From assembly GCF_036492425.1 (NCBI RefSeq), contig NZ_AP025298.1:1-64000 (forward strand): DNA of 64,000 nt, written 5' to 3'. The DNA is from Persicobacter psychrovividus (lineage in GTDB: Bacteria > Bacteroidota > Bacteroidia > Cytophagales > Cyclobacteriaceae). Positions 1 to 64,000 of this stretch are shown piece by piece (position 1 is the first letter of the stretch; each line of letters opens with the position of its first letter). The translations under genes and the position numbers were made by a program. The notes below the pieces were generated by a model. That model made no database searches and was not told the DNA's origin. It worked only from the letters and a program-made list of their open reading frames with translations.

Positions 1-474
1 TTCTGCATAAAAAAATAGTGTTTAATTGGACGCTAAATTTACAATAAAACCACCATAAATTAATTTACTTTATATAAAAATTACTTAAAATAATCTTATA
101 ATATATTATTATGTATTTGGGCTGATGCTAGTGGGTGGCAAGTGCTGAGTTCCAATAGAATGCGCCTTCTCCACTTACCCCCTTTCGTGATGCGGTTAAA
201 TATTCGATTGATTACACATGATGCTTAATCCCTCGACGTAACAGCCGATTAATAATTTGCAAGACACGATATGTTTGAAGGCCAAGTCTCGAATCACTTG
301 GAAATTAAGACTTTACTCGCGCTTATTTTTAGTAAGTATCCAAACCTTGAAGGGAACAGCTTTTTAATATTAAGCTATTGACCCTCAAGGAAATTTAGTA
401 ATTTTTATCGGCAGGAATCTAATCCTTCAAGCAGGATAAGAACCGACACCTATATGTTTCATAGCATATAAACC
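1..474. other. Non-coding left flank
   Basis: AT-rich stretch downstream of the minus-strand cas operon. I see no convincing coding frame. A short inverted repeat (TATATG / CATATA, about 452-471) lies just past the csx1 stop and could help terminate the operon, but it has no clear T-tract. Confidence 0.4.
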
Positions 475-1782
475 CTAAAAAACATTCACCACATTCTCAT
501 AGATCTGCTTTACCTGCTCTTTTATAGTATGCGCAGAACGAGAAGGATCAGAAAAACCACAGTGGTTGATGTCATTTCTTAGGCCTTTTCCGCCGACGAG
601 CTTGCTGTACTCTTTGGCAAGGTTTGGGTACTTTTGAATGAACTCCTTCATTTTATCGACTACCCCATCAAAATCAAAATCTTCGGGGATCGACCGTGGT
701 ACATCGGCTTCTCTTCCTCTATTGATTTCAAAAAAAGCACAGGATGCACATTCTCTATAATGAAAATTGGTGATATTTTCATTCCCAAAAGTGTTTTCAA
801 TAACGAGTGTTTGAATCGTTTCCATTAAGAATGTGGCCGCCTGCTGAATCATCTCATGATCTAAACACCAAGAAACTGCCGCTAAGCCATTGGTCCATGA
901 TTTATTAGTAAAGGGCTCTATTTTTTTCTCAATTTTCTGAAGCAAAGGATGTAATTGAGAAATAAAATCATGATCCCGATTAGAGGACAGACAGTTGTTC
1001 AGCCCTTCGTAGTCCATCGTTGAGATAATATCTTGACCACGACAAGTCGATAGCGCAGCAGACAACTTGTTCAATTGGTTTGCTAAGAGCTGAATTTGCT
1101 TTGCATCATCTATACTTTCTTTCTTGATCGTTTTGACTTCCTGCTTCATTAATTTCGCCAAGGATTGCGAGCTCCCAAACTTATCAAACTCATTGATTGC
1201 ACCTGTCCACTCTTGCAACTTGACAAAATCATTCAAGGAAATGATCGGTGCGTTACGGTCATGTTCTGGCATTTTCAGTACATTTTTGGCAATACCCAAC
1301 TTTTCAAAAGCACCATAATAGACCCCTTGAATTTTCACCCCTTTCAGCACCTTGGCGTAGTTCATCAAAATCATGCCCAACATAGGAATGGAGCGGAACG
1401 AATGCGTGATATCAAAAATCACCTCATCGTCTTTTTCCAAGCAAGAAAAAACCATCTCAAACAGCTCCCATACCTGCTCAGAATCAAATCCTTCAGGGGT
1501 TTCTGTGATCTCCTGGATTTGCATTTTCAAACCTCCCTCCCTCAACTTGGGAATACGCTGCGAGAACTTTTCATTATCTTCCTTTGGGTCCCAGTTCCGG
1601 GCTTTAGCTGCTTCGGTTAAAAAAATATAAGCAGTATCATTTTCTGTCCAATCAGAACAGAATAGGCGCATCATGGCCTCCTGAATATATTTTACATTGT
1701 CGATTCGTTTCCCTTCAAAAACATAATTTACAGGCACATAATCACTGGTACCCATAAAACTAATAAAGACCTTACGCCCCAT
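475..1782 (-). CDS. csx1: Csx1-like CARF-HEPN ribonuclease (TM1812 type)
   Basis: Protein of 435 residues with an N-terminal Rossmann-like CARF domain and a C-terminal HEPN domain. Visible motifs are MGRKVFISFMG at the N-terminus, DITHSFR near residue 125 (the DxTHxxR signature of Csx1/TM1812 proteins), and RNDINH near residue 405, which fits the HEPN RxxxxH active site. Known family role: binds cyclic oligoadenylate made by Cas10 and then cuts RNA without specificity in the cytoplasm. It is the last gene of the minus-strand III-D operon and overlaps csx20 by 11 bp, so it is translationally coupled to its probable off-switch. The ring size of the activator cannot be read from sequence. Confidence 0.88.
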   Translation of the reverse strand: MGRKVFISFMGTSDYVPVNYVFEGKRIDNVKYIQEAMMRLFCSDWTENDTAYIFLTEAAKARNWDPKEDNEKFSQRIPKLREGGLKMQIQEITETPEGFDSEQVWELFEMVFSCLEKDDEVIFDITHSFRSIPMLGMILMNYAKVLKGVKIQGVYYGAFEKLGIAKNVLKMPEHDRNAPIISLNDFVKLQEWTGAINEFDKFGSSQSLAKLMKQEVKTIKKESIDDAKQIQLLANQLNKLSAALSTCRGQDIISTMDYEGLNNCLSSNRDHDFISQLHPLLQKIEKKIEPFTNKSWTNGLAAVSWCLDHEMIQQAATFLMETIQTLVIENTFGNENITNFHYRECASCAFFEINRGREADVPRSIPEDFDFDGVVDKMKEFIQKYPNLAKEYSKLVGGKGLRNDINHCGFSDPSRSAHTIKEQVKQIYENVVNVF

Positions 1783-2173
1783 ACTCTCTAAAAATTTGAT
1801 GTTTAAAAATCTTGGTAGTGATCACCTCTCCGTCCATGTTTAGTTCCTTAACTGCTTTGCGGACGGTGGTGGAATAAACTGCCGTTGCTTGGTTAAAAAT
1901 AATATGATTGGCCAATAAATAACTCAGCCCAAAGTCTCCTTGATTGAGTACCACATCACTCGAACCCAATTGATGATCACTGAGCCATTGAATGAATGGC
2001 TGGGCATAAGCTTGCAGGCTTTCCAATTCCGCAGGCACGTTGCTCCATTTTTGCTGTAAATCCGAGGGCAGTGAAACGAATTCACTGACCCCCCAATTTT
2101 GTCTGGCGTCCTGTATTTGTTCATCGGTTAATTGATGAGAGAATAGCAGGAACATTCTTTTACTATTCATCAT
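1772..2173 (-). CDS. csx20: Csx20-family protein, probable ring nuclease
   Basis: Protein of 133 residues. The N-terminal LFSHQLTDEQ and the following WGVSEFVSLP match what I remember of the Csx20 family in type III loci. Csx20 has been proposed and tested as a ring nuclease that degrades cyclic oligoadenylate and so shuts off CARF effectors. Its position agrees: it lies directly upstream of csx1, overlapping it, and 1 bp after the large RAMP gene. The family call rests on motif memory and context, not on an alignment, and catalytic residues were not assigned. Confidence 0.7.
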   Translation of the reverse strand: MMNSKRMFLLFSHQLTDEQIQDARQNWGVSEFVSLPSDLQQKWSNVPAELESLQAYAQPFIQWLSDHQLGSSDVVLNQGDFGLSYLLANHIIFNQATAVYSTTVRKAVKELNMDGEVITTKIFKHQIFREYGA

Positions 2174-2174
2174 C

Positions 2175-4517
2175 TTAAGCTAAAACATCCCACTCTTCCA
2201 TCCACTGCTTCATTTTCACCTCTCCAATCCAATCGGCGATCTTTCTCCAATTATTGGATTTTGATCCTTTAGCAAAATCTTTTCCTTCTTTCTTATTGCC
2301 CTGAAGTGCCCATACCGCCTTTTTCAAAGTATCATGATACTGTTCAGGTAGGAATGGTTTATCTGCTTTTTTCTGATAACTGTTCCCCAACAATTTTTTC
2401 AGGAAGGCATCTGTCGGCTTATAGATCTGATCGAATTTTTTCGGGCTTTCCGGTAAATCCAAACTCGCACTTTTGGCCTTTTCTTCCTGCTGTTTTTTCA
2501 GCTCTTGCTGTTTTCTTTCCTCCCCTTCCTTGGTCAGTTCATCACAAAGGAAATTGATACTGGCATCGAAATCAGCACCCAACAAATCGGTGAAATCTTT
2601 TTTAAGCTGATCAAAAATACCGAAGCCTTGCTGCTCCTCTTTCTGAAGCTGTGCAAAAGCTGAGATTTGACCTTGATCCGCATAAGAAGGGCAGCTGATT
2701 TTTTTGACCTGATCATATTGGCTAAAGCGGGGTAAATGCAAGCGCTTTTCTTTTTTCTTGTAGCCTACAAAATCATTATTTCCCTTCGTATCCAACTGAG
2801 GATAAGCCAAGATTTGATCGGTCTCTTTTGAAGGTGCATGAGCCAACGTTAGTAATTCGGTTGTTGCTTCACTGATGAGCCAATTCACTTCAAAGTTCCG
2901 CATCATCGCTTCAAAATCAGCCAGGTACTCCTCTTTTGTTTTGGAAAATCCCTTTGGCAATGCTACCTCGAAAGCCGACTGACCATAGCCCAAAGGTTTG
3001 GCCATTCCGAGTCCGTGGAAGCAATTTTCCGCCCCGTGGAAAGTCAAGGCACTCAACAATGCCCCCACCTCAAATGGACGGAGATTATGTACATTAATCA
3101 CACAATCGAAGGTCGTTCCGGCTTTGAGTGGCTGAAAGGTGGTGGCTACTTTTTCATTTTCAATCACCCCATTGTTCAGCAATTTACTGCGGTGCGGATA
3201 GCGTTTAAAACCACGGATTTTTCCGTGCCCATCATGGTAGGTTTTGTAGGTTTCGCTGCCGTCCTGTTCCAGGTAGAAAGGATAGTAACTTGCCTTAGGT
3301 CCACCCAAAATCTGAGTGGTTTTGTTGCCAATGCTCAGAGTAGATTCATCGGCAAAAGCATGGCCAAACTGCACCCGCCCTTTCAGTGAACGAAGCACTT
3401 TTTTCCCCCCTGTTTCATCCAAAACTGAATAGCCAAAAAGCGACTCACTCAAATCCGGCTGCAATTCCTTTTTGTGGTCATCATAAACCAACTCCTTCAC
3501 TCGGTGATCATAAGGGATTTGGTACATGAAACTCAATCCAAAATGCTTGATGCGTTCATGCTGATCCACCGAATAGAATACAGGAATGGTTTTGCCATCC
3601 TTCAATTGCTTGTTCCAATGCTTGAAATCGACTGACTGCTGTCCCGGATCGTGATCGTAATAGGTAAAGAAAAAGTCTTTGGCAATCTGTGCTGGCACTT
3701 CGAATTCCGCCTCATTGGATTCCCAAAAGATGAACTCATATTGTTTACCTGATGCACGTTTGCCTTCAATTTCTTTTCTCGGGCTTGGTTGCCCGGTGAA
3801 AACCAATTTACCCGTTTTGGAATCCGGTGTGTTGCCATCTGTAAAAGTATAGATCATGCGCATCACGTCTTCTTTCACAAATTCAAACTGATAAGGCACA
3901 TTGGTATCTACCCCGCACCCTTTCAGCAGGTCATATTTATGCAAAGCGGACTTATGTGCCGAAGTTTTAGGGCTGTACTTATGCGGCACCTCTCCCTTGA
4001 AAATTTTTGACAGTTCAGTGATCTTGAATTTTGCATCTATCCTTTTATGCGCCACACGTCCAGGAATACCGGCAGGTTTGATGAAATAAGTTGGTTTTCC
4101 TTCCTCATTATATGCCTTGCGCATCCATCCCCCACGTACTTTATTCCATTCGTTTTTCTTCCGGAATACTTTTTCGTCCTGCAAATCACGGACGGAATAT
4201 TTGACATCATCCAAGGGCTGTAATTTTGCCCTACCCAAAGTTTGCAAGACAGTGTTTACCGCTCCCTTGATCGAACTGCCGGGGATGAAAAATTGCCCCT
4301 CATGCTGATTGAAGGGTGTTTGCTCGTCCTTGTGCGTTGCGGCATTCCGCACATAAATATCCGATTTGGCGGTGATTTTCAGCTTGATGCTACCACTTTC
4401 CCCATCGGAAAAAGGGACGTCATGACTGATTTTGTCTGCCCAATGTGGAAAGAAAACTTTCTCGTGCAAAGGCACAAAATTATATACTGATTTTACTTCT
4501 TGATGCTTCTTGTCCAT
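2175..4517 (-). CDS. Large Cas7-like RAMP subunit (TIGR03986 type)
   Basis: Protein of 780 residues, far longer than a single Cas7. An N-terminal RAMP signature FFIPGSSIKGAVN sits near residue 92. A glycine-rich segment FHGLGMAKPLGYGQS near residue 505 resembles a RAMP glycine-rich loop. The region between is an insertion or additional domain, and the C-terminal 180 residues are charged and lysine-rich (low complexity, partly coiled). It resembles the TIGR03986 RAMP family of type III loci and may match the 'Cas7 with insertion' subunit of III-Dv complexes. Expected role: backbone subunit binding crRNA and target RNA. It starts 5 bp after the upstream small gene, within one operon. Confidence 0.75.
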   Translation of the reverse strand: MDKKHQEVKSVYNFVPLHEKVFFPHWADKISHDVPFSDGESGSIKLKITAKSDIYVRNAATHKDEQTPFNQHEGQFFIPGSSIKGAVNTVLQTLGRAKLQPLDDVKYSVRDLQDEKVFRKKNEWNKVRGGWMRKAYNEEGKPTYFIKPAGIPGRVAHKRIDAKFKITELSKIFKGEVPHKYSPKTSAHKSALHKYDLLKGCGVDTNVPYQFEFVKEDVMRMIYTFTDGNTPDSKTGKLVFTGQPSPRKEIEGKRASGKQYEFIFWESNEAEFEVPAQIAKDFFFTYYDHDPGQQSVDFKHWNKQLKDGKTIPVFYSVDQHERIKHFGLSFMYQIPYDHRVKELVYDDHKKELQPDLSESLFGYSVLDETGGKKVLRSLKGRVQFGHAFADESTLSIGNKTTQILGGPKASYYPFYLEQDGSETYKTYHDGHGKIRGFKRYPHRSKLLNNGVIENEKVATTFQPLKAGTTFDCVINVHNLRPFEVGALLSALTFHGAENCFHGLGMAKPLGYGQSAFEVALPKGFSKTKEEYLADFEAMMRNFEVNWLISEATTELLTLAHAPSKETDQILAYPQLDTKGNNDFVGYKKKEKRLHLPRFSQYDQVKKISCPSYADQGQISAFAQLQKEEQQGFGIFDQLKKDFTDLLGADFDASINFLCDELTKEGEERKQQELKKQQEEKAKSASLDLPESPKKFDQIYKPTDAFLKKLLGNSYQKKADKPFLPEQYHDTLKKAVWALQGNKKEGKDFAKGSKSNNWRKIADWIGEVKMKQWMEEWDVLA

Positions 4518-4522
4518 AACGC

Positions 4523-4924
4523 TTATTTGTCAAAACCACAAAAAATTTGAGCCACCGGCTGAAGGGTTTTCATGCCTGCCATCGCTACTTTATCGACTTT
4601 GGGCATCCATAATTCCTTTACCTTGATATTGAAATGTACCCCATTTCCACCGTAAGTTCTGTCCTGCAAAACGGTGTCTTTGTCTGCTTTATTCAAATCA
4701 AAAGCGGTAACGAAATACTGCCCATTGATGTGCTTGATGCTGATGCTTTTTTGGGCCTTTTCATCAAACAAAAATCCTTCGACTACAAAAGGAAAATCAG
4801 TCAGTTGGTCGGGTGTAAAATCCCCCTCAATAATTACTGGCTTGGTTGCGTCGGCATACCATAGATAGCCTTCATAGTTCCCCTGTGGGATATTTTCGGT
4901 TGTTAATTTACTAATCATCATCAA
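4523..4924 (-). CDS. Small type III CRISPR accessory protein (TIGR04423 or Csx19-like)
   Basis: Protein of 133 residues, soluble, with no nuclease motif that I can see. It has a GYLWYADATKP segment near the start and C-terminal conserved-looking aromatic and proline positions (ELWMP). Size and place between two RAMP genes fit the small TIGR04423 family of Bacteroidota type III loci, or functionally the Csx19/Cas11 slot of III-D complexes. The ATG overlaps the stop of the double-Cas7 gene by 4 bp; three methionines are possible starts (MMMIS). Function unknown. Confidence 0.55.
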   Translation of the reverse strand: MMMISKLTTENIPQGNYEGYLWYADATKPVIIEGDFTPDQLTDFPFVVEGFLFDEKAQKSISIKHINGQYFVTAFDLNKADKDTVLQDRTYGGNGVHFNIKVKELWMPKVDKVAMAGMKTLQPVAQIFCGFDK

Positions 4925-6597
4925 TTCGCTTTAGTGGCTAAAAATACCCCATGTCCATGGTTCACTCGTCCGCCCAAAGGCAAACGGCCGGCTTTCAAAT
5001 CCTCAATCGCCAGGCGTAAAGCTTCCTTGGCATTTTCATCTTCGATCTTGGTGGTGTTCCACTGAATTTTGAGTGGGATTTCAGCCTCAGTTGCTGCAAC
5101 CATCTCATTGAATAAAGCACCATTGAAAGCCCCGCCACGGAAGCGGTCAATTTTCACGTGGTTAAACAGCTGTTCTTTCACCTGAGCAGCATCAATGAAA
5201 ACATCAGGAATAACGACTGTTCCCTTGCGTTTGTCCTTGACATCCTCGCCGGCACGTTGTCGCTCTTTTTCATCTGGGGAGAGGTCTCTGGAAAAACCAA
5301 ACAGCTCAGAAATACCCGCATTGTTTTCCTCGGTTCCTTTGCGTTCGAGCTTGCCTTTTTCGTGTGCTAACCACTTTTCAATTTGCTCCTTTTTGTATGC
5401 CAGCAACTGCTCCACTTTTTCATCTTTTGCCACCCTTCGGATCTCATTGACCTTGCTTGGGTATTCAGTAGATTTCATTCCGGAACGATTCTCCGCCACC
5501 TGTGCTTCTTTGCGGATCAGTTCAATCAGCTCATCCATGTATTGCTGTTTCTTGCGGGCAAATTCTTCCTGTAAAGCTGCCTGCAATTGTTCCTGATCAA
5601 GTTGATTGGCAAAACAACCGGCCAGTTTATTGTAGTGATAAGCCGCCCGGTGACGCAAAGCTCCCTTGATTGAAGTGCCCGGAATCAATACCGACTCTTT
5701 TTGTTCCAGGTCAATTTTACCCTGTGCATAATGGAACTTGGCTTCTTTTTTATAGATGCTATCCACCTTGAAGGGCTTGTCGTCTTCGGTTCGGATTTCA
5801 TGGCTGCTGTACATTTTCCCAAAACCAGCACCCATCGAGAAGAAATCCTTTGCTTTAAGGCTCAGGTTGATTTGCTCCCAGTTTGGATCGCTTTCGGTGG
5901 TCGGCTCGAAAGGCTTCAAAGCATCCACTTTCTGATTCAAATCCATCGGATAGTTTGCCCATGCCTGCAAGTCGTCCGCCTTGCTCAAATCATAAGAGGC
6001 CGTTTGTGCATCGATCACCTTGAACTGCCCTTTTCCCGAACGGGTATTGCCGCCGACCAAAAAGCTGTCTGCATAAAAGGCATTCAAAAGCGATTGCCAG
6101 TCGGAATTTTCCTCTGCCATTCCTTGCAAACAGATCTCAAAACGGAAACGTGCGCCTGCGGGTAAAACTTCCTCATCGAATTTACCTTTATCCACCGCTG
6201 ATCCTTTGTCGGAAATTCTTACCCGCTCACGGATAAATGACATCGACACCACCTGCTCAATCTCCTCCCGGTTTTTCATGTATTCCTGCGCCGTCTGCAT
6301 GATGCGGTTATCAACACCAATCAGTGAGGCATTGGATAAAATTACCCTTGAGCCTTCTCCTTCATCATTTCCCAATCCTTGATGACCGAATAACTGGTTG
6401 GCTTTTTCTTCTCCAGCTAATTCCGTCAGGCGGGAACGCAAAATTCCTGTCAGTGAAGTGCCTGGGATAGCGGGCATGCCGAAAGCATCACGATAAATAG
6501 GCTGATCGGAAATCCAGTCCTGTTGGCCCGTACCGATTTTGAGTGGTGAAGTGGTTTCTATGTCCAGGCGGGCGATATATTTTATTGGATAGCTCAT
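4921..6597 (-). CDS. Double Cas7 (RAMP) fusion subunit
   Basis: Protein of 558 residues with two RAMP/Cas7 modules. Module 1 begins at residue 1 and carries IGTGQQ, SDQPIYRD and IPGTSLTGILRSRL; module 2 begins near residue 245 and carries IPGTSIKGALRHRA. The C-terminus has the glycine-rich loop GGRVNHGHGVF. Csm3-like modules of this type cut target RNA at 6-nt intervals; the Asp in SDQP is a candidate catalytic residue. A two-Cas7 fusion recalls Cas7-2x of III-Dv systems. A charged helical insertion (about 330-420) separates parts of module 2. ATGA overlaps couple it to csx10 upstream and the small gene downstream. Confidence 0.82.
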   Translation of the reverse strand: MSYPIKYIARLDIETTSPLKIGTGQQDWISDQPIYRDAFGMPAIPGTSLTGILRSRLTELAGEEKANQLFGHQGLGNDEGEGSRVILSNASLIGVDNRIMQTAQEYMKNREEIEQVVSMSFIRERVRISDKGSAVDKGKFDEEVLPAGARFRFEICLQGMAEENSDWQSLLNAFYADSFLVGGNTRSGKGQFKVIDAQTASYDLSKADDLQAWANYPMDLNQKVDALKPFEPTTESDPNWEQINLSLKAKDFFSMGAGFGKMYSSHEIRTEDDKPFKVDSIYKKEAKFHYAQGKIDLEQKESVLIPGTSIKGALRHRAAYHYNKLAGCFANQLDQEQLQAALQEEFARKKQQYMDELIELIRKEAQVAENRSGMKSTEYPSKVNEIRRVAKDEKVEQLLAYKKEQIEKWLAHEKGKLERKGTEENNAGISELFGFSRDLSPDEKERQRAGEDVKDKRKGTVVIPDVFIDAAQVKEQLFNHVKIDRFRGGAFNGALFNEMVAATEAEIPLKIQWNTTKIEDENAKEALRLAIEDLKAGRLPLGGRVNHGHGVFLATKAN

Positions 6598-8030
6598 AGG
6601 TTCTCTTTTTTACAACGTTTGGCAATTTCGGAGGCAACAAACTGCAGGTATTCCATCGTTACCTGATCGCCGTGACTGTTACAGATTTGATCGGCTTTCT
6701 CTTCCAATGTTTTGCGTGATCTTCTCCATTTGTGTTCATTGACCCCATGATACAAATAGCCCCAGCCATCAGTAAACAGATAGGTTTTCAGGTCTTTGTA
6801 CTTTTTGAATTGTTTGGCTGACTTTCGGATGTGCCCCCATTGCGAGGCTCCGATCATTTTAAATTCATGATCGTTCTCTTGGATGAATTTCATCGCATCC
6901 TTTTCAGTATCATTCTGCTCTTTGGCTTGCTGTTGCTGAAGGTTCAAAAACTGCAACAAAGCATCTTTTTCATCTGGTTTGACCGTATGCTCGGTTTGCT
7001 GATCGATTGCTCCTTTTTTATTGAAGCCAGAATCTATTACCACGGCACCTGCTTCGGCAATCAAAAAGCTTGGGTTAAACAACACTCTTCCCAAACCTTC
7101 AGCCTGAAAAGCTCCCACGAAAAATGGTACTTCCACTTCCTGATCACAATCAAAAACCCAAACGGAACCCTTGCTTGTTACCTGTCTTTCGGCATCCAAA
7201 GTGTTGCGTTTGCCATTCCACAATCGGTAGCTGTGATTTCGGCTTTGGGTCTTTTCCGGATCCAATTCCAAATCAGCCGGCAAACCAAAATCCGATGCCT
7301 GTGGGTTAAAATTGGGCAAGCCGAATTCATCCAAGAAACAACAATCACTTTGGGCATACACCCAGATTTTACCGTGGATTGGTTTTACTTTTTGGGTGGT
7401 GATTTCTTTGCACTGTAAATCCTCACAGGTGATTTCAATCAGACCATATTGCGAAGCTCTGGAACGGCCAACGCGGTGGGTACCCTGCAAAGCTTCTTTG
7501 ATTTGTTGCAAATCTTCCACCTGCTCAGCAGTTACCTCAAATTGCCACTGACTGTTTTTAGGCAAGCTGAAATAGCCATACATCTGACTGTCCTTGGACT
7601 TGCGTTTGTCTTCATCATAAGCTGATTTGATACTGAAGTTCTGATCAATTTCTACCTTTCCGAAGTTATTGAAAAAGCCGGCACGTTGTTGCTTTAGCTG
7701 TCCCCCTTCCTCGGCTATGGCAAAGTCTTCATGCCCAAAAAGATAAACGGCTTCATCGCCATTTTTCACTTTTCGCTGTCGGTAGCTGAAAGGTGTTGGG
7801 GTGGTCGGCTTACTGTTCACCAATGGATAGGCATTGCCAAACTGGACTTTGGTCGAGTGAAAAAGCCTTTGAGTTTGGCTTTCGTCCTTGCCGTACAAAG
7901 CCTTGGCGGTGATGCCCAAAAATTTCACGCCCGGAATATAATCCAGGCTTTTATGGAAGCCCTCGGTGGCTGAGGTTTGACTCAGCACGATGTCGGACTT
8001 CAGTGTACATTTAAAAATATAACTGAACAT
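6594..8030 (-). CDS. csx10: Csx10, Cas5-like subunit of type III-D
   Basis: Protein of 478 residues. The N-terminal TLKSDIVLSQ plus LDYIPGVKFLG, and the glycine-rich THRVGRSRASQYG near residue 190, fit Csx10, the Cas5-like RAMP that defines subtype III-D and caps the crRNA 5' handle. The C-terminal 120 residues are charged and helical, possibly standing in for a small-subunit function. Between cas7 (3 bp gap) and the double cas7 (4 bp overlap). This gene together with the HD-less Cas10 is the main reason for calling the locus III-D. Confidence 0.78.
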   Translation of the reverse strand: MFSYIFKCTLKSDIVLSQTSATEGFHKSLDYIPGVKFLGITAKALYGKDESQTQRLFHSTKVQFGNAYPLVNSKPTTPTPFSYRQRKVKNGDEAVYLFGHEDFAIAEEGGQLKQQRAGFFNNFGKVEIDQNFSIKSAYDEDKRKSKDSQMYGYFSLPKNSQWQFEVTAEQVEDLQQIKEALQGTHRVGRSRASQYGLIEITCEDLQCKEITTQKVKPIHGKIWVYAQSDCCFLDEFGLPNFNPQASDFGLPADLELDPEKTQSRNHSYRLWNGKRNTLDAERQVTSKGSVWVFDCDQEVEVPFFVGAFQAEGLGRVLFNPSFLIAEAGAVVIDSGFNKKGAIDQQTEHTVKPDEKDALLQFLNLQQQQAKEQNDTEKDAMKFIQENDHEFKMIGASQWGHIRKSAKQFKKYKDLKTYLFTDGWGYLYHGVNEHKWRRSRKTLEEKADQICNSHGDQVTMEYLQFVASEIAKRCKKENL

Positions 8031-8033
8031 GGA

Positions 8034-8594
8034 TTATTTCATTTTGATGCGACAACGGCCCAATCCACGGTTGCGATTGAAGCCCACTAATTTTACCAAA
8101 GCAAAAGCAGTCTTGAAGATCTCCTGCGTACGCTCGAAGCTGATTTGCTCATGATGCTCGACCATGATTTTGCCTTCCAGTTCCACTGCCGTAGCCGCTT
8201 CCATGGTTCTTAAACTCTGTTCGACCGCCAATCCTTCGGCATCGATTTTTGTGCTGGCGATCTTGCGGAATAAAAAGTGTTGTTTGCCCTGAATCGCTTC
8301 ACGCATACCTGCCGGCATCTGGGCATCAGTGAAAAAGCAAATCGATGGCTGACCCTGCGCCTCTTTTTGGTTTCCGGTTCCCTGTAAAAGTTCAAATTCC
8401 TGATCGGTAACTAATCCCGTGGCATTCATCTGACGAAGTGCGGTAACGAGCAATCCCTTGATGGTTTTTCCCGGTAAAAATGGACAACCGTCAGCATCCT
8501 TGATCGTCAGCTGATCGGCTTCGGCACCTGCAGACAACCCACTGCCGGCATGCCAGTCGCTTAAAAATTGTATTTGATAGCCTATACTTTTCAT
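8034..8594 (-). CDS. cas7: Short Cas7 (Csm3-like) RAMP subunit
   Basis: Protein of 186 residues, a minimal single RAMP domain. It opens with YQIQFLSDWHAGSG, then EADQLTIKDADGCPFLPGKTIKG, the usual Csm3-type order of a glycine turn, an Asp-containing loop and an (I/L)PG-x-x-hKG loop, and closes with FNRNRGLGRCRI as the glycine-rich loop. Expected to be a crRNA-binding backbone subunit with possible target RNA cleavage through the Asp. ATGA overlap with cas10 and 3-bp spacing to csx10 place it inside the operon. Confidence 0.82.
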   Translation of the reverse strand: MKSIGYQIQFLSDWHAGSGLSAGAEADQLTIKDADGCPFLPGKTIKGLLVTALRQMNATGLVTDQEFELLQGTGNQKEAQGQPSICFFTDAQMPAGMREAIQGKQHFLFRKIASTKIDAEGLAVEQSLRTMEAATAVELEGKIMVEHHEQISFERTQEIFKTAFALVKLVGFNRNRGLGRCRIKMK

Positions 8595-10237
8595 GATACT
8601 TCCACCGTTTGGTTCGTTTTGGATTTACTTTTTTTGCCCATGGCTTCCACTTCCAGACCAATTGCTTTAAGCGACAGAATATCAATGATCTGACCTACTT
8701 TCTGCGCCTGTGCCTGCAATCGAGGATTATTCACCCCTGTTTTCTCCGCTGGATTTGGGAAATCCATGTGATCAAACAAACCAAGGCTCGCCACTTCTCG
8801 CCCTTTGGTCGAACGCATACGGTTCAGGTGCTGATCGGCAATGGCCTTGCTGTTGAACATCTCGGTTACCCAGGTTCGCAAGTGCGCACGGATTTCTTTA
8901 TTATAAACAATCTGATGATAAGCACTTAACAAATCATCAATGATGAATTCCTGTGGCCTTTTTTGCTCATCTTCTGGATTGACGATTTCAGGTTTTGAAA
9001 GGAAGTAAGGGCCACCTTTGAATACCACCGGCTCATTTTTATCGAAAACATGGGAGGTCAATTGCAACTCCTCAATCATTTTGTAATCTTCTACAAAGCT
9101 CGACTCCACCCGGTGGAACATCAAGCAGGATGGTGGTAAAGCCGTAAGATCATCTTTATTTATATAAGCATCGGACTTAGCGACTTTCTTGGCTTCTTTA
9201 CAAAGCCCTTCAGCCAAATGCAAACCATAATGCATCGGGTATTTTTTCTTGATAAAAGCAATCCCCGCACAAACGGTCAGCCCTTGATCCAGAATTTTAC
9301 GGACAGCCGGATTTTCACATGGGATCTGCTTAAATTCCGCTTTGGTCTCTTCCTCAAAAAATCTGGAATACCATTTGACAAACTCCAATGAATGTTCGGT
9401 ACTCATGGCAAGGGTCAAATCATCTCCCCCCAAAATAATAGGCACAATGTCCTTGTCAGTCAATTTCAGATGATCCACCGCACGTCGGGTGGCGTTCTCA
9501 TTCGCTATATCCAAATGACGAGAAAAAGCACCTAACACTTCACCGAAAGGTCCCTTATTCAATTCTCTATTAAAAGTCTGAATGACCTGCCCCAAACCGT
9601 TACCATCGGCATGAATGACCGCCATCCAGGATTTATCATTTTTCAGCACCGAAATCGCTTTTCCCCGGTCATCTTTCTTACCGAAAAACTTCTCATTCAG
9701 TCGCCCTTTTCCTGCGCTTTGCTTCTGTAAGGTGCCTTCGTCTTTCCCTTCTTTCAGCAAAGGCAAAGCGGTTTCCCTTGACGAACGAATGCCCATCCAT
9801 GCCTCAGGAAAAGTAGTTCCTTTCTGAGCAAAATCAAGGTGCATTCCTTTTTCGAGCTGATAAAAATCCTCTCCGACCGGTTCTCCCGCTACTTTCACCA
9901 CTGCCTGCGAAACAGAAACACCCGTGGCCATATTTCGAACCGCCAAAGGAAATTTCAGTGCAAAAGCCTGACAATCCTCTTGATTAAAAAACAGGCATTT
10001 CACTGATCCGGCTGCACGCTGATAAACTCGCCCAACGACCGATTTATCTTTGCCTATGAGCTGCTGTTTTCCGTCTTGCTCAAAATACAAACCGAGTTCT
10101 TCAAGCACCTGATTCAATAGGGTGGTACACAACTGTTCCACCAGTTCGGAGGCTCCGCCAATATCTCTTAATTTATTGGATTTAAAAATAAAAGATTGAA
10201 TACCATTCACGGAAGCTCCATATAGGAAATTATTCAT
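8591..10237 (-). CDS. cas10: Cas10, type III-D large subunit with intact cyclase palm
   Basis: Protein of 548 residues. It starts directly with YGASVNGIQSFIFKSNKLRDIGGAS, the Cas10/Cmr2 first palm domain, and shows AVIHADGNGLGQ near 207 and the cyclase motif GGDD at 270-273. No N-terminal HD nuclease motif is present, as is usual for subtype III-D. Expected function: target-RNA-activated synthesis of cyclic oligoadenylates that feed Csx1 and are removed by Csx20. A zinc-finger-like Cys pair pattern is not obvious. It lies 58 bp downstream of cas6 in the same direction and overlaps cas7 by 4 bp. Confidence 0.92.
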   Translation of the reverse strand: MNNFLYGASVNGIQSFIFKSNKLRDIGGASELVEQLCTTLLNQVLEELGLYFEQDGKQQLIGKDKSVVGRVYQRAAGSVKCLFFNQEDCQAFALKFPLAVRNMATGVSVSQAVVKVAGEPVGEDFYQLEKGMHLDFAQKGTTFPEAWMGIRSSRETALPLLKEGKDEGTLQKQSAGKGRLNEKFFGKKDDRGKAISVLKNDKSWMAVIHADGNGLGQVIQTFNRELNKGPFGEVLGAFSRHLDIANENATRRAVDHLKLTDKDIVPIILGGDDLTLAMSTEHSLEFVKWYSRFFEEETKAEFKQIPCENPAVRKILDQGLTVCAGIAFIKKKYPMHYGLHLAEGLCKEAKKVAKSDAYINKDDLTALPPSCLMFHRVESSFVEDYKMIEELQLTSHVFDKNEPVVFKGGPYFLSKPEIVNPEDEQKRPQEFIIDDLLSAYHQIVYNKEIRAHLRTWVTEMFNSKAIADQHLNRMRSTKGREVASLGLFDHMDFPNPAEKTGVNNPRLQAQAQKVGQIIDILSLKAIGLEVEAMGKKSKSKTNQTVEVS

Positions 10238-10295
10238 TAAATTATTGTTTTATTATCGTGTTACATACAAAAAATCACAAATCATTGAGTTTATA

Positions 10296-10964
10296 TTATT
10301 TATTCCATTTAGACACCACACCATAGCCAAATCCTGTTTTTCGTCCCAGTCCAATAGCTTGAGGCAAACACACATTAGTTTTAAAAATAATATCAAAAAT
10401 CAGCATTTTCTGCTTTTTGAATGTGCTGCTTTGTTGATTAATTATATCAATAATCGAACATTCTATCTGATCCTGTATGCGCCAATCCAATCCTTTGGCC
10501 ATTGCTAAAATATTACCGACCAGTTTACTTTCCAGCATGGCAATTCGCTCAGACAGCCATTCCTTTTCTTGATACACTTTAAGCGTTTCAGAACTCAACG
10601 GCATCCACGATCTAATAATGTATTGCTTTTTTTCTTTCTGAACGGCCAGCTGAATATCTTTCATGTTGAAATCGGTAATTTCCATCGGAATTTTTCTTCC
10701 CGAAACCTCAATTGCCCAGTCTTTATTCAGAAAGAATTCCCGCACAGATTCCATTCCTTCTCCCAGGCATACTAAAGAAGCATTTCCTTTTATCCTTTTG
10801 TACTGAATCAAGGGATAGGCGTAGCGTAATTTATCACCATCGTGATTATGGAACAGCACAGAGCTGCGTGGGACCTTTGCTGAAATAGCCCCTCTGAAGG
10901 CGGGAACCTCATGAAATTTGATAGGCGCATCAAATTTCACGGTAAGATATTTTATTTGCTTCAT
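10296..10964 (-). CDS. cas6: Cas6 crRNA-processing endoribonuclease (Cas6b-like)
   Basis: Protein of 222 residues. The C-terminal PQAIGLGRKTGFGYGVV is the glycine-rich loop typical of Cas6, and the overall pattern matches the Bacteroidota Cas6b-like family. It would cut each repeat 8 nt before its end, leaving an ATTAAGAC 5' handle. A histidine near the N-terminus (HEVPAFRG) is a candidate catalytic residue. The gene has its own promoter-operator (10988-11024), so cas6 through csx1 may be one transcript controlled separately from cas2. Confidence 0.85.
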   Translation of the reverse strand: MKQIKYLTVKFDAPIKFHEVPAFRGAISAKVPRSSVLFHNHDGDKLRYAYPLIQYKRIKGNASLVCLGEGMESVREFFLNKDWAIEVSGRKIPMEITDFNMKDIQLAVQKEKKQYIIRSWMPLSSETLKVYQEKEWLSERIAMLESKLVGNILAMAKGLDWRIQDQIECSIIDIINQQSSTFKKQKMLIFDIIFKTNVCLPQAIGLGRKTGFGYGVVSKWNK

Positions 10965-10987
10965 TTAGCGTTTTCTCCTTTCTATTG

Positions 10988-11024
10988 TGAAAATACGGCA
11001 TAACAATGCAGTGTATTTGCATTG
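10988..11024 (-). promoter_or_regulatory. Operator-promoter of cas6 (21-bp palindrome plus -7 box)
   Basis: Palindrome 11004-11024 (on the minus strand CAATGCA-N7-TGCATTG), followed 8 bp later by TATTTTCA as a -7 box (10988-10995). Spacing and the half-sites match seven other sites in this window whose consensus is AAGTGCA-N7-TGCACTT. This is the most diverged member of the set (half-site ATGCA rather than GTGCA). Confidence 0.55.
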
Positions 11025-11025
11025 G

Positions 11026-11493
11026 TTAAATAATTATAGACCCTTTAGTCTTTATTGCCATATCAAAATCAACCTGTTGTCCAATTAATTTCATGCGATT
11101 GACTTCACTCTCTGAAACAGGGATGATCATGATTGAATCATTGTTCTCATAAAGTGATTGAACCTCTTTAAGGTCCTGGGCAATCTGCTGATAAAGTTTA
11201 GCTTTTAGGCTACCTAAAAACACCGATTTTTGAACCCGGATCATGCCCTTTTCAATCAGAAACTTTGCAATTTCTTTTCTGACTTTATTGTCAGTGATAT
11301 CATACATGATAAAGCAGAGCATTTCGGTACTTTTCTTTTTTTGATATTTTTTAAATAAATCCAATACGGATGAAATACGAGCGTCCAATTGCGCTATCTC
11401 ATTACCTTCGGGTATCAAGGGGGCGTCTGTAGGCAATGCATTTTTCTTGATCACCTTCAGCCTTTGGTAGAGTGAAATATTACTTTTTTTCAT
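11026..11493 (-). CDS. cas2: Cas2 adaptation endonuclease with N-terminal extension
   Basis: The Cas2 core begins near MLCFIMYDITDNKVRK (about residue 57 of 155) with the conserved YDI Asp, then RVQKSVFLGSL and a C-terminal FDMAIKT segment. About 55 extra residues precede the usual start; they are charged and may be a real extension. I chose the ATG at 11493 (MKKSNIS) over the longer frame because it avoids the divergent promoter. Cas2 forms the integrase with Cas1, which here is about 4 kb away on the other strand. Confidence 0.88.
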   Translation of the reverse strand: MKKSNISLYQRLKVIKKNALPTDAPLIPEGNEIAQLDARISSVLDLFKKYQKKKSTEMLCFIMYDITDNKVRKEIAKFLIEKGMIRVQKSVFLGSLKAKLYQQIAQDLKEVQSLYENNDSIMIIPVSESEVNRMKLIGQQVDFDMAIKTKGSIII

Positions 11494-11504
11494 TAAGAAT
11501 ACTT

Positions 11505-11541
11505 TAGTGCACAATCACTACACTTTAAGCCCGTAAATTTA
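11505..11541 (+). promoter_or_regulatory. Operator-promoter of the primase-polymerase gene
   Basis: 21-bp site 11505-11525 (TAGTGCA-N7-TACACTT), which agrees with the DUF4236 site at 18 of 21 positions by eye. It is followed after 8 bp by TAAATTTA (11534-11541) as the -7 box; the start codon is 26 bp further on. It lies in the divergent region between cas2 and the primase-polymerase gene. No -7 box at the matching distance is seen on the cas2 side. Confidence 0.65.
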
Positions 11542-11567
11542 AAATACAAACCAAAACCCCTACCGCT

Positions 11568-12608
11568 ATGATCTCATTTGGCACTAACATTCGTTCGAAA
11601 GAAGTGATGAAAAACCTCACTTTGCAGCAGTTGGTTAACTATTTGCAAACAGACACCTCATTGCGGCAACAATGTAATCAATTAAAGGAAATATTGCACC
11701 TTGATGCTGAAAAATATAGAAATCAGAAGTGCTTTTTACCCTATTTTTTAGGGGCGGAATTTCAAGGGAATCTCCGGAACACCCAAAACTTCATTTGCAT
11801 CCAATATTTCATGTTGGATCTGGATCATTTGAGTCAGGCAGGACTTGAAGTGACTCTGTTAAAGCAAAAATTGGCCATGGTCCCCGAATTGATGTTAGGT
11901 TATGTTTCGCCGAGCGGTGACGGCCTTAAATTGCTTTTTAAGCTTGGTCAGAAAATCACTAACTCAAAGTACTTTTCGGACTTCTACACCCTTTTTGCCC
12001 GACATTTTTTCCAGACCCACCGGCTTGAAAATGTAGGCGATATGAAAACCAAGGATGTCAGTCGAGTGAGTTTCGCGGCTTATGATCCTGATTTATATTT
12101 TAACCCCAATGCAATGACTGTGAACCCTGAAAAAATTTTACCGATGGAAATGTGGCAAGCCCCTACTTTGGAAGTTGATGAGCAACCCACTGATGAAACA
12201 ACAGTAGTAGAAGTGGATGCGGACACGATGGCTAAGATCCGTGCAAAACTCAACCCCAACTTCAAAAAGCCAAGCAAGGAGAAAAAATACTTTGTCCCGG
12301 AGGCTTTGGAGCAGGCTGAGATTGGATTGGCCAAACGACTTCAGCATTTTGGGATTAAGCTGGGGGAAGTTCGACCGATCAATTATGGGAAGAAATTTTT
12401 GTTTGAGCTGGGGATCAAGTTTGCTGAGCTGAATGTTTTCTACGGAAAAAATGGCTTTTCGGTAGTGATCTCTCCCAAGCGTGGGCATGATGCAGAGTTA
12501 TCTCAGATTGTTGAGCAACTGATGTGGGAGCATTTGTATCAGGTGCCGCAACATCAGACGCCAAACAAGCCGGTGATGCGGGTGATCCGCAATGAGGAGG
12601 CTTCGTAG
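11568..12608 (+). CDS. CRISPR-associated primase-polymerase type B (CAPP)
   Basis: Protein of 346 residues. The opening ISFGTNIRSKEVMKNLTLQQ, the acidic motif FMLDLDH near 84 and SPSGDGLKLLF near 117 match the Bacteroidota 'CRISPR-associated primase-polymerase type B' family, related to archaeo-eukaryotic primases and BT4734-like/VirE N-terminal domains. The C-terminal 130 residues form a separate small domain after a proline- and acid-rich linker. CAPP enzymes of other CRISPR loci make and extend DNA and RNA primers and are thought to act in spacer acquisition or repair of capture intermediates. The gene has a regulon promoter and is divergent from cas2. Confidence 0.82.
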   Translation: MISFGTNIRSKEVMKNLTLQQLVNYLQTDTSLRQQCNQLKEILHLDAEKYRNQKCFLPYFLGAEFQGNLRNTQNFICIQYFMLDLDHLSQAGLEVTLLKQKLAMVPELMLGYVSPSGDGLKLLFKLGQKITNSKYFSDFYTLFARHFFQTHRLENVGDMKTKDVSRVSFAAYDPDLYFNPNAMTVNPEKILPMEMWQAPTLEVDEQPTDETTVVEVDADTMAKIRAKLNPNFKKPSKEKKYFVPEALEQAEIGLAKRLQHFGIKLGEVRPINYGKKFLFELGIKFAELNVFYGKNGFSVVISPKRGHDAELSQIVEQLMWEHLYQVPQHQTPNKPVMRVIRNEEAS

Positions 12609-12869
12609 GTTAGTGTCTTCTAAATATTTTGTACCTGAAGGCAGAGGGCAAACACCTCATCAAGGTGCCTTTAAGGGTGATGTTTAGGGCTGTTGCATAA
12701 CCGTAATTTAAATTGCCCTACAAAATTTATTCTGTTCGGTACGGGCCAACCCACGTGTTCGCCCGAAAATATCTTGGAAAATAAATGTTTAGATCAGACA
12801 CACGGGCTTGCCTGTCATCAATGACATTAATTTAAGGATTTTGAGGGACACAGGTCTAAATTTGAAATG

Positions 12870-13020
12870 CTCGTAGAGGCGTTATTCTTAACGACTCACG
12901 TAACGATTTGAATAAACCTAAGAGGAAACCTATAAAATCACCATTGAATTAGACGTTAAAAATAACGTCTCTACAGGATAATGCGCTTAACCCAATGACA
13001 TTGGGTTTGACCCTACCAAA
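12870..13020. repeat. Short palindromic interspersed elements
   Basis: In the 500-bp gap between the primase-polymerase and MYG1 genes there are three short palindromes: a degenerate GTAGAGGCGTT...AACG element (about 12873-12900), AGACGTTA / TAACGTCT followed by CTAC (about 12951-12975), and AACCCAAT / ATTGGGTT (about 12989-13006). Similar units recur at 27324 and 31340. They look like the small non-coding palindromes common in Bacteroidota intergenic DNA. The rest of 12609-13107 holds no convincing gene. Confidence 0.5.
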
Positions 13021-13107
13021 ACAGAATATTATTTGGTGATGCTAATTACAATTTTGGTTGTGCGACAGCCCCAAAATAAGAGTGACAAAATATTAAACTT
13101 TAAAAAC

Positions 13108-13632
13108 ATGATTCATACTTTTATTACCCACCGCCATATTTTTCATGCAGACGATGTACTTAGTTTTGCTTTGGTTCGAAAATATATCAACCCTGAGCTG
13201 AAGCTTAAACGCATGGCGCATTATGTAAAATCAGATGCGCTTGATGCGCAAACCATTATGGTGGATGTGGGTCGCAAATATGATGGTAAACAATATTTTG
13301 ACCATCATCAGGATAGTCATTTGCCTGCCTCCTGCGTGCTTATATTGGATATTATTCCGATTGATGAATTATTGAAAGATTTTTTCAAGTCAAAAATGCG
13401 TGTGGTTTCGGATACCGACCGAGGATTGACCCAGAATAAGTTGGCACATATGGAGGTGGATATGGGTGAAATCATCAGCCTGAATAAAATCATCAAGAGC
13501 TTTAACCGTCAGCCTAAAGATCATGCCCTACAAAAGCAGCAATTCTTAATGGCGGCTGATTTATGTGATCAGCTGATTGACAATTGGGTGCATGAGTTTG
13601 AATATCAACCAAAATATATGAGCCTAAAATAA
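13108..13632 (+). CDS. Short MYG1/UPF0160-like metal-dependent phosphoesterase
   Basis: Protein of 174 residues, start chosen at ATG 13108 (MIHTFITHRH). Motifs ITHRHIFHADDVLSFAL (residues 5-21), DVGRKYDG and FDHHQDSH near residue 68 are those of the MYG1 family, DHH-related enzymes for which 3'-5' RNA exonuclease activity is known in eukaryotes. Chromosomal family members are about 290-340 residues, so this one is roughly the N-terminal half. It sits between the primase-polymerase and the pre-cas1 genes, in the same direction. A role in trimming nucleic acid for adaptation, or in nucleotide signalling, is only inferred. Confidence 0.68.
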   Translation: MIHTFITHRHIFHADDVLSFALVRKYINPELKLKRMAHYVKSDALDAQTIMVDVGRKYDGKQYFDHHQDSHLPASCVLILDIIPIDELLKDFFKSKMRVVSDTDRGLTQNKLAHMEVDMGEIISLNKIIKSFNRQPKDHALQKQQFLMAADLCDQLIDNWVHEFEYQPKYMSLK

Positions 13633-13647
13633 TTTTAGGTAAACAGG

Positions 13648-13684
13648 AAGTGCAGAAAGCTCGCACTTCTGCGGCGTAAATTTG
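13648..13684 (+). promoter_or_regulatory. Operator-promoter before the 13709-cas1 group
   Basis: Palindrome 13648-13668 (AAGTGCA-N7-CGCACTT), an 8-bp spacer, then a perfect TAAATTTG -7 box at 13677-13684. This is the best match to both the operator consensus and the Bacteroidota -7 consensus in the window. It would drive the small protein, the repeat/CSD protein and possibly cas1. Confidence 0.7.
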
Positions 13685-13708
13685 TAATGTAAACCAAACC
13701 AAAATCAG

Positions 13709-13969
13709 ATGCCTCAATCATTGCCTTCCTTTTTGATTTCCTCAAATACCTGGCAGGCATCTGTGCGTGTGGTTCTGAATAGTCTTTATCAACTGAATAT
13801 TTATGAATGGACATTTCTATTGATGGGTATTGTCCATTACCTGTTAGTTGAATGGATCTTCGACACCTATTCCTCAGAAGTTGTAATCAATGAACAGATT
13901 CAATCTTATTGGCTGGAATATTTTTATCATTCCATCCGCTTCAATAATTGTTCCACCTCAATCAAGTGA
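13709..13969 (+). CDS. Small hydrophobic protein of unknown function
   Basis: Protein of 86 residues with one hydrophobic segment (WTFLLMGIVHYLLVEWIF, about 33-51) that may be a membrane helix or a buried core. No family recognised. Support for being real: a strong regulon promoter 25 bp upstream of the ATG, and only 2 bp between its TGA and the ATG of the next gene. It may be a small partner of the following protein or a translated leader. Confidence 0.5.
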   Translation: MPQSLPSFLISSNTWQASVRVVLNSLYQLNIYEWTFLLMGIVHYLLVEWIFDTYSSEVVINEQIQSYWLEYFYHSIRFNNCSTSIK

Positions 13970-13971
13970 TC

Positions 13972-15267
13972 ATGAACTCAACCACGACCAACCGTTCGAC
14001 TGCTCAACAAATCCATCAATTGCGTAAAAACGGACAGCTTTCAGAAGCCTATCAAATGGGCAAAACTGAGTACACCGAACGTCCGGAAGAGGAAGGGCTG
14101 AAGGATGCACTCGGCTGGTCTGTTTGGGCATTAATGCGGAAAAGTATTGCTGATGATCAACTGGAACAGGCCCTATTGCACTGGGAGGAATGTATTGCGT
14201 TGACGGAAAATGAAATGTTGTCCACTCAATTGGCCTGGAATGCCTATAAATTGCTGCAAACACTAAAAGCGATGGGTGCGCACCGTCCAGCAGGCCTATT
14301 GGGTAAGGTTTTCTCTTTATTGGAAAAAACGCCTTATCAGAAGCGCGAGCAGGTTCATGGGTATCTGTTGAATGCTTTTTTGGGATTGGAATCTGTTAGC
14401 GAACAAGAGGTCTTATCTGCCCTGCCTGTTTTTAGTTGGGATGCTTTTAAGAAAGAAGATGCTGCCAAGTATCATAATAATGGAAAGGTTTTTCCTGGGG
14501 CTCTGGAGCGTTGGGTGTATTTGGTGTGTAAGAGTTTAGGGAAATTGCATGCCCAACATCCGGAGGAGGTTCGTCCGCTGGTTGAAGCGCTCATTCGCCG
14601 AATGGTCTCCTTAGAAGACTGGGCTTGTTCGTGGGATTTTTACCACTATAAACTGGCACAACTTCATCTGTTGCTTGGGCAGGGTGTTGAGGCACGGAAG
14701 TCTGCTTTGGCTTTCCTACCCAAAAAAAGCAGTGAGTACTGGGCCTGGCAGTTGTTGGCCAATACCTTTGAGCGGGATTCTGAGCAGAGGGAGCAAGTAC
14801 TGTTATATGCCTATACCAATTTCCGTGGAGAGGCGGCTTTCACTCTTGGGCTGTTGAAGGATTTGGGGGGAATTTATTACCGCAAAAAGCAATATGCTAC
14901 GGCTAAATTTTTCTTTGAGAAAAACCTGGACATTCGAGAAAAAGCAGGTTACCCGACGGATCGGTGGCGGGAAAAATTACAGGAAATTCCTGACTATGAT
15001 GTTTTGGCGGCCATCGCCCCGACGGAGGATCATTTAAAAACCTGTGCGGAATTCTCTGAAAAGGTGAGTAAGCAGTCGATGGAACAACGGAAGTTCAAAG
15101 GACAATTCCGCAAACATGCCAAAGGCTTCGGTTTTGTGGATGATATTTTTGTGCCGACCAAAAAAGCAAACCGTTTGCTAAATGAGCAGACGGTCAAAGG
15201 GATGGCTCGAAAAAGCTGGGACAGCAGGAAATCTTGTTGGGGTTGGTTGGCGACGAAGGTGTATTGA
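13972..15267 (+). CDS. TPR-like helical repeat protein with C-terminal cold-shock-like OB fold
   Basis: Protein of 431 residues, start chosen at ATG 13972 (MNSTTTNRST), 2 bp after the previous stop. The N-terminal 350 residues look like a helical repeat (QLRKNGQLSEAYQMGK, then alternating helices). Near the C-terminus, FKGQFRKHAKGFGFVDDIFVP resembles a CSD/S1-type nucleic-acid-binding OB fold, ending in a tryptophan-rich SWDSRKSCWGW tail. Similar helical-repeat plus OB proteins occur in conflict systems, but I cannot name a family firmly. It lies 74 bp upstream of cas1 in the same direction, suggesting a link to adaptation or RNA capture. Confidence 0.62.
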   Translation: MNSTTTNRSTAQQIHQLRKNGQLSEAYQMGKTEYTERPEEEGLKDALGWSVWALMRKSIADDQLEQALLHWEECIALTENEMLSTQLAWNAYKLLQTLKAMGAHRPAGLLGKVFSLLEKTPYQKREQVHGYLLNAFLGLESVSEQEVLSALPVFSWDAFKKEDAAKYHNNGKVFPGALERWVYLVCKSLGKLHAQHPEEVRPLVEALIRRMVSLEDWACSWDFYHYKLAQLHLLLGQGVEARKSALAFLPKKSSEYWAWQLLANTFERDSEQREQVLLYAYTNFRGEAAFTLGLLKDLGGIYYRKKQYATAKFFFEKNLDIREKAGYPTDRWREKLQEIPDYDVLAAIAPTEDHLKTCAEFSEKVSKQSMEQRKFKGQFRKHAKGFGFVDDIFVPTKKANRLLNEQTVKGMARKSWDSRKSCWGWLATKVY

Positions 15268-15341
15268 TGTGGCGGGAAATTGGTTAGGCAGTACTCTTTT
15301 GCAGTTTCTATTCTGTGCTTATTTACTTAAAACAATCCATC

Positions 15342-16349
15342 ATGGCAATACAACTTTATCTCAATTCCTATGGTATGAACCTGTCGGTTAAGGATGGTAT
15401 TTTTCATATCAAGACCAAAGAAGGAAGCAAATCGGTCAGTCCGATAAAGCTCGACACCATTTTTATTCAGAAAGGGATTTCTACCACTGCCGATGCCATT
15501 ATTCTGGCGATTCAAAATCAGATTGCCGTGGTGTTTGTAGATCGCAACGGCAACCCTGTTGGGCGGGTGTGGTCCAATCAGTATGGCTCCATTGCTACTA
15601 TCCGGAAAAACCAACTGCTCTTTTCTCAGTCTGATGAGGTAACGTCGTGGGTCGTTCAACGGCTGACCGATAAAATGGATGGACAGCTGGCGGTACTGAT
15701 GAGTCTGCAGACCAGTTTTGACCCTGAACCTCATCTGAAACAGGGACAAGACATTATTTTTCAGCAAAAAAGCAAGTTAGAAAAAACGCCTGTGGTTTCG
15801 ATCAAAAAAATGGCTTCTACACTTCGGGGGATTGAAGGAACGGCCTCCCGTGCTTACTTTGAGGCCGTCAGTAAAAGTCTGCCCGAACCTTATCGCTTTA
15901 AGGGAAGAAGCCAACACCCCGGACTTGACCGGTTCAATGGTGCTTTGAACTATGCTTATGGTATGTTATATACCGAAGTAGAATCTGCATTGGTGAAAGC
16001 AGGGATTGATCCGTATGTAGGATTTATGCACCGCGACGAACACAACAAGCCTGTTTTGACTTATGATGTGATTGAAAAATACCGGGTGTGGGCGGATTAT
16101 GTGATTATTAAGCTGTGTCTGGAAGAGGTTTTATTCGAAGAGTTTTTCGAGGTACAACCCAATGGCGCGTATTACCTTGGGCCTGAAGCCAAACGTATTG
16201 TTATTCAATGCATGGACGATTTTTTGTACGAACCTACCCTCTTCAAAGGAAAACAAGTCAGCCGGAAAGATCAAATATCAGCCTTTTGCACCTCTTTTGC
16301 CCAAGAGCTCAAGGCCATCAATGACCAGAAAGAAGAACCGCCATTTTAA
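15342..16349 (+). CDS. cas1: Cas1 integrase
   Basis: Protein of 335 residues. Start chosen at ATG 15342 (MAIQLYLNSYGMNLSV), which matches the usual Cas1 N-terminus; an upstream GTG would add 9 unlikely residues. The C-terminal domain shows GTASRAYFEA, the LNYAYGMLYTEVESAL helix, GIDPYVGFMHRD and KPVLTYDVIEKYR, covering the conserved Glu, His and Asp/Glu metal ligands. No reverse transcriptase fusion. With Cas2 it inserts new spacers at the leader end of the array, which begins 394 bp downstream. Confidence 0.95.
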   Translation: MAIQLYLNSYGMNLSVKDGIFHIKTKEGSKSVSPIKLDTIFIQKGISTTADAIILAIQNQIAVVFVDRNGNPVGRVWSNQYGSIATIRKNQLLFSQSDEVTSWVVQRLTDKMDGQLAVLMSLQTSFDPEPHLKQGQDIIFQQKSKLEKTPVVSIKKMASTLRGIEGTASRAYFEAVSKSLPEPYRFKGRSQHPGLDRFNGALNYAYGMLYTEVESALVKAGIDPYVGFMHRDEHNKPVLTYDVIEKYRVWADYVIIKLCLEEVLFEEFFEVQPNGAYYLGPEAKRIVIQCMDDFLYEPTLFKGKQVSRKDQISAFCTSFAQELKAINDQKEEPPF

Positions 16350-16743
16350 CCACCCCTAAAATATAACAGAGTCTGTTATTTTTATTTATTGATTTACGCC
16401 TTGGCATTATAATACAACCATAATGCATTTAAGTCATATAAATTGAAAACGATTTCTCATTTTAATGGGATCTGTTGTGCCATAAGCCTACTCACTTAAT
16501 TTTCAGCAATAATATAATTTTTACAATGCATACACATATATTATTAAAAATAGGGCATTATTTTAATGACTATTTTGATATTTGTTACTTTAATGAAAAA
16601 GTGCTAACTTTGCATCGCAAAACATATTTTGTACTTTTCAAATAATGATTGCACTTTGTTCTTTGATTTCTTGTTTTTTAAAGAACAAAAACCGCTCTCA
16701 CAGCCTATTAACAGGTATTTTTCGAAAATCGCAAAAATCACCT
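16350..16743 (+). promoter_or_regulatory. CRISPR leader with pre-crRNA promoter
   Basis: AT-rich 394-bp region between cas1 and the first repeat. A core promoter is visible: TTTG at 16581-16584, a 20-bp gap and TAACTTTG (exact TAnnTTTG) at 16605-16612. An inverted repeat GTTCTTT / AAAGAAC (16658-16664 and 16680-16686) lies about 57 bp before repeat 1 and may mark the integration or anchoring element of the leader. An AAGTGC half-site at 16599 is present, but its spacing does not fit the regulon operator. Confidence 0.65.
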
Positions 16744-19700
16744 CTCCGAGTCAGCATCCAATACAAAAGGGATTAAGACGTAATCAATCCCTCTTTGTGG
16801 GCTTCCTCAAGTAGCCTCCGAGTCAGCATCCAATACAAAAGGGATTAAGACATTAAGAAGTAATGCTTTAGAGTCCTGCACGGACTTCCTCCGAGTCAGC
16901 ATCCAATACAAAAGGGATTAAGACTCAAAATAACGAGCCCAATATACATTTATTATTGTTACTCCGAGTCAGCATCCAATACAAAAGGGATTAAGACTTG
17001 CCGGGGTGTTGAATTTAATAGTTGTCATTTTAATAAAACTCCGAGTCAGCATCCAATACAAAAGGGATTAAGACAGTGCGCAAGGTATTATGAGGAATAC
17101 CCAAAGGATGACTCCGAGTCAGCATCCAATACAAAAGGGATTAAGACCACGGACTTCAAAGTAGTTGCTTCAATTCCCTTTAGCTCCGAGTCAGCATCCA
17201 ATACAAAAGGGATTAAGACCGCCTATCTGTTTCGAATTACTTTGCAAAATACTCTAACTCCGAGTCAGCATCCAATACAAAAGGGATTAAGACTGCTCAA
17301 GACATATGCACTTTTGTAGAAACGACACCTTTCTCCGAGTCAGCATCCAATACAAAAGGGATTAAGACCCTCTTATTATTTACTTACCGAAGCTTTTAAC
17401 TTCGGCTCCGAGTCAGCATCCAATACAAAAGGGATTAAGACTGGGTAACGCAATCGAAAACACATTTGAAACAGTACTCCGAGTCAGCATCCAATACAAA
17501 AGGGATTAAGACTGTATTACTACGGTTCACCCCTTTAAAAGAAAAACCTCCGAGTCAGCATCCAATACAAAAGGGATTAAGACCGTTCCAATTTGGATCC
17601 GCATCCGCGAGATTCAGCTTTCCCTCCGAGTCAGCATCCAATACAAAAGGGATTAAGACAGCACTTTTCAGTGCTTGTGCCGTTCACATTCGGCAACTCC
17701 GAGTCAGCATCCAATACAAAAGGGATTAAGACGAGGTGTAACTACCGTTTCCGATAGTTTATCCAGTCCTCCGAGTCAGCATCCAATACAAAAGGGATTA
17801 AGACCACATATCAGCAGGGCACTCATTATAGTGCATTCCAAATCTCCGAGTCAGCATCCAATACAAAAGGGATTAAGACTTTCGTCATGGTAGTTATTCG
17901 TTGGTGTTGGTGTCTCCTCCGAGTCAGCATCCAATACAAAAGGGATTAAGACTCCCATCTTTAGAAATCTTTTTGTAGATTTCGTTCTCTCCCTCCGAGT
18001 CAGCATCCAATACAAAAGGGATTAAGACGTTGTAGCTTCTACTCCTTTTAATGCGGTTGTTAGTGATTCTCCGAGTCAGCATCCAATACAAAAGGGATTA
18101 AGACTTAGGGTAATCTTTAATTACCTTGCCGTATACTTCATTCTCCGAGTCAGCATCCAATACAAAAGGGATTAAGACCGATAAAGTCCGGTAGCTTTTG
18201 CCATACGAAGACATCGTCTCCGAGTCAGCATCCAATACAAAAGGGATTAAGACACCACCTTCTCCAATTTGCTGAATACAAAGCGGTTAGGCTCCGAGTC
18301 AGCATCCAATACAAAAGGGATTAAGACCTTTACTTTCCCGTTCTTCTTTGTGGTGAAAATCTGCCCACTCCGAGTCAGCATCCAATACAAAAGGGATTAA
18401 GACTTTACCTGACAAGCGATTACCTTGTTTAGTGTACGGGTCTCCGAGTCAGCATCCAATACAAAAGGGATTAAGACAGTACGGTTGTTAATGCTTTCAA
18501 AATTTCCATTTTGCTCTCCGAGTCAGCATCCAATACAAAAGGGATTAAGACATGAAGTCGATTGCGTTAGAAAATGAAAACCCTTTGCTCCGAGTCAGCA
18601 TCCAATACAAAAGGGATTAAGACTAGAGTTTTGTCATTAATGACATATTCTCTCGATCTCCGAGTCAGCATCCAATACAAAAGGGATTAAGACAAGTCTT
18701 TCAAAGATCGATCGTTTCCTGTAAATGTTAAACTCCGAGTCAGCATCCAATACAAAAGGGATTAAGACGCTCTGCGAATTCCCAATCTTGGCTACAAGTA
18801 TTAAGGCTCCGAGTCAGCATCCAATACAAAAGGGATTAAGACTGAGAATGATAGACCTTTGCGATTTGATTTTTTCATGCTCCGAGTCAGCATCCAATAC
18901 AAAAGGGATTAAGACGTGAAAACCAAATAATTCTGCCAATAATCTTCTCCCCCTCCGAGTCAGCATCCAATACAAAAGGGATTAAGACTTACGAAATTCA
19001 ACGCGTTAGAAAATGACAAACCCTTTTCTCCGAGTCAGCATCCAATACAAAAGGGATTAAGACTTGTGTTCAAGACAGATAGATTTTTCAAGGAAAGATA
19101 CTCCGAGTCAGCATCCAATACAAAAGGGATTAAGACTTCTTTGAGTTGCGTTTCGTAAGTGTTAAGGAACCTCCGAGTCAGCATCCAATACAAAAGGGAT
19201 TAAGACTTCTTTGAGTTGCGTTTCGTAAGTGTTAAGGAACCTCCGAGTCAGCATCCAATACAAAAGGGATTAAGACTTATACCCTTTTTCACATTTTTGG
19301 AATTGCTCATTTGATACTCCGAGTCAGCATCCAATACAAAAGGGATTAAGACTATTGGCCTTCTTAGAAGGTCTTACTTTAAGTTTCTACTCCGAGTCAG
19401 CATCCAATACAAAAGGGATTAAGACGGTTCTAATAGAATCTGTGAGAACCAAATAACTTTACTCCGAGTCAGCATCCAATACAAAAGGGATTAAGACAAT
19501 CTCCTAATTTTTGCCATACGAACACGTCGTATGGCTCCGAGTCAGCATCCAATACAAAAGGGATTAAGACGTGGTGAAAATTTGCCCACTCAATTGGGCT
19601 ACCCTCCGAGTCAGCATCCAATACAAAAGGGATTAAGACCTTTTTACCGTTCCCCTTAATTGGGGTATGGTTCAAGGCTCCGAGTCAGCATCCAATACAA

Positions 19701-21471
19701 AAGGGATTAAGACTTAATTCTTGGGCTACTTTTAGGGTTGGTAGCTTTGTTCTCCGAGTCAGCATCCAATACAAAAGGGATTAAGACCAGCGACCGAAGA
19801 GATGAAGAGTTTGTCGTTTACGACTCCGAGTCAGCATCCAATACAAAAGGGATTAAGACTCTAAATGAATTATCTCTGATTAATTCATTAAAACTCCGAG
19901 TCAGCATCCAATACAAAAGGGATTAAGACTCATTGGGTGAGCATTGAATTGATGTAACAAGTAGTCCCACTCCGAGTCAGCATCCAATACAAAAGGGATT
20001 AAGACTGGAGGATACCGAATAACTGATATTGTTCATCAGTTATTCCTCCGAGTCAGCATCCAATACAAAAGGGATTAAGACTCGACTTTATAGATTCTAT
20101 AAAGTCTGAGAGTTTCTGCCTCCGAGTCAGCATCCAATACAAAAGGGATTAAGACGATATGTACTACCACATGGGTAGTAGATTTTCTTACTCCGAGTCA
20201 GCATCCAAGACAAAAGGGATTAAGACAGTAGCTCGTGTACATTTTCGTGATAGGAGCCTTCCTCCTCCGAGTCAGCATCCAATACAAAAGGGATTAAGAC
20301 TCGATACATTGCAGCGCCACGAATGCAAAAGCATTCACTCCGAGTCAGCATCCAATACAAAAGGGATTAAGACACTTGTAAAGTCACCGATAAAAAAGAT
20401 AACTTTGTTCTCCGAGTCAGCATCCAATACAAAAGGGATTAAGACAATGGTATCCGCTTGGAATACCCATCCTAAATATGACCTCCGAGTCAGCATCCAA
20501 TACAAAAGGGATTAAGACACCTTTACGGTGCATACTCCACACTATTTTGCCGTCTCTCCGAGTCAGCATCCAATACAAAAGGGATTAAGACATTTCAAAA
20601 TTTCCATTTCGATATTATTTGTTGGTCTCCGAGTCAGCATCCAATACAAAAGGGATTAAGACGTCTTCGACTCCTTTGATACTTTTAACTTCTTTCCCTC
20701 TCCGAGTCAGCATCCAATACAAAAGGGATTAAGACCATCTCCGCCAATACTTGAAGACCTCTTTCAACCTTAAACTCCGAGTCAGCATCCAATACAAAAG
20801 GGATTAAGACATTTCATCGAATTCCTCTTGGGAATCGATTGACTCATCTCCGAGTCAGCATCCAATACAAAAGGGATTAAGACTTATATGACCTAATTCA
20901 TAGGCTTTTTCAAGCAAGCCTCCGAGTCAGCATCCAATACAAAAGGGATTAAGACACCCATGTCAGTAGACATTTCGAATGTGAAATCAGGGGCTCCGAG
21001 TCAGCATCCTATACAAAAGGGATTAAGACTCTCTTTTCCAGTGGAAGAGAACTGCTTAAGAGCTCTCCGAGTCAGCATCCTATACAAAAGGGATTAAGAC
21101 AACAAATCTTTTAAAGATCTATCATTACCTGTAAAGGTAAGCTCCGAGTCAGCATCCTATACAAAAGGGATTAAGACATGTAGAATACTACAAGGTCTTT
21201 CTTGAAAGACTTCTTCTCCGAGTCAGCATCCTATACAAAAGGGATTAAGACAACATGAAGCCAATTTCTTGGATTTTGCGGTATGGTACTCCGAGTCAGC
21301 ATCCTATACAAAAGGGATTAAGACAACATGAAACCAATTTCTTGGATTTTGCGGTATGGTACTCCGAGTCAGCATCCTATACAAAAGGGATTAAGACCAT
21401 CCGGACATTGACTTAAGCGGACATGATAGGCAATTCTCCGAGTCAGCATCCAATACAAAAGGGATTAAGAC
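16744..21471 (+). CRISPR. CRISPR array, 65 repeats of 36 bp and 64 spacers
   Basis: The repeat starts CTCCGAGTCAGCATCC and ends AAAAGGGATTAAGAC; spacers are 33-41 bp, mostly 35-39. The leader side is at cas1, and the 3' repeat end (handle ATTAAGAC) fits plus-strand crRNA. Sixty-five repeats counted by hand, the first at 16744 and the last at 21436. Repeat variants: the repeat at 20191 has T19 to G, and six consecutive repeats (20994, 21065, 21142, 21216, 21289, 21362) have A17 to T, while the terminal repeat is consensus. One spacer is exactly duplicated in tandem (19137-19170 and 19207-19240), another nearly so with one mismatch (21252-21288 and 21325-21361). Confidence 0.99.
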
Positions 21472-21516
21472 AGCGAGCATTATGAGGGACTTGATTGATC
21501 TGATTGCTAAAAAATA

Positions 21517-21547
21517 AAACCTCTACCTTGTGATAAGGTAGAGGTTT
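21517..21547 (+). terminator. Hairpin terminator after the array
   Basis: Perfect 13-bp stem: AAACCTCTACCTT (21517-21529) pairs with AAGGTAGAGGTTT (21535-21547) across a GTGAT loop, 45 bp past the last repeat. A long T-tract is missing beyond the stem. The symmetric A and T ends suggest it works both for the array and for the converging minus-strand operon. Confidence 0.7.
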
Positions 21548-21549
21548 AT

Positions 21550-21572
21550 GAGTCAGCCTCCAGGACAATAGG
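21550..21572 (+). repeat. Degenerate CRISPR repeat remnant beyond the terminator
   Basis: GAGTCAGCCTCCAGGACAAT plus AGG here matches repeat positions 5-27 (GAGTCAGCATCCAATACAAA plus AGG) with four differences. It is not followed by the GATTAAGAC end. It looks like an old terminal repeat separated from the array by the terminator hairpin. Confidence 0.6.
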
Positions 21573-21620
21573 CCGAGAGGTGCTAAATATTCGTCAGTCT
21601 AATTTAAAACTTCACCTTTA

Positions 21621-21869
21621 TCAGATCGACAAATTTATCTGCTTCAATTTCAGCAGTAATTTCATTGGAAAATACAGCAGGAGGCCATAACCATAGAGCA
21701 TCGTAAAAAAGGTGGATAGCGGAAATGCAAATAGTCTTCCATAATCGGAGAATAGAGCAATCACAAATCCGATCAACATCAAGACAATGATCATCGATGT
21801 CAGCACACATCCACCATATAGTAATATTTTCCAAAATGGAATTTCGACAAACTTTTTAATCCATTTCAT
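21621..21869 (-). CDS. Small two-helix membrane protein
   Basis: Protein of 82 residues with two strong hydrophobic segments (about 13-37 and 46-68) and a basic N-terminus (MKWIKKF), so a likely inner-membrane hairpin. It overlaps the upstream small membrane gene by 14 bp and is the last gene of the minus-strand run that starts at DUF4236. No family recognised. An alternative overlapping frame at 21604-21834 is weaker in composition and was not chosen. Confidence 0.55.
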   Translation of the reverse strand: MKWIKKFVEIPFWKILLYGGCVLTSMIIVLMLIGFVIALFSDYGRLFAFPLSTFFTMLYGYGLLLYFPMKLLLKLKQINLSI

Positions 21870-22104
21870 CGGTTCTTGATTTTAAGGATAGGTTGCGGTT
21901 AATCCCCTGTAATTCTGAAATAAAAGAGGCTAAAAATAGGAACATCACCAGGGTAACGAGCGCTCCGGTGAGCCCATACACATATTTCTCCAAGTTCTTA
22001 GGGATTAAATCAAGGTCCCAAACCGATTGGGTAATCATCAGTGCGGTGAGCACTCCAAGTCCGATGAGTCCAAAAATCGTTATGTCAGTCAATTTTGTTT
22101 TCAT
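21856..22104 (-). CDS. Small two-helix membrane protein
   Basis: Protein of 82 residues. Hydrophobic segments at about 7-24 (ITIFGLIGLGVLTALMI) and 41-64 (VYGLTGALVTLVMFLFLASF) are joined by a polar loop, with a charged C-terminus. It overlaps the next small membrane gene by 14 bp, pointing to a coupled pair that may form a hetero-oligomer. Function unknown. It lies 58 bp downstream of the Sel1 gene. Confidence 0.55.
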   Translation of the reverse strand: MKTKLTDITIFGLIGLGVLTALMITQSVWDLDLIPKNLEKYVYGLTGALVTLVMFLFLASFISELQGINRNLSLKSRTDEMD

Positions 22105-22162
22105 GATATTTTTGTGTTTAAATAATATTTACCGCTCCACACGGTTATGTTTACTTTTATGC

Positions 22163-24178
22163 CTACCACTCATACTCCAACACCATACGCTGTACAGGTT
22201 CATTGGGGTTTTCCTCACTGATCTTGAGCCATTTTCGGCCGCCTTCTTTCACTTCTTCCGTCGTTCCTTCCTGGATCATCAGTTCTCCTAAATAACGCTG
22301 GGCATCTCGGTGGCCCTGCATAGCGCTGGCATGGTACCACTCTATGGCCTTTTCGAGGTCCTTTTTCACACCCTTCCCTTCATGATAATGCGTTGCCAGT
22401 TCGTATTGTGCGTTTTTATCCCCGCTTTCAGCACTTTGTGTCAGATACTCCATGGCCTTTCTTTGGTTCACTTTTACCCCCTGCCCCATCAAATACATTT
22501 TGGATAATTCAAATTGGGCAAAGCCATTTCCCTGATCGGCACTTTTTTGCATCCATTCGAAGGCCTTCTTTTCATCCTTTGCTACGCCATCTCCGCGCAA
22601 ATACACCAGTGCCAAATTACTTTGAGCTTCGGTATCTCCACGGTCGGCTCCCATTTGATACCATGATGCTGCCTTTGACAGATCCCTTTCTACTCCTTTG
22701 CCCATTCCGTACATATACCCCAACATACAGGGAGCATATTTATCCCCTTGCTCAGCTGAAGCCACAAAAAGTTCAAATGCCTTTTGATAATCGACCGTAT
22801 GTCCGTCGCCACGGAAATAGGCCAAAGCAAGGAGCCTTAGCCCGGAAGTATTATGCTGCTCTGCACTTTTCTTGGCCCAAAAAAATCCTTTGTCTTTATC
22901 TATTTTCACACCGTAGCCATGTAAAAAATAATCTGCCAAAAAACTTTGCGCTGGAGCATACCCTGCTTCTGCACTTCTATTTATGTAGTTTATTGCCTCG
23001 ATATTGGTCGCTTTGTCCTTATTCTTATACCACAGCAACAAACCGATTTCAAAACCAGCCTCTACATGCCCATTGTCAGAAGCCTGCATCAACCAATTCC
23101 AACCTTTTTCGGCTAATTCACCGGTTGCATTTTGACTCAGGTAGAGTTTACCCAAATTATATTGTGCTTCCACATAGCTTTTTTCCGCGCCTTTGAGATA
23201 CCAATCTTCTGCCTTTTTGAGGTCTTTTTTATAATATATCCCTTCTTCATAAAAAGCCCCCAAGGCATTATATGCCATTGCAAATCCATCAGCAGCACAC
23301 TCCTCTATCAACCTGACGCAAATCTTCAACTCATCATCCAAACAATCTCCATCATTGAACAATACCAAAGCCATATCAAATTTAGCTTCTGTATAATTCG
23401 CTAATGCACTTTCAGCTATCAGTGACCAGCCCTCCTCATTTTTACTTTCATCCCCAGATTCGATGTATATATTCCCCAGCAGATACTTACTTTCTGCATC
23501 ATCCAGCTCCACAGCCGCTTCCAGCCACTGTATTCCTTCAAAAAAATTATCACGGTCTGAACGACCATTTTCCACCGCACCATCCATGTATATTTCTGCC
23601 AGCAATCGAAATGCCGGGATGTATTGATGATTGGCTGAACGCTTTGCCCAATGGATAGCACGCTGAAGATCCACATCGCAAGCTATACCCTTCTGATAAA
23701 AAAATGCCAAATAATATTGCGCTCCGGCTAAATCATTTTTCGCCCCGAGCTCCGCCCAGTCGAAAGTAGCCTGTTTATCTCCCCGAGCAAATGCCCAGTC
23801 GAAAGCAAGCCTTATCGCCGAAGGGTTTAACTGTGTCGCACTTTTCTCAACCCAATATCGAGCTTTCTCCAGGTCAATAGCCGTTCCGTAGCCAAGTTTA
23901 TAGCCGACCGCCAATTCGACCTGTGCGCGAGGATCGCCTTGCTCAGCACTGAACTTCATGGCTTCAAAAGCTTTGTCATTATTCTTTGGAACCCCCCAGC
24001 CATTTTGATAAGCCAAACCGAGCCGATAAGTGGCATCTACATCTTTCCTCTTCGCCTTCTTGCTGAGGGTTTTGATGTTTGTGGTAATGCTGAGCGAATC
24101 AAGCGGTAGTTCCTGGGCAGAAGATTGAACAGCTCCGAAAGCCAGTAACAGGAGGATGAATAGGGTTGTTTTTTTCAT
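22163..24178 (-). CDS. Exported Sel1-repeat protein
   Basis: Protein of 671 residues. The N-terminus MKKTTLFILLLLAFGAVQSSAQ is a clear signal peptide with a cleavage site near residue 22. The rest is a continuous series of Sel1/TPR-like repeats of about 36 residues (A-x-x-x-L-G-x-x-Y-x-x-G-x-G-V-x-K-D-x-x-K-A patterns), giving a long solenoid probably in the periplasm. Such proteins bind peptides or other proteins. It follows the unknown 596-residue gene by 129 bp on the same strand, so it may belong to the Hsp70-helicase operon or be independent. Confidence 0.85.
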   Translation of the reverse strand: MKKTTLFILLLLAFGAVQSSAQELPLDSLSITTNIKTLSKKAKRKDVDATYRLGLAYQNGWGVPKNNDKAFEAMKFSAEQGDPRAQVELAVGYKLGYGTAIDLEKARYWVEKSATQLNPSAIRLAFDWAFARGDKQATFDWAELGAKNDLAGAQYYLAFFYQKGIACDVDLQRAIHWAKRSANHQYIPAFRLLAEIYMDGAVENGRSDRDNFFEGIQWLEAAVELDDAESKYLLGNIYIESGDESKNEEGWSLIAESALANYTEAKFDMALVLFNDGDCLDDELKICVRLIEECAADGFAMAYNALGAFYEEGIYYKKDLKKAEDWYLKGAEKSYVEAQYNLGKLYLSQNATGELAEKGWNWLMQASDNGHVEAGFEIGLLLWYKNKDKATNIEAINYINRSAEAGYAPAQSFLADYFLHGYGVKIDKDKGFFWAKKSAEQHNTSGLRLLALAYFRGDGHTVDYQKAFELFVASAEQGDKYAPCMLGYMYGMGKGVERDLSKAASWYQMGADRGDTEAQSNLALVYLRGDGVAKDEKKAFEWMQKSADQGNGFAQFELSKMYLMGQGVKVNQRKAMEYLTQSAESGDKNAQYELATHYHEGKGVKKDLEKAIEWYHASAMQGHRDAQRYLGELMIQEGTTEEVKEGGRKWLKISEENPNEPVQRMVLEYEW

Positions 24179-24307
24179 TTTTGATGTTGAGTTTGTTGGG
24201 TTTGTTGGGTTTTGAGCTATAAAAAGGGCTAAAAACGGTAAAGTGTATTTAGATGTTTATTTGCAGGGCCGCAGCGAGACGCCACGACCAGTATCAAGTA
24301 TTTAGCT

Positions 24308-26098
24308 TTAAATCAAGGTATTTATACATTTTGGGATTGCGCCTGTGTCAATAAAGAAATCATCAGTAGCCTGCACAAGCCAATGCGCTGTTTCTGAAGG
24401 AATCTGATGCATCGCAATGAAAGTATCCTTTAGGCGCACCCCTTCCATCGACTGCCCGAGCAATCTCAAAAGCTCCTTGTCTGACGGACGCTTTATGTTT
24501 TTCTTCACATTCTTCACGATCAGATTTACTTCCTCAAAAAATTGGTTCAGGTAAGCCTGCACCTGACGACGCTCGGCATCAAAAGCCTGCTGATGCAATT
24601 CTTCCTGTTTCCGATTAACCTTGAGGATGAAGACGCATTTTGGATGTTTTTTCCCTTGGAGTCGAATAGCATCCATCACCAATTCAAAAGCACCGTCAAA
24701 TTGCACTTCATGGGGCTGAGTAACCCCGGCCACCTGCGCCCCCTGCGAGAAAATGACCTCCTTATTTTTGGGAACAAAATCAGCCAAAGGCATCGATTTG
24801 TATTTGTTCGCCTGTAAATACTGCTCAATTGCCCTGGGTGGTTTTTCTGGCAGCATAAAAGTCCGTCGATGAATGGGCAGTTCATACGATGGGGTCATCA
24901 GGCAAATTTGCTGATTGACCATTTGGAGTGTATTGACTGCTCCTTTAGATCGGGCAAGCACATCAACAAATACCAATTCGGACTGCCATTTCTGCCTCAG
25001 CTTTTCTTCGACTTCCTCGGGCTGTATCAACTCAGATTTACGGTTGGCCTTCCTGCCGGTAAGGAGGCTTTTATATTGCCTTACCCGTTCTTCTTTAGTT
25101 ATTTCATTGGTTGGCTTCAAGGCTATACCCCCCTCATTTCCAACGCCTAAAATGCACTCACATAAGGCATTATCCAAAGCTTGAATAGGTGGTCGAATGG
25201 CCTCAATAGCGTGAATACCATATAGGTCATCCTGGTGAACCGCCAAAAATACGGTGGTCCAATATTGATATTCAGACATATACGCTCCCAAAGCGGATTT
25301 ATTTAGTGTGCTAACCAATCCAGAGATATTCTTACTCCGGTTTTCAATTTTTTCATAACTCTGGCAGGCAGTATAATACCCAAGAATAAATGGTAACTCA
25401 GGCAATAAAAAATCAGGTACCGCGAGCAAAGCCTGCTGCACTTGTTGTTCTGTTCCCTGCACAAATACCTTCAGCCAGTTTTTTAATTCTGCTAAATTTT
25501 CCTCGGCCTGAGGCATGCCAATAAAGTGATGGTTTTTATAATACTCCCCCACAGATTTCATCCACCAAACCCGACGATCATACAAGAGATTCGGGATTTT
25601 CCCTTTCAGGGGAAGAGATTGAAAATAGTTGCACTGACTGATCTCTTGGATAAAATTAATCTTAAAATCGCTCCAATTTATTTGCTGATCAAGTTGCTCG
25701 AACTGATACCCCAAAAAATAGGACTGCACATTTTTCAGCTTGGTGAAAACCCGCAAAGCACTTTGATCAAGGATCTCTTCCTGGTATTTCTGCTCATCGT
25801 CCCGAACCTCAGCTTTAGTGGTTTTTAACAAACCCATTGGCAAAGCGAACTGACTGGAAAACAACTTGAAATCTGCTTCCACACATTCAAACTCTACAAT
25901 ATCTGAAAAGAGCAATAGCTGATGTCCCTGAAATAAGCGCGGGTGATCCTGTTGAAAGGAAATTTTGACGCTGTAGTTCTTTTGACGGTGCTGAATGGTC
26001 AAGCGCTCCTCCTGTATCAAGAGGGCCTTGTTGAAAATCAATAATTCTGCCTCCTTGAGGCTGATGACCATTTTGCGAAGGTTGTTCTTATTTTCCAT
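24308..26098 (-). CDS. Unknown 596-residue protein coupled to an SF1 helicase
   Basis: No family recognised. No signal peptide or membrane helix. The protein has an alpha/beta-looking N-terminus, a helical central part, and a basic, glutamine-rich C-terminal third with a run KKNIKRPSDKELLRLLGQ. Its ATG shares one base with the helicase stop (TAATG at 26096-26100), so the two are translationally coupled and probably form a complex. It may be the recognition or effector subunit. No nuclease motif could be assigned with confidence. Confidence 0.65.
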   Translation of the reverse strand: MENKNNLRKMVISLKEAELLIFNKALLIQEERLTIQHRQKNYSVKISFQQDHPRLFQGHQLLLFSDIVEFECVEADFKLFSSQFALPMGLLKTTKAEVRDDEQKYQEEILDQSALRVFTKLKNVQSYFLGYQFEQLDQQINWSDFKINFIQEISQCNYFQSLPLKGKIPNLLYDRRVWWMKSVGEYYKNHHFIGMPQAEENLAELKNWLKVFVQGTEQQVQQALLAVPDFLLPELPFILGYYTACQSYEKIENRSKNISGLVSTLNKSALGAYMSEYQYWTTVFLAVHQDDLYGIHAIEAIRPPIQALDNALCECILGVGNEGGIALKPTNEITKEERVRQYKSLLTGRKANRKSELIQPEEVEEKLRQKWQSELVFVDVLARSKGAVNTLQMVNQQICLMTPSYELPIHRRTFMLPEKPPRAIEQYLQANKYKSMPLADFVPKNKEVIFSQGAQVAGVTQPHEVQFDGAFELVMDAIRLQGKKHPKCVFILKVNRKQEELHQQAFDAERRQVQAYLNQFFEEVNLIVKNVKKNIKRPSDKELLRLLGQSMEGVRLKDTFIAMHQIPSETAHWLVQATDDFFIDTGAIPKCINTLI

Positions 26099-27264
26099 TA
26101 GAATAAATCGTCAATGCTGAGTTCTGGGGATTGATTACTTTGGCTGACCTTCATGTTTTTGATGGCCGAAACAGTCTTTTCATTCCGGATCACATACAAA
26201 TTTTTATTGGTCCGGGTGATGGTTACATAAATGATATCATTCAAATATTGCTCACGGGCGAATTCAGAAACCTTGGCCGAATCGTTGTTGAAACCAAACA
26301 TGATCACGTGCTCAAACTCCAATCCTTTGGCACTGAAGCTGGTCAAAAGCAATGGCTCATTTGAGGTAAAATCATGCTCACGTAATTCGTTGTTTTTGGC
26401 ATAAAATTTTGCATTAACCCCTCTATCTGAAAGGCTTTTCTCCATTTCTACCAACAATCCACGGTCTGGGCACAAAATTCCCACACGCTCCCGTGTTGCT
26501 CGTAGGCTACGCAAAATTTCAGCGATTTTATCTGCTTCTTCAGAAGAATGTACATCATAGAGCATCGGTACAGCGGACTCCTCACGGGTAACCTTACTCA
26601 CCAATGAGTCTTTACTTCTACTGAAAGGTTCGGCCAACTCCGCAATATGTTTGTGGAAGCGAAAAATAGCGGTCAAGGATTCCTTGTTGGCGTTTTGAGT
26701 GATATGCCATTCCTGCAAATTGGTGTCATAGACCCCCTGATCAAAGTCCCCCAAAGAGATTACCTTGGTGGTCATGCGCTTCAAAAGATTCCATTCCTCC
26801 AAACTAACGTCCTGCACTTCGTCGATCACGGCGAAATCATATTTGGGAAGCGACTCATCTTTCAGAAAATTCAATATGTCCATATAAACCTTATCATAAG
26901 GGCGTCTTTTCTTAACTTTTCTCCTTTTTACAGCATCATAAACCTCCTCCCACTGCTGAGGTCGAAAGCCTAAATCACGAGAAACATCCCAAAACAACTT
27001 GTCTTTGGTGGCAATGGTAACGTTGTCGGTTACCTCAAGCTCCTCCATCGCTTTGCTTAGATAACCATACAGACTATGATTATACATCAGTAACAATGGA
27101 CGGATCGCACGTTCTTCAATCATCTCCTTCAAGGTATAAAGACTGATCAAGGTTTTGCCTGAGCCAGGAGGGCCTTGCACGAACAGGTTGCTGTCTTGGC
27201 GGGAGATGCGGCGGATAACGCTTTTTTGCTCTTCAGAGAGTTTGTTGTAAGGAATTAAGAACAT
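26098..27264 (-). CDS. Small UvrD-like superfamily 1 helicase/ATPase
   Basis: Protein of 388 residues. Motif I GPPGSGKT at 31-38, motif II VIDEVQD near 147, motif III LGDFDQ near 170, motif V TSFSAKGLEFEHV near 308 and motif VI-like YVTITRTNKNLYV near 348 are all present. This is a compact SF1A helicase without the usual 1B/2B insertions, so more like an ATPase switch or short translocase. It is preceded by the Hsp70 gene (86-bp gap, which carries an interspersed palindrome) and coupled to the unknown 596-residue protein. Confidence 0.85.
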   Translation of the reverse strand: MFLIPYNKLSEEQKSVIRRISRQDSNLFVQGPPGSGKTLISLYTLKEMIEERAIRPLLLMYNHSLYGYLSKAMEELEVTDNVTIATKDKLFWDVSRDLGFRPQQWEEVYDAVKRRKVKKRRPYDKVYMDILNFLKDESLPKYDFAVIDEVQDVSLEEWNLLKRMTTKVISLGDFDQGVYDTNLQEWHITQNANKESLTAIFRFHKHIAELAEPFSRSKDSLVSKVTREESAVPMLYDVHSSEEADKIAEILRSLRATRERVGILCPDRGLLVEMEKSLSDRGVNAKFYAKNNELREHDFTSNEPLLLTSFSAKGLEFEHVIMFGFNNDSAKVSEFAREQYLNDIIYVTITRTNKNLYVIRNEKTVSAIKNMKVSQSNQSPELSIDDLF

Positions 27265-27323
27265 ATCTATTTGGTAAATTTAATTTAAAAATGATGTATT
27301 GGACAAGTGGATGCTATGTGGGG

Positions 27324-27351
27324 GTAGGGACGTTGCATGCAACGTCTGTAC
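27324..27351. repeat. Interspersed palindrome GTAGGGACGTT/AACGTCTGTAC
   Basis: Palindrome GTAGGGACGTTGCA / TGCAACGTCTGTAC between the Hsp70 and helicase genes. Near-identical to the element at 31340-31367 and related to ones at 12873 and 12951. Likely a small dispersed non-coding element. Confidence 0.6.
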
Positions 27352-29708
27352 TATACCACCGGCAGATTATTGGTGGACAGGTATTTTCCTTTATCCTGCT
27401 CGTTTCGATTTTTCTTCGGTGAAGTATAAGCGTAAGCCTCCCCAGCGATTTTGAAAACAGGCTTCAGCATTACCCTTTTATCAAAATCTGAATAATGGTG
27501 GGGTTGTGCTTTATAATCATCCACTACGGACTGGGCTTCGGTTTTAACATCCTGCCCTATTTCATGCTTCAATGCAATTATTTTCAACCGAATCGTCGCA
27601 TCTGATTTGATTCCCTCAGGCTGTTTTTCCAAGTACTCCAATGCTTTTTCATCACTGTCCTCGGCAAGGATCAATGAGTAATTGTAAATCATAGAAGAGT
27701 TATTCGGGTTAATCTCCAACGACCGCTCCAAGGCCTGAATAGAAGCTTTTCTCCGCCCCAGACTACTTAACGAACAGTGTTTTAAATTCCAAACCCATTC
27801 ATCCTGATCGTCAAATCGCTTAATATATTCCTCGGCGGTTTCAACAGCTCCTGCATGGTTATTCATATCAGAATGCATCCAGATCAAAGAGCGAATCAGT
27901 CTTTTTTCTTCTGACTTCCTGCCTTTGGTTTTGGCTTTGTTGATCGCCATTTTGGTCCGATGAATTTCCAACTCCTCTTCGGTCATTTTTCCCAAACTGA
28001 AAGGGTTTTCAAAAGTCGCCTGGTCAATGAATTCATTGTCTATATAAACCGAAACATCGAACATTTTATTCTCCGTAATGGTCGCCTTGAGTTTGACTTC
28101 CGCATCAATATTATAGACCTTTTCCAAATCGCAACGCAGCTCACCAATCGGGAAATCTACCCCATTGATACATACCGGAATCACTACCTCCTGATTCAAA
28201 TTGCTCTGCAACCTGAAATGTGGAATATCCACCGTAGCGGGCAACTGTTTTCCTTTTTCGATCAAGGTATAAAATTGCTCCCCCTGGGTAATGATGCCAA
28301 TATTTTCCCCTGTGATCGGTGTAATCAAGGACACGCCATAATGATGCAAGAAATAGGAATAAACCGTCGCTCCTTCCACCACGAGCTTATCGGGTTCGTT
28401 GGTTTGCAGGTGCTGGGTATTTTGCAACTTCTCCCCTACCAGACTTTTCAGCAGTGGGTTAAAACTGCTGCCGCCCACATACAAGGTGAAGTCAATCTGA
28501 TCGAGCGTCAGATCGGCTTTTTCGATAATATCCCCAATCGATGAACTGACCGAATGCACGGTTTTGTCCTGATATTTGAACTCATGCTTTTTACCTGCAA
28601 AGATCTTTCGAAACAGTTTTAAAAACTCCTCTCCACTGATTTTAATCGGATCCATAAAGTAGGTATTCCCCTCATAAATCACTTCAGCATCCAAGAGCTC
28701 AAAATGAATATCCTCCAAAGGCAAATCCATCGCATTTTTATCCCTTGCTTTCAAGCTGATTTTTTCACAAATACCCTTTTTGAGTTGCTCGCCAATAACG
28801 GACAGCTGTGGGAAAATCTTCTGCTGAAGTACCTGATGATCCACGGTTTCTATCTCCGGACATTTTCCCTTGAACAAGTCAAACAAAAGCTCTTCAGCCA
28901 ATAAGGTATCCAAATCCTGACCACCCAAATCGTTGTACCTTGAGATCGCTACATTACCAATGGCAATGCCTTCCTCTTTTCGGAAATCAACATTCAAAAT
29001 CGACAAGTCGAGTGTGCCACCGCCAAAGTCAATCACCAGGATGTTTTTGTTGCGGACCTCCTTGGCCCATCGTTGTTTCTCCTGCTCATCCAATCGGTTG
29101 AAATAACCCAAAAAGGCCGCATTGGGCTCATCAATCAACATCTTTTCGTTGGTCTGAATGTGGGCACGTTCTGCCGCACGCAAAGTATCCTGCCTTTGGT
29201 TAGGCTGAAAAGAAGCCGGCACGGTGATGATCGTATTGGGCAATACTTCATCCTTGCTTCTCAAATGATGCGCCCGCATATAGTTCAAGATTCCTCCCGC
29301 AATTTTATAGGGCATATCAAACTTATCGCTAACGGCATTCGGATACATGGGACACTGATCGACCCCCATCTCTACCTTCCAATGGTAAAAGAAGTTCTCT
29401 TTATAATTGAAGCCATCCATCCCCTTGAGGTGGTACAAATTATTTCCCACAAATGGCTTCCCATTCACCAACGCCACCATAGAGGCCAGTTTCTCATCTT
29501 CGATCACCGGATCAAAATCCCGTGGGCTTTGCTGAGGGGTCTTGATTAACTTCACCGGAATACGATTGTTGGAAACACTGAAGTTTACTTCCTCGGCATC
29601 CACTTTAGCGATAAGGCTGTAGGTGGTTCCCAAATCAATACCGTAACAAATCGGTGATAAAACGGGGGTACTCAGCTTATTTTTGGGATATATAATTTGT
29701 GTTGTCAT
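27351..29708 (-). CDS. Hsp70-like ATPase with C-terminal TPR-like extension
   Basis: Protein of 785 residues from ATG 29708 (MTTQIIYPKNK); an upstream in-frame ATG would add 14 residues. Actin-fold ATPase motifs: YGIDLGTTYSL (phosphate 1), IDEPNAAFLGYF, VIDFGGGTLDLSIL (phosphate 2) and LYVGGSSFNPLLK (adenosine). A divergent substrate-binding part follows, and after about residue 610 TPR-like helices (AIQALERSLEINPNNSS). It is not the housekeeping DnaK: the C-terminus differs and no dnaJ/grpE is near. It lies 51 bp after DUF4236 and upstream of the helicase; possibly the ATP-dependent sensor or assembly factor of this operon. Confidence 0.85.
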   Translation of the reverse strand: MTTQIIYPKNKLSTPVLSPICYGIDLGTTYSLIAKVDAEEVNFSVSNNRIPVKLIKTPQQSPRDFDPVIEDEKLASMVALVNGKPFVGNNLYHLKGMDGFNYKENFFYHWKVEMGVDQCPMYPNAVSDKFDMPYKIAGGILNYMRAHHLRSKDEVLPNTIITVPASFQPNQRQDTLRAAERAHIQTNEKMLIDEPNAAFLGYFNRLDEQEKQRWAKEVRNKNILVIDFGGGTLDLSILNVDFRKEEGIAIGNVAISRYNDLGGQDLDTLLAEELLFDLFKGKCPEIETVDHQVLQQKIFPQLSVIGEQLKKGICEKISLKARDKNAMDLPLEDIHFELLDAEVIYEGNTYFMDPIKISGEEFLKLFRKIFAGKKHEFKYQDKTVHSVSSSIGDIIEKADLTLDQIDFTLYVGGSSFNPLLKSLVGEKLQNTQHLQTNEPDKLVVEGATVYSYFLHHYGVSLITPITGENIGIITQGEQFYTLIEKGKQLPATVDIPHFRLQSNLNQEVVIPVCINGVDFPIGELRCDLEKVYNIDAEVKLKATITENKMFDVSVYIDNEFIDQATFENPFSLGKMTEEELEIHRTKMAINKAKTKGRKSEEKRLIRSLIWMHSDMNNHAGAVETAEEYIKRFDDQDEWVWNLKHCSLSSLGRRKASIQALERSLEINPNNSSMIYNYSLILAEDSDEKALEYLEKQPEGIKSDATIRLKIIALKHEIGQDVKTEAQSVVDDYKAQPHHYSDFDKRVMLKPVFKIAGEAYAYTSPKKNRNEQDKGKYLSTNNLPVV

Positions 29709-29759
29709 GGAAATATTTTGGTTTGTAAGAGGTAAGAAAATCAGCTTCAAATAGCCGGC

Positions 29760-29960
29760 TTAGGGCTTTTGTTTGCTTCTCCCACTAATCTTCTTCCGAT
29801 CGTAAAGGCCACTGCCCGGTATGCCGGTATTGAGATAAGTCCCTTTCTTTCCAATATTGACATTGCAGCCGTCTGGGCCGATCGTCAAGCTTGCACCCGT
29901 TTTGGAAAGGTTCACTTTCAGTAAGCCAGGAATAAGGGTGATTCTTTTTCTGAAGTTCAT
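29760..29960 (-). CDS. DUF4236 small protein
   Basis: Protein of 66 residues. NFRKRITLIPGLLKVNLSKTGASLTIG followed by GKKGTYLNTGIPGSGLY is the DUF4236 signature, a short beta-rich domain often N-terminal in proteins with unknown function. It is the first gene after the operator-promoter at 29991-30027 and so probably heads the Hsp70-helicase operon. Function unknown. Confidence 0.88.
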   Translation of the reverse strand: MNFRKRITLIPGLLKVNLSKTGASLTIGPDGCNVNIGKKGTYLNTGIPGSGLYDRKKISGRSKQKP

Positions 29961-29990
29961 GTTATGATCGTTTAGGTAGATGTGTTAATA

Positions 29991-30027
29991 CAAAGGTGAT
30001 CAAGAGAAGTGCAGTGATTTTGCACTT
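29991..30027 (-). promoter_or_regulatory. Operator-promoter of the DUF4236-Hsp70 operon
   Basis: Perfect palindromic half-sites on the minus strand: AAGTGCA-N7-TGCACTT (30007-30027), then 8 bp, then CACCTTTG (29991-29998) as the -7 box. Same geometry as the CRISPR-locus sites. The start codon of DUF4236 is 31 bp past the box. Confidence 0.65.
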
Positions 30028-30350
30028 AAGGATTTTAGTGGAAAATTTTAATCAATACTCCGGTAAAGATCGGGCTCGCCTTCAAAAGTTGAGTTAATGG
30101 TTTCGTCATCACACCCGGAAGGTGTGTACCCACAGCTAAAGCAATGAGCTAACAGTGTTAAACCTACTGAAGTAGGTTGGTCACTTGATTCAATCGAAGC
30201 TCTATATCCATTCAAAATTGCCGTTCGAATGAACCACCACGCCAACCCATTTTAATGGGTTTGACTATTGTAGCCCACTGATTTATCTGTGGGTAAATTG
30301 GTCGATTGCCATATTTTAGTATCGTAGCGAGAGGCTACGACCAGCGAATC
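30028..30350. repeat. Intergenic region with several short palindromes
   Basis: No gene seen. It holds palindromic units AACCTACT / AGTAGGTT (about 30160-30178), AACCCATT / AATGGGTT (about 30243-30260), CCCAC..GTGGG (about 30274-30295) and CGTAGC / GCTACG (about 30324-30341). The last resembles a unit near 24263-24284. They are probably dispersed Bacteroidota elements. Confidence 0.45.
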
Positions 30351-30818
30351 CTACAACCCCCAGGCGTCGAGCAGATCATCCATCGCCTCCTGTTGCTTGG
30401 CCATATAAGCATCAGCCAGGATTTTTTCCACCTTGGTTTCTGCTTGTTTCAGATCAAGTGCTACCTCACCATTCTGCACAAAAGTGGTCAGGCTATCCAT
30501 GGTCAAAGCCTTGGCAAGTTCCTTGATTTTCAGCGGGGAATACACCTGTTTGGCTTTGAAGTAATTTTGCTTGCCGATTTCTTTGCCTGCAAACTTGATT
30601 TTCAGCTCTTGAATACGCACCTGTCCATTGGTCAGAAAGGCAAACTTCTCGACCACCTGTAAGTCTTCGAGATGTCGGCAACCTTCCACAATCAACACAC
30701 CCGATGGTGTAGTATACTGAGCAGTGATGATCAGTCCTTTGAGGCATTCGTGTTCTGGGGTCGTTGGGGTGTTGAATAGATCCATTTGAGGGTTGGTTTC
30801 GGTTGTTGAAATATTCAT
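30351..30818 (-). CDS. Small-protein cluster member 1 (unknown)
   Basis: Protein of 155 residues, no recognised family. After a variable N-terminus comes VRIQELKIKFAGKEIGKQNYFKAKQVYSPLKIK, the position where its neighbours have a G-x-x-I-x-x-E-x-F core, and it ends with DDLLDAWGL, nearly the same as the C-terminus of the 31385-31798 product (GELLDSWGV). It is therefore a diverged paralogue of the cluster. No own operator is visible; probably co-transcribed from the site at 31827-31863. Confidence 0.6.
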   Translation of the reverse strand: MNISTTETNPQMDLFNTPTTPEHECLKGLIITAQYTTPSGVLIVEGCRHLEDLQVVEKFAFLTNGQVRIQELKIKFAGKEIGKQNYFKAKQVYSPLKIKELAKALTMDSLTTFVQNGEVALDLKQAETKVEKILADAYMAKQQEAMDDLLDAWGL

Positions 30819-30870
30819 GATGGTAGAATTTGTGGTTGAGAATGATGATTTTTATATCTGTTCAAAATAA

Positions 30871-31290
30871 TCAGAGCCTACCAAGCAGGTCCAAAATAGC
30901 TTCATCGCTCTGCTGATAATAGGATTCATCCAACAGTTGGCAAAGTTTGGCGCGTGTGGCTTCTCTGTGGAATGGTCGGTTGGATCGACGGGCATAAGCC
31001 TCCAAGCCTTTGAAAGTAGATTCCTCTACCATTTTCCGAACTTTATCCCGAGAATAGCCCATCTTTTGTCCGACGAAATTCTCACTGCAAATCTCCTGGC
31101 CATTGACCTTGACCGTAAAGCCCATCAGCAAGCGAATGCCTCGGGTTGTGGCTACGGATTCATTGATCTCCATTCCTCCAGCCTGTCGTTTACCTTCCAT
31201 GAACAAAAAGCCCATTTCGGTCGCTTGCCCAGCGGTTAGTTCCAGGTTGGTGGTAATGTCTTGGCGAGAGGTTGTCAGTGAGTTGTTCAT
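30871..31290 (-). CDS. Small-protein cluster member 2 (unknown)
   Basis: Protein of 139 residues. It shares with the 31385-31798 product the block ENFVGQKMGYSRDKVRKM, then STFKGLEAYARRSNRPF and a C-terminal LLDESYY...LLGRL. The first half has RLLMGFTVKVNGQEIC where the paralogue has RLLMGFKVYFGNTLIA. Clearly homologous, function unknown, cytoplasmic, mixed alpha/beta. It lies 94 bp downstream of its paralogue with a dispersed palindrome between. Confidence 0.65.
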   Translation of the reverse strand: MNNSLTTSRQDITTNLELTAGQATEMGFLFMEGKRQAGGMEINESVATTRGIRLLMGFTVKVNGQEICSENFVGQKMGYSRDKVRKMVEESTFKGLEAYARRSNRPFHREATRAKLCQLLDESYYQQSDEAILDLLGRL

Positions 31291-31339
31291 CTTTAATCAG
31301 ATTTGAGAATTAAGTTTTTGGGTTCTATAAGGGTAATTT

Positions 31340-31367
31340 GTAGGGACGTTCCATGCAACGTCAGTAC
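31340..31367. repeat. Interspersed palindrome, second copy
   Basis: GTAGGGACGTTCCA / TGCAACGTCAGTAC, matching the element at 27324-27351 with three differences. Lies between two paralogous genes. Confidence 0.6.
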
Positions 31368-31384
31368 GGAAATGACTGCTTTAT

Positions 31385-31798
31385 CTACACTCCCCAGCTG
31401 TCCAATAATTCACCCAAAGGCTCCTCGTTGGCGAAATAGCTCAGGTCCAATGACTGTCTGACCATCGCTCTCGCCTTCCCCTTATCGAAAGGCCTGTTTC
31501 TGCGCTCACAGTATTCTTCCAGTCCTCGAACGGTGCTGTCTTCAATCATATTACAGACCTTATTTCGAGCATAGCCCATTTTCTGACCCACAAAGTTTTC
31601 ATCCGCAATCAGGGTATTGCCGAAATAAACCTTGAAACCCATCAGCAAACGGGTAGCAACGGCCCCTCCAAGGTCCTCAACAATGCGAAGCTTTCCTGCT
31701 TGTCGCTCACCACTGGAGAAAACAAAGCCAAAATCGGTGGCTTGAGCATCCAAAATAGTTACTTGCTGATTGTTATTTGCTTGTAGTTCCATAGTCAT
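31385..31798 (-). CDS. Small-protein cluster member 3 (unknown)
   Basis: Protein of 137 residues, homologous to the 30871-31290 product across its length (GFKVYFGNTLIADENF, VGQKMGYARNKV, STVRGLEEYCERRNRPF, LLDSWGV). No catalytic motif seen. The conserved basic stretch RNRPF and the GQKMGY loop may form a ligand or nucleic-acid site, but that is a guess. First gene after the operator at 31843-31863; 29 bp separate the -7 box and the ATG. Confidence 0.65.
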   Translation of the reverse strand: MTMELQANNNQQVTILDAQATDFGFVFSSGERQAGKLRIVEDLGGAVATRLLMGFKVYFGNTLIADENFVGQKMGYARNKVCNMIEDSTVRGLEEYCERRNRPFDKGKARAMVRQSLDLSYFANEEPLGELLDSWGV

Positions 31799-31826
31799 GT
31801 GTTGTTGTGTGTTTGTGATGATGATG

Positions 31827-31863
31827 TAAAATTAAGGCCAAGAAGTGCGGGTTTTCTGCACTT
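31827..31863 (-). promoter_or_regulatory. Operator-promoter of small-protein cluster genes 3-2-1
   Basis: Palindrome 31843-31863 (minus strand AAGTGCA-N7-CGCACTT), 8 bp, then TAATTTTA (31827-31834) as the -7 box. Confidence 0.65.
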
Positions 31864-31873
31864 TATAAAAAGG

Positions 31874-32104
31874 CTACATTTTTATCAGTTCTTTTATTCT
31901 GCCTATCAATTGACCTTCCTGCGCGATGCTTCCAGCATGAAAATAAATCATCAATTCCCCATCGAGCTCAATCATCAAGTGTAGTACACTTCTGAATTCA
32001 TGTTTAAAAATTTTCAGGGCATCATTGGAAACCGCAGAACGATTGAAAGACAGCATTTTTACAGGCATGTGTTTTAGGGGTTGAGTGATATTCATGTTCA
32101 TCAT
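31874..32104 (-). CDS. Small-protein cluster member 4 (unknown)
   Basis: Protein of 76 residues, no recognised family. It has FKHEFRSVLHLMIELDGELMIYF followed by QLIGRIKELIKM, in the same order (strand, strand, helix) as the shared core of its neighbours. It overlaps the upstream 78-residue gene by 1 bp, so it is translationally coupled. Confidence 0.5.
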   Translation of the reverse strand: MMNMNITQPLKHMPVKMLSFNRSAVSNDALKIFKHEFRSVLHLMIELDGELMIYFHAGSIAQEGQLIGRIKELIKM

Positions 32105-32340
32105 TAGGCGTGTGCAATTGTGTTTTGAATGGATTTTTGTTGATGTGAAAGCTGGTCGATCATCCGCTTGACCTGCTCAATGGTAAAAGCGGTTTGGTGA
32201 GGTCTGTTGAATCGCTTTTCCATCAATAGTTGCCGGCTCTGGTCGTCGAACAACTGGATACTGTGCAAATATTTTTCACCATTGACATACTCGATGTTTT
32301 CTGAGACCAATACGGCTTGGGTATTTTTTTCTATCATCAT
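32104..32340 (-). CDS. Small-protein cluster member 5 (unknown)
   Basis: Protein of 78 residues. The core LVSENIEYVNGEKYLHSIQLFDDQSRQLLMEKRFNRPHQT followed by a helix resembles the second half of the 146-residue duplicated proteins (LVVEDIG, GIRIYSRDKKTLIAERRF), so it looks like a minimal version of the family. It follows the operator at 32378-32398 and couples to the 76-residue gene. Confidence 0.58.
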   Translation of the reverse strand: MMIEKNTQAVLVSENIEYVNGEKYLHSIQLFDDQSRQLLMEKRFNRPHQTAFTIEQVKRMIDQLSHQQKSIQNTIAHA

Positions 32341-32361
32341 ATTTTGTTGTGGTTTACATTA

Positions 32362-32398
32362 CAAAAGACGGGAACAGAAGTGCGAGATTCCTGCACTT
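32362..32398 (-). promoter_or_regulatory. Operator-promoter of the 32104-32340 gene
   Basis: Palindrome 32378-32398 (minus strand AAGTGCA-N7-CGCACTT), 8 bp, then GTCTTTTG (32362-32369) as the -7 box. Identical in sequence to the sites at 32928 and 33479, so it arose by the same duplication. Confidence 0.65.
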
Positions 32399-32417
32399 TT
32401 CAAATCCTCTTGTTTTT

Positions 32418-32858
32418 TTATTCCAAAAGGAAATTTTTATTTGCCGATTGCAACATCACCTGACCGATCGCTTGGCGGCACTTGCTGCGAACATCAATCC
32501 CACGAAGGCTGTGGTTCTGGCGACGGGCAGCGGCGTAAATCTCATCCTCCAACAATTCTACCGCCTCATTTACTGACGACTGCTTATTGTAGAAATAGCA
32601 ATGAAAGCGACGCTCAGCGATCAAGGTCTTTTTATCCCGACTGTAAATGCGGATGCCATTCAAAAACGAACGGCTGTAACCGTGACCAATGTCCTCGACT
32701 ACCAACAAGTCGTCCGATAATCGAATTCCATTCTGGTAGGTATTACCCGCCGCACTGGTGTAGCCATCGGTCAGTGCTCCACCGTAAGTAGCATTGTAGC
32801 TCAATGCGTTTGAGGTTGATGACTGGGGCAAGATGTTCAGTGTGCGTAGTAATTCCAT
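32418..32858 (-). CDS. Small-protein cluster member 6 (duplicated, copy A)
   Basis: Protein of 146 residues from ATG 32858 (MELLRTLNILPQ). The longer frame from 32909 would start upstream of, or at, the expected transcription start, so it is rejected. The core DDLLVVEDIGHGYSRSFLNG, IRIYSRDKKTLIAERRFHCYF and a C-terminal helical part with three basic residues and one Cys (RSKCRQAIGQ). It shares the strand-turn-strand-E-x-x-F arrangement of the cluster. Function unknown. Nearly identical to copy B; it differs at a few residues only. Confidence 0.65.
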   Translation of the reverse strand: MELLRTLNILPQSSTSNALSYNATYGGALTDGYTSAAGNTYQNGIRLSDDLLVVEDIGHGYSRSFLNGIRIYSRDKKTLIAERRFHCYFYNKQSSVNEAVELLEDEIYAAARRQNHSLRGIDVRSKCRQAIGQVMLQSANKNFLLE

Positions 32859-32911
32859 AGTAAAGTAATTGGGTTGGTTTGAATGTTTGTTGTTTGTCCC
32901 TGATGACATTA

Positions 32912-32948
32912 CAAAAGACGGGAACAGAAGTGCGAGATTCCTGCACTT
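32912..32948 (-). promoter_or_regulatory. Operator-promoter of cluster gene copy A
   Basis: Palindrome 32928-32948 with the -7 box GTCTTTTG at 32912-32919, 8 bp apart; 70 bp from palindrome to the chosen ATG. Confidence 0.65.
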
Positions 32949-32968
32949 TTCAAATCCCCCTTGTTTTT

Positions 32969-33409
32969 TTATTCCAAAAGGAAATTTTTATTTGCCGATT
33001 GCAACATCACCTGTCCGATCGCCTGGCGACACTTGCTGCGAACATCAATCTCACGGAGGCTGTGGTTCTGGCGACGGGCAGCGGCGTAAATCTCACCCTC
33101 CAACAATTCTACCGCCTCATTTACTGACGACTGCTTATTGTAGAAATAGCAATGAAAGCGACGCTCAGCGATCAAGGTCTTTTTATCCCGACTGTAAATG
33201 CGGATGCCATTCAAAAACGAACGGCTGTAACCGTGACCAATGTCCTCGACTACCAACAAGTCGTCCGACACTCGAATTCCATTCTGGTAGGTATTACCCG
33301 CAGCACTGGTGTAGCCATCGGTCAGTGCTCCACCGTAAGTAGCATTGTAGCTCAATGCGTTTGAGGTTGATGACTGGGGCAAGATGTTCAGTGTGCGTAG
33401 TAATTCCAT
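32969..33409 (-). CDS. Small-protein cluster member 7 (duplicated, copy B)
   Basis: Protein of 146 residues from ATG 33409, nearly identical to copy A. Visible changes include VSDD for LSDD, LLEGEIYAAA for LLEDEIYAAA and LREIDV for LRGIDV. Both copies keep intact frames and promoters, which argues that both are expressed and under selection or very young. Nearest the WYL regulator gene. Confidence 0.65.
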   Translation of the reverse strand: MELLRTLNILPQSSTSNALSYNATYGGALTDGYTSAAGNTYQNGIRVSDDLLVVEDIGHGYSRSFLNGIRIYSRDKKTLIAERRFHCYFYNKQSSVNEAVELLEGEIYAAARRQNHSLREIDVRSKCRQAIGQVMLQSANKNFLLE

Positions 33410-33462
33410 AGTAAAGTAATTGGGTTGGTTTGAATGTTTGTTGTTTGTCCCTGATGACATTA

Positions 33463-33499
33463 CAAAAGACGGGAACAGAAGTGCGAGATTCCTGCACTT
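33463..33499 (-). promoter_or_regulatory. Operator-promoter of cluster gene copy B
   Basis: Palindrome 33479-33499 and -7 box GTCTTTTG at 33463-33470, 8 bp apart. About 65 bp from the stop of the WYL gene. Confidence 0.65.
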
Positions 33500-33510
33500 T
33501 TCAAAAGGGT

Positions 33511-33544
33511 AAAAAAAAACCTGTCATTTCTGACAAGTTTTTTT
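33511..33544. terminator. Bidirectional hairpin terminator
   Basis: An A-tract, then TGTCA-TTTC-TGACA, then a T-tract (TTTTTTT) at about 33511-33544. It lies between the WYL gene end and the duplicated cluster, both on the minus strand, so it ends WYL transcription before the next promoter. Confidence 0.75.
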
Positions 33545-33563
33545 CAGAGGATCGCTCTGTTTT

Positions 33564-34550
33564 TTATTGATAACGCTTTATCGCTTTTTCAAAAAGCCCC
33601 TTGATGGACTCCCGTAGCGGTTCAGGCTCCAAAACTTCCACATCCGCCCCATACTCCAAAATTTTACTCTCCAACTCTTTATTCAAGTACACCCTAAGCT
33701 GAACGATCAAATAATCCTCCGTATCCTCGATGACTTCTTGCGTTTTATGCAGTTGTTTGGTCAATACATAATGCTTGCGGTTGCCGTAAAACTTCAGTTT
33801 GACATTTTCAGGTTGGGTATCTTTATAAATCGTTACCCCCACGCACAAATTATAAAGCGCCGAGACGTTCGGATACTGCGGTGGATATTCCAAGCTGTAT
33901 TCCTTTTGCTCAAACTGAATAATCCGATCCAAAGGATACACCCGCAATTCCTTATCGCTATCCGTCATACCGATCAAAAACCATCGGTTATTATACTGCT
34001 TGAGCAAATATGGATGCACCAAGGCATCATATTCCTCCCCATCAAATGTTCGATAAAGCAACTGAATGGTCCCGTCCTCATTCAAAACCTTGTGCAAATC
34101 CGCAATCAACCCAATCCCCTTCAGCGGTTGTTCATCATAAAAGATCTTCTGCTGTTTCTTTTCCGCCTGCAAAGCCACATCAAACTGTGCACTCAACAAC
34201 TGAATACTTTCCTTGATGCTACTGAACTGCTCATACTGCTGATACTGGCTCAACATCGTAATGACATTCTTCACCTCACCCTTATCCATCTCACTCAGCT
34301 CACCACCAAACAGCGAAAAATTAGCATCCGTATAATGATAACCCAACTTTTGATTGCACTTGATCGGCGCCATCTTATCCCGAAAAACTCCATTCTTAAG
34401 ATCCGAAATATCCTGCTTGACCGTCCGCTCACTGACTGCATCGTCCAATCGATTATTCAAAAATTCGCGAAGCTCTTTGAAGTTATATTTTACCTTGCTT
34501 TGAATTGCCTCATCGATCAATTGAAAGCGTTTGATTTTGTTTATTGACAT
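33564..34550 (-). CDS. WYL-domain transcriptional regulator
   Basis: Protein of 328 residues from ATG 34550 (MSINKIKRFQLIDEAIQ). The N-terminal winged helix has SERTVKQDISDLKNG as recognition segment; the middle WYL domain has IQLLYRTFDGEEYDALVHPYLLKQYNNRWFLIGM; a C-terminal extension follows (WCX-type). WYL regulators bind inverted repeats and ligand nucleotides and often control CRISPR or other defence genes. It is next to the operator-bearing small-protein cluster and so is a candidate for binding the 21-bp palindrome, though direct evidence is absent. It lies about 42 bp downstream of the 34593-35570 gene. Confidence 0.88.
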   Translation of the reverse strand: MSINKIKRFQLIDEAIQSKVKYNFKELREFLNNRLDDAVSERTVKQDISDLKNGVFRDKMAPIKCNQKLGYHYTDANFSLFGGELSEMDKGEVKNVITMLSQYQQYEQFSSIKESIQLLSAQFDVALQAEKKQQKIFYDEQPLKGIGLIADLHKVLNEDGTIQLLYRTFDGEEYDALVHPYLLKQYNNRWFLIGMTDSDKELRVYPLDRIIQFEQKEYSLEYPPQYPNVSALYNLCVGVTIYKDTQPENVKLKFYGNRKHYVLTKQLHKTQEVIEDTEDYLIVQLRVYLNKELESKILEYGADVEVLEPEPLRESIKGLFEKAIKRYQ

Positions 34551-34592
34551 AGGAGAAATTGAATTAGAACGTAATCCCAAAAGCTACTACCT

Positions 34593-35570
34593 TTACGCAT
34601 TACTTGCAACTTCCAACAATCGACATTCTTTATTGCCTTTAAATAAGGTTGTGCTTTGAACCACTTTACCAATTGCTAAAAGGTGATTATCGATAAAAAA
34701 CTTCGCCTTGGTTACCTCCCCCTCCATACCGTTCATCGGAATAACTGACAGATCCGTCCCTCCCTTCATCTGTACGCAATTTTGCCCAGCTCTTTCTGAA
34801 AAGTAATTTGAAAAGCTATTTCCTGATTTGAAGGCAAAATAATGACTGAACATCCAACGATCATGGAGACTTTTATCTGCATCATGAACAAAGGTTAGGT
34901 TTACTTGCGTCTGCCCTAAATCAAACTCCAAAAACCAGTTCAGTTTATCGTACCAAAACTCAAGGTCTTCCAAAGCCAATTCATCGTTAGAACCAAAGTT
35001 AGCGCAAACAAGCAAATCAAGAGGCTCATCCATATTGCCCGCACATACCTGCTCAACAATAGTCTTTAAATTATACCAACAGCGATTGATTTGAAAATCT
35101 GAAATGCCATTTTTATCACGTCGCTGTAACAGGTAATTATCCACAATGATGAAACTCTCCGTGTAGTGCTTCAATGCATCGAGCGCTCCCCACGAGTTTA
35201 GCGTATGCTGTCCAACAGAATCTTTACTTATCCGATATTCTTTCTGTCCAGAATAGGGTTGCCAATCCTGCGGTGAAGCAATCATTTTCTTTAAGCCACC
35301 TGTTTCCCCAAAAGAAAAGTGGGTTGTAAATCCGTCACCAACTTGATAGCTATTCCCATCAAATAATCCCCCACGCCCTGTAATAGCGTTATTTAATAAA
35401 GACTGACCAATCAGCGAACTCATGAACTCAGGATGGCTTGAAAGGTCTGTTTTGTCGAAGGCAATGAAAGTTGATTTATTCAGGAAGGTAACCAAATTAC
35501 GCATTAATTCATCCTTATCCGTGGCCGTCAATAAACTTACACCCGACAGTTGTTTTTCGAGCTCTTGCAA
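34593..35570 (-). CDS. Unknown protein with PLD-like/HDR motif, partner of AAA ATPase
   Basis: Protein of 325 residues. No firm family. The stretch VHDADKSLHDRWMFSHYFAFKSGNSFSNYF resembles the H-D-R plus G-x-S-F-x-x-F pattern found in some phospholipase-D-like domains of defence proteins, but a full HKD motif is not visible. It begins 43 bp after the frameshifted AAA ATPase and ends about 42 bp before the WYL gene. A toxic or effector partner of the ATPase is a reasonable but unproven reading. Confidence 0.5.
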   Translation of the reverse strand: MQELEKQLSGVSLLTATDKDELMRNLVTFLNKSTFIAFDKTDLSSHPEFMSSLIGQSLLNNAITGRGGLFDGNSYQVGDGFTTHFSFGETGGLKKMIASPQDWQPYSGQKEYRISKDSVGQHTLNSWGALDALKHYTESFIIVDNYLLQRRDKNGISDFQINRCWYNLKTIVEQVCAGNMDEPLDLLVCANFGSNDELALEDLEFWYDKLNWFLEFDLGQTQVNLTFVHDADKSLHDRWMFSHYFAFKSGNSFSNYFSERAGQNCVQMKGGTDLSVIPMNGMEGEVTKAKFFIDNHLLAIGKVVQSTTLFKGNKECRLLEVASNA

Positions 35571-35613
35571 AAAATCAATATTGCAGAAACTCTTGATAGG
35601 TTCTCTTTACATG

Positions 35614-37567
35614 CTACTTCCTATAATTACCTGTTACCAAACCCATCATCAACATAGAGGTTTCATCCAAAAAACCTTCACCAAACTCTCTGGAAAGGGT
35701 ACCATCAGGGCGAATATCAATTTTATAACATTGCTCCTCCGGCGTCGTGTTTTCGGTGGCAGGGTTTAAATAATACAAATTGATAAGATTAGGGTCAATC
35801 TGTTTGGTCGCCACATTGAATTGAAGTTTTCGAATCAAATATTCTGAATGCGTTTCAACCATAAAATTCACATTGAAACGGTGCGTTGCATCAATCAACA
35901 TATCTGCTAACATCGACTGTAACTTTGGGTGCAAATTCGTCTCAGGCTCTTCTAAAATAATCAACTCCCGTGGAGTACTGCGGTCATAAACAGGGCCTTC
36001 TTCTTTGATTAGTTTTAAGGTATTTTTATACACACAATCAAAAGCATCCCGGGACCAGTTGGGTTTACCCGTCGAGTCACCTAAAACTTGATAATATTGG
36101 AAGGTTTGCGTTTTATAATTCCAAAAATTAAAATTAATTCCATCCAGCTTCAGTGATGGTATTTTAATAGGAGTACAAATTGAGGCAATTTTAAATATAA
36201 CTGCTAAAATCTGAGAATAGCCAAACCCCAAATCGGCAATATTTACTTCTTCAGCTTCTTGATTAATTATTATTACTCTCTGAACGACCCCCTTCGATCC
36301 GTTCTATTTTTAGAGTCAAACCCAACCCAAATGTATGAAGCCAATCGTGAATAAAATTCAGACGATCATCCGAGAATGTACAGTATTTAAATGCTTGCCT
36401 CTTCAGCTTTTGTTGCCGTTTATTTAAAATCTGCTCATTCAATTTAATCTCCTTTTCACGTGCCGCCCATTCCCTCTCGTTAAATAATTCACTATTTTCA
36501 TCATTTAGCCACGCATTATCAATCGGGCTAAACATTAAAGAATTAGCGCTGGCCTTATCAAGTCCATAAAATATGAACTGTTTATTTTCTAAAAGATCAT
36601 GAACAAAATTAATACTTTGATTAAAATCTGTACTGTCGGAATCCAGTTGATACAAACGCTGTGTACTGGACCGAACGGCATTTACCACAGGAATATCAGG
36701 TAATAATATCGCTTTCTTTAGTTTCAACAGATCAGTGAAAAGGTGATCAATGAACTCTTTACAGTCTGTTGTTAAAATATCTTTTATTTTAACATATCGG
36801 ATAGAAGTCAAGTCAAAATTCACTTCCCTATTCTCAAACAAGTCCTCTACAGACCATAAAACATATTCATCAGCATATTTCAAGTGCTCAGCATCGTTCC
36901 ACTTTAGGTTGTCTTTCAACCCCAACCCTGAATACCTAATAAACAACTTATGTATCAAAGCCTCGAATAGGGAGTCTGAAAGGTTAGCAATATTACGATA
37001 AGCATTATTAACCACCCTTTTTTGGTTCAATCCCTTTTCTTGACTAAATGCCTCATATAAAATATCACTAAATAAAGTGGAGATTCTCTTGTGTTTCCTG
37101 CAAGGTCATTAAATGAAAAAATAAGTCCTGGGTTATGCCATTTCAAAGGCGAAACACGTTCCCTCAGGTTGTCTACCATCTGAAATCGATAATTCTAATA
37201 AACGATTATCCAGAGCCCCGTATTGGGGGCCAAAGATCAAATGAACATAAAAAACATCTGTAACACCCCAGAACAAATTTTCTGTATTCGAAATTTGGTA
37301 AGAGAAAGAAATATATTTGTTGTCAGAATACTTATTCTTCACCTGTTCAAAATCACCTAATTGATGTGTTTTTGAACTAAGATTTAGTTTTCTTAAACCA
37401 TGTTTTTGTGAACTTTCAGAAAGCAACCGTAAGGCTTTAAGAACGGAACTTTTCCCGCTACTATTGGTTCCCGTAATCACATTAATCGGAGCAATATTAA
37501 AAGTTGTCCTTTCTTTAAAAAACCTGAAATTTTTAATACTAAGACTTTGTAGGTGTGGCTTTGTCAT
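35614..37567 (-). pseudogene. AAA ATPase (DUF3696-like, ABC-type), frameshifted
   Basis: Three pieces of one protein. Piece 1 (37133-37567) has the N-terminal LKNF-type start and Walker A GTNSSGKSS. Piece 2 (36263 to about 37085) is the middle region with SSTQRLYQL. Piece 3 (35614 to about 36300) has GFGYSQIL, LIILEEPETNLHPKLQS (signature and Walker B) and VETHSEYLIRKLQF (H-switch), ending FGEGFLDE. The reading frame changes near 37125-37135, near 37085 and at a run of five G near 36287; reading through other frames restores expected residues (for example LKWHNPGLIFSFND and EEVNIADLGFGYSQ). Either a decayed gene or sequencing errors at homopolymers. Family members act as abortive-infection or anti-phage ATPases. 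Confidence 0.75.
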
Positions 37568-38095
37568 GTCAATTTTATTTATACAAAAGGCAAAAATTAG
37601 GCATGAATCAAATTATAAAAACCACTATGTAAAGTGAGTTATCGAAATATGTTTGACCATCCACCTCGTATTTCCACTGTACCCCACCTTCGTAAACTTG
37701 CCTACCGAAACCAACATCATCAATATGGCAATACTACCACAAAGCCTGAGGGAATGTAAATTACCACGACCAAAGCCAAATTCTTTGCTTCCAATAAGCA
37801 AAAAGTCTCAACAAGGTAATGGTCCCCGCCCATATTTATACTCACTACGGAACAGATTGAGGGCAGGAACAATGTCTGAGTTTACAGCTTGATCATGATG
37901 GAGGCACTTTTCTGATTGGGGAGGTAGAAGTTTCATGAAACACCTTTTTAATACGAATACCTAATCTATTGTATTCGCATCCGGCCGGATTAGAGGATTC
38001 AGACTAAGCAAAAGAAAAAAGACAACCAATCAATTCCGAGTCATAATCTTCAATTTTCGACAAAGCCATTTTGTATAGTTTGAGTGTTATTTTAT
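37568..38095. other. Intergenic region without recognised gene
   Basis: About 530 bp between the AAA ATPase start and the ParB end. An open frame on the plus strand (37653-37892) has a composition and content unlike a real gene and no promoter. The minus strand has a GCCTTTTG -7-like box at about 37576-37583 that may serve the ATPase operon; no 21-bp operator is found there. Confidence 0.4.
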
Positions 38096-38116
38096 AATGT
38101 GCAAAATTTGCACATT
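38096..38116. promoter_or_regulatory. Palindrome copy 1, candidate parS
   Basis: AATGTGCAAA-A-TTTGCACATT, a perfect 10-bp inverted repeat with one central base, downstream of parB. An identical copy lies at 38213-38233. Confidence 0.5.
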
Positions 38117-38148
38117 TACCTAAAATGGGGCAGGGCCGATTTATAACA

Positions 38149-38190
38149 AAAAAAACAGCAAACCGATCCTGTTCGATTTGCTGTTTTTTT
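38149..38190. terminator. Bidirectional terminator after parB
   Basis: AAAAAAACAGCAAA (38149-38162) pairs with TTTGCTGTTTTTTT (38177-38190), a 14-bp stem with A and T tails. It sits between the two palindromes. Confidence 0.8.
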
Positions 38191-38212
38191 GGGAAAAATA
38201 AGTGCAAATGCA

Positions 38213-38233
38213 AATGTGCAAAATTTGCACATT
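38213..38233. promoter_or_regulatory. Palindrome copy 2, candidate parS
   Basis: The same 21-bp sequence as 38096-38116, overlapping the last base of the parB stop codon. Two copies next to parB make this the best centromere-site candidate of the partition system. Confidence 0.5.
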
Positions 38234-39150
38234 TAACGCTTGAGTTCTTCAGCCAAGGCTATATAATAGTCAGCCAAAGCCTGTTTTTCTTCCTGGCTGA
38301 ATTTCTTCGCCTGTTTCAGAATCGCTGCGGTTGAGCGTTGCTGTTTGGTCAGCAGAAGCTCAAAAGGGCTGCCGATTTTCTGTTCTTTTTTGACTGCTTT
38401 CTTTTGTTGGAATCTTTCAGCGAACCATTGCAGATCTTGATCGCTCGCATAATCATCATTTACCAATACTTTGGAATGAAGAAAATCAATGACCTGCACC
38501 TCGGTCGAAATCTCCTTTTCTTTCCCCAACCTTTCAAGGTCGGCTTTCTTAATATTCAGTGAATGGTTCATCAAACGCTCACGAATATCTTTGGGCAGTT
38601 TTTGTATACCTTTAAAGGTATTGAAATCATTCATGATCGAACGTGGACTGACCCCAAATTTCTCGGCGACAATTTCCTTGGTCGGGCGACCTTGTTCAGA
38701 TTGCTCTCCTACATTATTTTTGAGCTGATCATAATTCATTCCTCGCAAATAGGAGAGGTGCAGCTTGCTCAGATTTCTTTTCCCAATCTGCAGGTTGAGC
38801 ATAAATTCCTTGACCTGCTCGATATCCCTGAACTTACGGGTATGCACCGCAAATTTCTTGTTGAGCTTTTGACAAATGGCATAACGGTTATGCCCATCAA
38901 CCAAAATATCCTGTTGCCCATTACTCCAAACAATCAAAGGCTCACGCACACCTTCGCTTTTGATGCTCGCCTCCAATGTTTTTTGTTCATTGGGATTCAG
39001 CGGCGGTAAATAGGCTTTAAGCTCTTCCAAAATCACCAACGGATAATCTTTGGGTAAATACATCCGCTGATTGGCACTTACCTGCAGTGAATTATTGGAA
39101 TTACTTTTATCGTTCGCTTGTCTCAGTCTATTTTTCAAACTCATAATCAA
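38233..39150 (-). CDS. parB: ParB-like partition protein
   Basis: Protein of 305 residues. The N-terminal ParB/RepB domain shows LEASIKSEGVREPLIVW, DILVDGHNRYAIC and VHTRKFRDIEQVKEFMLNLQIGKRNLS; a helix-turn-helix follows (KEIVAEKFGVSPRSIMNDFNTFKGI, about residues 163-188). It binds centromere sites and, with ParA, partitions the plasmid. ATGA overlap with parA. Two perfect palindromes just downstream are probable binding sites. A second start 6 bp in (MSLKN) is equally possible. Confidence 0.9.
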   Translation of the reverse strand: MIMSLKNRLRQANDKSNSNNSLQVSANQRMYLPKDYPLVILEELKAYLPPLNPNEQKTLEASIKSEGVREPLIVWSNGQQDILVDGHNRYAICQKLNKKFAVHTRKFRDIEQVKEFMLNLQIGKRNLSKLHLSYLRGMNYDQLKNNVGEQSEQGRPTKEIVAEKFGVSPRSIMNDFNTFKGIQKLPKDIRERLMNHSLNIKKADLERLGKEKEISTEVQVIDFLHSKVLVNDDYASDQDLQWFAERFQQKKAVKKEQKIGSPFELLLTKQQRSTAAILKQAKKFSQEEKQALADYYIALAEELKR

Positions 39151-40127
39151 AGGGCAAATTCTGGAATTTCAGTTTTAAAATCCAAACGGTTCAACATCTC
39201 AACAGTCAATTGCATGTAGGCTTTTCCCGCATCGCTGGTGGAGCCATATTGCATCAAGTCTTTGCGAAGCAAAACATTCTGTTCCAAGACCGACGACCGA
39301 GGAATAAAGGTAGTCAGCATACTATCATTAAAATAAGTATTCAGATCTTCCATCGCCACCTGCTGTGCAGATTGTGACCCCACAAAGCTGGTAACAAAAA
39401 TGCCCAAAAGATTCAATTTAGGGTTCAGGTCGAATTTCACTTCCTTAATCTGCTCCATCACTTTGTCCATTCCCGAAACGGAATAACCCTCCGCATGCGA
39501 GGGAACAAAGATATAATCAGCCGCCGCCATGGAAGGGTAGGACTTGCCCGGAGAGTTATCAATCAATATAAAATCATACTCATCTTTGTACTTTTCAAGA
39601 CGATTGCGCATCAGGTACATATAATTTACATCCGACTTCAAGCGTTCCTTATCATCATCCAACTCATAAGAAGAGGGAATCAGGTCTATTTTCACACGTT
39701 TATCCCCATTATGCAACACACGATACTTGACCACCTCTTCGCCATCTGGGTGAAAAATATGCTGAAAGACCTTTTCACTACCATCGGTGCAGGAACGGGT
39801 CAGGTTGGACTGAAAATCAAAATCAACCATCAGCACTTTATGTCCCAATTTTGCCAAACAAGCAGCAACATTAAGCACAGAAGTGGTTTTACCCACCCCT
39901 CCTTTGTTATTGTAAAAACTGATCGTGATAGAGCGATAGTCAATCTCGAGGCCATATTTAGCCATAACTGGCCGGACTTTATTAACCACCATCGGGGTTA
40001 GGTTTGCCGAACCGTTCAAAATTTTACTTAATCTACCTTTGGTGAGTTTCGCAGCTTTTTCAATTACAGAAACAGGAAGTTCTGGGCGTTCCTCAAAAAA
40101 ATTTTTTATCGACCTTAACTCTTTCAT
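39147..40127 (-). CDS. parA: ParA-like partition ATPase with N-terminal HTH
   Basis: Protein of 326 residues from ATG 40127 (MKELRSIKNFFEE); the longer frame reaches back towards the iterons and is unlikely. The N-terminal 60 residues form a helix-turn-helix (VIEKAAKLTKGRLSKILNGSANL), as in large type Ia ParA proteins that also repress their operon. The deviant Walker A NNKGGVGKTT lies near residue 75; DFDFQSNLT and DFILIDNSPG are the A' and B motifs. It forms an operon with parB. Directly upstream lie the iterons of the origin. Confidence 0.92.
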   Translation of the reverse strand: MKELRSIKNFFEERPELPVSVIEKAAKLTKGRLSKILNGSANLTPMVVNKVRPVMAKYGLEIDYRSITISFYNNKGGVGKTTSVLNVAACLAKLGHKVLMVDFDFQSNLTRSCTDGSEKVFQHIFHPDGEEVVKYRVLHNGDKRVKIDLIPSSYELDDDKERLKSDVNYMYLMRNRLEKYKDEYDFILIDNSPGKSYPSMAAADYIFVPSHAEGYSVSGMDKVMEQIKEVKFDLNPKLNLLGIFVTSFVGSQSAQQVAMEDLNTYFNDSMLTTFIPRSSVLEQNVLLRKDLMQYGSTSDAGKAYMQLTVEMLNRLDFKTEIPEFAL

Positions 40128-40241
40128 TTGGTGTACAAAAATGCGGATAAACAGAAATAAATTGATTGTTACGCTCAAATATACCCCTGATTGAGTATAA
40201 ATCAAACCCTTTTTTCCCAATTAATCGCCCAATTCCTTAAC

Positions 40242-41023
40242 TATTACAGACCGGCGGCAACACATTCCATCTCGATTTTTTTAATTATTACAGACCGGCG
40301 GCAATACATTCCATCACGATTTTTTAACTATTACAGACCGGCGGCAACACACTCCATCACGATTTTTTAACTATTACGGACCGTCGGCAATACGTTCCAT
40401 CATGATTTTCTAACTATTACAGACCGGCGGCAATATGTTCCATCACGATTTTTTAACTATTACAGACCGTCGGCAATACGTTCCATCACGATTTTTTAAT
40501 TATTACAAACCGTCGGCAATACATTCCATCACGATTTTTTAACTATTACAGTCCGACGGCAAACCAAAGTCTATTAATTATTACAGTCCGACGGCAAACC
40601 AAAGTCTATTAATTATTACAGTCCGACGGCAAACCAAAGTCTATTAATTATTACAATTTGACGGTAAATCAATCAGCAATTTTGTTTTTGAAAAAATGTT
40701 CTGCAACAGAATTTGATAAAATGAAAGCGTTCATGACGACGATCAAAAAAAATCTATAATTATTTTAAGATAAAAAAATCAATCAAAGCCTATCAAAGAT
40801 TTAGATTTTATAAGGTTATCTATATTATATATTAGGCGGCTGTAACTAACTGATAATCAAGTCGCATGATATGGTTAAAATTACAAACTGACGGCATACT
40901 ATTACAGATCGACGGCATACTATTACAGATCGACGGCATACTATTACAAACTGACGGCATACTATTACAGATCGACGGCATTTGAAGTCCTGCAAAATTG
41001 TAACTATTACAAAATGACGGTGC
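40242..41023 (+). other. Iteron replication origin (oriV), two arrays of 19-bp repeats
   Basis: The repeated unit is TATTACA-N2-CNGNCGGCA. Array A: 11 copies at 40242, 40286, 40329, 40372, 40415, 40458, 40501, 40544 (43-44 bp period) then 40579, 40614, 40649 (35 bp period), the long spacers being conserved (CATTCCATCACGATTTTTTA type, then CCAAAGTCTATTAAT type). Array B: 40879, 40900, 40921, 40942, 40963 (exactly 21 bp period) and 41005 (two periods later). An AT-rich stretch of about 200 bp separates them and may be the melting region. All copies point the same way, towards rep at 41080. Typical of Rep_3-controlled origins. Confidence 0.88.
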
Positions 41024-41079
41024 GAAATTGCAACAAGCTTCTTATATTGTCATGAACTTAAGAAAAAGCCACCAACTCC

Positions 41080-42603
41080 ATGGAGATTACTACGATTCTG
41101 AATCAAAAAGTACAGAAACATAACAATCTGATCAAAGGAAAGCAGGGATCATTGACTGCTGCGCAAAACAAAATGATTTTTTTTGCCGCCATGTCGATTA
41201 TTGATCAACTGAAGACCAAAGGAAAAGTAGATTTCGTGAATCCTACGGGGAAGGGTAAGGCGCAGTATATTCGTTTGGATCCTGCTTTTATTGCCGGGGC
41301 TGAAAACACCAATAAGATTTCAGGTTCAGCTTTTGAAAGTATGCGCACGCAGTTGGGGGATTTAACCTCGACAACCGTCAACCTTTTTGAGGTCAGCGAG
41401 GATGGGGAAAGAGGCTACAGTCGTCAGATTCCAATAGCGATCGATACACTGGGAGAGATTGATCGATTTTCCAAAAAAAAATCGACAATCAAAGGAGATG
41501 GCGGACTGTATCTTCAATTGCATGATGAGATTATCCGTCAGTTTGAAATTTCTTATGAGAAGGGGGATTTCACCCAATACCTTTTAAAGAATGTGTATTT
41601 TTTGAAAAAGGGGCATTCGTGGGCTTTGTATGAATTATGCCGGATGGAACTGAATCAACGCCGACAGAAAGATTTGCAGGTAGAGTGGTTGGTTGATGAT
41701 TTGGCAAATAAAATCTGCAAAGACAAATACCGCAGTAAAGAGGGAAAATTGCAGTATGGGCCTTTCAAAAACAGGGTCTTGAAACCATCGATTGAGGATA
41801 TCAATCTGGATGATAATTGTGATATGACCATTCAGCTTTTGGAAGAAAAAAAGGTTGGCAGAATGATTACGGCAATTGTCTTGCGGATTGTCAATGAAAA
41901 ACTGGTGACCTTGTCTTTGGACAAAGAGCAAAGCGATGAAGCTAATGAAGTTACGCTCACACCAAAGATTACCGAGATGCTTTCACTGATCTTTGATCAG
42001 TCCACCAATGGGCTCAAAACCATGAAGAAACAGATTCTGTATGATTTGAGTGTTAATGGATTGCAACAGGAGCAGATTCTTAATTTTCTTCAGGAGATAT
42101 TATCGCGTAAAAGTGAGATTTCTGCACGCACAGCTTATTATCGCCGCATGAGTGATAACTGGTTGAAATCGCAGCGTTCGGGCACGCCGACATTGTCTTT
42201 CTCCTATGACAACAAGGCGGCTTCCACGCAAAAGGCTTTTGTGGAGCAAAACCAGAAAGCCAACGATTTAAAGGCCAGGAAGCAGGAGTGGGAGGATCAG
42301 AAAACTAAAATATCCGCTGAATATCAGCAATGGATTGAGATGACCCGTCAGAAATATTTGACCTCCGTAAAAAGCCTGAGCTTAATGCCGAGGTATTTAT
42401 TGTATTTGAGTAAAAGTGCCTCGGCTTATGAACGCAAATTCTTGCAGGAGTGGGAACAGGGGGCCCCATCAGAGGATGCCAGCAAGTGGTTTGGCCGTTT
42501 CCTGATTGCTGAACTGGGTACTGAGGAGGAGAATCATTATCTGAAAAATGGCTTGAAGGCCTTTGCCATGGACAAGCATCACTTTGATTTGGATGCTTAT
42601 TAA
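41080..42603 (+). CDS. Rep_3-family plasmid replication initiator
   Basis: Protein of 507 residues. The N-terminal two thirds carry the tandem winged-helix pattern of Rep_3/RepE initiators: KHNNLIKGKQGSLTAAQNKMIFFAAMSI, then YLQLHDEIIRQFEISYEKGDFTQYLLKNVYFLKKGHSWALYELC, then GPFKNRVLKPSIEDIN. It is longer than the common 250-350 residues because of a charged helical C-terminus (about 340-507). It would bind the iterons just upstream to open the origin and control copy number. The start ATG lies 57 bp after the last iteron. Confidence 0.88.
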   Translation: MEITTILNQKVQKHNNLIKGKQGSLTAAQNKMIFFAAMSIIDQLKTKGKVDFVNPTGKGKAQYIRLDPAFIAGAENTNKISGSAFESMRTQLGDLTSTTVNLFEVSEDGERGYSRQIPIAIDTLGEIDRFSKKKSTIKGDGGLYLQLHDEIIRQFEISYEKGDFTQYLLKNVYFLKKGHSWALYELCRMELNQRRQKDLQVEWLVDDLANKICKDKYRSKEGKLQYGPFKNRVLKPSIEDINLDDNCDMTIQLLEEKKVGRMITAIVLRIVNEKLVTLSLDKEQSDEANEVTLTPKITEMLSLIFDQSTNGLKTMKKQILYDLSVNGLQQEQILNFLQEILSRKSEISARTAYYRRMSDNWLKSQRSGTPTLSFSYDNKAASTQKAFVEQNQKANDLKARKQEWEDQKTKISAEYQQWIEMTRQKYLTSVKSLSLMPRYLLYLSKSASAYERKFLQEWEQGAPSEDASKWFGRFLIAELGTEEENHYLKNGLKAFAMDKHHFDLDAY

Positions 42604-42985
42604 TACAAATGTGGTTATGGTATTCACTTCATCATTCAAAAAGGTATGTGGCGGTATTTCAATTCATGGGAGATTTTAAAAAGCATATGGACTGAAAGAC
42701 GATTCATTCCTTTTTTTTCGATGAATATGTAGGTGTCGGGAGATGGGGGATAGCACAAGAAATCCGCAGGCTATGAATGTGGTGATGATTTGAGACGAGG
42801 TGTCACCACCAACCAAATCTATACCACCCTACTAATTGAAAAGGGTACCACTAAAGATATAATAAATCGGGTCATTGCCCGTAGTTTTCAGTGTACTATT
42901 TTTGAGACTGCTTCATAAAAGCTTTTGTTTCCCTTAGTCGATACGATTCTCCGGTCATGGTTAACAAATGTGCTTTGTGAGTCAA

Positions 42986-43435
42986 TCAGAGCAGCTGCCA
43001 GGAGCCACCTGCTGTCGGATAAAAGCCTCCTGTTTCTTTGCCTCTTTTTTGCTGGAAAATAAACGCACATACGCTCGAATAGCTGATCGAATATCCTTCT
43101 TGCAGGACAATATCATAAATATCCCGTCCGTTCAGCAACTGCTTGCCAAGCCCTAATTTACGCTGGCGATCATTCTCAGTAAGCAATGCATTGATCCGAT
43201 CCTGCAGCTCCTTGGTCATCTTGACCTCAGTACTGTTGGACACATCATAAGCTGGTGCCTGAACAGAATAAGTCCGAAAAGCCGTAGTGAAATTCGGGTG
43301 TGACTTCACCAATAACTCAAATTCGACCAAATATTTCTTGACCGTCTTTCGACTGATTTCGAGCTCATGAGCAATTTGCCGTTGGCTCATCCGGTCGCGA
43401 TACGACTGCAAAATGATCTCCTGTTTGATGTTCAT
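42986..43435 (-). pseudogene. Truncated IstA-type transposase fragment
   Basis: About 149 residues from ATG 43435 (MNIKQEIILQSYRDRMSQRQIAHELEISRKTVKKYL): the helix-turn-helix N-terminus of an IS21 IstA transposase. The DDE catalytic domain is absent because the frame ends after GGSWQLL in unrelated sequence. Could still bind the element's ends if expressed. Confidence 0.72.
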
Positions 43436-43438
43436 CGT

Positions 43439-43486
43439 TACCATTGTTTAATCTAATTCTGAAAAGAATTAGATTAAACAATGGTA
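43439..43486. terminator. Perfect 22-bp hairpin at the start of the IS21 remnant
   Basis: Arms 43439-43460 and 43465-43486 are perfect complements around a GAAA tetraloop, just upstream of the truncated istA start. No T-tract. It may block read-through from outside into the transposase gene. Confidence 0.7.
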
Positions 43487-43528
43487 CCCTTTTCGGCTGG
43501 TAGGTGGTATACTTTTGATTGGTGGTTA

Positions 43529-43535
43529 CATCAAA
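43529..43535. repeat. Target site duplication, left copy (CATCAAA)
   Basis: CATCAAA directly before the left end of the intact IS21; the same seven bases follow the right end at 46014-46020. Its first two bases are also the last two of the IS21 remnant. Confidence 0.85.
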
Positions 43536-43641
43536 TGGATATTCCGGATCGGATTGTGCCAATAATTTCGGATCGGATTGTGCCACTTTTGGATAGGGTG
43601 AAATAAATGACTATCGTTTTTTCTAACCAATAGAAAGAGCG

Positions 43642-45183
43642 ATGGCTAACCCTATAAATACAATGGATATCAAACAGATAATCACTTTAAAGAAAGATGG
43701 AGTCAGTAATCGACAGGTTCATAAATTGCTTGGCATTCACCGTAATACAGTCAATGAATATGTTAAGAAATTTGAGGTCAGCTCGTATTCCATGGATGAG
43801 TTGCTGACCTTTAATGATCAAAAACTGCGGGAATTGTTCACCACCAAGACGACAATGGATAAGGGCCGGCATAGTGGGTTGATGTCTTATTTTGACAACA
43901 ATGATCTTAGGCTCAAACATCCTGGCTTCAATGCTCAGTTCCACTATTTTGATTATTGCAACAAGGTAGAATTGCCCTATGGTTACACGCAGTTTATGGA
44001 ACATTTTAACCGTCGCTACAAAACACCGAAGGGTTCAATGAAGCTTAATCACGTGCCGGGTGATAAGGTTTATATTGACTTTGCTGGTAAAAAATTACAT
44101 ATCACTGACCGAAATACAGGTGAGATGATACCGGTGGAAGTGTTTGTGGCGATCCTGCCGAGCAGTCAATATACATTTGTCTGTGCTTGTAGGAGCCAAA
44201 AAAAGGAGGATTTGATCACCTGCATGAAGAAAGCATTTCAATTTTACAGTGGTGCTCCCAAGGCGATTGTACCGGACAACTTGAAGTCAGCTGTTAGTAA
44301 ATCGAGTAAATACGAGCCGGAAATTAACCGAAGTTTCAAGGATTTAGCCCGTCACTATGATTGTGTGGTCAGCCCGACTCGCAGTTATAGTCCGCAGGAC
44401 AAAGCATTGGTAGAAAACGCCGTTCAGTTGGCCTATCAGCGGATTTATTACCCATTACGGCAGATAACTTTCTTCAGTTTGCAGGCACTAAACCAAGAGA
44501 TTTCAAAGCTACTGATGGCCTACAATGATACCATTTTGCAACGGGCAGGGGCAAGTCGAAGGCAGTTGTTTGAGTCCACTGAAAAGGCTACGCTAAAGCC
44601 ATTGCCAGTTGCTGAATTTGAGATGATTGAGTACCGGTCAGCTAAGGTTCAACAAGTTGGATACGTGTATTTATCCCCTGACAAGAACTATTACAGCGTC
44701 CCGTATCGCTACATAGGCAAGCAAGTCCAACTGCAATACACCCAATCATCGGTCTGTGTTTATTTCAATTCAGAGCGAATAGCAACTCACCGCAGAAGTT
44801 ATCAAAAAGGACATTATACAACAGATACAGATCACCTTGCGAGCACCCACCAAGCTTATCTGAAATGGTCACCGGAGTATTTCAAAAAGCGAACGTCATC
44901 GATTGGAGAACAGACATCAAAGTATGTAATGCGAATGATTGACCACTTTGAATATCCGGAAATAGCTTATAAACGTTCTCTCGGAATACTCAATTTGGTG
45001 AAGAAATATAGCTCTGACCGCCTTGAAAAAGCTTGTTCACTCGGAATGCAAGCTGAAGCATACTCTTACAGGCACATCGCTAATATTCTTGAAAACAAGA
45101 TGGATCTACAACAAGAGTCAAACGAACCGATCGCTGAGATTCCCCCGCACGAAAACATCCGTGGCGCCTCTGCCTATCAATAA
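43642..45183 (+). CDS. istA: IS21 transposase IstA
   Basis: Protein of 513 residues. The N-terminal helix-turn-helix (VSNRQVHKLLGIHRNTVNEYVKKF), then an RNase H-like DDE domain with YIDFAGKK (first Asp near 148), IVPDNLKSAV (second Asp) and DKALVENAVQLAY (Glu), and a C-terminal beta-barrel region. It catalyses strand transfer, with IstB choosing the target. A start at 43663 (MDIKQIITL) is also possible and would match the start of the related fragment. Confidence 0.93.
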   Translation: MANPINTMDIKQIITLKKDGVSNRQVHKLLGIHRNTVNEYVKKFEVSSYSMDELLTFNDQKLRELFTTKTTMDKGRHSGLMSYFDNNDLRLKHPGFNAQFHYFDYCNKVELPYGYTQFMEHFNRRYKTPKGSMKLNHVPGDKVYIDFAGKKLHITDRNTGEMIPVEVFVAILPSSQYTFVCACRSQKKEDLITCMKKAFQFYSGAPKAIVPDNLKSAVSKSSKYEPEINRSFKDLARHYDCVVSPTRSYSPQDKALVENAVQLAYQRIYYPLRQITFFSLQALNQEISKLLMAYNDTILQRAGASRRQLFESTEKATLKPLPVAEFEMIEYRSAKVQQVGYVYLSPDKNYYSVPYRYIGKQVQLQYTQSSVCVYFNSERIATHRRSYQKGHYTTDTDHLASTHQAYLKWSPEYFKKRTSSIGEQTSKYVMRMIDHFEYPEIAYKRSLGILNLVKKYSSDRLEKACSLGMQAEAYSYRHIANILENKMDLQQESNEPIAEIPPHENIRGASAYQ

Positions 45184-45194
45184 ACTCCAAAACA

Positions 45195-45929
45195 ATGAAC
45201 AGTCAAACCATTGAAAAACTACACAAGCTCAGGCTATTCGGCATGGCCGAGCTTCATCAACAGCAATTGAATAATACAAATAAACAGTCACTTACAGTCG
45301 ATGAATATTTGGCTCTTTTGGTGGATCATGAATATGATCAACAACAAAACAGAAGGGTCGGTAGGCTACTCAAACAAGCTCGTTTGAGGCAAAACGCAAA
45401 CCTAAATAGTGTAAACTACCATGCCAACCGTAATTTAGACAAGAACACTTTCAGCCGTTTAGGTACATTGGATTTTATTGACAAAAAGGAAAATATCATC
45501 CTTACCGGACCTTCCGGAGTCGGAAAAAGCTACCTCGCACAAGCCCTAGGGCATCAGGCATGCATGATGCAAAAAAAGGTGCGCTATAGCCCTTTCGCTA
45601 AGTTAATCGATCAGCTCCACCTGTCTAAAATTGACGGCACATATCAAAAGGAGTTGTCTAAAATTAACCTGTCTAAATTATTGATACTCGATGATTTCGG
45701 TCTCCACTCATTCAATAAAAATAGTCGAGAGATCATGATGGACTTAATCGAAGAACGACACAATTTTAGCTCCACCATCATTGCGTCACAACTACCTGTT
45801 TCTGCATGGCACAAGATGATCGGTGAAGGAACAATTGCCGATGCTATTCTGGATCGAATTGTTCATTCTTCACACCGGATTGAGCTCAAAGGCGACTCCT
45901 TGAGAAAGGGGAAGATCGAACACCTATAA
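45195..45929 (+). CDS. istB: IS21 helper ATPase IstB
   Basis: Protein of 244 residues, AAA+ ATPase related to DnaC. Walker A GPSGVGKSYLAQALG near residue 107, Walker B LLILDDFGLHSF near 170 and sensor/arginine region ADAILDRIVHSSHRIEL near the end. It activates IstA and selects target DNA. It starts 11 bp after istA, giving the standard IS21 operon. Confidence 0.94.
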   Translation: MNSQTIEKLHKLRLFGMAELHQQQLNNTNKQSLTVDEYLALLVDHEYDQQQNRRVGRLLKQARLRQNANLNSVNYHANRNLDKNTFSRLGTLDFIDKKENIILTGPSGVGKSYLAQALGHQACMMQKKVRYSPFAKLIDQLHLSKIDGTYQKELSKINLSKLLILDDFGLHSFNKNSREIMMDLIEERHNFSSTIIASQLPVSAWHKMIGEGTIADAILDRIVHSSHRIELKGDSLRKGKIEHL

Positions 45930-46013
45930 TTGAAAAAACGTTAAGAATTAAAGCCCTTCAAAAGTGGCACAGACCCTCCGAAATGAGTGGCACGGTCAGA
46001 CCGAAATAGCCAC

Positions 46014-46020
46014 ATCAAAG
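46014..46020. repeat. Target site duplication, right copy (CATCAAA)
   Basis: Matches 43529-43535 exactly. Confidence 0.85.
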
Positions 46021-46027
46021 TCTAAGA

Positions 46028-46276
46028 ATGGATAGGGAGGTGGTATTATCTCAACTTTATAATGTGACCGAGGATAATTTACATATCGAAAGTTTCATGC
46101 AACGGTTTATGGACTATAAGTCTGATAATGAAGTTTGTTGGATTCGGAGAATCTCTAAGTTGATTCTTGATTTTTCAAAAATATCGGATGAACAAGAGTA
46201 CTCAGAGGAGATCAATGAAAAACTTGATAGCCTGATACTGGCTACTCAGCGGGTGAAGGAGCGGCTGAGTGCGTGA
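46028..46276 (+). CDS. Small hypothetical protein beside the IS
   Basis: Protein of 82 residues, acidic and helical (MDREVVLSQLYNVTEDN...VKERLSA), no family recognised. The ATG is only 15 bp from the IS21 end, so its native promoter was cut off by the insertion; expression would depend on the IS. It may be the tail of a longer original gene. Confidence 0.4.
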   Translation: MDREVVLSQLYNVTEDNLHIESFMQRFMDYKSDNEVCWIRRISKLILDFSKISDEQEYSEEINEKLDSLILATQRVKERLSA

Positions 46277-46321
46277 TTTTACATGGGTGCTTTGTTGGCA
46301 GGGGGCACCCTATCAAACTTC

Positions 46322-47332
46322 TCACCTCACTCCATACACTTTAATTTCAGGATATTTCTTTTGGTACCAAGTCTCATGTACGGGCGAGACATAATTGATG
46401 CTTGTAATCCTTGCAAACATATAGCGAAATTCGAGCTCCGTCATTTCAACTCCATTGCCCTGAAAAACCTCCCACTTACACCTATTTCTATCATCAATCA
46501 TCCGATAAGGTAAAACTACTTTCTCCTCAAAATCATAATCTGACATTCGTCTCCAGTAGTCAATATTTTGGTTGTAGGGGATGGTTCCATAACATAAGGC
46601 TCCCTCATTATTATCATAATTTATTCCATTTTCACATTCAGCAAGATATTTGAAATCTTCGCTATCAGGAGGTGTTCCAATATTTGCTTTTGCCTTCTCA
46701 ATGAGCGGAGTTTTGTAGTCAGTAAAGTTGATCGGTTTATGAAATTCAGCTAAATCCTCGTAAGTGAAGAACCCTTTTTCGGCGGGCGTTATCTTTACGG
46801 TGACAGAGGAATTTTGAGTATGATCCGATGGTGGTTCTTTTAAATTTTCAAAAGGGTCAATCTGAACATTGGTGGTATTGTGATTATTTATATCCTTTTG
46901 ACGATTATTCAGTTTAACTAATTTTGATAGCTTAGTTAAAACACCATTTTTTGACTTTATTTCGGTAGTCCCTTTAGTCTGATAGCTCAGCGTGTTTGGT
47001 GATGTAGCAGTCATTTCCAATTCCTCTTTCAAGTTCTGTTTCAGCTGTTGAAGGTGCCTGTCATTTTCATTGACTTGTTGCTCTTCAAGTACTTCTTCGA
47101 TAATTGCGATGCGTTCATTTAGTAATCCGTTGAACATTACTTCGTGATGGCGAAGGCGTCGGTAGAAGGTGTCTATTTTGACCCCGATTGGAATGACTCC
47201 TTTTTTGGTCATCGTTTCAAAAAGCTGTTTCCTTTTCAGCTTTCCCTTCTCGTTAAAACACAGATGATAGGTTTCAATATTGAGGTGTTCAATGATATTT
47301 TTGAGAATTTCTTTCCAGCTGAGCTTCGCCAT
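46322..47332 (-). CDS. Hypothetical plasmid protein
   Basis: Protein of 336 residues, no family recognised. The N-terminal 60 residues are basic and helical (WKEILKNIIEHLN...DTFYRRLRHHEVMFNGLLNERIAIIEEV), resembling a DNA-binding adaptor. A low-complexity linker (about 110-190, rich in N, T, K) follows, then a compact aromatic-rich C-terminal domain (YDNNEGALCYGTIPYNQNIDYWRRM). Six 11-bp repeats lie about 110 bp upstream. It is divergent from mobC, so a relaxosome or plasmid regulatory role is possible. Confidence 0.6.
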   Translation of the reverse strand: MAKLSWKEILKNIIEHLNIETYHLCFNEKGKLKRKQLFETMTKKGVIPIGVKIDTFYRRLRHHEVMFNGLLNERIAIIEEVLEEQQVNENDRHLQQLKQNLKEELEMTATSPNTLSYQTKGTTEIKSKNGVLTKLSKLVKLNNRQKDINNHNTTNVQIDPFENLKEPPSDHTQNSSVTVKITPAEKGFFTYEDLAEFHKPINFTDYKTPLIEKAKANIGTPPDSEDFKYLAECENGINYDNNEGALCYGTIPYNQNIDYWRRMSDYDFEEKVVLPYRMIDDRNRCKWEVFQGNGVEMTELEFRYMFARITSINYVSPVHETWYQKKYPEIKVYGVR

Positions 47333-47439
47333 TCTGATTGGAGGTTGATGTTTGATGGGTAATATATAAAAATCAGTATAATTATTCGAATAGTTATAAA
47401 TTTTTGTTTTTTATTCAGACAGGTGGGCTCCTCAAAAAA

Positions 47440-47505
47440 GGACATTGAGGGGACATTTTGAGGACATTTTGAGGACAATTTGAGGATGTTTTGGGGACAA
47501 TATTT
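47440..47505. repeat. Six direct repeats of 11 bp (GGACATTTTGA)
   Basis: GGAC/GGAT starts at 47440, 47451, 47462, 47473, 47484 and 47495, exactly one helical turn apart. Likely a protein-binding array (autoregulation of the 336-residue gene or relaxosome accessory binding). Confidence 0.75.
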
Positions 47506-47748
47506 TAGGTTAAAGGGACAAATTAAAATTATTACTTAGGTTAAAGGAAGGAAAACACTTTTTGTGATTAATTGGCTAAGTACTATTTATAAATCCATTT
47601 TACCCTGATCCTCTTTTTCAACGGATGGAAAAGGCTCTTTTTAATTGTACAGCGAAACGGAAGCCGGTCAGTTTGTTGTAATGTTTAAAGGCTTGCTTGT
47701 TATTTGAAAAGATTGTACATTATACTGCGAAGCAGGAGCGAGCCATGT

Positions 47749-47780
47749 AAAAATCCGGAAAATATAATTTTAGGATTTTT
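47749..47780. repeat. Nested inverted repeat upstream of mobC
   Basis: AAAAATCC (47749-47756) and GGATTTTT (47773-47780), with inner AAAAT / ATTTT. It lies 95 bp before mobC; a candidate part of oriT. Confidence 0.4.
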
Positions 47781-47874
47781 ACCACTCGATTTTTTCAGTT
47801 CCCTCAAAAATTAGATTCATCGCTTCGCTTTTCATTGTAGTGATCGCTTTGCTCAATATTAACCTTATATTTTT

Positions 47875-48222
47875 ATGCCACGAACAAAAACAATTAACAA
47901 CAAAGAACGCCGGGTAGAGGTGTCATTTTCACCGGAAGAATTCACTCGTTTGGAGGATTATGCCAAGCAGGGAAAATGTAAAAAGCAGGACATCCTACGT
48001 GCACTGGTGATGGAAGAAGGCTCCTTGAAAATCTCTAATCATTCTGAGACGATTGCTTTGGCCAGAGAACTGGTAAGTATCGGTAACAACCTGAATCAGG
48101 TCGCAAGAAAACTGAATATGAATGAGTTTTATGCACCCGAAGGAGAGGCATTGAAGACTGTTCGTTCAGAATTGATCGAGTTACTTTGTGAAATCCGCAA
48201 GCATTTTAAGTTGAGCCGATGA
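47875..48222 (+). CDS. mobC: MobC-like relaxosome accessory protein
   Basis: Protein of 115 residues. An N-terminal ribbon-helix-helix-like part (RRVEVSFSPEEFTRLEDYAKQGKCKKQDILRAL) and the MobC hallmark LVSIGNNLNQVARKLN near residue 75. It helps open oriT for the relaxase. ATGA overlap with the relaxase gene. Confidence 0.9.
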   Translation: MPRTKTINNKERRVEVSFSPEEFTRLEDYAKQGKCKKQDILRALVMEEGSLKISNHSETIALARELVSIGNNLNQVARKLNMNEFYAPEGEALKTVRSELIELLCEIRKHFKLSR

Positions 48223-51200
48223 TTGCAAAAACGAACTTAGGAACGAACTTTTTGGGCGTATTCAATTATTGTTTGCAGGAGGGTAAGAATGCCGAAATCC
48301 TCGCGGGATCAGAAATGGTGGTATTGTCTGATATACCAAATGAATTAGCTATGCAATTCAATGCTCATGTTGATAGCTTTCAGCATTCGCTTAGTAATAG
48401 ACTACAAAAAGTGGTGGATCATACCTCTTTGAGTTTTGCTCCTGAAGACGAGGTAAGCAATGAACAAATGGCAGAGATTGCAAAGGCTTTTATCAAGCAG
48501 AAAGGTTACGACGATTGTGACTATGTAGTGATCAAACACAACGATACAGATCATCAGCATGTGCACCTTGTTTTGAGCCGAGTGGATAAAAATGGGAAGG
48601 TGGTCAAGGACTCTTTCAACTACCTTGATAACAGCAAAATTACCACGGCATTGGAGCAAGAATTTGGTCTTCACCCTTCGAATGATCTATCGCAGGAAGT
48701 GGGTTTTGACTTTGAAGTCCGAGACCGTAATCCTAAGATGATGAAGGCGATGCAATCCATTAAAAGTACAATTGATGGATTAGTTGGTAGTCAGTTGGTA
48801 AGGAATGAATTTGAACTGGAAAAAGCACTGAAAGATCAGGGGATTGATGTTCAGCTGAAGCAGGAGGACGGGCAGTTGCAAGGCTTGAGTTTCAAGGTGG
48901 ACGGCTTTGCTTTTTCGGGCAGTAAAATTGGTTGGTCGGCATCAACGATTGACCACTACTTGCATGGAGGCGCAGAGAAAGGGGAGAGCCTAAAGCCATT
49001 TTTTGAGCAGGTAAAAAAAGAGATTGTCCCCGAATGTAAAAGTTTGGATGATTTTGTGGCATTGATGAAAATCCGTAATGAAGTAGATGTAAATGTTTTG
49101 GTACAGTCCAAGACCCAAAAGCCTTATGGAGTTTCCTTTAAAATGGCAGACGGGACTAAGGTCAAGGGGAGTGAAGTAGGGGTGAAGATTGGTGAATTGG
49201 TCGAGGCAATCCACAAGAACAATGACGGATTGACGGTAGATGCGACCAATGCAAAGGAAATTGTTCAGCAGATTTTCAAATCCTCAAAGGATGAACATGA
49301 TTTTTTTACCCGCTTGCAGGAAGTTGGGATAAAAGGAGAGATTTTAAAGCATTCTAAGACAGGGAAAGATTACGGAGTGCAATTCCATCTACCGAACAGC
49401 GACAAGCCAGTGAAGGGGAGTGCAGTGGGCGTGTCGTTCGGAAAATTACGCAAGCATTTCCCCGAAGTACCAAAAGAAGAACGGGCGATTAAGGAAGTAA
49501 TGCGGGAAGCTGAATCGGTGGGGCAAATGGCGCAGGAATTAAATCAAAAATACGGCATTCAGATGAATGCGGTAACCGAAGCGACCACGGGGGAGCTGTC
49601 ATCCTTTTCATTTTCCCTTGCAGACGGCAGCACAATTTCGGATAGTGATATTGGGTTGAATGCACAGCAGATTCAGACAGGGGCGCAACAAACTCAACCG
49701 CAGGAGCAATCGCCGCTGGACTCAAAGGTTCAGTTTGAGTTGTTGGTAAGCAATCTAATCAAAGAAGCCGAATCCATTACCGACTTGCAGGGAGTTCAGA
49801 CCAAGCTGAAAGATGACTACGGCATTGAAATGAATCTTTCCTATGACCAATATTCAGGACAGCCTGACGGGATAAACTTTGTACTGCCTAACGGTCAAAA
49901 ATTCCGTGGATCGGACATGGAGGCGACCACTCAAAAAATCCTCAAGGAGATTTATCAATCACCTACCCGTGATGCGATTCATTTGGCAATGAAGACCACG
50001 GACAATTTCTATGATTTTTCGGCAATGTTGGAAAAGGAAAATATCTCATTTGATTTTGAGCGTCATAGACACACGAAAGAGATATATGGATTGAAATACA
50101 AGGTTGGAAAAATGACGTTCAAGGGTTCGGATTTGAAGGCGAGTTATGGCGTGGTGAATAAGGCTTTGGTTTCCAACGCCACGATGAATCAACTTGTGAA
50201 AATAATCCGTGGGGAGCAAAAAGAATGGAGCAACACCATTCGGGCAATGGTCATGACCCAATCCTTGGGCAAGCCACATTGGGCGAAGATGATTCCGTTT
50301 TTTAGAAAGCGGGGCTTTGAGGTGGAGAAATCAGCAAAAGGGGACTTGAAAATTTCCAACCACGCTCAAAGTTTCAAGCTATCTGAATTGATGAATGCCC
50401 TTGGTGAAGAGCGTTTCAAACAGGCGGTCAAAGAGCAGAAGAAGGAAATGATTAAGTATGATAAAATGTTTCTCAATGCTTTTTTGCGCAGTCAGACCAC
50501 CAAGGATTTCAATGGTGAATTGGAGGAAACGGGCATTGAGCAAAAGCAAAACAAAGCCCTTGGCGATACTGAATTTTGGAAGGATGAAGATAAGCAGATG
50601 TTCAATCGGGGGGATTTCAATATTTCCGACAAGCAAATGAAAACCATGTTTGAACATCAATTGCTACGCTTGCAGATCACCAACGCCCTGTATCTTAACC
50701 GCAGGTTTGAAGGCTTTGAGAAAAAAATGGAGGTTTATGGTGTGAAGGTAAAGCGCACGGAAAAGCAGTTAGGAAGCGGGAAGGCAGTCAAGGGAATGAA
50801 TTTCATCCTTGCGGACGGGCGACAGGTGAGCTCACGGGATTTGGGAATTTCGGACTTTGCCTTTAGCAAGAATCTTCGGTGCAAAAGTGAAAAGTTTGGG
50901 CAGGTGTTCAATGCTTTTGTCAAGGCGGTCGAAGCCACGGACAATTACATAGACATGAAAAATTGGCTGATAAACCACCACAATATCAAGATTGGGGTGG
51001 ACGAGAAGCACGGTTTTTCATTGTTTGATGTAGAAAACAATATCACCGTGCCGTTGGAGGATTGTGGAATAGGCTTGAAGCCGTTGGGCTTTGATAGCAT
51101 CGAGTTGGCAGTGATCGAGAGCCGAAGCGAAGAGCAGGAGTATCCATCTGCCTACCCAATGGAATGGAGTGGGGGAGGTGGATCATCGGGAGGCGGTGAC

Positions 51201-51356
51201 TTTTGGGATGATCTGATGCAGACTTTAGCAACCTTAACTCAAGGCGGGGGAGGCGGTGGCGCGGGTCATGGTGGTAAACAGCGTGATGATGATGACGATG
51301 AGGATTTGTTTAAGAAGCGGAAGCGGAGAGCGATGGGTTTTGGGATGGAGATGTAG
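48219..51356 (+). CDS. MobP-type relaxase with many C-terminal tandem modules
   Basis: Protein of 1045 residues. The N-terminal relaxase domain has the three-His motif HNDTDHQHVHLVLSRV near residue 107 and an N-terminal YCLQEGKN region with a candidate nicking Tyr. From about residue 190 to 1000 there are roughly nine diverged modules of 70-110 residues ending in a pattern like Y-G-x-x-F-x-L-x-x-G-x-x-x-x-G-S-x-x-G (for example YGVSFKMADGTKVKGSEVG and YGVQFHLPNSDKPVKGSAVG). The tail is glycine-rich and then acidic/basic (GGGGGGAGHGG, DDDDDEDLFKKRKRR). Usual relaxases of this class are 300-600 residues. It cuts oriT and leads the strand in transfer. Confidence 0.9.
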   Translation: MIAKTNLGTNFLGVFNYCLQEGKNAEILAGSEMVVLSDIPNELAMQFNAHVDSFQHSLSNRLQKVVDHTSLSFAPEDEVSNEQMAEIAKAFIKQKGYDDCDYVVIKHNDTDHQHVHLVLSRVDKNGKVVKDSFNYLDNSKITTALEQEFGLHPSNDLSQEVGFDFEVRDRNPKMMKAMQSIKSTIDGLVGSQLVRNEFELEKALKDQGIDVQLKQEDGQLQGLSFKVDGFAFSGSKIGWSASTIDHYLHGGAEKGESLKPFFEQVKKEIVPECKSLDDFVALMKIRNEVDVNVLVQSKTQKPYGVSFKMADGTKVKGSEVGVKIGELVEAIHKNNDGLTVDATNAKEIVQQIFKSSKDEHDFFTRLQEVGIKGEILKHSKTGKDYGVQFHLPNSDKPVKGSAVGVSFGKLRKHFPEVPKEERAIKEVMREAESVGQMAQELNQKYGIQMNAVTEATTGELSSFSFSLADGSTISDSDIGLNAQQIQTGAQQTQPQEQSPLDSKVQFELLVSNLIKEAESITDLQGVQTKLKDDYGIEMNLSYDQYSGQPDGINFVLPNGQKFRGSDMEATTQKILKEIYQSPTRDAIHLAMKTTDNFYDFSAMLEKENISFDFERHRHTKEIYGLKYKVGKMTFKGSDLKASYGVVNKALVSNATMNQLVKIIRGEQKEWSNTIRAMVMTQSLGKPHWAKMIPFFRKRGFEVEKSAKGDLKISNHAQSFKLSELMNALGEERFKQAVKEQKKEMIKYDKMFLNAFLRSQTTKDFNGELEETGIEQKQNKALGDTEFWKDEDKQMFNRGDFNISDKQMKTMFEHQLLRLQITNALYLNRRFEGFEKKMEVYGVKVKRTEKQLGSGKAVKGMNFILADGRQVSSRDLGISDFAFSKNLRCKSEKFGQVFNAFVKAVEATDNYIDMKNWLINHHNIKIGVDEKHGFSLFDVENNITVPLEDCGIGLKPLGFDSIELAVIESRSEEQEYPSAYPMEWSGGGGSSGGGDFWDDLMQTLATLTQGGGGGGAGHGGKQRDDDDDEDLFKKRKRRAMGFGMEM

Positions 51357-51408
51357 TCTTATGCTGAATTATTTTTGATATAATTAATTAAAACGTGTAC
51401 TTTTGCGT

Positions 51409-51720
51409 ATGTTAAAGAAGAGAAATAGGATTATTAGTAAAAAGCGGATTCATGATTTCGCACAAGATCATCCGGATAGCTTGGTACCTCTTAAAAAGTG
51501 GATGATTACGGTTGAAAGTGGTTCTTTCTCTAATTTTCAAGATCTAAAAAGTGCATTCAGAGCACCCGATAAAGTGGGAAAGAATGTGGTGTTTAACATT
51601 GGAGCAAATAAATTTCGGTTAGTCGCCAAAGTAGAATTTTATGAAACAGGGGCTACCTTTTTCATTCGTGGTCTGTTTACGCACAAAGCATATGATCAAC
51701 AAAAAATAGAAAAGCTATGA
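51409..51720 (+). CDS. higB: HigB-like toxin (RelE-fold mRNA interferase)
   Basis: Protein of 103 residues from ATG 51409. RIISKKRIHDFAQDHPDSLVPLKKW, then VVFNIGANKFRLVAKVEF and FFIRGLFTHKAYDQ, match the HigB_toxin family. It cleaves mRNA on the ribosome. A TACTTTTG -7 box at 51398-51405 lies almost on the start, so the message may be nearly leaderless. Toxin-first order with ATGA overlap to the antitoxin is typical of higBA. Probably plasmid maintenance. Confidence 0.9.
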   Translation: MLKKRNRIISKKRIHDFAQDHPDSLVPLKKWMITVESGSFSNFQDLKSAFRAPDKVGKNVVFNIGANKFRLVAKVEFYETGATFFIRGLFTHKAYDQQKIEKL

Positions 51721-52127
51721 GAATAAAAAATGACAATGAGCTTGATATAGCGATTGCTCAGCTGGATTTATTTTTGGAAAAAGAGGAGCTCAACACCGTC
51801 GAGCATATTTTCAAGGATGCGCTGACCGATGCAATTGAAGCCTATGAAGACGAGCGTTTTTCTGATTTGGGCAAATTGTCTGTTCAGGAATATTTATTAT
51901 CTGAACTTGAAGAACAAGGCTTACAAAAACAGGATTTGATCCCTTATTTTGGTTCAAAACAAAGCATATCCAACTTCTTTGCAGGAAAGCACCCGTCAAA
52001 AGATATTATTGCGAGATTAGTTCAGTACTTCAATGTGCCAGCTGCTTTGTTTTTCAATCAGGACAATTACCCAATACAACCAGTATCTCCAATGAATTCA
52101 GGACACTCTCAAGGCATGAACTCTTAA
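51717..52127 (+). CDS. higA: HigA-like antitoxin
   Basis: Protein of 136 residues. The helical N-terminus (toxin-binding, LDLFLEKEELNTVEHIFKDALTDAIEAYED) is followed by an XRE-like helix-turn-helix (LEEQGLQKQDLIPYFGSKQSISNFFAGK, about 70-97) and the typical IIARLVQYFNVPAALFF. It neutralises HigB and represses the operon. Confidence 0.88.
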   Translation: MRIKNDNELDIAIAQLDLFLEKEELNTVEHIFKDALTDAIEAYEDERFSDLGKLSVQEYLLSELEEQGLQKQDLIPYFGSKQSISNFFAGKHPSKDIIARLVQYFNVPAALFFNQDNYPIQPVSPMNSGHSQGMNS

Positions 52128-52186
52128 GGTTGAATTGAAGATCAGGAATCTCTCAAATTTCAGTATCTTTAACCACCATACAAAAA

Positions 52187-53788
52187 ATGGATAATCCCAT
52201 GAGCCAAAGACAAGCATTACCGATCGGAATACAGACTTTTGAAAGCCTTAGATCTTCTAAGGATGATTTTTTGTATATCGATAAAACAGCGCAGATTTAC
52301 GAAATGACCAAGCTTAGTGTTGGTTATTACTTCCTTTCCCGCCCACGCCGTTTCGGTAAGTCAATGCTGTGCTCGACTATGCAGGTTCTTTTTGAAGGAA
52401 AGCAAGAGTTGTTCGAAGGTTTGTACATCCATGATAAATGGGATTGGTCGGAGCAATATCCGGTGGTAAGGATTGATTTGAGTGGGATAAACTATGAAAA
52501 CCTTGAGTCGGTTAAAGTTCAGCTTGAGAACTCCTTGTTAAAAAATTGTCTTAAACATGGGCTAAGTTATGAAGATTTAATTCTGAAGGGATTAGGGCCA
52601 AAGTTTGGCGAGATGATTGAAGCTTTGTACCAAAAATACAATAAAAAAGTCGTCATACTTATTGATGAGTATGATAAACCTATTCAAGACACGTTATCGA
52701 ATGACGATGACTTGGCTTCAAAATCATTAGATGTTCTTCGTGGATTTTATTCAGCCATCAAAGCCTCAGATCAGTATATCCGTTTTTGCTTCATGACCGG
52801 CATTACCAAGTTCACGGGTGTTGGCCTATTTAGCGGTGCGAATAATTTCAATGATATCTCCTTAGATAAGCGATATGCTTCTGTTTGCGGCTTTACTCAA
52901 AATGAATTGGACAACTGCTTTGGTGATTACTTCGATGGGGTAAATATGGAGGAGGTTCAGGCATGGTATAATGGCTACAACTACCTCGGGGACAGGGTTT
53001 ACAATCCATTTGACATTTTAATATTTTTGGACAAAGGGGCTAAGTTCGATAATTATTGGTGGGATTCTGGTCAGCCTTCTTTTTTGACCAAGATGTTTGA
53101 AAAAGGAGCGTATGAAACGTATGATCTGGAAAATTTGGAGTTATCTTCTCAAGAGTTAAAACAGTTTACGCTCAGTAATTTGAACTTACCCTCTTTGCTC
53201 TGGCAGGCAGGTTACTTGACGATTACGGAAGAGATTCAGGAGCCTTTTGGCGGGAGTAGTTATGTGCTTGCCACGCCAAATCGTGAAGTTCGAATGACCT
53301 TGAATATGCTCTTTTTGATTAGCCTGACTTCGGTAGAATCTAACCGACTTTTGAAAAGAAATGAAGCTGTCCGGAGCTTATTTAAAAATGATTTGGGTGG
53401 ATTCGAAGCCAGTGTCCGTGCGATGTTTGCTGCCATTCCTTTCAATAATTATGTGCAAAACAACATTCAAAAATATGAGGGGTTCTACGCTTCGGTGATG
53501 TTCAGTTTCATGGCTGGACTTGGGCTTAAATGCAGAACGGAAGAAACCAATTCAGCAGGACGCATCGATATGGTGATGGAAAGCCCAACGCATATTTATG
53601 TGATTGAATTTAAGGTCAATGCACCAAAACCTGAAGGTGATGAAAGAGGCGAGGCATTGGATCAGATTCATATGAAAAAATACTATGAACCGTATCTGAA
53701 TGATGGCCGGAATATTGTGCTGATCGGGATGCATTTTAGCGAGGAGAAAAAGAATTTGGATTGGTTTAAGGCGGAGGAGTTAAGCTGA
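52187..53788 (+). CDS. AAA-ATPase_like/PD-(D/E)XK nuclease family protein
   Basis: Protein of 533 residues. N-terminal AAA domain with LSRPRRFGKSML (Walker A, near residue 50) and VVILIDEYDKPIQD (Walker B, near 155); C-terminal PD-(D/E)XK domain with GRIDMVMESPTHIYVIEFKVN (D...ExK, near 470). The family (PF09820 plus PF08011) is widespread in Bacteroidota, often in many copies, and is suspected of a selfish or defence role. Distant relative of the twin genes at 60358 and 62117; together they bracket the Wadjet-like operon. Confidence 0.9.
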   Translation: MDNPMSQRQALPIGIQTFESLRSSKDDFLYIDKTAQIYEMTKLSVGYYFLSRPRRFGKSMLCSTMQVLFEGKQELFEGLYIHDKWDWSEQYPVVRIDLSGINYENLESVKVQLENSLLKNCLKHGLSYEDLILKGLGPKFGEMIEALYQKYNKKVVILIDEYDKPIQDTLSNDDDLASKSLDVLRGFYSAIKASDQYIRFCFMTGITKFTGVGLFSGANNFNDISLDKRYASVCGFTQNELDNCFGDYFDGVNMEEVQAWYNGYNYLGDRVYNPFDILIFLDKGAKFDNYWWDSGQPSFLTKMFEKGAYETYDLENLELSSQELKQFTLSNLNLPSLLWQAGYLTITEEIQEPFGGSSYVLATPNREVRMTLNMLFLISLTSVESNRLLKRNEAVRSLFKNDLGGFEASVRAMFAAIPFNNYVQNNIQKYEGFYASVMFSFMAGLGLKCRTEETNSAGRIDMVMESPTHIYVIEFKVNAPKPEGDERGEALDQIHMKKYYEPYLNDGRNIVLIGMHFSEEKKNLDWFKAEELS

Positions 53789-54025
53789 AGTTAATGATTA
53801 AGTTCGATATCTATTGTTGTTCTATTAGATATTTCGGTGAAGTTACAGTAGGGTGCAATCGTAAGGTGCCACCTTACCGTGTTCAAAAATTGCACTTGCA
53901 AGGGATTACGAAGTGATCCGATTGTAGGGTGGCTCCCCTTAAATATTATTCTTAATCAGTGGGAAAAAATGTATCCTCCATTTATCTTGTGGTTTTTGAA
54001 TTTTTGACGAACAGGAACAACAATT

Positions 54026-55216
54026 ATGGAGGGATTTTCCTCAGTTACGGAGGTCATCGGGATACTGAATTCTTCCAAGGACTTGCTGCAGGAGATGTTT
54101 ACGAAGCGGAACGATCTGTCTTTTCGTTTTGAGCATGCTTTGGAGTTGATGGAGGAGGATAAACTGAATCAGCTTTTGTTGCGTGGGGTGATTGAACAGT
54201 CGGGGAATTATCTGAGTATTTCGGATGATATTTTTACTTTTCTGGAGACGGTTTTGGGGGCTTCTGAGGAGATCAACACGGCTTTTATCAATGACCTGAT
54301 CGCGAGTCTGAAGCAGAATATCAAGTATTTTCTTGGAGAGGAGAAGAGTGGCAAGAAGGCGCAATATCTGACCAAAGCGAAGCAGAACCTTCGGCGCATA
54401 GGGAAGAGCTGTTACCGTTCGGTGGTGGATCTGAACAGAAATGTGGAGCAGGTTTTTAAGACGGAGCCGAGTTTTAAGCTAAAGAAGGAGAAACTGACGC
54501 ACTTCGATCAGAAGAGCCGTGATGTGCGGGAGTTGATGAACCAGACGGAGCAGTTGCTTCGGGAGGAGCATTTGTTTTTTACCACGGCGCTCGATGATGA
54601 GCTTTCCGATTTGATGCACGAGCTCCGCAAGCAGCTTTCTGAAACAGCACACAATCTGATTGAACTCCAAAGACAGATTATTGATTACCTGAATCAAGTC
54701 AAATTTCAAACGGATGTGGCACAAAAGCTCGATCAGCTTAAGGCGCTCAAGGATAATTTGGTGCTCGAAGGGCAGACCAATATTCGGTCGGTTTTGCAGG
54801 CGAATTCGGATGTGATTTTCGAGGCTGAATCCAAGGCACGGATCAAGCTGGGCTTGCCTCAACTCGATGAGGATGAGGTTTATGATCTGATCCGGAAGAT
54901 TCACGAGCAAAAGCTCAAGGGCAAGAAGCGAAAGATGCAGGTGGCGCCACCGCTGAGCGAGGAAGACCTTGCTTTGTCGGCTTCCAAAGAAATTTTCATT
55001 GATACCGAAGCACTGAAAAACAGCTTTATGGCTTCAGGAAACCACCTTTTTGCCTTCATTCAACAATATGAATATCCTCGACAGGTAGATTTTGAAGAGC
55101 AAGTTTTGCTGTACTGTCAATTGATTTCCATTTATGGCGATGAGCTTGAATTTACGGGCGAACACGCCACTTTTGAGCAGACAGAATACGCCATTGTTTA
55201 TCCCAAAAGCCTTTAA
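54026..55216 (+). CDS. Wadjet-like JetA/MksF-type kleisin subunit
   Basis: Protein of 396 residues. Winged-helix-like N-terminus (FRFEHALELMEEDKLNQLLLRGVIEQSGNYLSIS), long coiled-coil middle (about 90-260) and a C-terminal winged-helix-like end. This architecture and its place before a JetB, an SMC-like ATPase and a Toprim-like gene identify it as the kleisin (JetA/MksF) although length and sequence differ from the type I DUF3375 JetA. It would bridge the SMC heads. It starts 2 bp before the next gene, in a four-gene operon. Confidence 0.75.
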   Translation: MEGFSSVTEVIGILNSSKDLLQEMFTKRNDLSFRFEHALELMEEDKLNQLLLRGVIEQSGNYLSISDDIFTFLETVLGASEEINTAFINDLIASLKQNIKYFLGEEKSGKKAQYLTKAKQNLRRIGKSCYRSVVDLNRNVEQVFKTEPSFKLKKEKLTHFDQKSRDVRELMNQTEQLLREEHLFFTTALDDELSDLMHELRKQLSETAHNLIELQRQIIDYLNQVKFQTDVAQKLDQLKALKDNLVLEGQTNIRSVLQANSDVIFEAESKARIKLGLPQLDEDEVYDLIRKIHEQKLKGKKRKMQVAPPLSEEDLALSASKEIFIDTEALKNSFMASGNHLFAFIQQYEYPRQVDFEEQVLLYCQLISIYGDELEFTGEHATFEQTEYAIVYPKSL

Positions 55217-55218
55217 TC

Positions 55219-55758
55219 ATGAAATATAAAGCACAAATATTTGAACGCCTATCCAAGGGTAAATTTATCTGTTCCAACGCCAAGGAAGACCGACCGTTGT
55301 ATGATGCAGTCGAGGAACATCTGGAACAATTACAGCAGGATTTTGGGGAACTAAACTTTTTGCTGGAGCAGGGCGACGGCTATTTTTATTTTTCCCGACG
55401 AGAAAACAAGGCCGCACTTGATCGTAAGTTAAAGGCTGCTTTCAAGTGGATTGATTATATGGATTTTTTCAGGACGTTCAATAGCTCTTTTTCGGCAGGG
55501 GTTCACTTTTCCATTGCTGAAATTGCAGGCGAATTGAAGGTCAATACAGCATTAAAAGAAAAGCTTAGAATTTTCAGTAAAGGCACCGCAAGCAGCGAGT
55601 TGGAGATGTTACAGAAACTGACCACTGAATTGGTGAACGAGGGCTTTTTGGCGGTGGAAGATGGGCTGGAGTCAAGCTACCGCGTTCTTTCATCTTGGGG
55701 GTACCTCGAGAAACTGATCCTAAAAATTGATATTACCGAAGATTTACACCATTCATGA
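55219..55758 (+). CDS. Wadjet-like JetB/MksE subunit (DUF4194-like)
   Basis: Protein of 179 residues with a tandem winged-helix look: LYDAVEEHLEQLQQDFGELNFLLEQGDGYFYFSR, then LTTELVNEGFLAVEDGLESSYRVLSSWGYLEKLI, typical of MksE/JetB. It binds the kleisin and helps the complex load on DNA. ATGA overlap with jetC. Confidence 0.8.
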   Translation: MKYKAQIFERLSKGKFICSNAKEDRPLYDAVEEHLEQLQQDFGELNFLLEQGDGYFYFSRRENKAALDRKLKAAFKWIDYMDFFRTFNSSFSAGVHFSIAEIAGELKVNTALKEKLRIFSKGTASSELEMLQKLTTELVNEGFLAVEDGLESSYRVLSSWGYLEKLILKIDITEDLHHS

Positions 55759-58700
55759 GATATTTAAACAAAGTCATTTTTATCAATAGTGCCTCAGTAA
55801 AATTTGCTTCGGTAGAGCTGGACGGCAATGTACATTTGATTGGAACGCAGGGGGTCGGGAAAAGCACCTTGTTACGTGCAATATTGTATTTTTATAATGT
55901 GAATGGTAGCGGATTGGGTATTCCTTCGGGGCCAACAAGCAAGTCGTTTACGGATTACTATTTGCCTTTTGGGAATTCTTATTTGGTATATGAGGTCAAA
56001 AAGGAGACGGGGACGTATTGCGTGATGGCTTTCAAGCATCGGTCGGGGATTGCCTTCCGATTCATTGATGCGCCTTTTCAGGAAAAGCTGTTTATGGATA
56101 CAGACGGTGCCGTTTTTGAGCGTTGGGATCAGGTACAAAAGGCGTTATTGACCGAGAAAATTTCCTATTCAAAAATTGTTTCGCAGAACAATCAATTCCG
56201 TGACATAATTTATGGCAATGGCAAGCAGGGACTTGGTTTTAAGAAATATGCGATCATGGAGTCGCGTAAGTATGGCAATATCCCCAAGACGATTCAGTCG
56301 ATTTTTCTGAATGCAAAGCTGGATGCCGATTTCATCAAAAAAACGATCATCTCTTCTTTGGACAATGAAGATCATCAAATTGATTTGATGGCTTATAATA
56401 AACATCTGGAGACTTTTGATCGGCAGATGCAGGATATCCGAGGGTTTAATGAGCCACGCTGTCAAAATATTTGCAAAAAAATAGAGGAGCAACGCAAGGA
56501 GTATAGCCGACAATTAGGTGCGATGAGCGAGACCGCCGAGCAGTTTCAGCGCCTGTATCATTTGTATCAACAGCAGTCACCTTTGCAAAAGCAATGGTTG
56601 TCAGACTTGGAGCAGGGCAGTCGGGAATTGGGACAAAAAATCGAAGATTGCAAGCGACAGTATGCTCAGCAGCGCAGTGAGCTGGATGGTCAATTGGGGG
56701 GCGTCAGGAACAAGATTGAGGAGGCTAAGCGATATTTGAAAGAATATGAGGCGATGGATATTCAGTCGATTATTGATCAGGTGAAGCAGGCGCCTGTGCT
56801 TCAGAATGAAAAAAGCGGTTTAGAAAATAAGAAGGCAGTGCTATTGGAGCAGTCCACCGAGATTGCGCAACAGTTCAATAATTTGCAGTTGGCGGAAGAG
56901 CAAAAATTATCGGCGCAAAAAAATCAGCTGAAGGAGCAGGAGATTGTTTTGGACAAGCAGTTGCTTCGGGCGAAGGAGGAATTGAACGTTCAGAAACAAC
57001 AACAGGCAGATGATTTGCGGGATCGTCAGCAAGAAAAGGTGGCCGTTCTGGATGCGGATATGGAGCAGGCAAATCAGCAAAAAACGGATCAGCAGGTGAA
57101 GGTGGAAGCCGTTAAGCATCATTCATTTTTTCAGGCAGAACGGGAAGCGGTGCAAGGTAAGCGCGCTACTTTGACGGCGGATGTTCAACAAAAATCACAA
57201 TTGTTGGCTGAGCTGAAACAGGAGCAAAGCCAATTGAAAGGACAGTTTGCTTTGGATGATCGAGAGCTGAAATATGGTCATCAGCAAAAAGAAGATGCAC
57301 TGAAAAAACATCAGCAATCGGCGCAGGAGTTCCTTGATTTGTGGCAACAAAAGCTCGATGATTCCAAGGATTCTTTCTATGCTTGGTTGGATGAGCACCA
57401 GCCCCATTGGCAGTCGAATATCGGTAAGGTGGTGCGGGAAGAGGTGCTTTTTTCTAAGCAGGTGGAAGCGCAGTTAGATGCTGCTGCTTCAGGAAGTTTC
57501 TTTGGTGTGGCGTTGAATGTGGATCAGTTGCCTGACGGAAATTATTCGCAGGAGAATATGCATCAGCAGATCAAGCAGGGGGAAAAGCAGTTGCAAGATT
57601 TGGCGCAGGAGCATCAGCAATTAGTGGGCGAATTTGAGCTTTCAGCACAAAAACTTCAGGCGGCTTTCAATAAGAAAAATGGGGCACTGACTACACAAAT
57701 TGATACGCTGACTTATGAACATCAGCAGGCGCAGAGAAAAATTCGTGATGCAGAGGCAGAGTTGAAAAGTTTGGAAGAACGGGCAACGGTTGAAAAGCAG
57801 GAGAAAATTGCTGAAGCACAAGAGCAATTGAGCTTTGCAAAATCGAAGGTGGAGCAACTCAAAGGTCAAAAATCAGCACTTGCTTCGCAACTCAAAGCGG
57901 ATTTGCAGGCATTGAGGACGAGATTTGATGAGGAGGAAAAGCAACTGATTGAAGCGACGGAAGAAGAGCGTGAAGGTTTGCAGGCGAAGGCGCATCAGGC
58001 GGAGTTGGCTTTTGAACAAACAACGAAAAAGCTGTTGGCCGAAAGAGATCAGGCCTTGGCTTCGAAAGGGGTGGACACCGAGCAGGTTGGGCGCATTGAG
58101 GCGGAAATCAAGGAGCTTGACCGGCAATTACAGCAGATTGAAGGGCATAAGGAAACGGTGTTGATTTATCAAAGTCGCAAAAGGGATTTGCTGGATCATT
58201 TGCCGAAATTTGAACGGGAGGAGTTGGCTTTGCAGTCGAAATTGATCGAAACCGAGCAAGATTTTGTGACGCAGGAGAAAGATTTTATTCGTCAGCTGTC
58301 GGATCGTAAACAGCAGACGGAGCAACAGCGCAAGGTTTGTGATCATATTTCGGAGGGAATTTTGGTTTATCAAAAGCAGTTTGAAAATGGTTCTTTGTAT
58401 CAATATCTGAAGTCTGAAAACATGGTGATTGACACAGAAGAAACGGATCATTCAGCGGATTTGAGCCGAAGAAAAATTGATTTGCAGGAGAAAGCGAGTG
58501 TTTATCTGCTTCAATTGCATGAGCTGGAGAGCCATCGGGAAGCGGCCTTGGATGGTCTGAAAAAGCAAACCAATAGATTCTTCACTTGTGTGGATCAGGA
58601 CAATATTTTCAGTTTGAGACAACCGCCCTTAGAGACGGAAAAACTATTGAACTTTGCGAAGGAGTTGCGTCAGTTTATTGCTGAAAATAAAATCAAATTG

Positions 58701-59456
58701 TTCGAAGAGCGTAGTAGTGAGCGTTTTACCCATATCATCAATTCGATTGGTAAAGAAACGGGCGAATTGGTGAATTTGACCGGTAAAGTTCAGCGCATTA
58801 TTCAGAAGGTAAATCGTGATTTTACGGAGAAAAACTTCGTTGGGGCGGTCAAGAAAATTGAAATGAAAGTCGAGGACAGCCGGAATGCTTTAGTGGTTTT
58901 ACTGAAAGAAATTAAAGCATATAATGATGAAAATCAATATGCAATGGGCTCAATGAACTTATTCTCTGATGCTTCGGGATCACAGGGGGAGAAGGTGAGT
59001 GATTTGCTGGGAAGACTGAACAAGGTTTTGGCGAATGAAAAGCGGGAGAAGCTGGATCTTTCGGATGCTTTTGAGTTGATGTTCAGAGTGGAAGAAAACC
59101 AAAATGATACGGGTTGGGTCGAACGCCTTTCGAGTGTGGGCTCCGACGGAACGGATATTTTGGTCAAGGCGATGGTCTATATTATGCTCTTGAATGTCTA
59201 TAAGGATGATTCTTCCAAAAAATTCAAAGACTTCAAACTGCATTGTATGATGGATGAGATTGGGAAATTGCACCCGAACAACGTCAAGGGGATCTTGAAA
59301 TTTGCCAACGATCGTAATATTCTATTGATCAATGGCTCACCGACCGAGAGTAATCCTTTGAGTTACCGTCACATCTATCGATTGGATAAAAATCATCAGA
59401 CCAATCATACGATGGTAACCAAAATTATCAGCAATAAACAAAGCGCCTTGGCATGA
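55755..59456 (+). CDS. Wadjet-like JetC/MksB SMC ATPase
   Basis: Protein of 1233 residues. Walker A GTQGVGKSTLLRAILYF near residue 34; two long coiled-coil arms (about 240-560 and 650-960, Q/E/K-rich) around a hinge-like centre; C-terminal signature region near SVGSDGTDILVKAMVYIMLL and Walker B-type LHCMMDEIGKLHP near 1175. It is the loop-extruding motor that recognises circular plasmid DNA. Its overlap with jetB and jetD shows one operon. Confidence 0.9.
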   Translation: MRYLNKVIFINSASVKFASVELDGNVHLIGTQGVGKSTLLRAILYFYNVNGSGLGIPSGPTSKSFTDYYLPFGNSYLVYEVKKETGTYCVMAFKHRSGIAFRFIDAPFQEKLFMDTDGAVFERWDQVQKALLTEKISYSKIVSQNNQFRDIIYGNGKQGLGFKKYAIMESRKYGNIPKTIQSIFLNAKLDADFIKKTIISSLDNEDHQIDLMAYNKHLETFDRQMQDIRGFNEPRCQNICKKIEEQRKEYSRQLGAMSETAEQFQRLYHLYQQQSPLQKQWLSDLEQGSRELGQKIEDCKRQYAQQRSELDGQLGGVRNKIEEAKRYLKEYEAMDIQSIIDQVKQAPVLQNEKSGLENKKAVLLEQSTEIAQQFNNLQLAEEQKLSAQKNQLKEQEIVLDKQLLRAKEELNVQKQQQADDLRDRQQEKVAVLDADMEQANQQKTDQQVKVEAVKHHSFFQAEREAVQGKRATLTADVQQKSQLLAELKQEQSQLKGQFALDDRELKYGHQQKEDALKKHQQSAQEFLDLWQQKLDDSKDSFYAWLDEHQPHWQSNIGKVVREEVLFSKQVEAQLDAAASGSFFGVALNVDQLPDGNYSQENMHQQIKQGEKQLQDLAQEHQQLVGEFELSAQKLQAAFNKKNGALTTQIDTLTYEHQQAQRKIRDAEAELKSLEERATVEKQEKIAEAQEQLSFAKSKVEQLKGQKSALASQLKADLQALRTRFDEEEKQLIEATEEEREGLQAKAHQAELAFEQTTKKLLAERDQALASKGVDTEQVGRIEAEIKELDRQLQQIEGHKETVLIYQSRKRDLLDHLPKFEREELALQSKLIETEQDFVTQEKDFIRQLSDRKQQTEQQRKVCDHISEGILVYQKQFENGSLYQYLKSENMVIDTEETDHSADLSRRKIDLQEKASVYLLQLHELESHREAALDGLKKQTNRFFTCVDQDNIFSLRQPPLETEKLLNFAKELRQFIAENKIKLFEERSSERFTHIINSIGKETGELVNLTGKVQRIIQKVNRDFTEKNFVGAVKKIEMKVEDSRNALVVLLKEIKAYNDENQYAMGSMNLFSDASGSQGEKVSDLLGRLNKVLANEKREKLDLSDAFELMFRVEENQNDTGWVERLSSVGSDGTDILVKAMVYIMLLNVYKDDSSKKFKDFKLHCMMDEIGKLHPNNVKGILKFANDRNILLINGSPTESNPLSYRHIYRLDKNHQTNHTMVTKIISNKQSALA

Positions 59457-60310
59457 AAATCAATATAGCGCAAGCGAAAGTACTTTTACAACTGAAGGCG
59501 GGGGAGACCTTGCCTTCAAGTAAAATAAATTTGAAACTGGCAATTTGGCAAAAGATGGTCGAGGATCAGCTTGTGCTGGTTCAGCAAATCAATCGCCGAT
59601 CGAAAAGTATTTTCTTGAATCCAAATCTTCCGTTTGATGCTTATTTACAGAGTCATTTTGGGATTGATGACTTGGAGCAATACCTTGTGTTTTTAGAAGA
59701 AAAGGAGAAGGTTGATCGGGCCTCAGCCATAAAAGTAAGTAGCGATTCGAAAGTTCGGCATCAGCGTACCTTTTTTGGTTTTATGGTGACCGTTTTGGAG
59801 CCGCTGACGACCACCTTGAATGGTCAGGAATTTATTCTTCACCCTACGCAAGGTGCTTTTCATTTTATTTATGATTACGAGCAGTTCATTATTCCTGAGG
59901 ATGTAGTAGTGGTCGGGGTTGAGAATGCGGAGAATTTCAGGCAGCTGCACAAGCAAAAGCACCTGTTTACCGATGGCCCTTATATGTTTGTTTCCCGCTA
60001 TCCACAGAATAAAGATTTTGTCCGTTGGATGCAGAAAAATAATCATCCATATCTACACTTTGGAGATTTTGATTTTGCAGGAATAAATATTTTTCTTTCG
60101 GAATATGCCACCCATTTGGGGGATCGTGCCAAGCTGTTAATTCCACACGATTTTGAGTTTTCTTTAGCCAAATACGGCAACAAAAAATTATACGATCAGC
60201 AGTTGAATCATTATCAGTTGGCGGCTTTACCGAAGGAGTACACATGGATTATCGAGCTGTTTCATCAATACAAAAAATGCTTGGAGCAGGAGGTTTTTAT
60301 AGAAAGTTGA
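59453..60310 (+). CDS. Wadjet-like JetD/MksG Toprim nuclease
   Basis: Protein of 285 residues. The Toprim-like core in the C-terminal half shows VVVGVENAENF (Glu) and FGDFDFAGINIFLSEY (DxD, near residue 205), as in DUF2220 of JetD/MksG. The N-terminal 100 residues are winged-helix-like, shorter than a full DUF3322. In characterised Wadjet systems JetD cuts the extruded circular DNA. ATGA overlap with jetC. Metal-binding residues appear intact, so an active nuclease is expected. Confidence 0.82.
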   Translation: MKINIAQAKVLLQLKAGETLPSSKINLKLAIWQKMVEDQLVLVQQINRRSKSIFLNPNLPFDAYLQSHFGIDDLEQYLVFLEEKEKVDRASAIKVSSDSKVRHQRTFFGFMVTVLEPLTTTLNGQEFILHPTQGAFHFIYDYEQFIIPEDVVVVGVENAENFRQLHKQKHLFTDGPYMFVSRYPQNKDFVRWMQKNNHPYLHFGDFDFAGINIFLSEYATHLGDRAKLLIPHDFEFSLAKYGNKKLYDQQLNHYQLAALPKEYTWIIELFHQYKKCLEQEVFIES

Positions 60311-60357
60311 TTTAATCTAAAATCCTTATATTGCATCCAAAGCACAAAATCAGCATC

Positions 60358-62034
60358 ATGAAGAACTTACCCATAGGCAAATCCGATTTCAGGCAGATCC
60401 GACAAGCTGGCGATTATTATATTGATAAATCCTTGTTGATCGAGGATATCATGAAGAATAGTGCGCAAACCTATCTGTTTCCACGTCCACGTCGATTTGG
60501 TAAGACGCTCAACATGAGTATGCTGAAGTATTTTTATGATGTGCAGGGTGCCGAAGAAAATGCGAAGCTGTTTGATGGTTTGGCGATTCAGAAGTCTGAT
60601 GCATGGCAACACCAAGGGAAGTACCCCGTTATTTTCCTTTCTTTCAAAGAATTGAAGTGTGCTTCGATGGACATTTTCATTGAAAAAAGTCTGTTCTATT
60701 TTTCATCTTATATTGAAAGAAATTTTCCTTATTTGGAACACATGGAAGGCTTGGTCAGAAGTGAGAAACGCCTTTTACTTCGCTTGTTGGATATGGAAGT
60801 CAATCAAACAGAATTGGAGGCGACCCTACGATTATTGTGCGATTTACTGAAAAGATACCATGGTACCGCCCCCGTGCTTTTGATCGACGAATACGACGCA
60901 CCTATCCACGCCTCTTACAGCTATGGCTATTTTGATGAGATGATTGCCTTCATGCGAAATTTCCTTTCAGCGGGATTTAAGGACAATGAAAACCTGACCA
61001 AGGGAGCCATCACGGGTATTTTGCGGGTAGCGAAGGAGAATATTTTTTCGGGGCTGAATAATATCATTACCTATTCCATTCTCAATGCCAATTTTTCGGA
61101 AAGATTCGGTCTGACGCAGGCAGAGGTAGATCAGCTATTGGATGATGCGGATTCTGCTGAAAATCGTGATGCGGTGGCTGAATGGTACAATGGGTATTCC
61201 TTTGGTGGAACGACGCAGATTTATAATCCGTGGTCGATTCTCAATTATGTGGCGCATCCCAAAGATGGTTTGAAGCCTCATTGGGTCAATACTTCCTCCA
61301 ATGATCTGATCAAGGAGATTTTGCCGAAGGCAGATAAGGAAACGCAGGATGTTTTGTTCGATTTATTGAAAGGGAAGAAGGTAACGACTTCGATTGAAGA
61401 GTTTACGGTATTCAAGGATTTGTACGCAGGAAAGAACGCGACTGTATTGGGGCTTTTGCTTTTCAGTGGTTACCTGACGGCCGAGGTGTTTGATCATTTT
61501 CAATCCTATAAATTGCGCATCCCGAACAAGGAAATTGAGCTCATGTTTCGCCGTATGCTCGAAGGTTATTTGGGAAATGGTGTTACTCAGGCTGGGGATA
61601 CTGATTTGATGAAGGCTTTGTTGGAACAAAGAGCCAACACTTTTGCCGACGCTTTGGCGCAATATGTAAAAACATCTTTCAGTTATTTTGATATCGGCAA
61701 AGAAGGCAATAGCGAAAAAATCTATCACGCTTTTATGTTGGGCTTGTTGGCGCATTTGGATAAGGATTACCATATCCGATCGAACCGAGAAGTCGGCTAC
61801 GGACGTGCAGATATTTATTTTTACCCCAAAGACGCTTCCAATCCAAAAGCATGGATTTTGGAATTCAAGAAGAAAGACAAAGATGACAAAGGCGACTTGC
61901 AATCCCTTGCCGAAGATGCCTTAAAGCAAATCCATGAGCGGGATTATCTGGATGAAATCAAAGCGCATGGACACACGGATTTTTTGTGTATGGGCGTTGC
62001 TTTTGAGGGGAAAGAGGTGGTTTGTGCTTTTTAA
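60358..62034 (+). CDS. AAA-ATPase_like/PD-(D/E)XK protein, twin A
   Basis: Protein of 558 residues from ATG 60358. FPRPRRFGKTLNMSML (Walker A), VLLIDEYDAPIHASY (Walker B near 175) and a C-terminal GYGRADIYFYPKD...AWILEFKKKD (PD-(D/E)XK). Nearly identical to twin B except between about residues 103 and 175, where the sequence is unrelated-looking (IFIEKSLFYFSSYIERNF here). It begins 47 bp after jetD on the same strand. Confidence 0.9.
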   Translation: MKNLPIGKSDFRQIRQAGDYYIDKSLLIEDIMKNSAQTYLFPRPRRFGKTLNMSMLKYFYDVQGAEENAKLFDGLAIQKSDAWQHQGKYPVIFLSFKELKCASMDIFIEKSLFYFSSYIERNFPYLEHMEGLVRSEKRLLLRLLDMEVNQTELEATLRLLCDLLKRYHGTAPVLLIDEYDAPIHASYSYGYFDEMIAFMRNFLSAGFKDNENLTKGAITGILRVAKENIFSGLNNIITYSILNANFSERFGLTQAEVDQLLDDADSAENRDAVAEWYNGYSFGGTTQIYNPWSILNYVAHPKDGLKPHWVNTSSNDLIKEILPKADKETQDVLFDLLKGKKVTTSIEEFTVFKDLYAGKNATVLGLLLFSGYLTAEVFDHFQSYKLRIPNKEIELMFRRMLEGYLGNGVTQAGDTDLMKALLEQRANTFADALAQYVKTSFSYFDIGKEGNSEKIYHAFMLGLLAHLDKDYHIRSNREVGYGRADIYFYPKDASNPKAWILEFKKKDKDDKGDLQSLAEDALKQIHERDYLDEIKAHGHTDFLCMGVAFEGKEVVCAF

Positions 62035-62116
62035 AAGGCATTTGGGCAACCAATGTTTAGCTTAAAGCAAAACTGAAAAAATCCTTATATTGCATTCAAA
62101 GCACAAAATCAGCATC

Positions 62117-63793
62117 ATGAATAATTTACCCATAGGCAAATCCGATTTTCGACAAATTCGACAGGCAGGCGATTATTATATTGACAAATCTTTGTTGATC
62201 GAGGATATTATGAAAAATGGTGCACAAACCTATCTGTTTCCTCGTCCACGTCGATTTGGTAAGACGCTCAACATGAGTATGCTGAAGTATTTTTATGATG
62301 TGCAGGAAGCCGAAGAGAATGCCAAACTGTTTGATGGTTTGGCGATTCAGAAGTCTGACGCATGGCAACACCAAGGGAAGTATCCTGTGATTTTTCTTTC
62401 TTTCAAAGAATTGAAGTGTGCTTCGATGGAAGATTTCAAGGCGAAGTTTATTTCTTTTTTGGGGAATTTGATCCGCCGTCAATTTAAAGCATTACTCAAC
62501 TCGGATGCTTTGGATGAGTTTGATCTTGATTATTTAAAAGGCATCGTTCGACGAACTACGGACTGGTTGGAGGTCGAAAGATTTCTTGCTGATCTGAGTT
62601 ATATGCTCAATATTCACTATGGAGCCAAGCCGATTATCCTGATCGACGAATACGACGCACCTATCCACGCCTCTTACAGCTATGGCTATTTTGATGAGAT
62701 GATTGCCTTTATGCGTAATTTCCTTTCAGCGGGATTTAAGGACAATGAAAACCTGACCAAAGGAGCCATCACGGGGATCTTGCGCGTAGCGAAGGAGAAT
62801 ATTTTTTCGGGACTGAATAATATCATTACCTATTCCATTCTCAATGCCAATTTTTCGGAAAGATTCGGTCTGACGCAGGCAGAGGTAGATCAGCTATTGG
62901 ATGATGCGGGTTCTGCTGAAAATCGTGATGCGGTGGCTGAATGGTACAATGGGTATTCCTTTGGAGGAACGACTCAGATCTACAATCCGTGGTCGATTCT
63001 TAATTATGTGGCACATCCAAAAGATGGACTGAAGCCTCATTGGGTCAATACTTCCTCCAATGATCTGATCAAGGAAATTTTGCCGAAGGCAGATAAGGAG
63101 ACGCAGGATGTATTGTTCGATTTGCTGAAAGGGAAGAAGGTGACGACTTCGATTGAAGAGTTTACGGTGTTCAAGGATTTATACGCAGGAAAGAATGCGA
63201 CCGTATTGGGGCTTTTGCTTTTCAGTGGTTACCTGACGGCCGAGGTGTTTGATCATTTTCAATCCTATAAATTGCGCATCCCGAACAAGGAAATTGAGCT
63301 CATGTTTCGCCGTATGCTCGAAGGTTATTTGGGTAATGGTGTTACTCAGGCTGGGGATACTGATTTGATGAAGGCTTTGTTGGAACAAAGAGCCAACACT
63401 TTTGCCGACGCTTTGGCGCAATATGTAAAAACATCTTTCAGTTATTTTGATATCGGCAAAGAAGGCAATAGCGAAAAAATCTATCACGCTTTTATGTTGG
63501 GCTTATTGGCGCATTTGGACAAGGATTACCATATTCGATCGAATAGAGAAGTCGGTTACGGGCGTGCGGATATTTATTTTTACCCCAAAGATACTTCCAA
63601 TCCAAAAGCGTGGATTTTGGAATTCAAGAAGAAAGACAAAGATGACAAAGGCGACTTGCAATCTCTTGCCGAAGATGCCTTAAAACAAATCCATGACAGG
63701 GATTATCTGGATGAAATCAAAGCTCATGGGCATACGGATATTTTGTGTATGGGTGTTGCTTTTGAGGGGAAAGAGGTGGTTTGTGCTTTTTGA
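62117..63793 (+). CDS. AAA-ATPase_like/PD-(D/E)XK protein, twin B
   Basis: Protein of 558 residues from ATG 62117. Same domain order as twin A. The variable segment reads DFKAKFISFLGNLIRRQF and so on, then rejoins at LIDEYDAPIHASY. The upstream 30 bp before the ATG (GCAAAGCACAAAATCAGCATC type) are also shared, so the duplication includes the translation start region. Walker and nuclease motifs are intact in both. Confidence 0.9.
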   Translation: MNNLPIGKSDFRQIRQAGDYYIDKSLLIEDIMKNGAQTYLFPRPRRFGKTLNMSMLKYFYDVQEAEENAKLFDGLAIQKSDAWQHQGKYPVIFLSFKELKCASMEDFKAKFISFLGNLIRRQFKALLNSDALDEFDLDYLKGIVRRTTDWLEVERFLADLSYMLNIHYGAKPIILIDEYDAPIHASYSYGYFDEMIAFMRNFLSAGFKDNENLTKGAITGILRVAKENIFSGLNNIITYSILNANFSERFGLTQAEVDQLLDDAGSAENRDAVAEWYNGYSFGGTTQIYNPWSILNYVAHPKDGLKPHWVNTSSNDLIKEILPKADKETQDVLFDLLKGKKVTTSIEEFTVFKDLYAGKNATVLGLLLFSGYLTAEVFDHFQSYKLRIPNKEIELMFRRMLEGYLGNGVTQAGDTDLMKALLEQRANTFADALAQYVKTSFSYFDIGKEGNSEKIYHAFMLGLLAHLDKDYHIRSNREVGYGRADIYFYPKDTSNPKAWILEFKKKDKDDKGDLQSLAEDALKQIHDRDYLDEIKAHGHTDILCMGVAFEGKEVVCAF

Positions 63794-63857
63794 TGAGTAT
63801 AGTGCTACAGTGAATTTCTATCTAAAAAATATCACTTAAGAAAAGTTAAATACATTT

Positions 63858-63893
63858 AGGTCTATTATTGAAAAGGTTAACAATAATAGACCT
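63858..63893. terminator. Hairpin terminator between converging genes
   Basis: AGGTCTATTATTG (63858-63870) pairs with CAATAATAGACCT (63881-63893), a 13-bp stem with a 10-bp loop, followed by TTTATATT. Confidence 0.75.
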
Positions 63894-63917
63894 TTATATT
63901 AAGAAACAAACCCCTAT

Positions 63918-64000
63918 CTATTGCTTAGTTTGCTTCATGTAAAATTGCCATGTTTCATTTATCGGAACCGTTTTTCGGTTAAGTCCATCAATGTTGTCAT
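63918..64000 (-). CDS. C-terminal end of a gene entering from the right edge (partial)
   Basis: On the minus strand one frame is open from the window edge to a TAG at 63918-63920 and reads ...VPINETWQFYMKQTKQ. It converges on the terminator at 63858-63893. Too short to identify. Confidence 0.35.
   Translation of the reverse strand, partial: DNIDGLNRKTVPINETWQFYMKQTKQ

What the first reader, a model, noticed from the sequence alone, without database searches (positions are those of the whole stretch)
16780..21435. Spacers are strongly enriched in perfect inverted repeats
Reading all 64 spacers by eye, about 15 contain a perfect stem of 6 bp or more with a short loop. Examples: GAATAACTGAT/ATCAGTTATTC (20017-20045, 11 bp), AATGAATTA/TAATTCATT (19864-19889), GACTTTATA/TATAAAGTC (20084-20106), CCATACGA/TCGTATGG (19514-19534), GAAATCT/AGATTTC (17964-17983), TACTACC/GGTAGTA (20162-20180). 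Many others have nested 4-5 bp stems. A rough hand estimate for random 37-mers of this composition gives about 3 of 64 at 6 bp, and well under 1 at 8 bp or more. There are no T-tracts, so they are not simply terminators. Some shared-target spacer pairs keep the hairpin.
Basis: seen in the sequence. Interest (0 to 1): 0.88.

Follow-up and report, generated by a model that had tools for sequence, protein, structure and literature searches.

The report
Hairpin-rich spacers in a CRISPR array
A bacterium's type III CRISPR memory bank really does hold several times more hairpin-forming snippets than chance gives, probably because its memory-making machinery prefers folded single strands, a habit already seen in laboratory type III systems and apparently stronger in the branch that carries a primase-polymerase.

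Summary
16 of 64 spacers carry a perfect stem of 6 bp or more, against 4.1 (SD 1.8) in dinucleotide shuffles, with 0 of 600 shuffles reaching 16. Two type II arrays of the same genome give 0 of 44.

The excess recurs in 17 other loci or genomes with the same CRISPR-associated primase-polymerase (CAPP-B): 109 of 678 spacers, observed/expected 2.19 (95% 1.70-2.65). Other type III arrays give 1.60 (no CAPP, no RT) and 1.36 (RT-Cas1); type I and II 1.2-1.6. Without the window, CAPP-B against other type III has p=0.024 at 6 bp but 0.12 at 7 bp.

Nearly all hairpin spacers read as coding, T-runs are rare, and overlapping spacers show the hairpin is in the target. Spacers are antisense to coding strands, as in other type III arrays. 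Wobble pairs hint at sense-strand folding in the pooled set, not in the window alone.

Best explanation: acquisition favours stem-loops in single-stranded, sense-strand nucleic acid. This is already described for RT-free type III-A adaptation (review PMC9048733) and seems stronger in the CAPP-B lineage. No source element was found, an RNA-phage origin is not supported, and CAPP as cause is unproven. New variant of a known behaviour.

The parts
16744..21471 (+). Type III CRISPR array: 65 repeats of 36 nt, 64 spacers; + is the probable crRNA strand (repeat ends GGGATTAAGAC), leader on the left
   Evidence: orientation inferred from repeat end, AT-rich leader and variant repeats at the right end
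20017..20045 (+). 11-bp perfect stem in spacer 45 (GAATAACTGAT/ATCAGTTATTC)
20084..20106 (+). 10-bp perfect stem in spacer 46; by eye the same target region as spacers 20 and 38 (QKLxDFIESIKS)
19864..19889 (+). 9-bp perfect stem in spacer 43
19514..19534 (+). 8-bp perfect stem in spacer 38; in frame coding PYDVFVW, frame shared with spacer 20
18498..18513 (+). 6-bp stem in spacer 24; in the overlapping spacer 53 one pair becomes a wobble on the sense strand
   Evidence: read by eye
16350..16743 (+). AT-rich leader between cas1 and the first repeat (inferred)
15315..16349 (+). cas1, not fused to a reverse transcriptase
13948..15267 (+). Protein with DUF7017 and S1/cold-shock (TOTE) domain; relatives in several CAPP-B loci
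13033..13632 (+). MYG1-exonuclease-like (UPF0160) protein, partial domain
11568..12608 (+). CRISPR-associated primase-polymerase type B (NF040562, 302 bits, cut-off 200)
11026..11514 (-). cas2 with N-terminal extension (162 aa, Cas2 domain 65-141)
10296..10964 (-). cas6b
8591..10237 (-). Cas10/Cmr2-like protein with GGDD in its sequence
2175..8594 (-). RAMP genes of the type III effector (TIGR03986 family, Csx7/Cmr4-like) and ORFs between them without a family match or not scanned
475..1782 (-). TM1812 (TIGR02221) family CRISPR-associated protein

Best explanation
The spacers are hairpin-rich because the adaptation machinery takes them preferentially from single-stranded segments that fold into stem-loops, on the strand that has the sense of the mRNA (displaced non-template DNA strand or the transcript itself). 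The folded stretch is unfolded and made double-stranded, plausibly by the primase-polymerase CAPP-B, whose studied relatives are DNA primases with strand-displacement synthesis, and Cas1-Cas2 then integrates it. Shown here: the excess, its recurrence in other CAPP-B arrays, its smaller size in other CRISPR arrays, location in open reading frames, antisense orientation, and, for a few overlapping sets, that the hairpin is in the target. Inferred: that the bias arises at acquisition, the single-stranded substrate, and the role of CAPP.
For: 16 of 64 against 4.1 in shuffles. 109 of 678 against 49.8 in 17 other CAPP-B loci/genomes; with one spacer per shared-target cluster, window included, 107 of 693 against 51.5. 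Same-genome type II arrays 0 of 44. 123 of 125 hairpin spacers have an open sense frame (589 of 616 others do too). Antisense to coding: 0.675 of 736 CAPP-B spacers, where the method's ceiling on known phage genes is 0.72. Pooled CAPP-B stems of 8 or more pairs holding one G.T on the sense strand 24 against 7.4, holding one A.C 11 against 8.4 (binomial p=0.008). Spacers offset by a few bases both hold the whole hairpin (L027 12/16, L028 89/126). Selection for target-RNA accessibility should act the other way (inference). Precedent: type III-A adaptation in S. thermophilus and S. epidermidis prefers stem-loop-rich regions, in S. thermophilus on the coding strand (PMC9048733 section 11). CAPPs prime and extend on ssDNA with strand displacement and form complexes with Cas1 and Cas2 (PMC8211822 passages).
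Against: No protospacer was found, so the stem density of the source genomes is unknown. Of 17 other CAPP-B groups, three larger ones show little or no excess (L033 7 vs 5.7, L149 4 vs 3.0, G878 6 vs 5.4) and so do four with fewer than 10 spacers (L023, L025, L034, L040). Other arrays also lie at 1.2-1.6x, so part of the excess is a general property of natural sequence, and the intervals of CAPP-B and other type III overlap. At 8 bp or more the other CAPP-B spacers (1.5%) are no richer than tiles of PTm1 (1.3%) or M13 (1.6%). Antisense orientation is shared by type III arrays without CAPP (0.670 of 288), so it says nothing about CAPP. The wobble asymmetry is absent in the window alone (G.T 2, A.C 3), other mismatch classes are also about 2x (A.G 16 vs 7.8, like-with-like 34 vs 18.0), and whole-spacer folding energies do not differ between strands. 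No preferred hairpin position was seen, apart from an excess of stems ending exactly at a spacer end.
Confidence: 0.58

Rival explanations
1. The source elements are themselves unusually structured (for example ssRNA phages), and the spacers are a fair sample of them.
For: MS2, Qbeta, PP7 and AP205 show 1.8-2.4x at 6 bp or more and 1.5-1.6x at 5 bp, very like CAPP-B spacers. Seven degenerate target patterns met no true hit in the viral contig collection (the three hits seen lie in another frame or on the wrong strand).
Against: No YGDD, MGNG or DLSxASD-like polymerase motif in 741 spacers, where I would expect several of each if all came from 4-kb leviviricete genomes (the expectation is my arithmetic); two spacers read GDD (L028 CGDDIIA, L029 GEGDD), without the usual tyrosine. 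The window, L033 and most of the L028 array have no significant match in a phage collection that holds about 1,300 ssRNA phage records; diverged targets would be missed. No reverse transcriptase among the six genes 10296-16349. In RNA phages G.T and A.C stems are both in excess, unlike in the pooled CAPP-B set.
Confidence: 0.16
2. The hairpins are made during acquisition by snap-back copying: the primase-polymerase extends a folded-back 3' end, so one arm is not in the target.
For: A primase-polymerase sits among the adaptation genes. Stems run up to 11 bp.
Against: Both arms lie in one open reading frame that is conserved between spacers 20 and 38 and, by eye, 46 (DVFVWQKLxDFIESIKS). Differently placed spacers hold the same whole hairpin (L027 12/16, L028 89/126). 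These are few sets; most hairpin spacers have no partner.
Confidence: 0.05
3. The excess is the general mild excess of inverted repeats in natural DNA, inflated in this array by chance and by choosing the most striking case.
For: Other arrays and DNA phages show 1.2-1.6x at 6 bp or more. The window was picked because it looked extreme.
Against: 0 of 600 shuffles reach the count. The 17 other CAPP-B groups were not picked for hairpins and give 2.19 (1.70-2.65); without the window, CAPP-B against all other arrays has p=0.008 at 6 bp and 0.05 at 7 bp by permuting genome labels.
Confidence: 0.15
4. Spacers come from intrinsic terminators or attenuators of invader transcripts.
For: Type III-A adaptation is reported to favour attenuators (PMC9048733).
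Against: Stem followed by a T-run: 1 of 125 hairpin spacers on the sense strand, 6 of 125 on the crRNA strand, 0 of 16 in the window; 123 of 125 have an open sense frame.
Confidence: 0.03

Closest known systems
Stem-loop preference of RT-free type III-A adaptation (S. thermophilus, Zhang et al. 2021; S. epidermidis, Aviram et al. 2022; read through review PMC9048733 section 11, primary papers not seen)
   Same: Type III, no reverse transcriptase in the adaptation genes, spacers from stem-loop-forming stretches and from the coding strand; not seen for type II in the same host.
   Different: There: new spacers in experiments, enriched at ssos, oriT, rRNA/tRNA and riboswitch regions of plasmids and host. 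Here: a natural array, hairpins inside open reading frames of unknown invaders, primase-polymerase among the adaptation genes.
CRISPR-associated primase-polymerases, CAPP class B (PMC8211822, passages read)
   Same: Same protein family (NF040562) near cas1 and cas2 in a Bacteroidota type III locus.
   Different: That study describes enzyme activities; the word hairpin does not occur in its main text and the passages I saw report no spacer bias.
RT-Cas1 type III systems (L083/L169, L084, L086, L172, L174)
   Same: Type III with a polymerase in the adaptation module.
   Different: Weaker and uneven hairpin excess (15 of 126 against 11.0, 9 of the 15 from L174), weaker antisense signal (0.557 of 115, array orientation partly uncertain); the window has no RT.
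Systems with the nearest Cas1 outside CAPP-B (L107-L113, L115)
   Same: Related Cas1 and, in most, related repeats.
   Different: L107-L111 have Cas3, and L108, L109 and L111 Cas8b, so type I-B-like; L112 and L113 were not classified. Stems of 7 bp or more 1 of 225; no clear strand bias (L108, L109, L111, L113, L115: 0.40-0.62).

Membership tests
Type III adaptation with stem-loop preference | type III effector with cas1-cas2 and no reverse transcriptase in the adaptation genes | tested here: met
   Cas10, RAMPs, Cas6b, Cas2, Cas1; the six genes from 10296 to 16349 scanned with Pfam, no RT
Type III adaptation with stem-loop preference | spacers enriched in stem-loop sequences | tested here: met
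   16 of 64 against 4.1
Type III adaptation with stem-loop preference | not shown by type II arrays of the same host | tested here: met
   0 of 44 against 0.8; low power, spacers there are 29-31 nt
Type III adaptation with stem-loop preference | spacers from the coding strand | tested here: met
   window 0.667 (SE 0.059) of 63, ceiling 0.72; could also reflect selection
Type III adaptation with stem-loop preference | new spacers shown to come from folded ssDNA | not testable with these tools
   needs an acquisition experiment
CAPP class B | curated family score over cut-off | tested here: met
   302 bits, cut-off 200
CAPP class B | lies near cas1 and cas2 of a type III locus | tested here: met
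   cas2 11026-11514, CAPP 11568-12608, cas1 15315-16349 with two genes between
CAPP class B | complex with Cas1-Cas2, primase activity | not testable with these tools
   known for relatives only (PMC8211822)
RT-dependent RNA spacer acquisition | reverse transcriptase fused or next to Cas1 | tested here: not met
   Cas1 344 aa with Cas1 domain only; no RT among its neighbours scanned
Memory of Leviviricetes RNA phages | spacers matching known ssRNA phages or their polymerase motifs | tested here: not met
   two GDD-containing peptides without the full motif
Intrinsic terminators | T-run after the stem | tested here: not met
   0 of 16 in window

The most novel reading that the evidence does not exclude
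CAPP-B makes the adaptation module a collector of folded single strands: stem-loops in sense-strand ssDNA or RNA are the favoured prespacer source, and the primase-polymerase turns them into integrable duplex, so that the CAPP-B lineage carries a stronger structure bias than other type III, type I or type II systems.
Probability: 0.3. Interest if true: 0.72.

Novelty: new variant of a known kind. Interest (0 to 1): 0.5.

Why it matters
It is still open how type III systems without a reverse transcriptase make prespacers, and what CAPP does in living cells. If natural CAPP-B arrays keep a readable record of substrate folding and strand, the question becomes testable from sequence and by one deletion experiment. 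It would also extend the laboratory finding of stem-loop preference to natural arrays in another phylum.

Tried and rejected
Snap-back origin, terminators and an RNA-phage origin were tested and set aside.

Protospacer search: array against phages and plasmids (only chance-level matches at E 5), arrays of L033 and most of L028 against phages (E 0.2 or worse), array against 196 genomes of the family (only two first-look candidates per genome were scored and the list was cut; the hits I looked at are other CRISPR arrays or short chance-level matches), seven degenerate patterns in viral contigs (two hits in another frame; none; one hit on the wrong strand of a phage gene), two composite peptides by tblastn (one match at E 9; none). 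Diverged or unsequenced sources would be missed.

Hairpin position in the spacer: no preference for a place within the spacer, but stems ending exactly at a spacer end were 12 and 14 against 4.1 and 3.5, as if longer stems were cut. An early reading that antisense bias marks CAPP-B was dropped: the first comparison group turned out to be mostly type I-B-like, and type III arrays without CAPP have the same bias.

Sampling of controls: 20 regions from the Cas9 search (42 of 149 genomes positive); 20 regions from the Cas10 search (31 of 395 genomes positive), with more Cas10 regions; 8 regions from the Cas3 search (10 of 149 genomes positive); 8 of the 22 plasmid records, two near-identical Rhodothermus plasmids merged as one. 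The type III controls are therefore partly from other phyla (Nostoc, Pseudanabaena, Thermus, Deinococcus, Arcobacter, Fusobacterium, Rhodothermus), and the two Nostoc arrays may serve a type I-D system beside the type III one. Arrays were found in 11 of the 24 loci. Rows dropped: a 60-nt non-CRISPR repeat in L063, a 33-nt one in L060, a misparsed 24-nt array in L082 (3 of 9 at 6 bp or more), a non-CRISPR repeat in L177, and L068, L071, L096 (36-40-nt repeats with mostly 26-30-nt spacers, not clearly type III; 1 of 7, 0 of 9, 1 of 11). Duplicate spacers and spacers over 50-60 nt were left out. The array finder is my own script and needs exact 20-mers, so very degenerate arrays are missed.
Full report
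What is there. The window holds a type III CRISPR locus of a Bacteroidota bacterium; the tool lists as same family a genome (G127) whose contig has the length of that of Algoriphagus kandeliae (L033; lineage). Reading leftwards from the array: cas1, a protein with DUF7017 and an S1/cold-shock domain, a MYG1-like protein, CAPP-B, cas2, cas6b, Cas10, RAMP genes and a TM1812-family protein. The array has 65 repeats and 64 spacers.

The observation. 16 of 64 spacers have a perfect stem of 6 bp or more. Dinucleotide shuffles give 4.1 (SD 1.8), and 0 of 600 reach 16; at 8 bp or more it is 4 against 0.23. Random 37-mers from real sequence give 26, 35, 33, 39 and 22 of 400 (window outside the array, two unrelated viral contigs, L028 and L033 outside their arrays); AT-rich phage genomes give 11.7% (PTm1) and 14.8% (FLiP) of tiles, so raw percentages depend on composition and I rely on observed/expected. 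Two type II arrays of the same genome give 0 of 44 against 0.8.

Does it recur? I gathered CAPP-B loci by family search and by a scan of genome contigs and more through a repeat-array search of the family, and found arrays in 17 other loci or genomes with 678 distinct spacers: 109 have stems of 6 bp or more against 49.8 expected (2.19, bootstrap over genomes 1.70-2.65), and 37 have 7 bp or more against 12.4 (2.99, 1.87-4.26). The largest array, L028, has 29 of 126 against 10.1. Three larger groups show little or no excess: L033 (7 against 5.7), L149 (4 against 3.0) and G878 (6 against 5.4); four groups of fewer than 10 spacers (L023, L025, L034, L040) say nothing. Keeping one spacer per shared-target cluster, window included, leaves 107 of 693 against 51.5.

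Controls. With the same method: type III without CAPP or RT 35 of 298 against 21.9 (1.60, 1.12-2.18); RT-Cas1 type III 15 of 126 against 11.0 (1.36, 0.53-2.20), 9 of the 15 from Pseudanabaena (L174); arrays with the nearest Cas1 but no CAPP, mostly type I-B-like, 17 of 225 against 11.1 (1.54) but 1 of 225 at 7 bp or more; other type I 13 of 212 against 10.5; type II 14 of 330 against 8.6. Permuting genome labels, CAPP-B against other type III gives p=0.026 at 6 bp and 0.092 at 7 bp; against all others 0.008 and 0.038. Without the window, which was chosen for the feature, the values are 0.024, 0.115, 0.008 and 0.050. So CAPP-B arrays stand out, but the contrast with other type III arrays is moderate. 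DNA phage genomes give 1.2-1.5x at 6 bp or more and 1.9-4.2x at 8 bp or more.

Where the hairpins sit. 123 of 125 hairpin spacers have an open frame on the strand opposite to the crRNA (589 of 616 others do too), and in the window no stem is followed by a T-run. Overlapping spacers show that the hairpin belongs to the target: spacers 20 and 38 and, by eye, 46 read the same frame (DVFVWQKLxDFIESIKS) through the stems of 38 and 46; L027 spacers 12/16 and L028 spacers 89/126 are offset by a few bases and hold the same complete stem. Snap-back synthesis is not needed for these sets.

Which strand folds. A codon-usage test, right 72% of the time on known phage genes.675 of 736 CAPP-B spacers antisense to coding. 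Type III arrays without CAPP give 0.670 of 288 and RT arrays 0.557 of 115 with partly uncertain orientation; the mostly type I-B-like group shows no clear bias. This is a type III property, by selection or acquisition. In the pooled CAPP-B set, stems of 8 or more pairs with one G.T on the sense strand are in excess (24 against 7.4); stems with one A.C, which would be wobble pairs on the other strand, are not (11 against 8.4; binomial p=0.008). Other mismatch classes are about 1.6-2x, the window alone shows no asymmetry, and whole-spacer folding energies do not differ between strands, so this is suggestive only. Spacers 24 and 53 are an example: the change between them turns one pair into a wobble on the sense strand.

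Source. No protospacer was found in phages, plasmids, viral contigs or 196 family genomes (limits in Tried and rejected). ssRNA phage genomes do have a similar stem excess (1.8-2.4x), which made an RNA-phage source attractive, but 741 spacers hold no YGDD, MGNG or DLSxASD-like motif; two read GDD, and the arrays searched match none of about 1,300 ssRNA phage records.

Mechanism. The most likely reading is a bias at acquisition for folded single-stranded substrate. This was reported for RT-free type III-A systems in experiments: preference for stem-loop regions and, in S. thermophilus, the coding strand, not shared by type II (review PMC9048733 section 11; primary papers not read). CAPPs are DNA primases and polymerases with strand displacement, prefer DNA templates, and form complexes with Cas1 and Cas2 (PMC8211822, passages), so they are suited to copying a folded ssDNA into duplex. 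That CAPP causes the stronger bias is inference.

Novelty. Eight paper searches listed, as far as titles and abstract starts show, no report of hairpin-enriched natural spacers or of a CAPP link to them; the library lacks most subscription journals. I read one section and passages of PMC9048733 and passages of PMC8211822, PMC10415136 and PMC5513706. I rate it a new variant of a known behaviour.

Noticed in passing
window 21472-21572: After the last full repeat come a spacer-like stretch, a strong terminator-like hairpin (21517-21547) and a degenerate repeat remnant (about 21550-21572), probably the old end of the array.
   Followed up: partly
window 13033-15267: A MYG1-like protein and an S1/cold-shock (TOTE) protein with DUF7017 lie between CAPP-B and cas1; relatives of the S1/CSD protein sit after cas2 in Algoriphagus, Belliella and Lunatimonas CAPP-B loci. 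Possible RNA or ssDNA handlers in adaptation. No MYG1 relative was seen in the other loci.
   Followed up: partly
L028 11610-20903: Eleven of 126 spacers hit one stretch of about 30-40 residues of one unknown protein family in many sequence variants (TKKDPKVSIFLYFVEAGTVKVRASSYN); a strong hot spot or primed acquisition.
   Followed up: partly
window 19137-19240 and 21252-21361: Spacers 33/34 are identical neighbours and 62/63 differ by one base.
   Followed up: no
window 20994-21397: The six repeats from 20994 to 21362 each differ by one base from the consensus (A to T in the sequence), marking an old block.
   Followed up: no
window 11026-11514: Cas2 is long (162 aa), as in CAPP-B loci (about 148-182 aa open frames) and in the type III-A locus L082 (207 aa); beside the nearest non-CAPP Cas1 the cas2 frames are about 100-135 aa.
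   Followed up: partly
window 32418-33460: Two nearly identical 163-aa ORFs in tandem.
   Followed up: no
G000 contig C12 (L048, L049): The same genome has two Cas9 genes with arrays near them.
   Followed up: partly
L174: The Pseudanabaena RT-Cas1 plasmid arrays show a hairpin excess of their own (9 of 61 against 3.3), unlike the other RT-Cas1 arrays.
   Followed up: no
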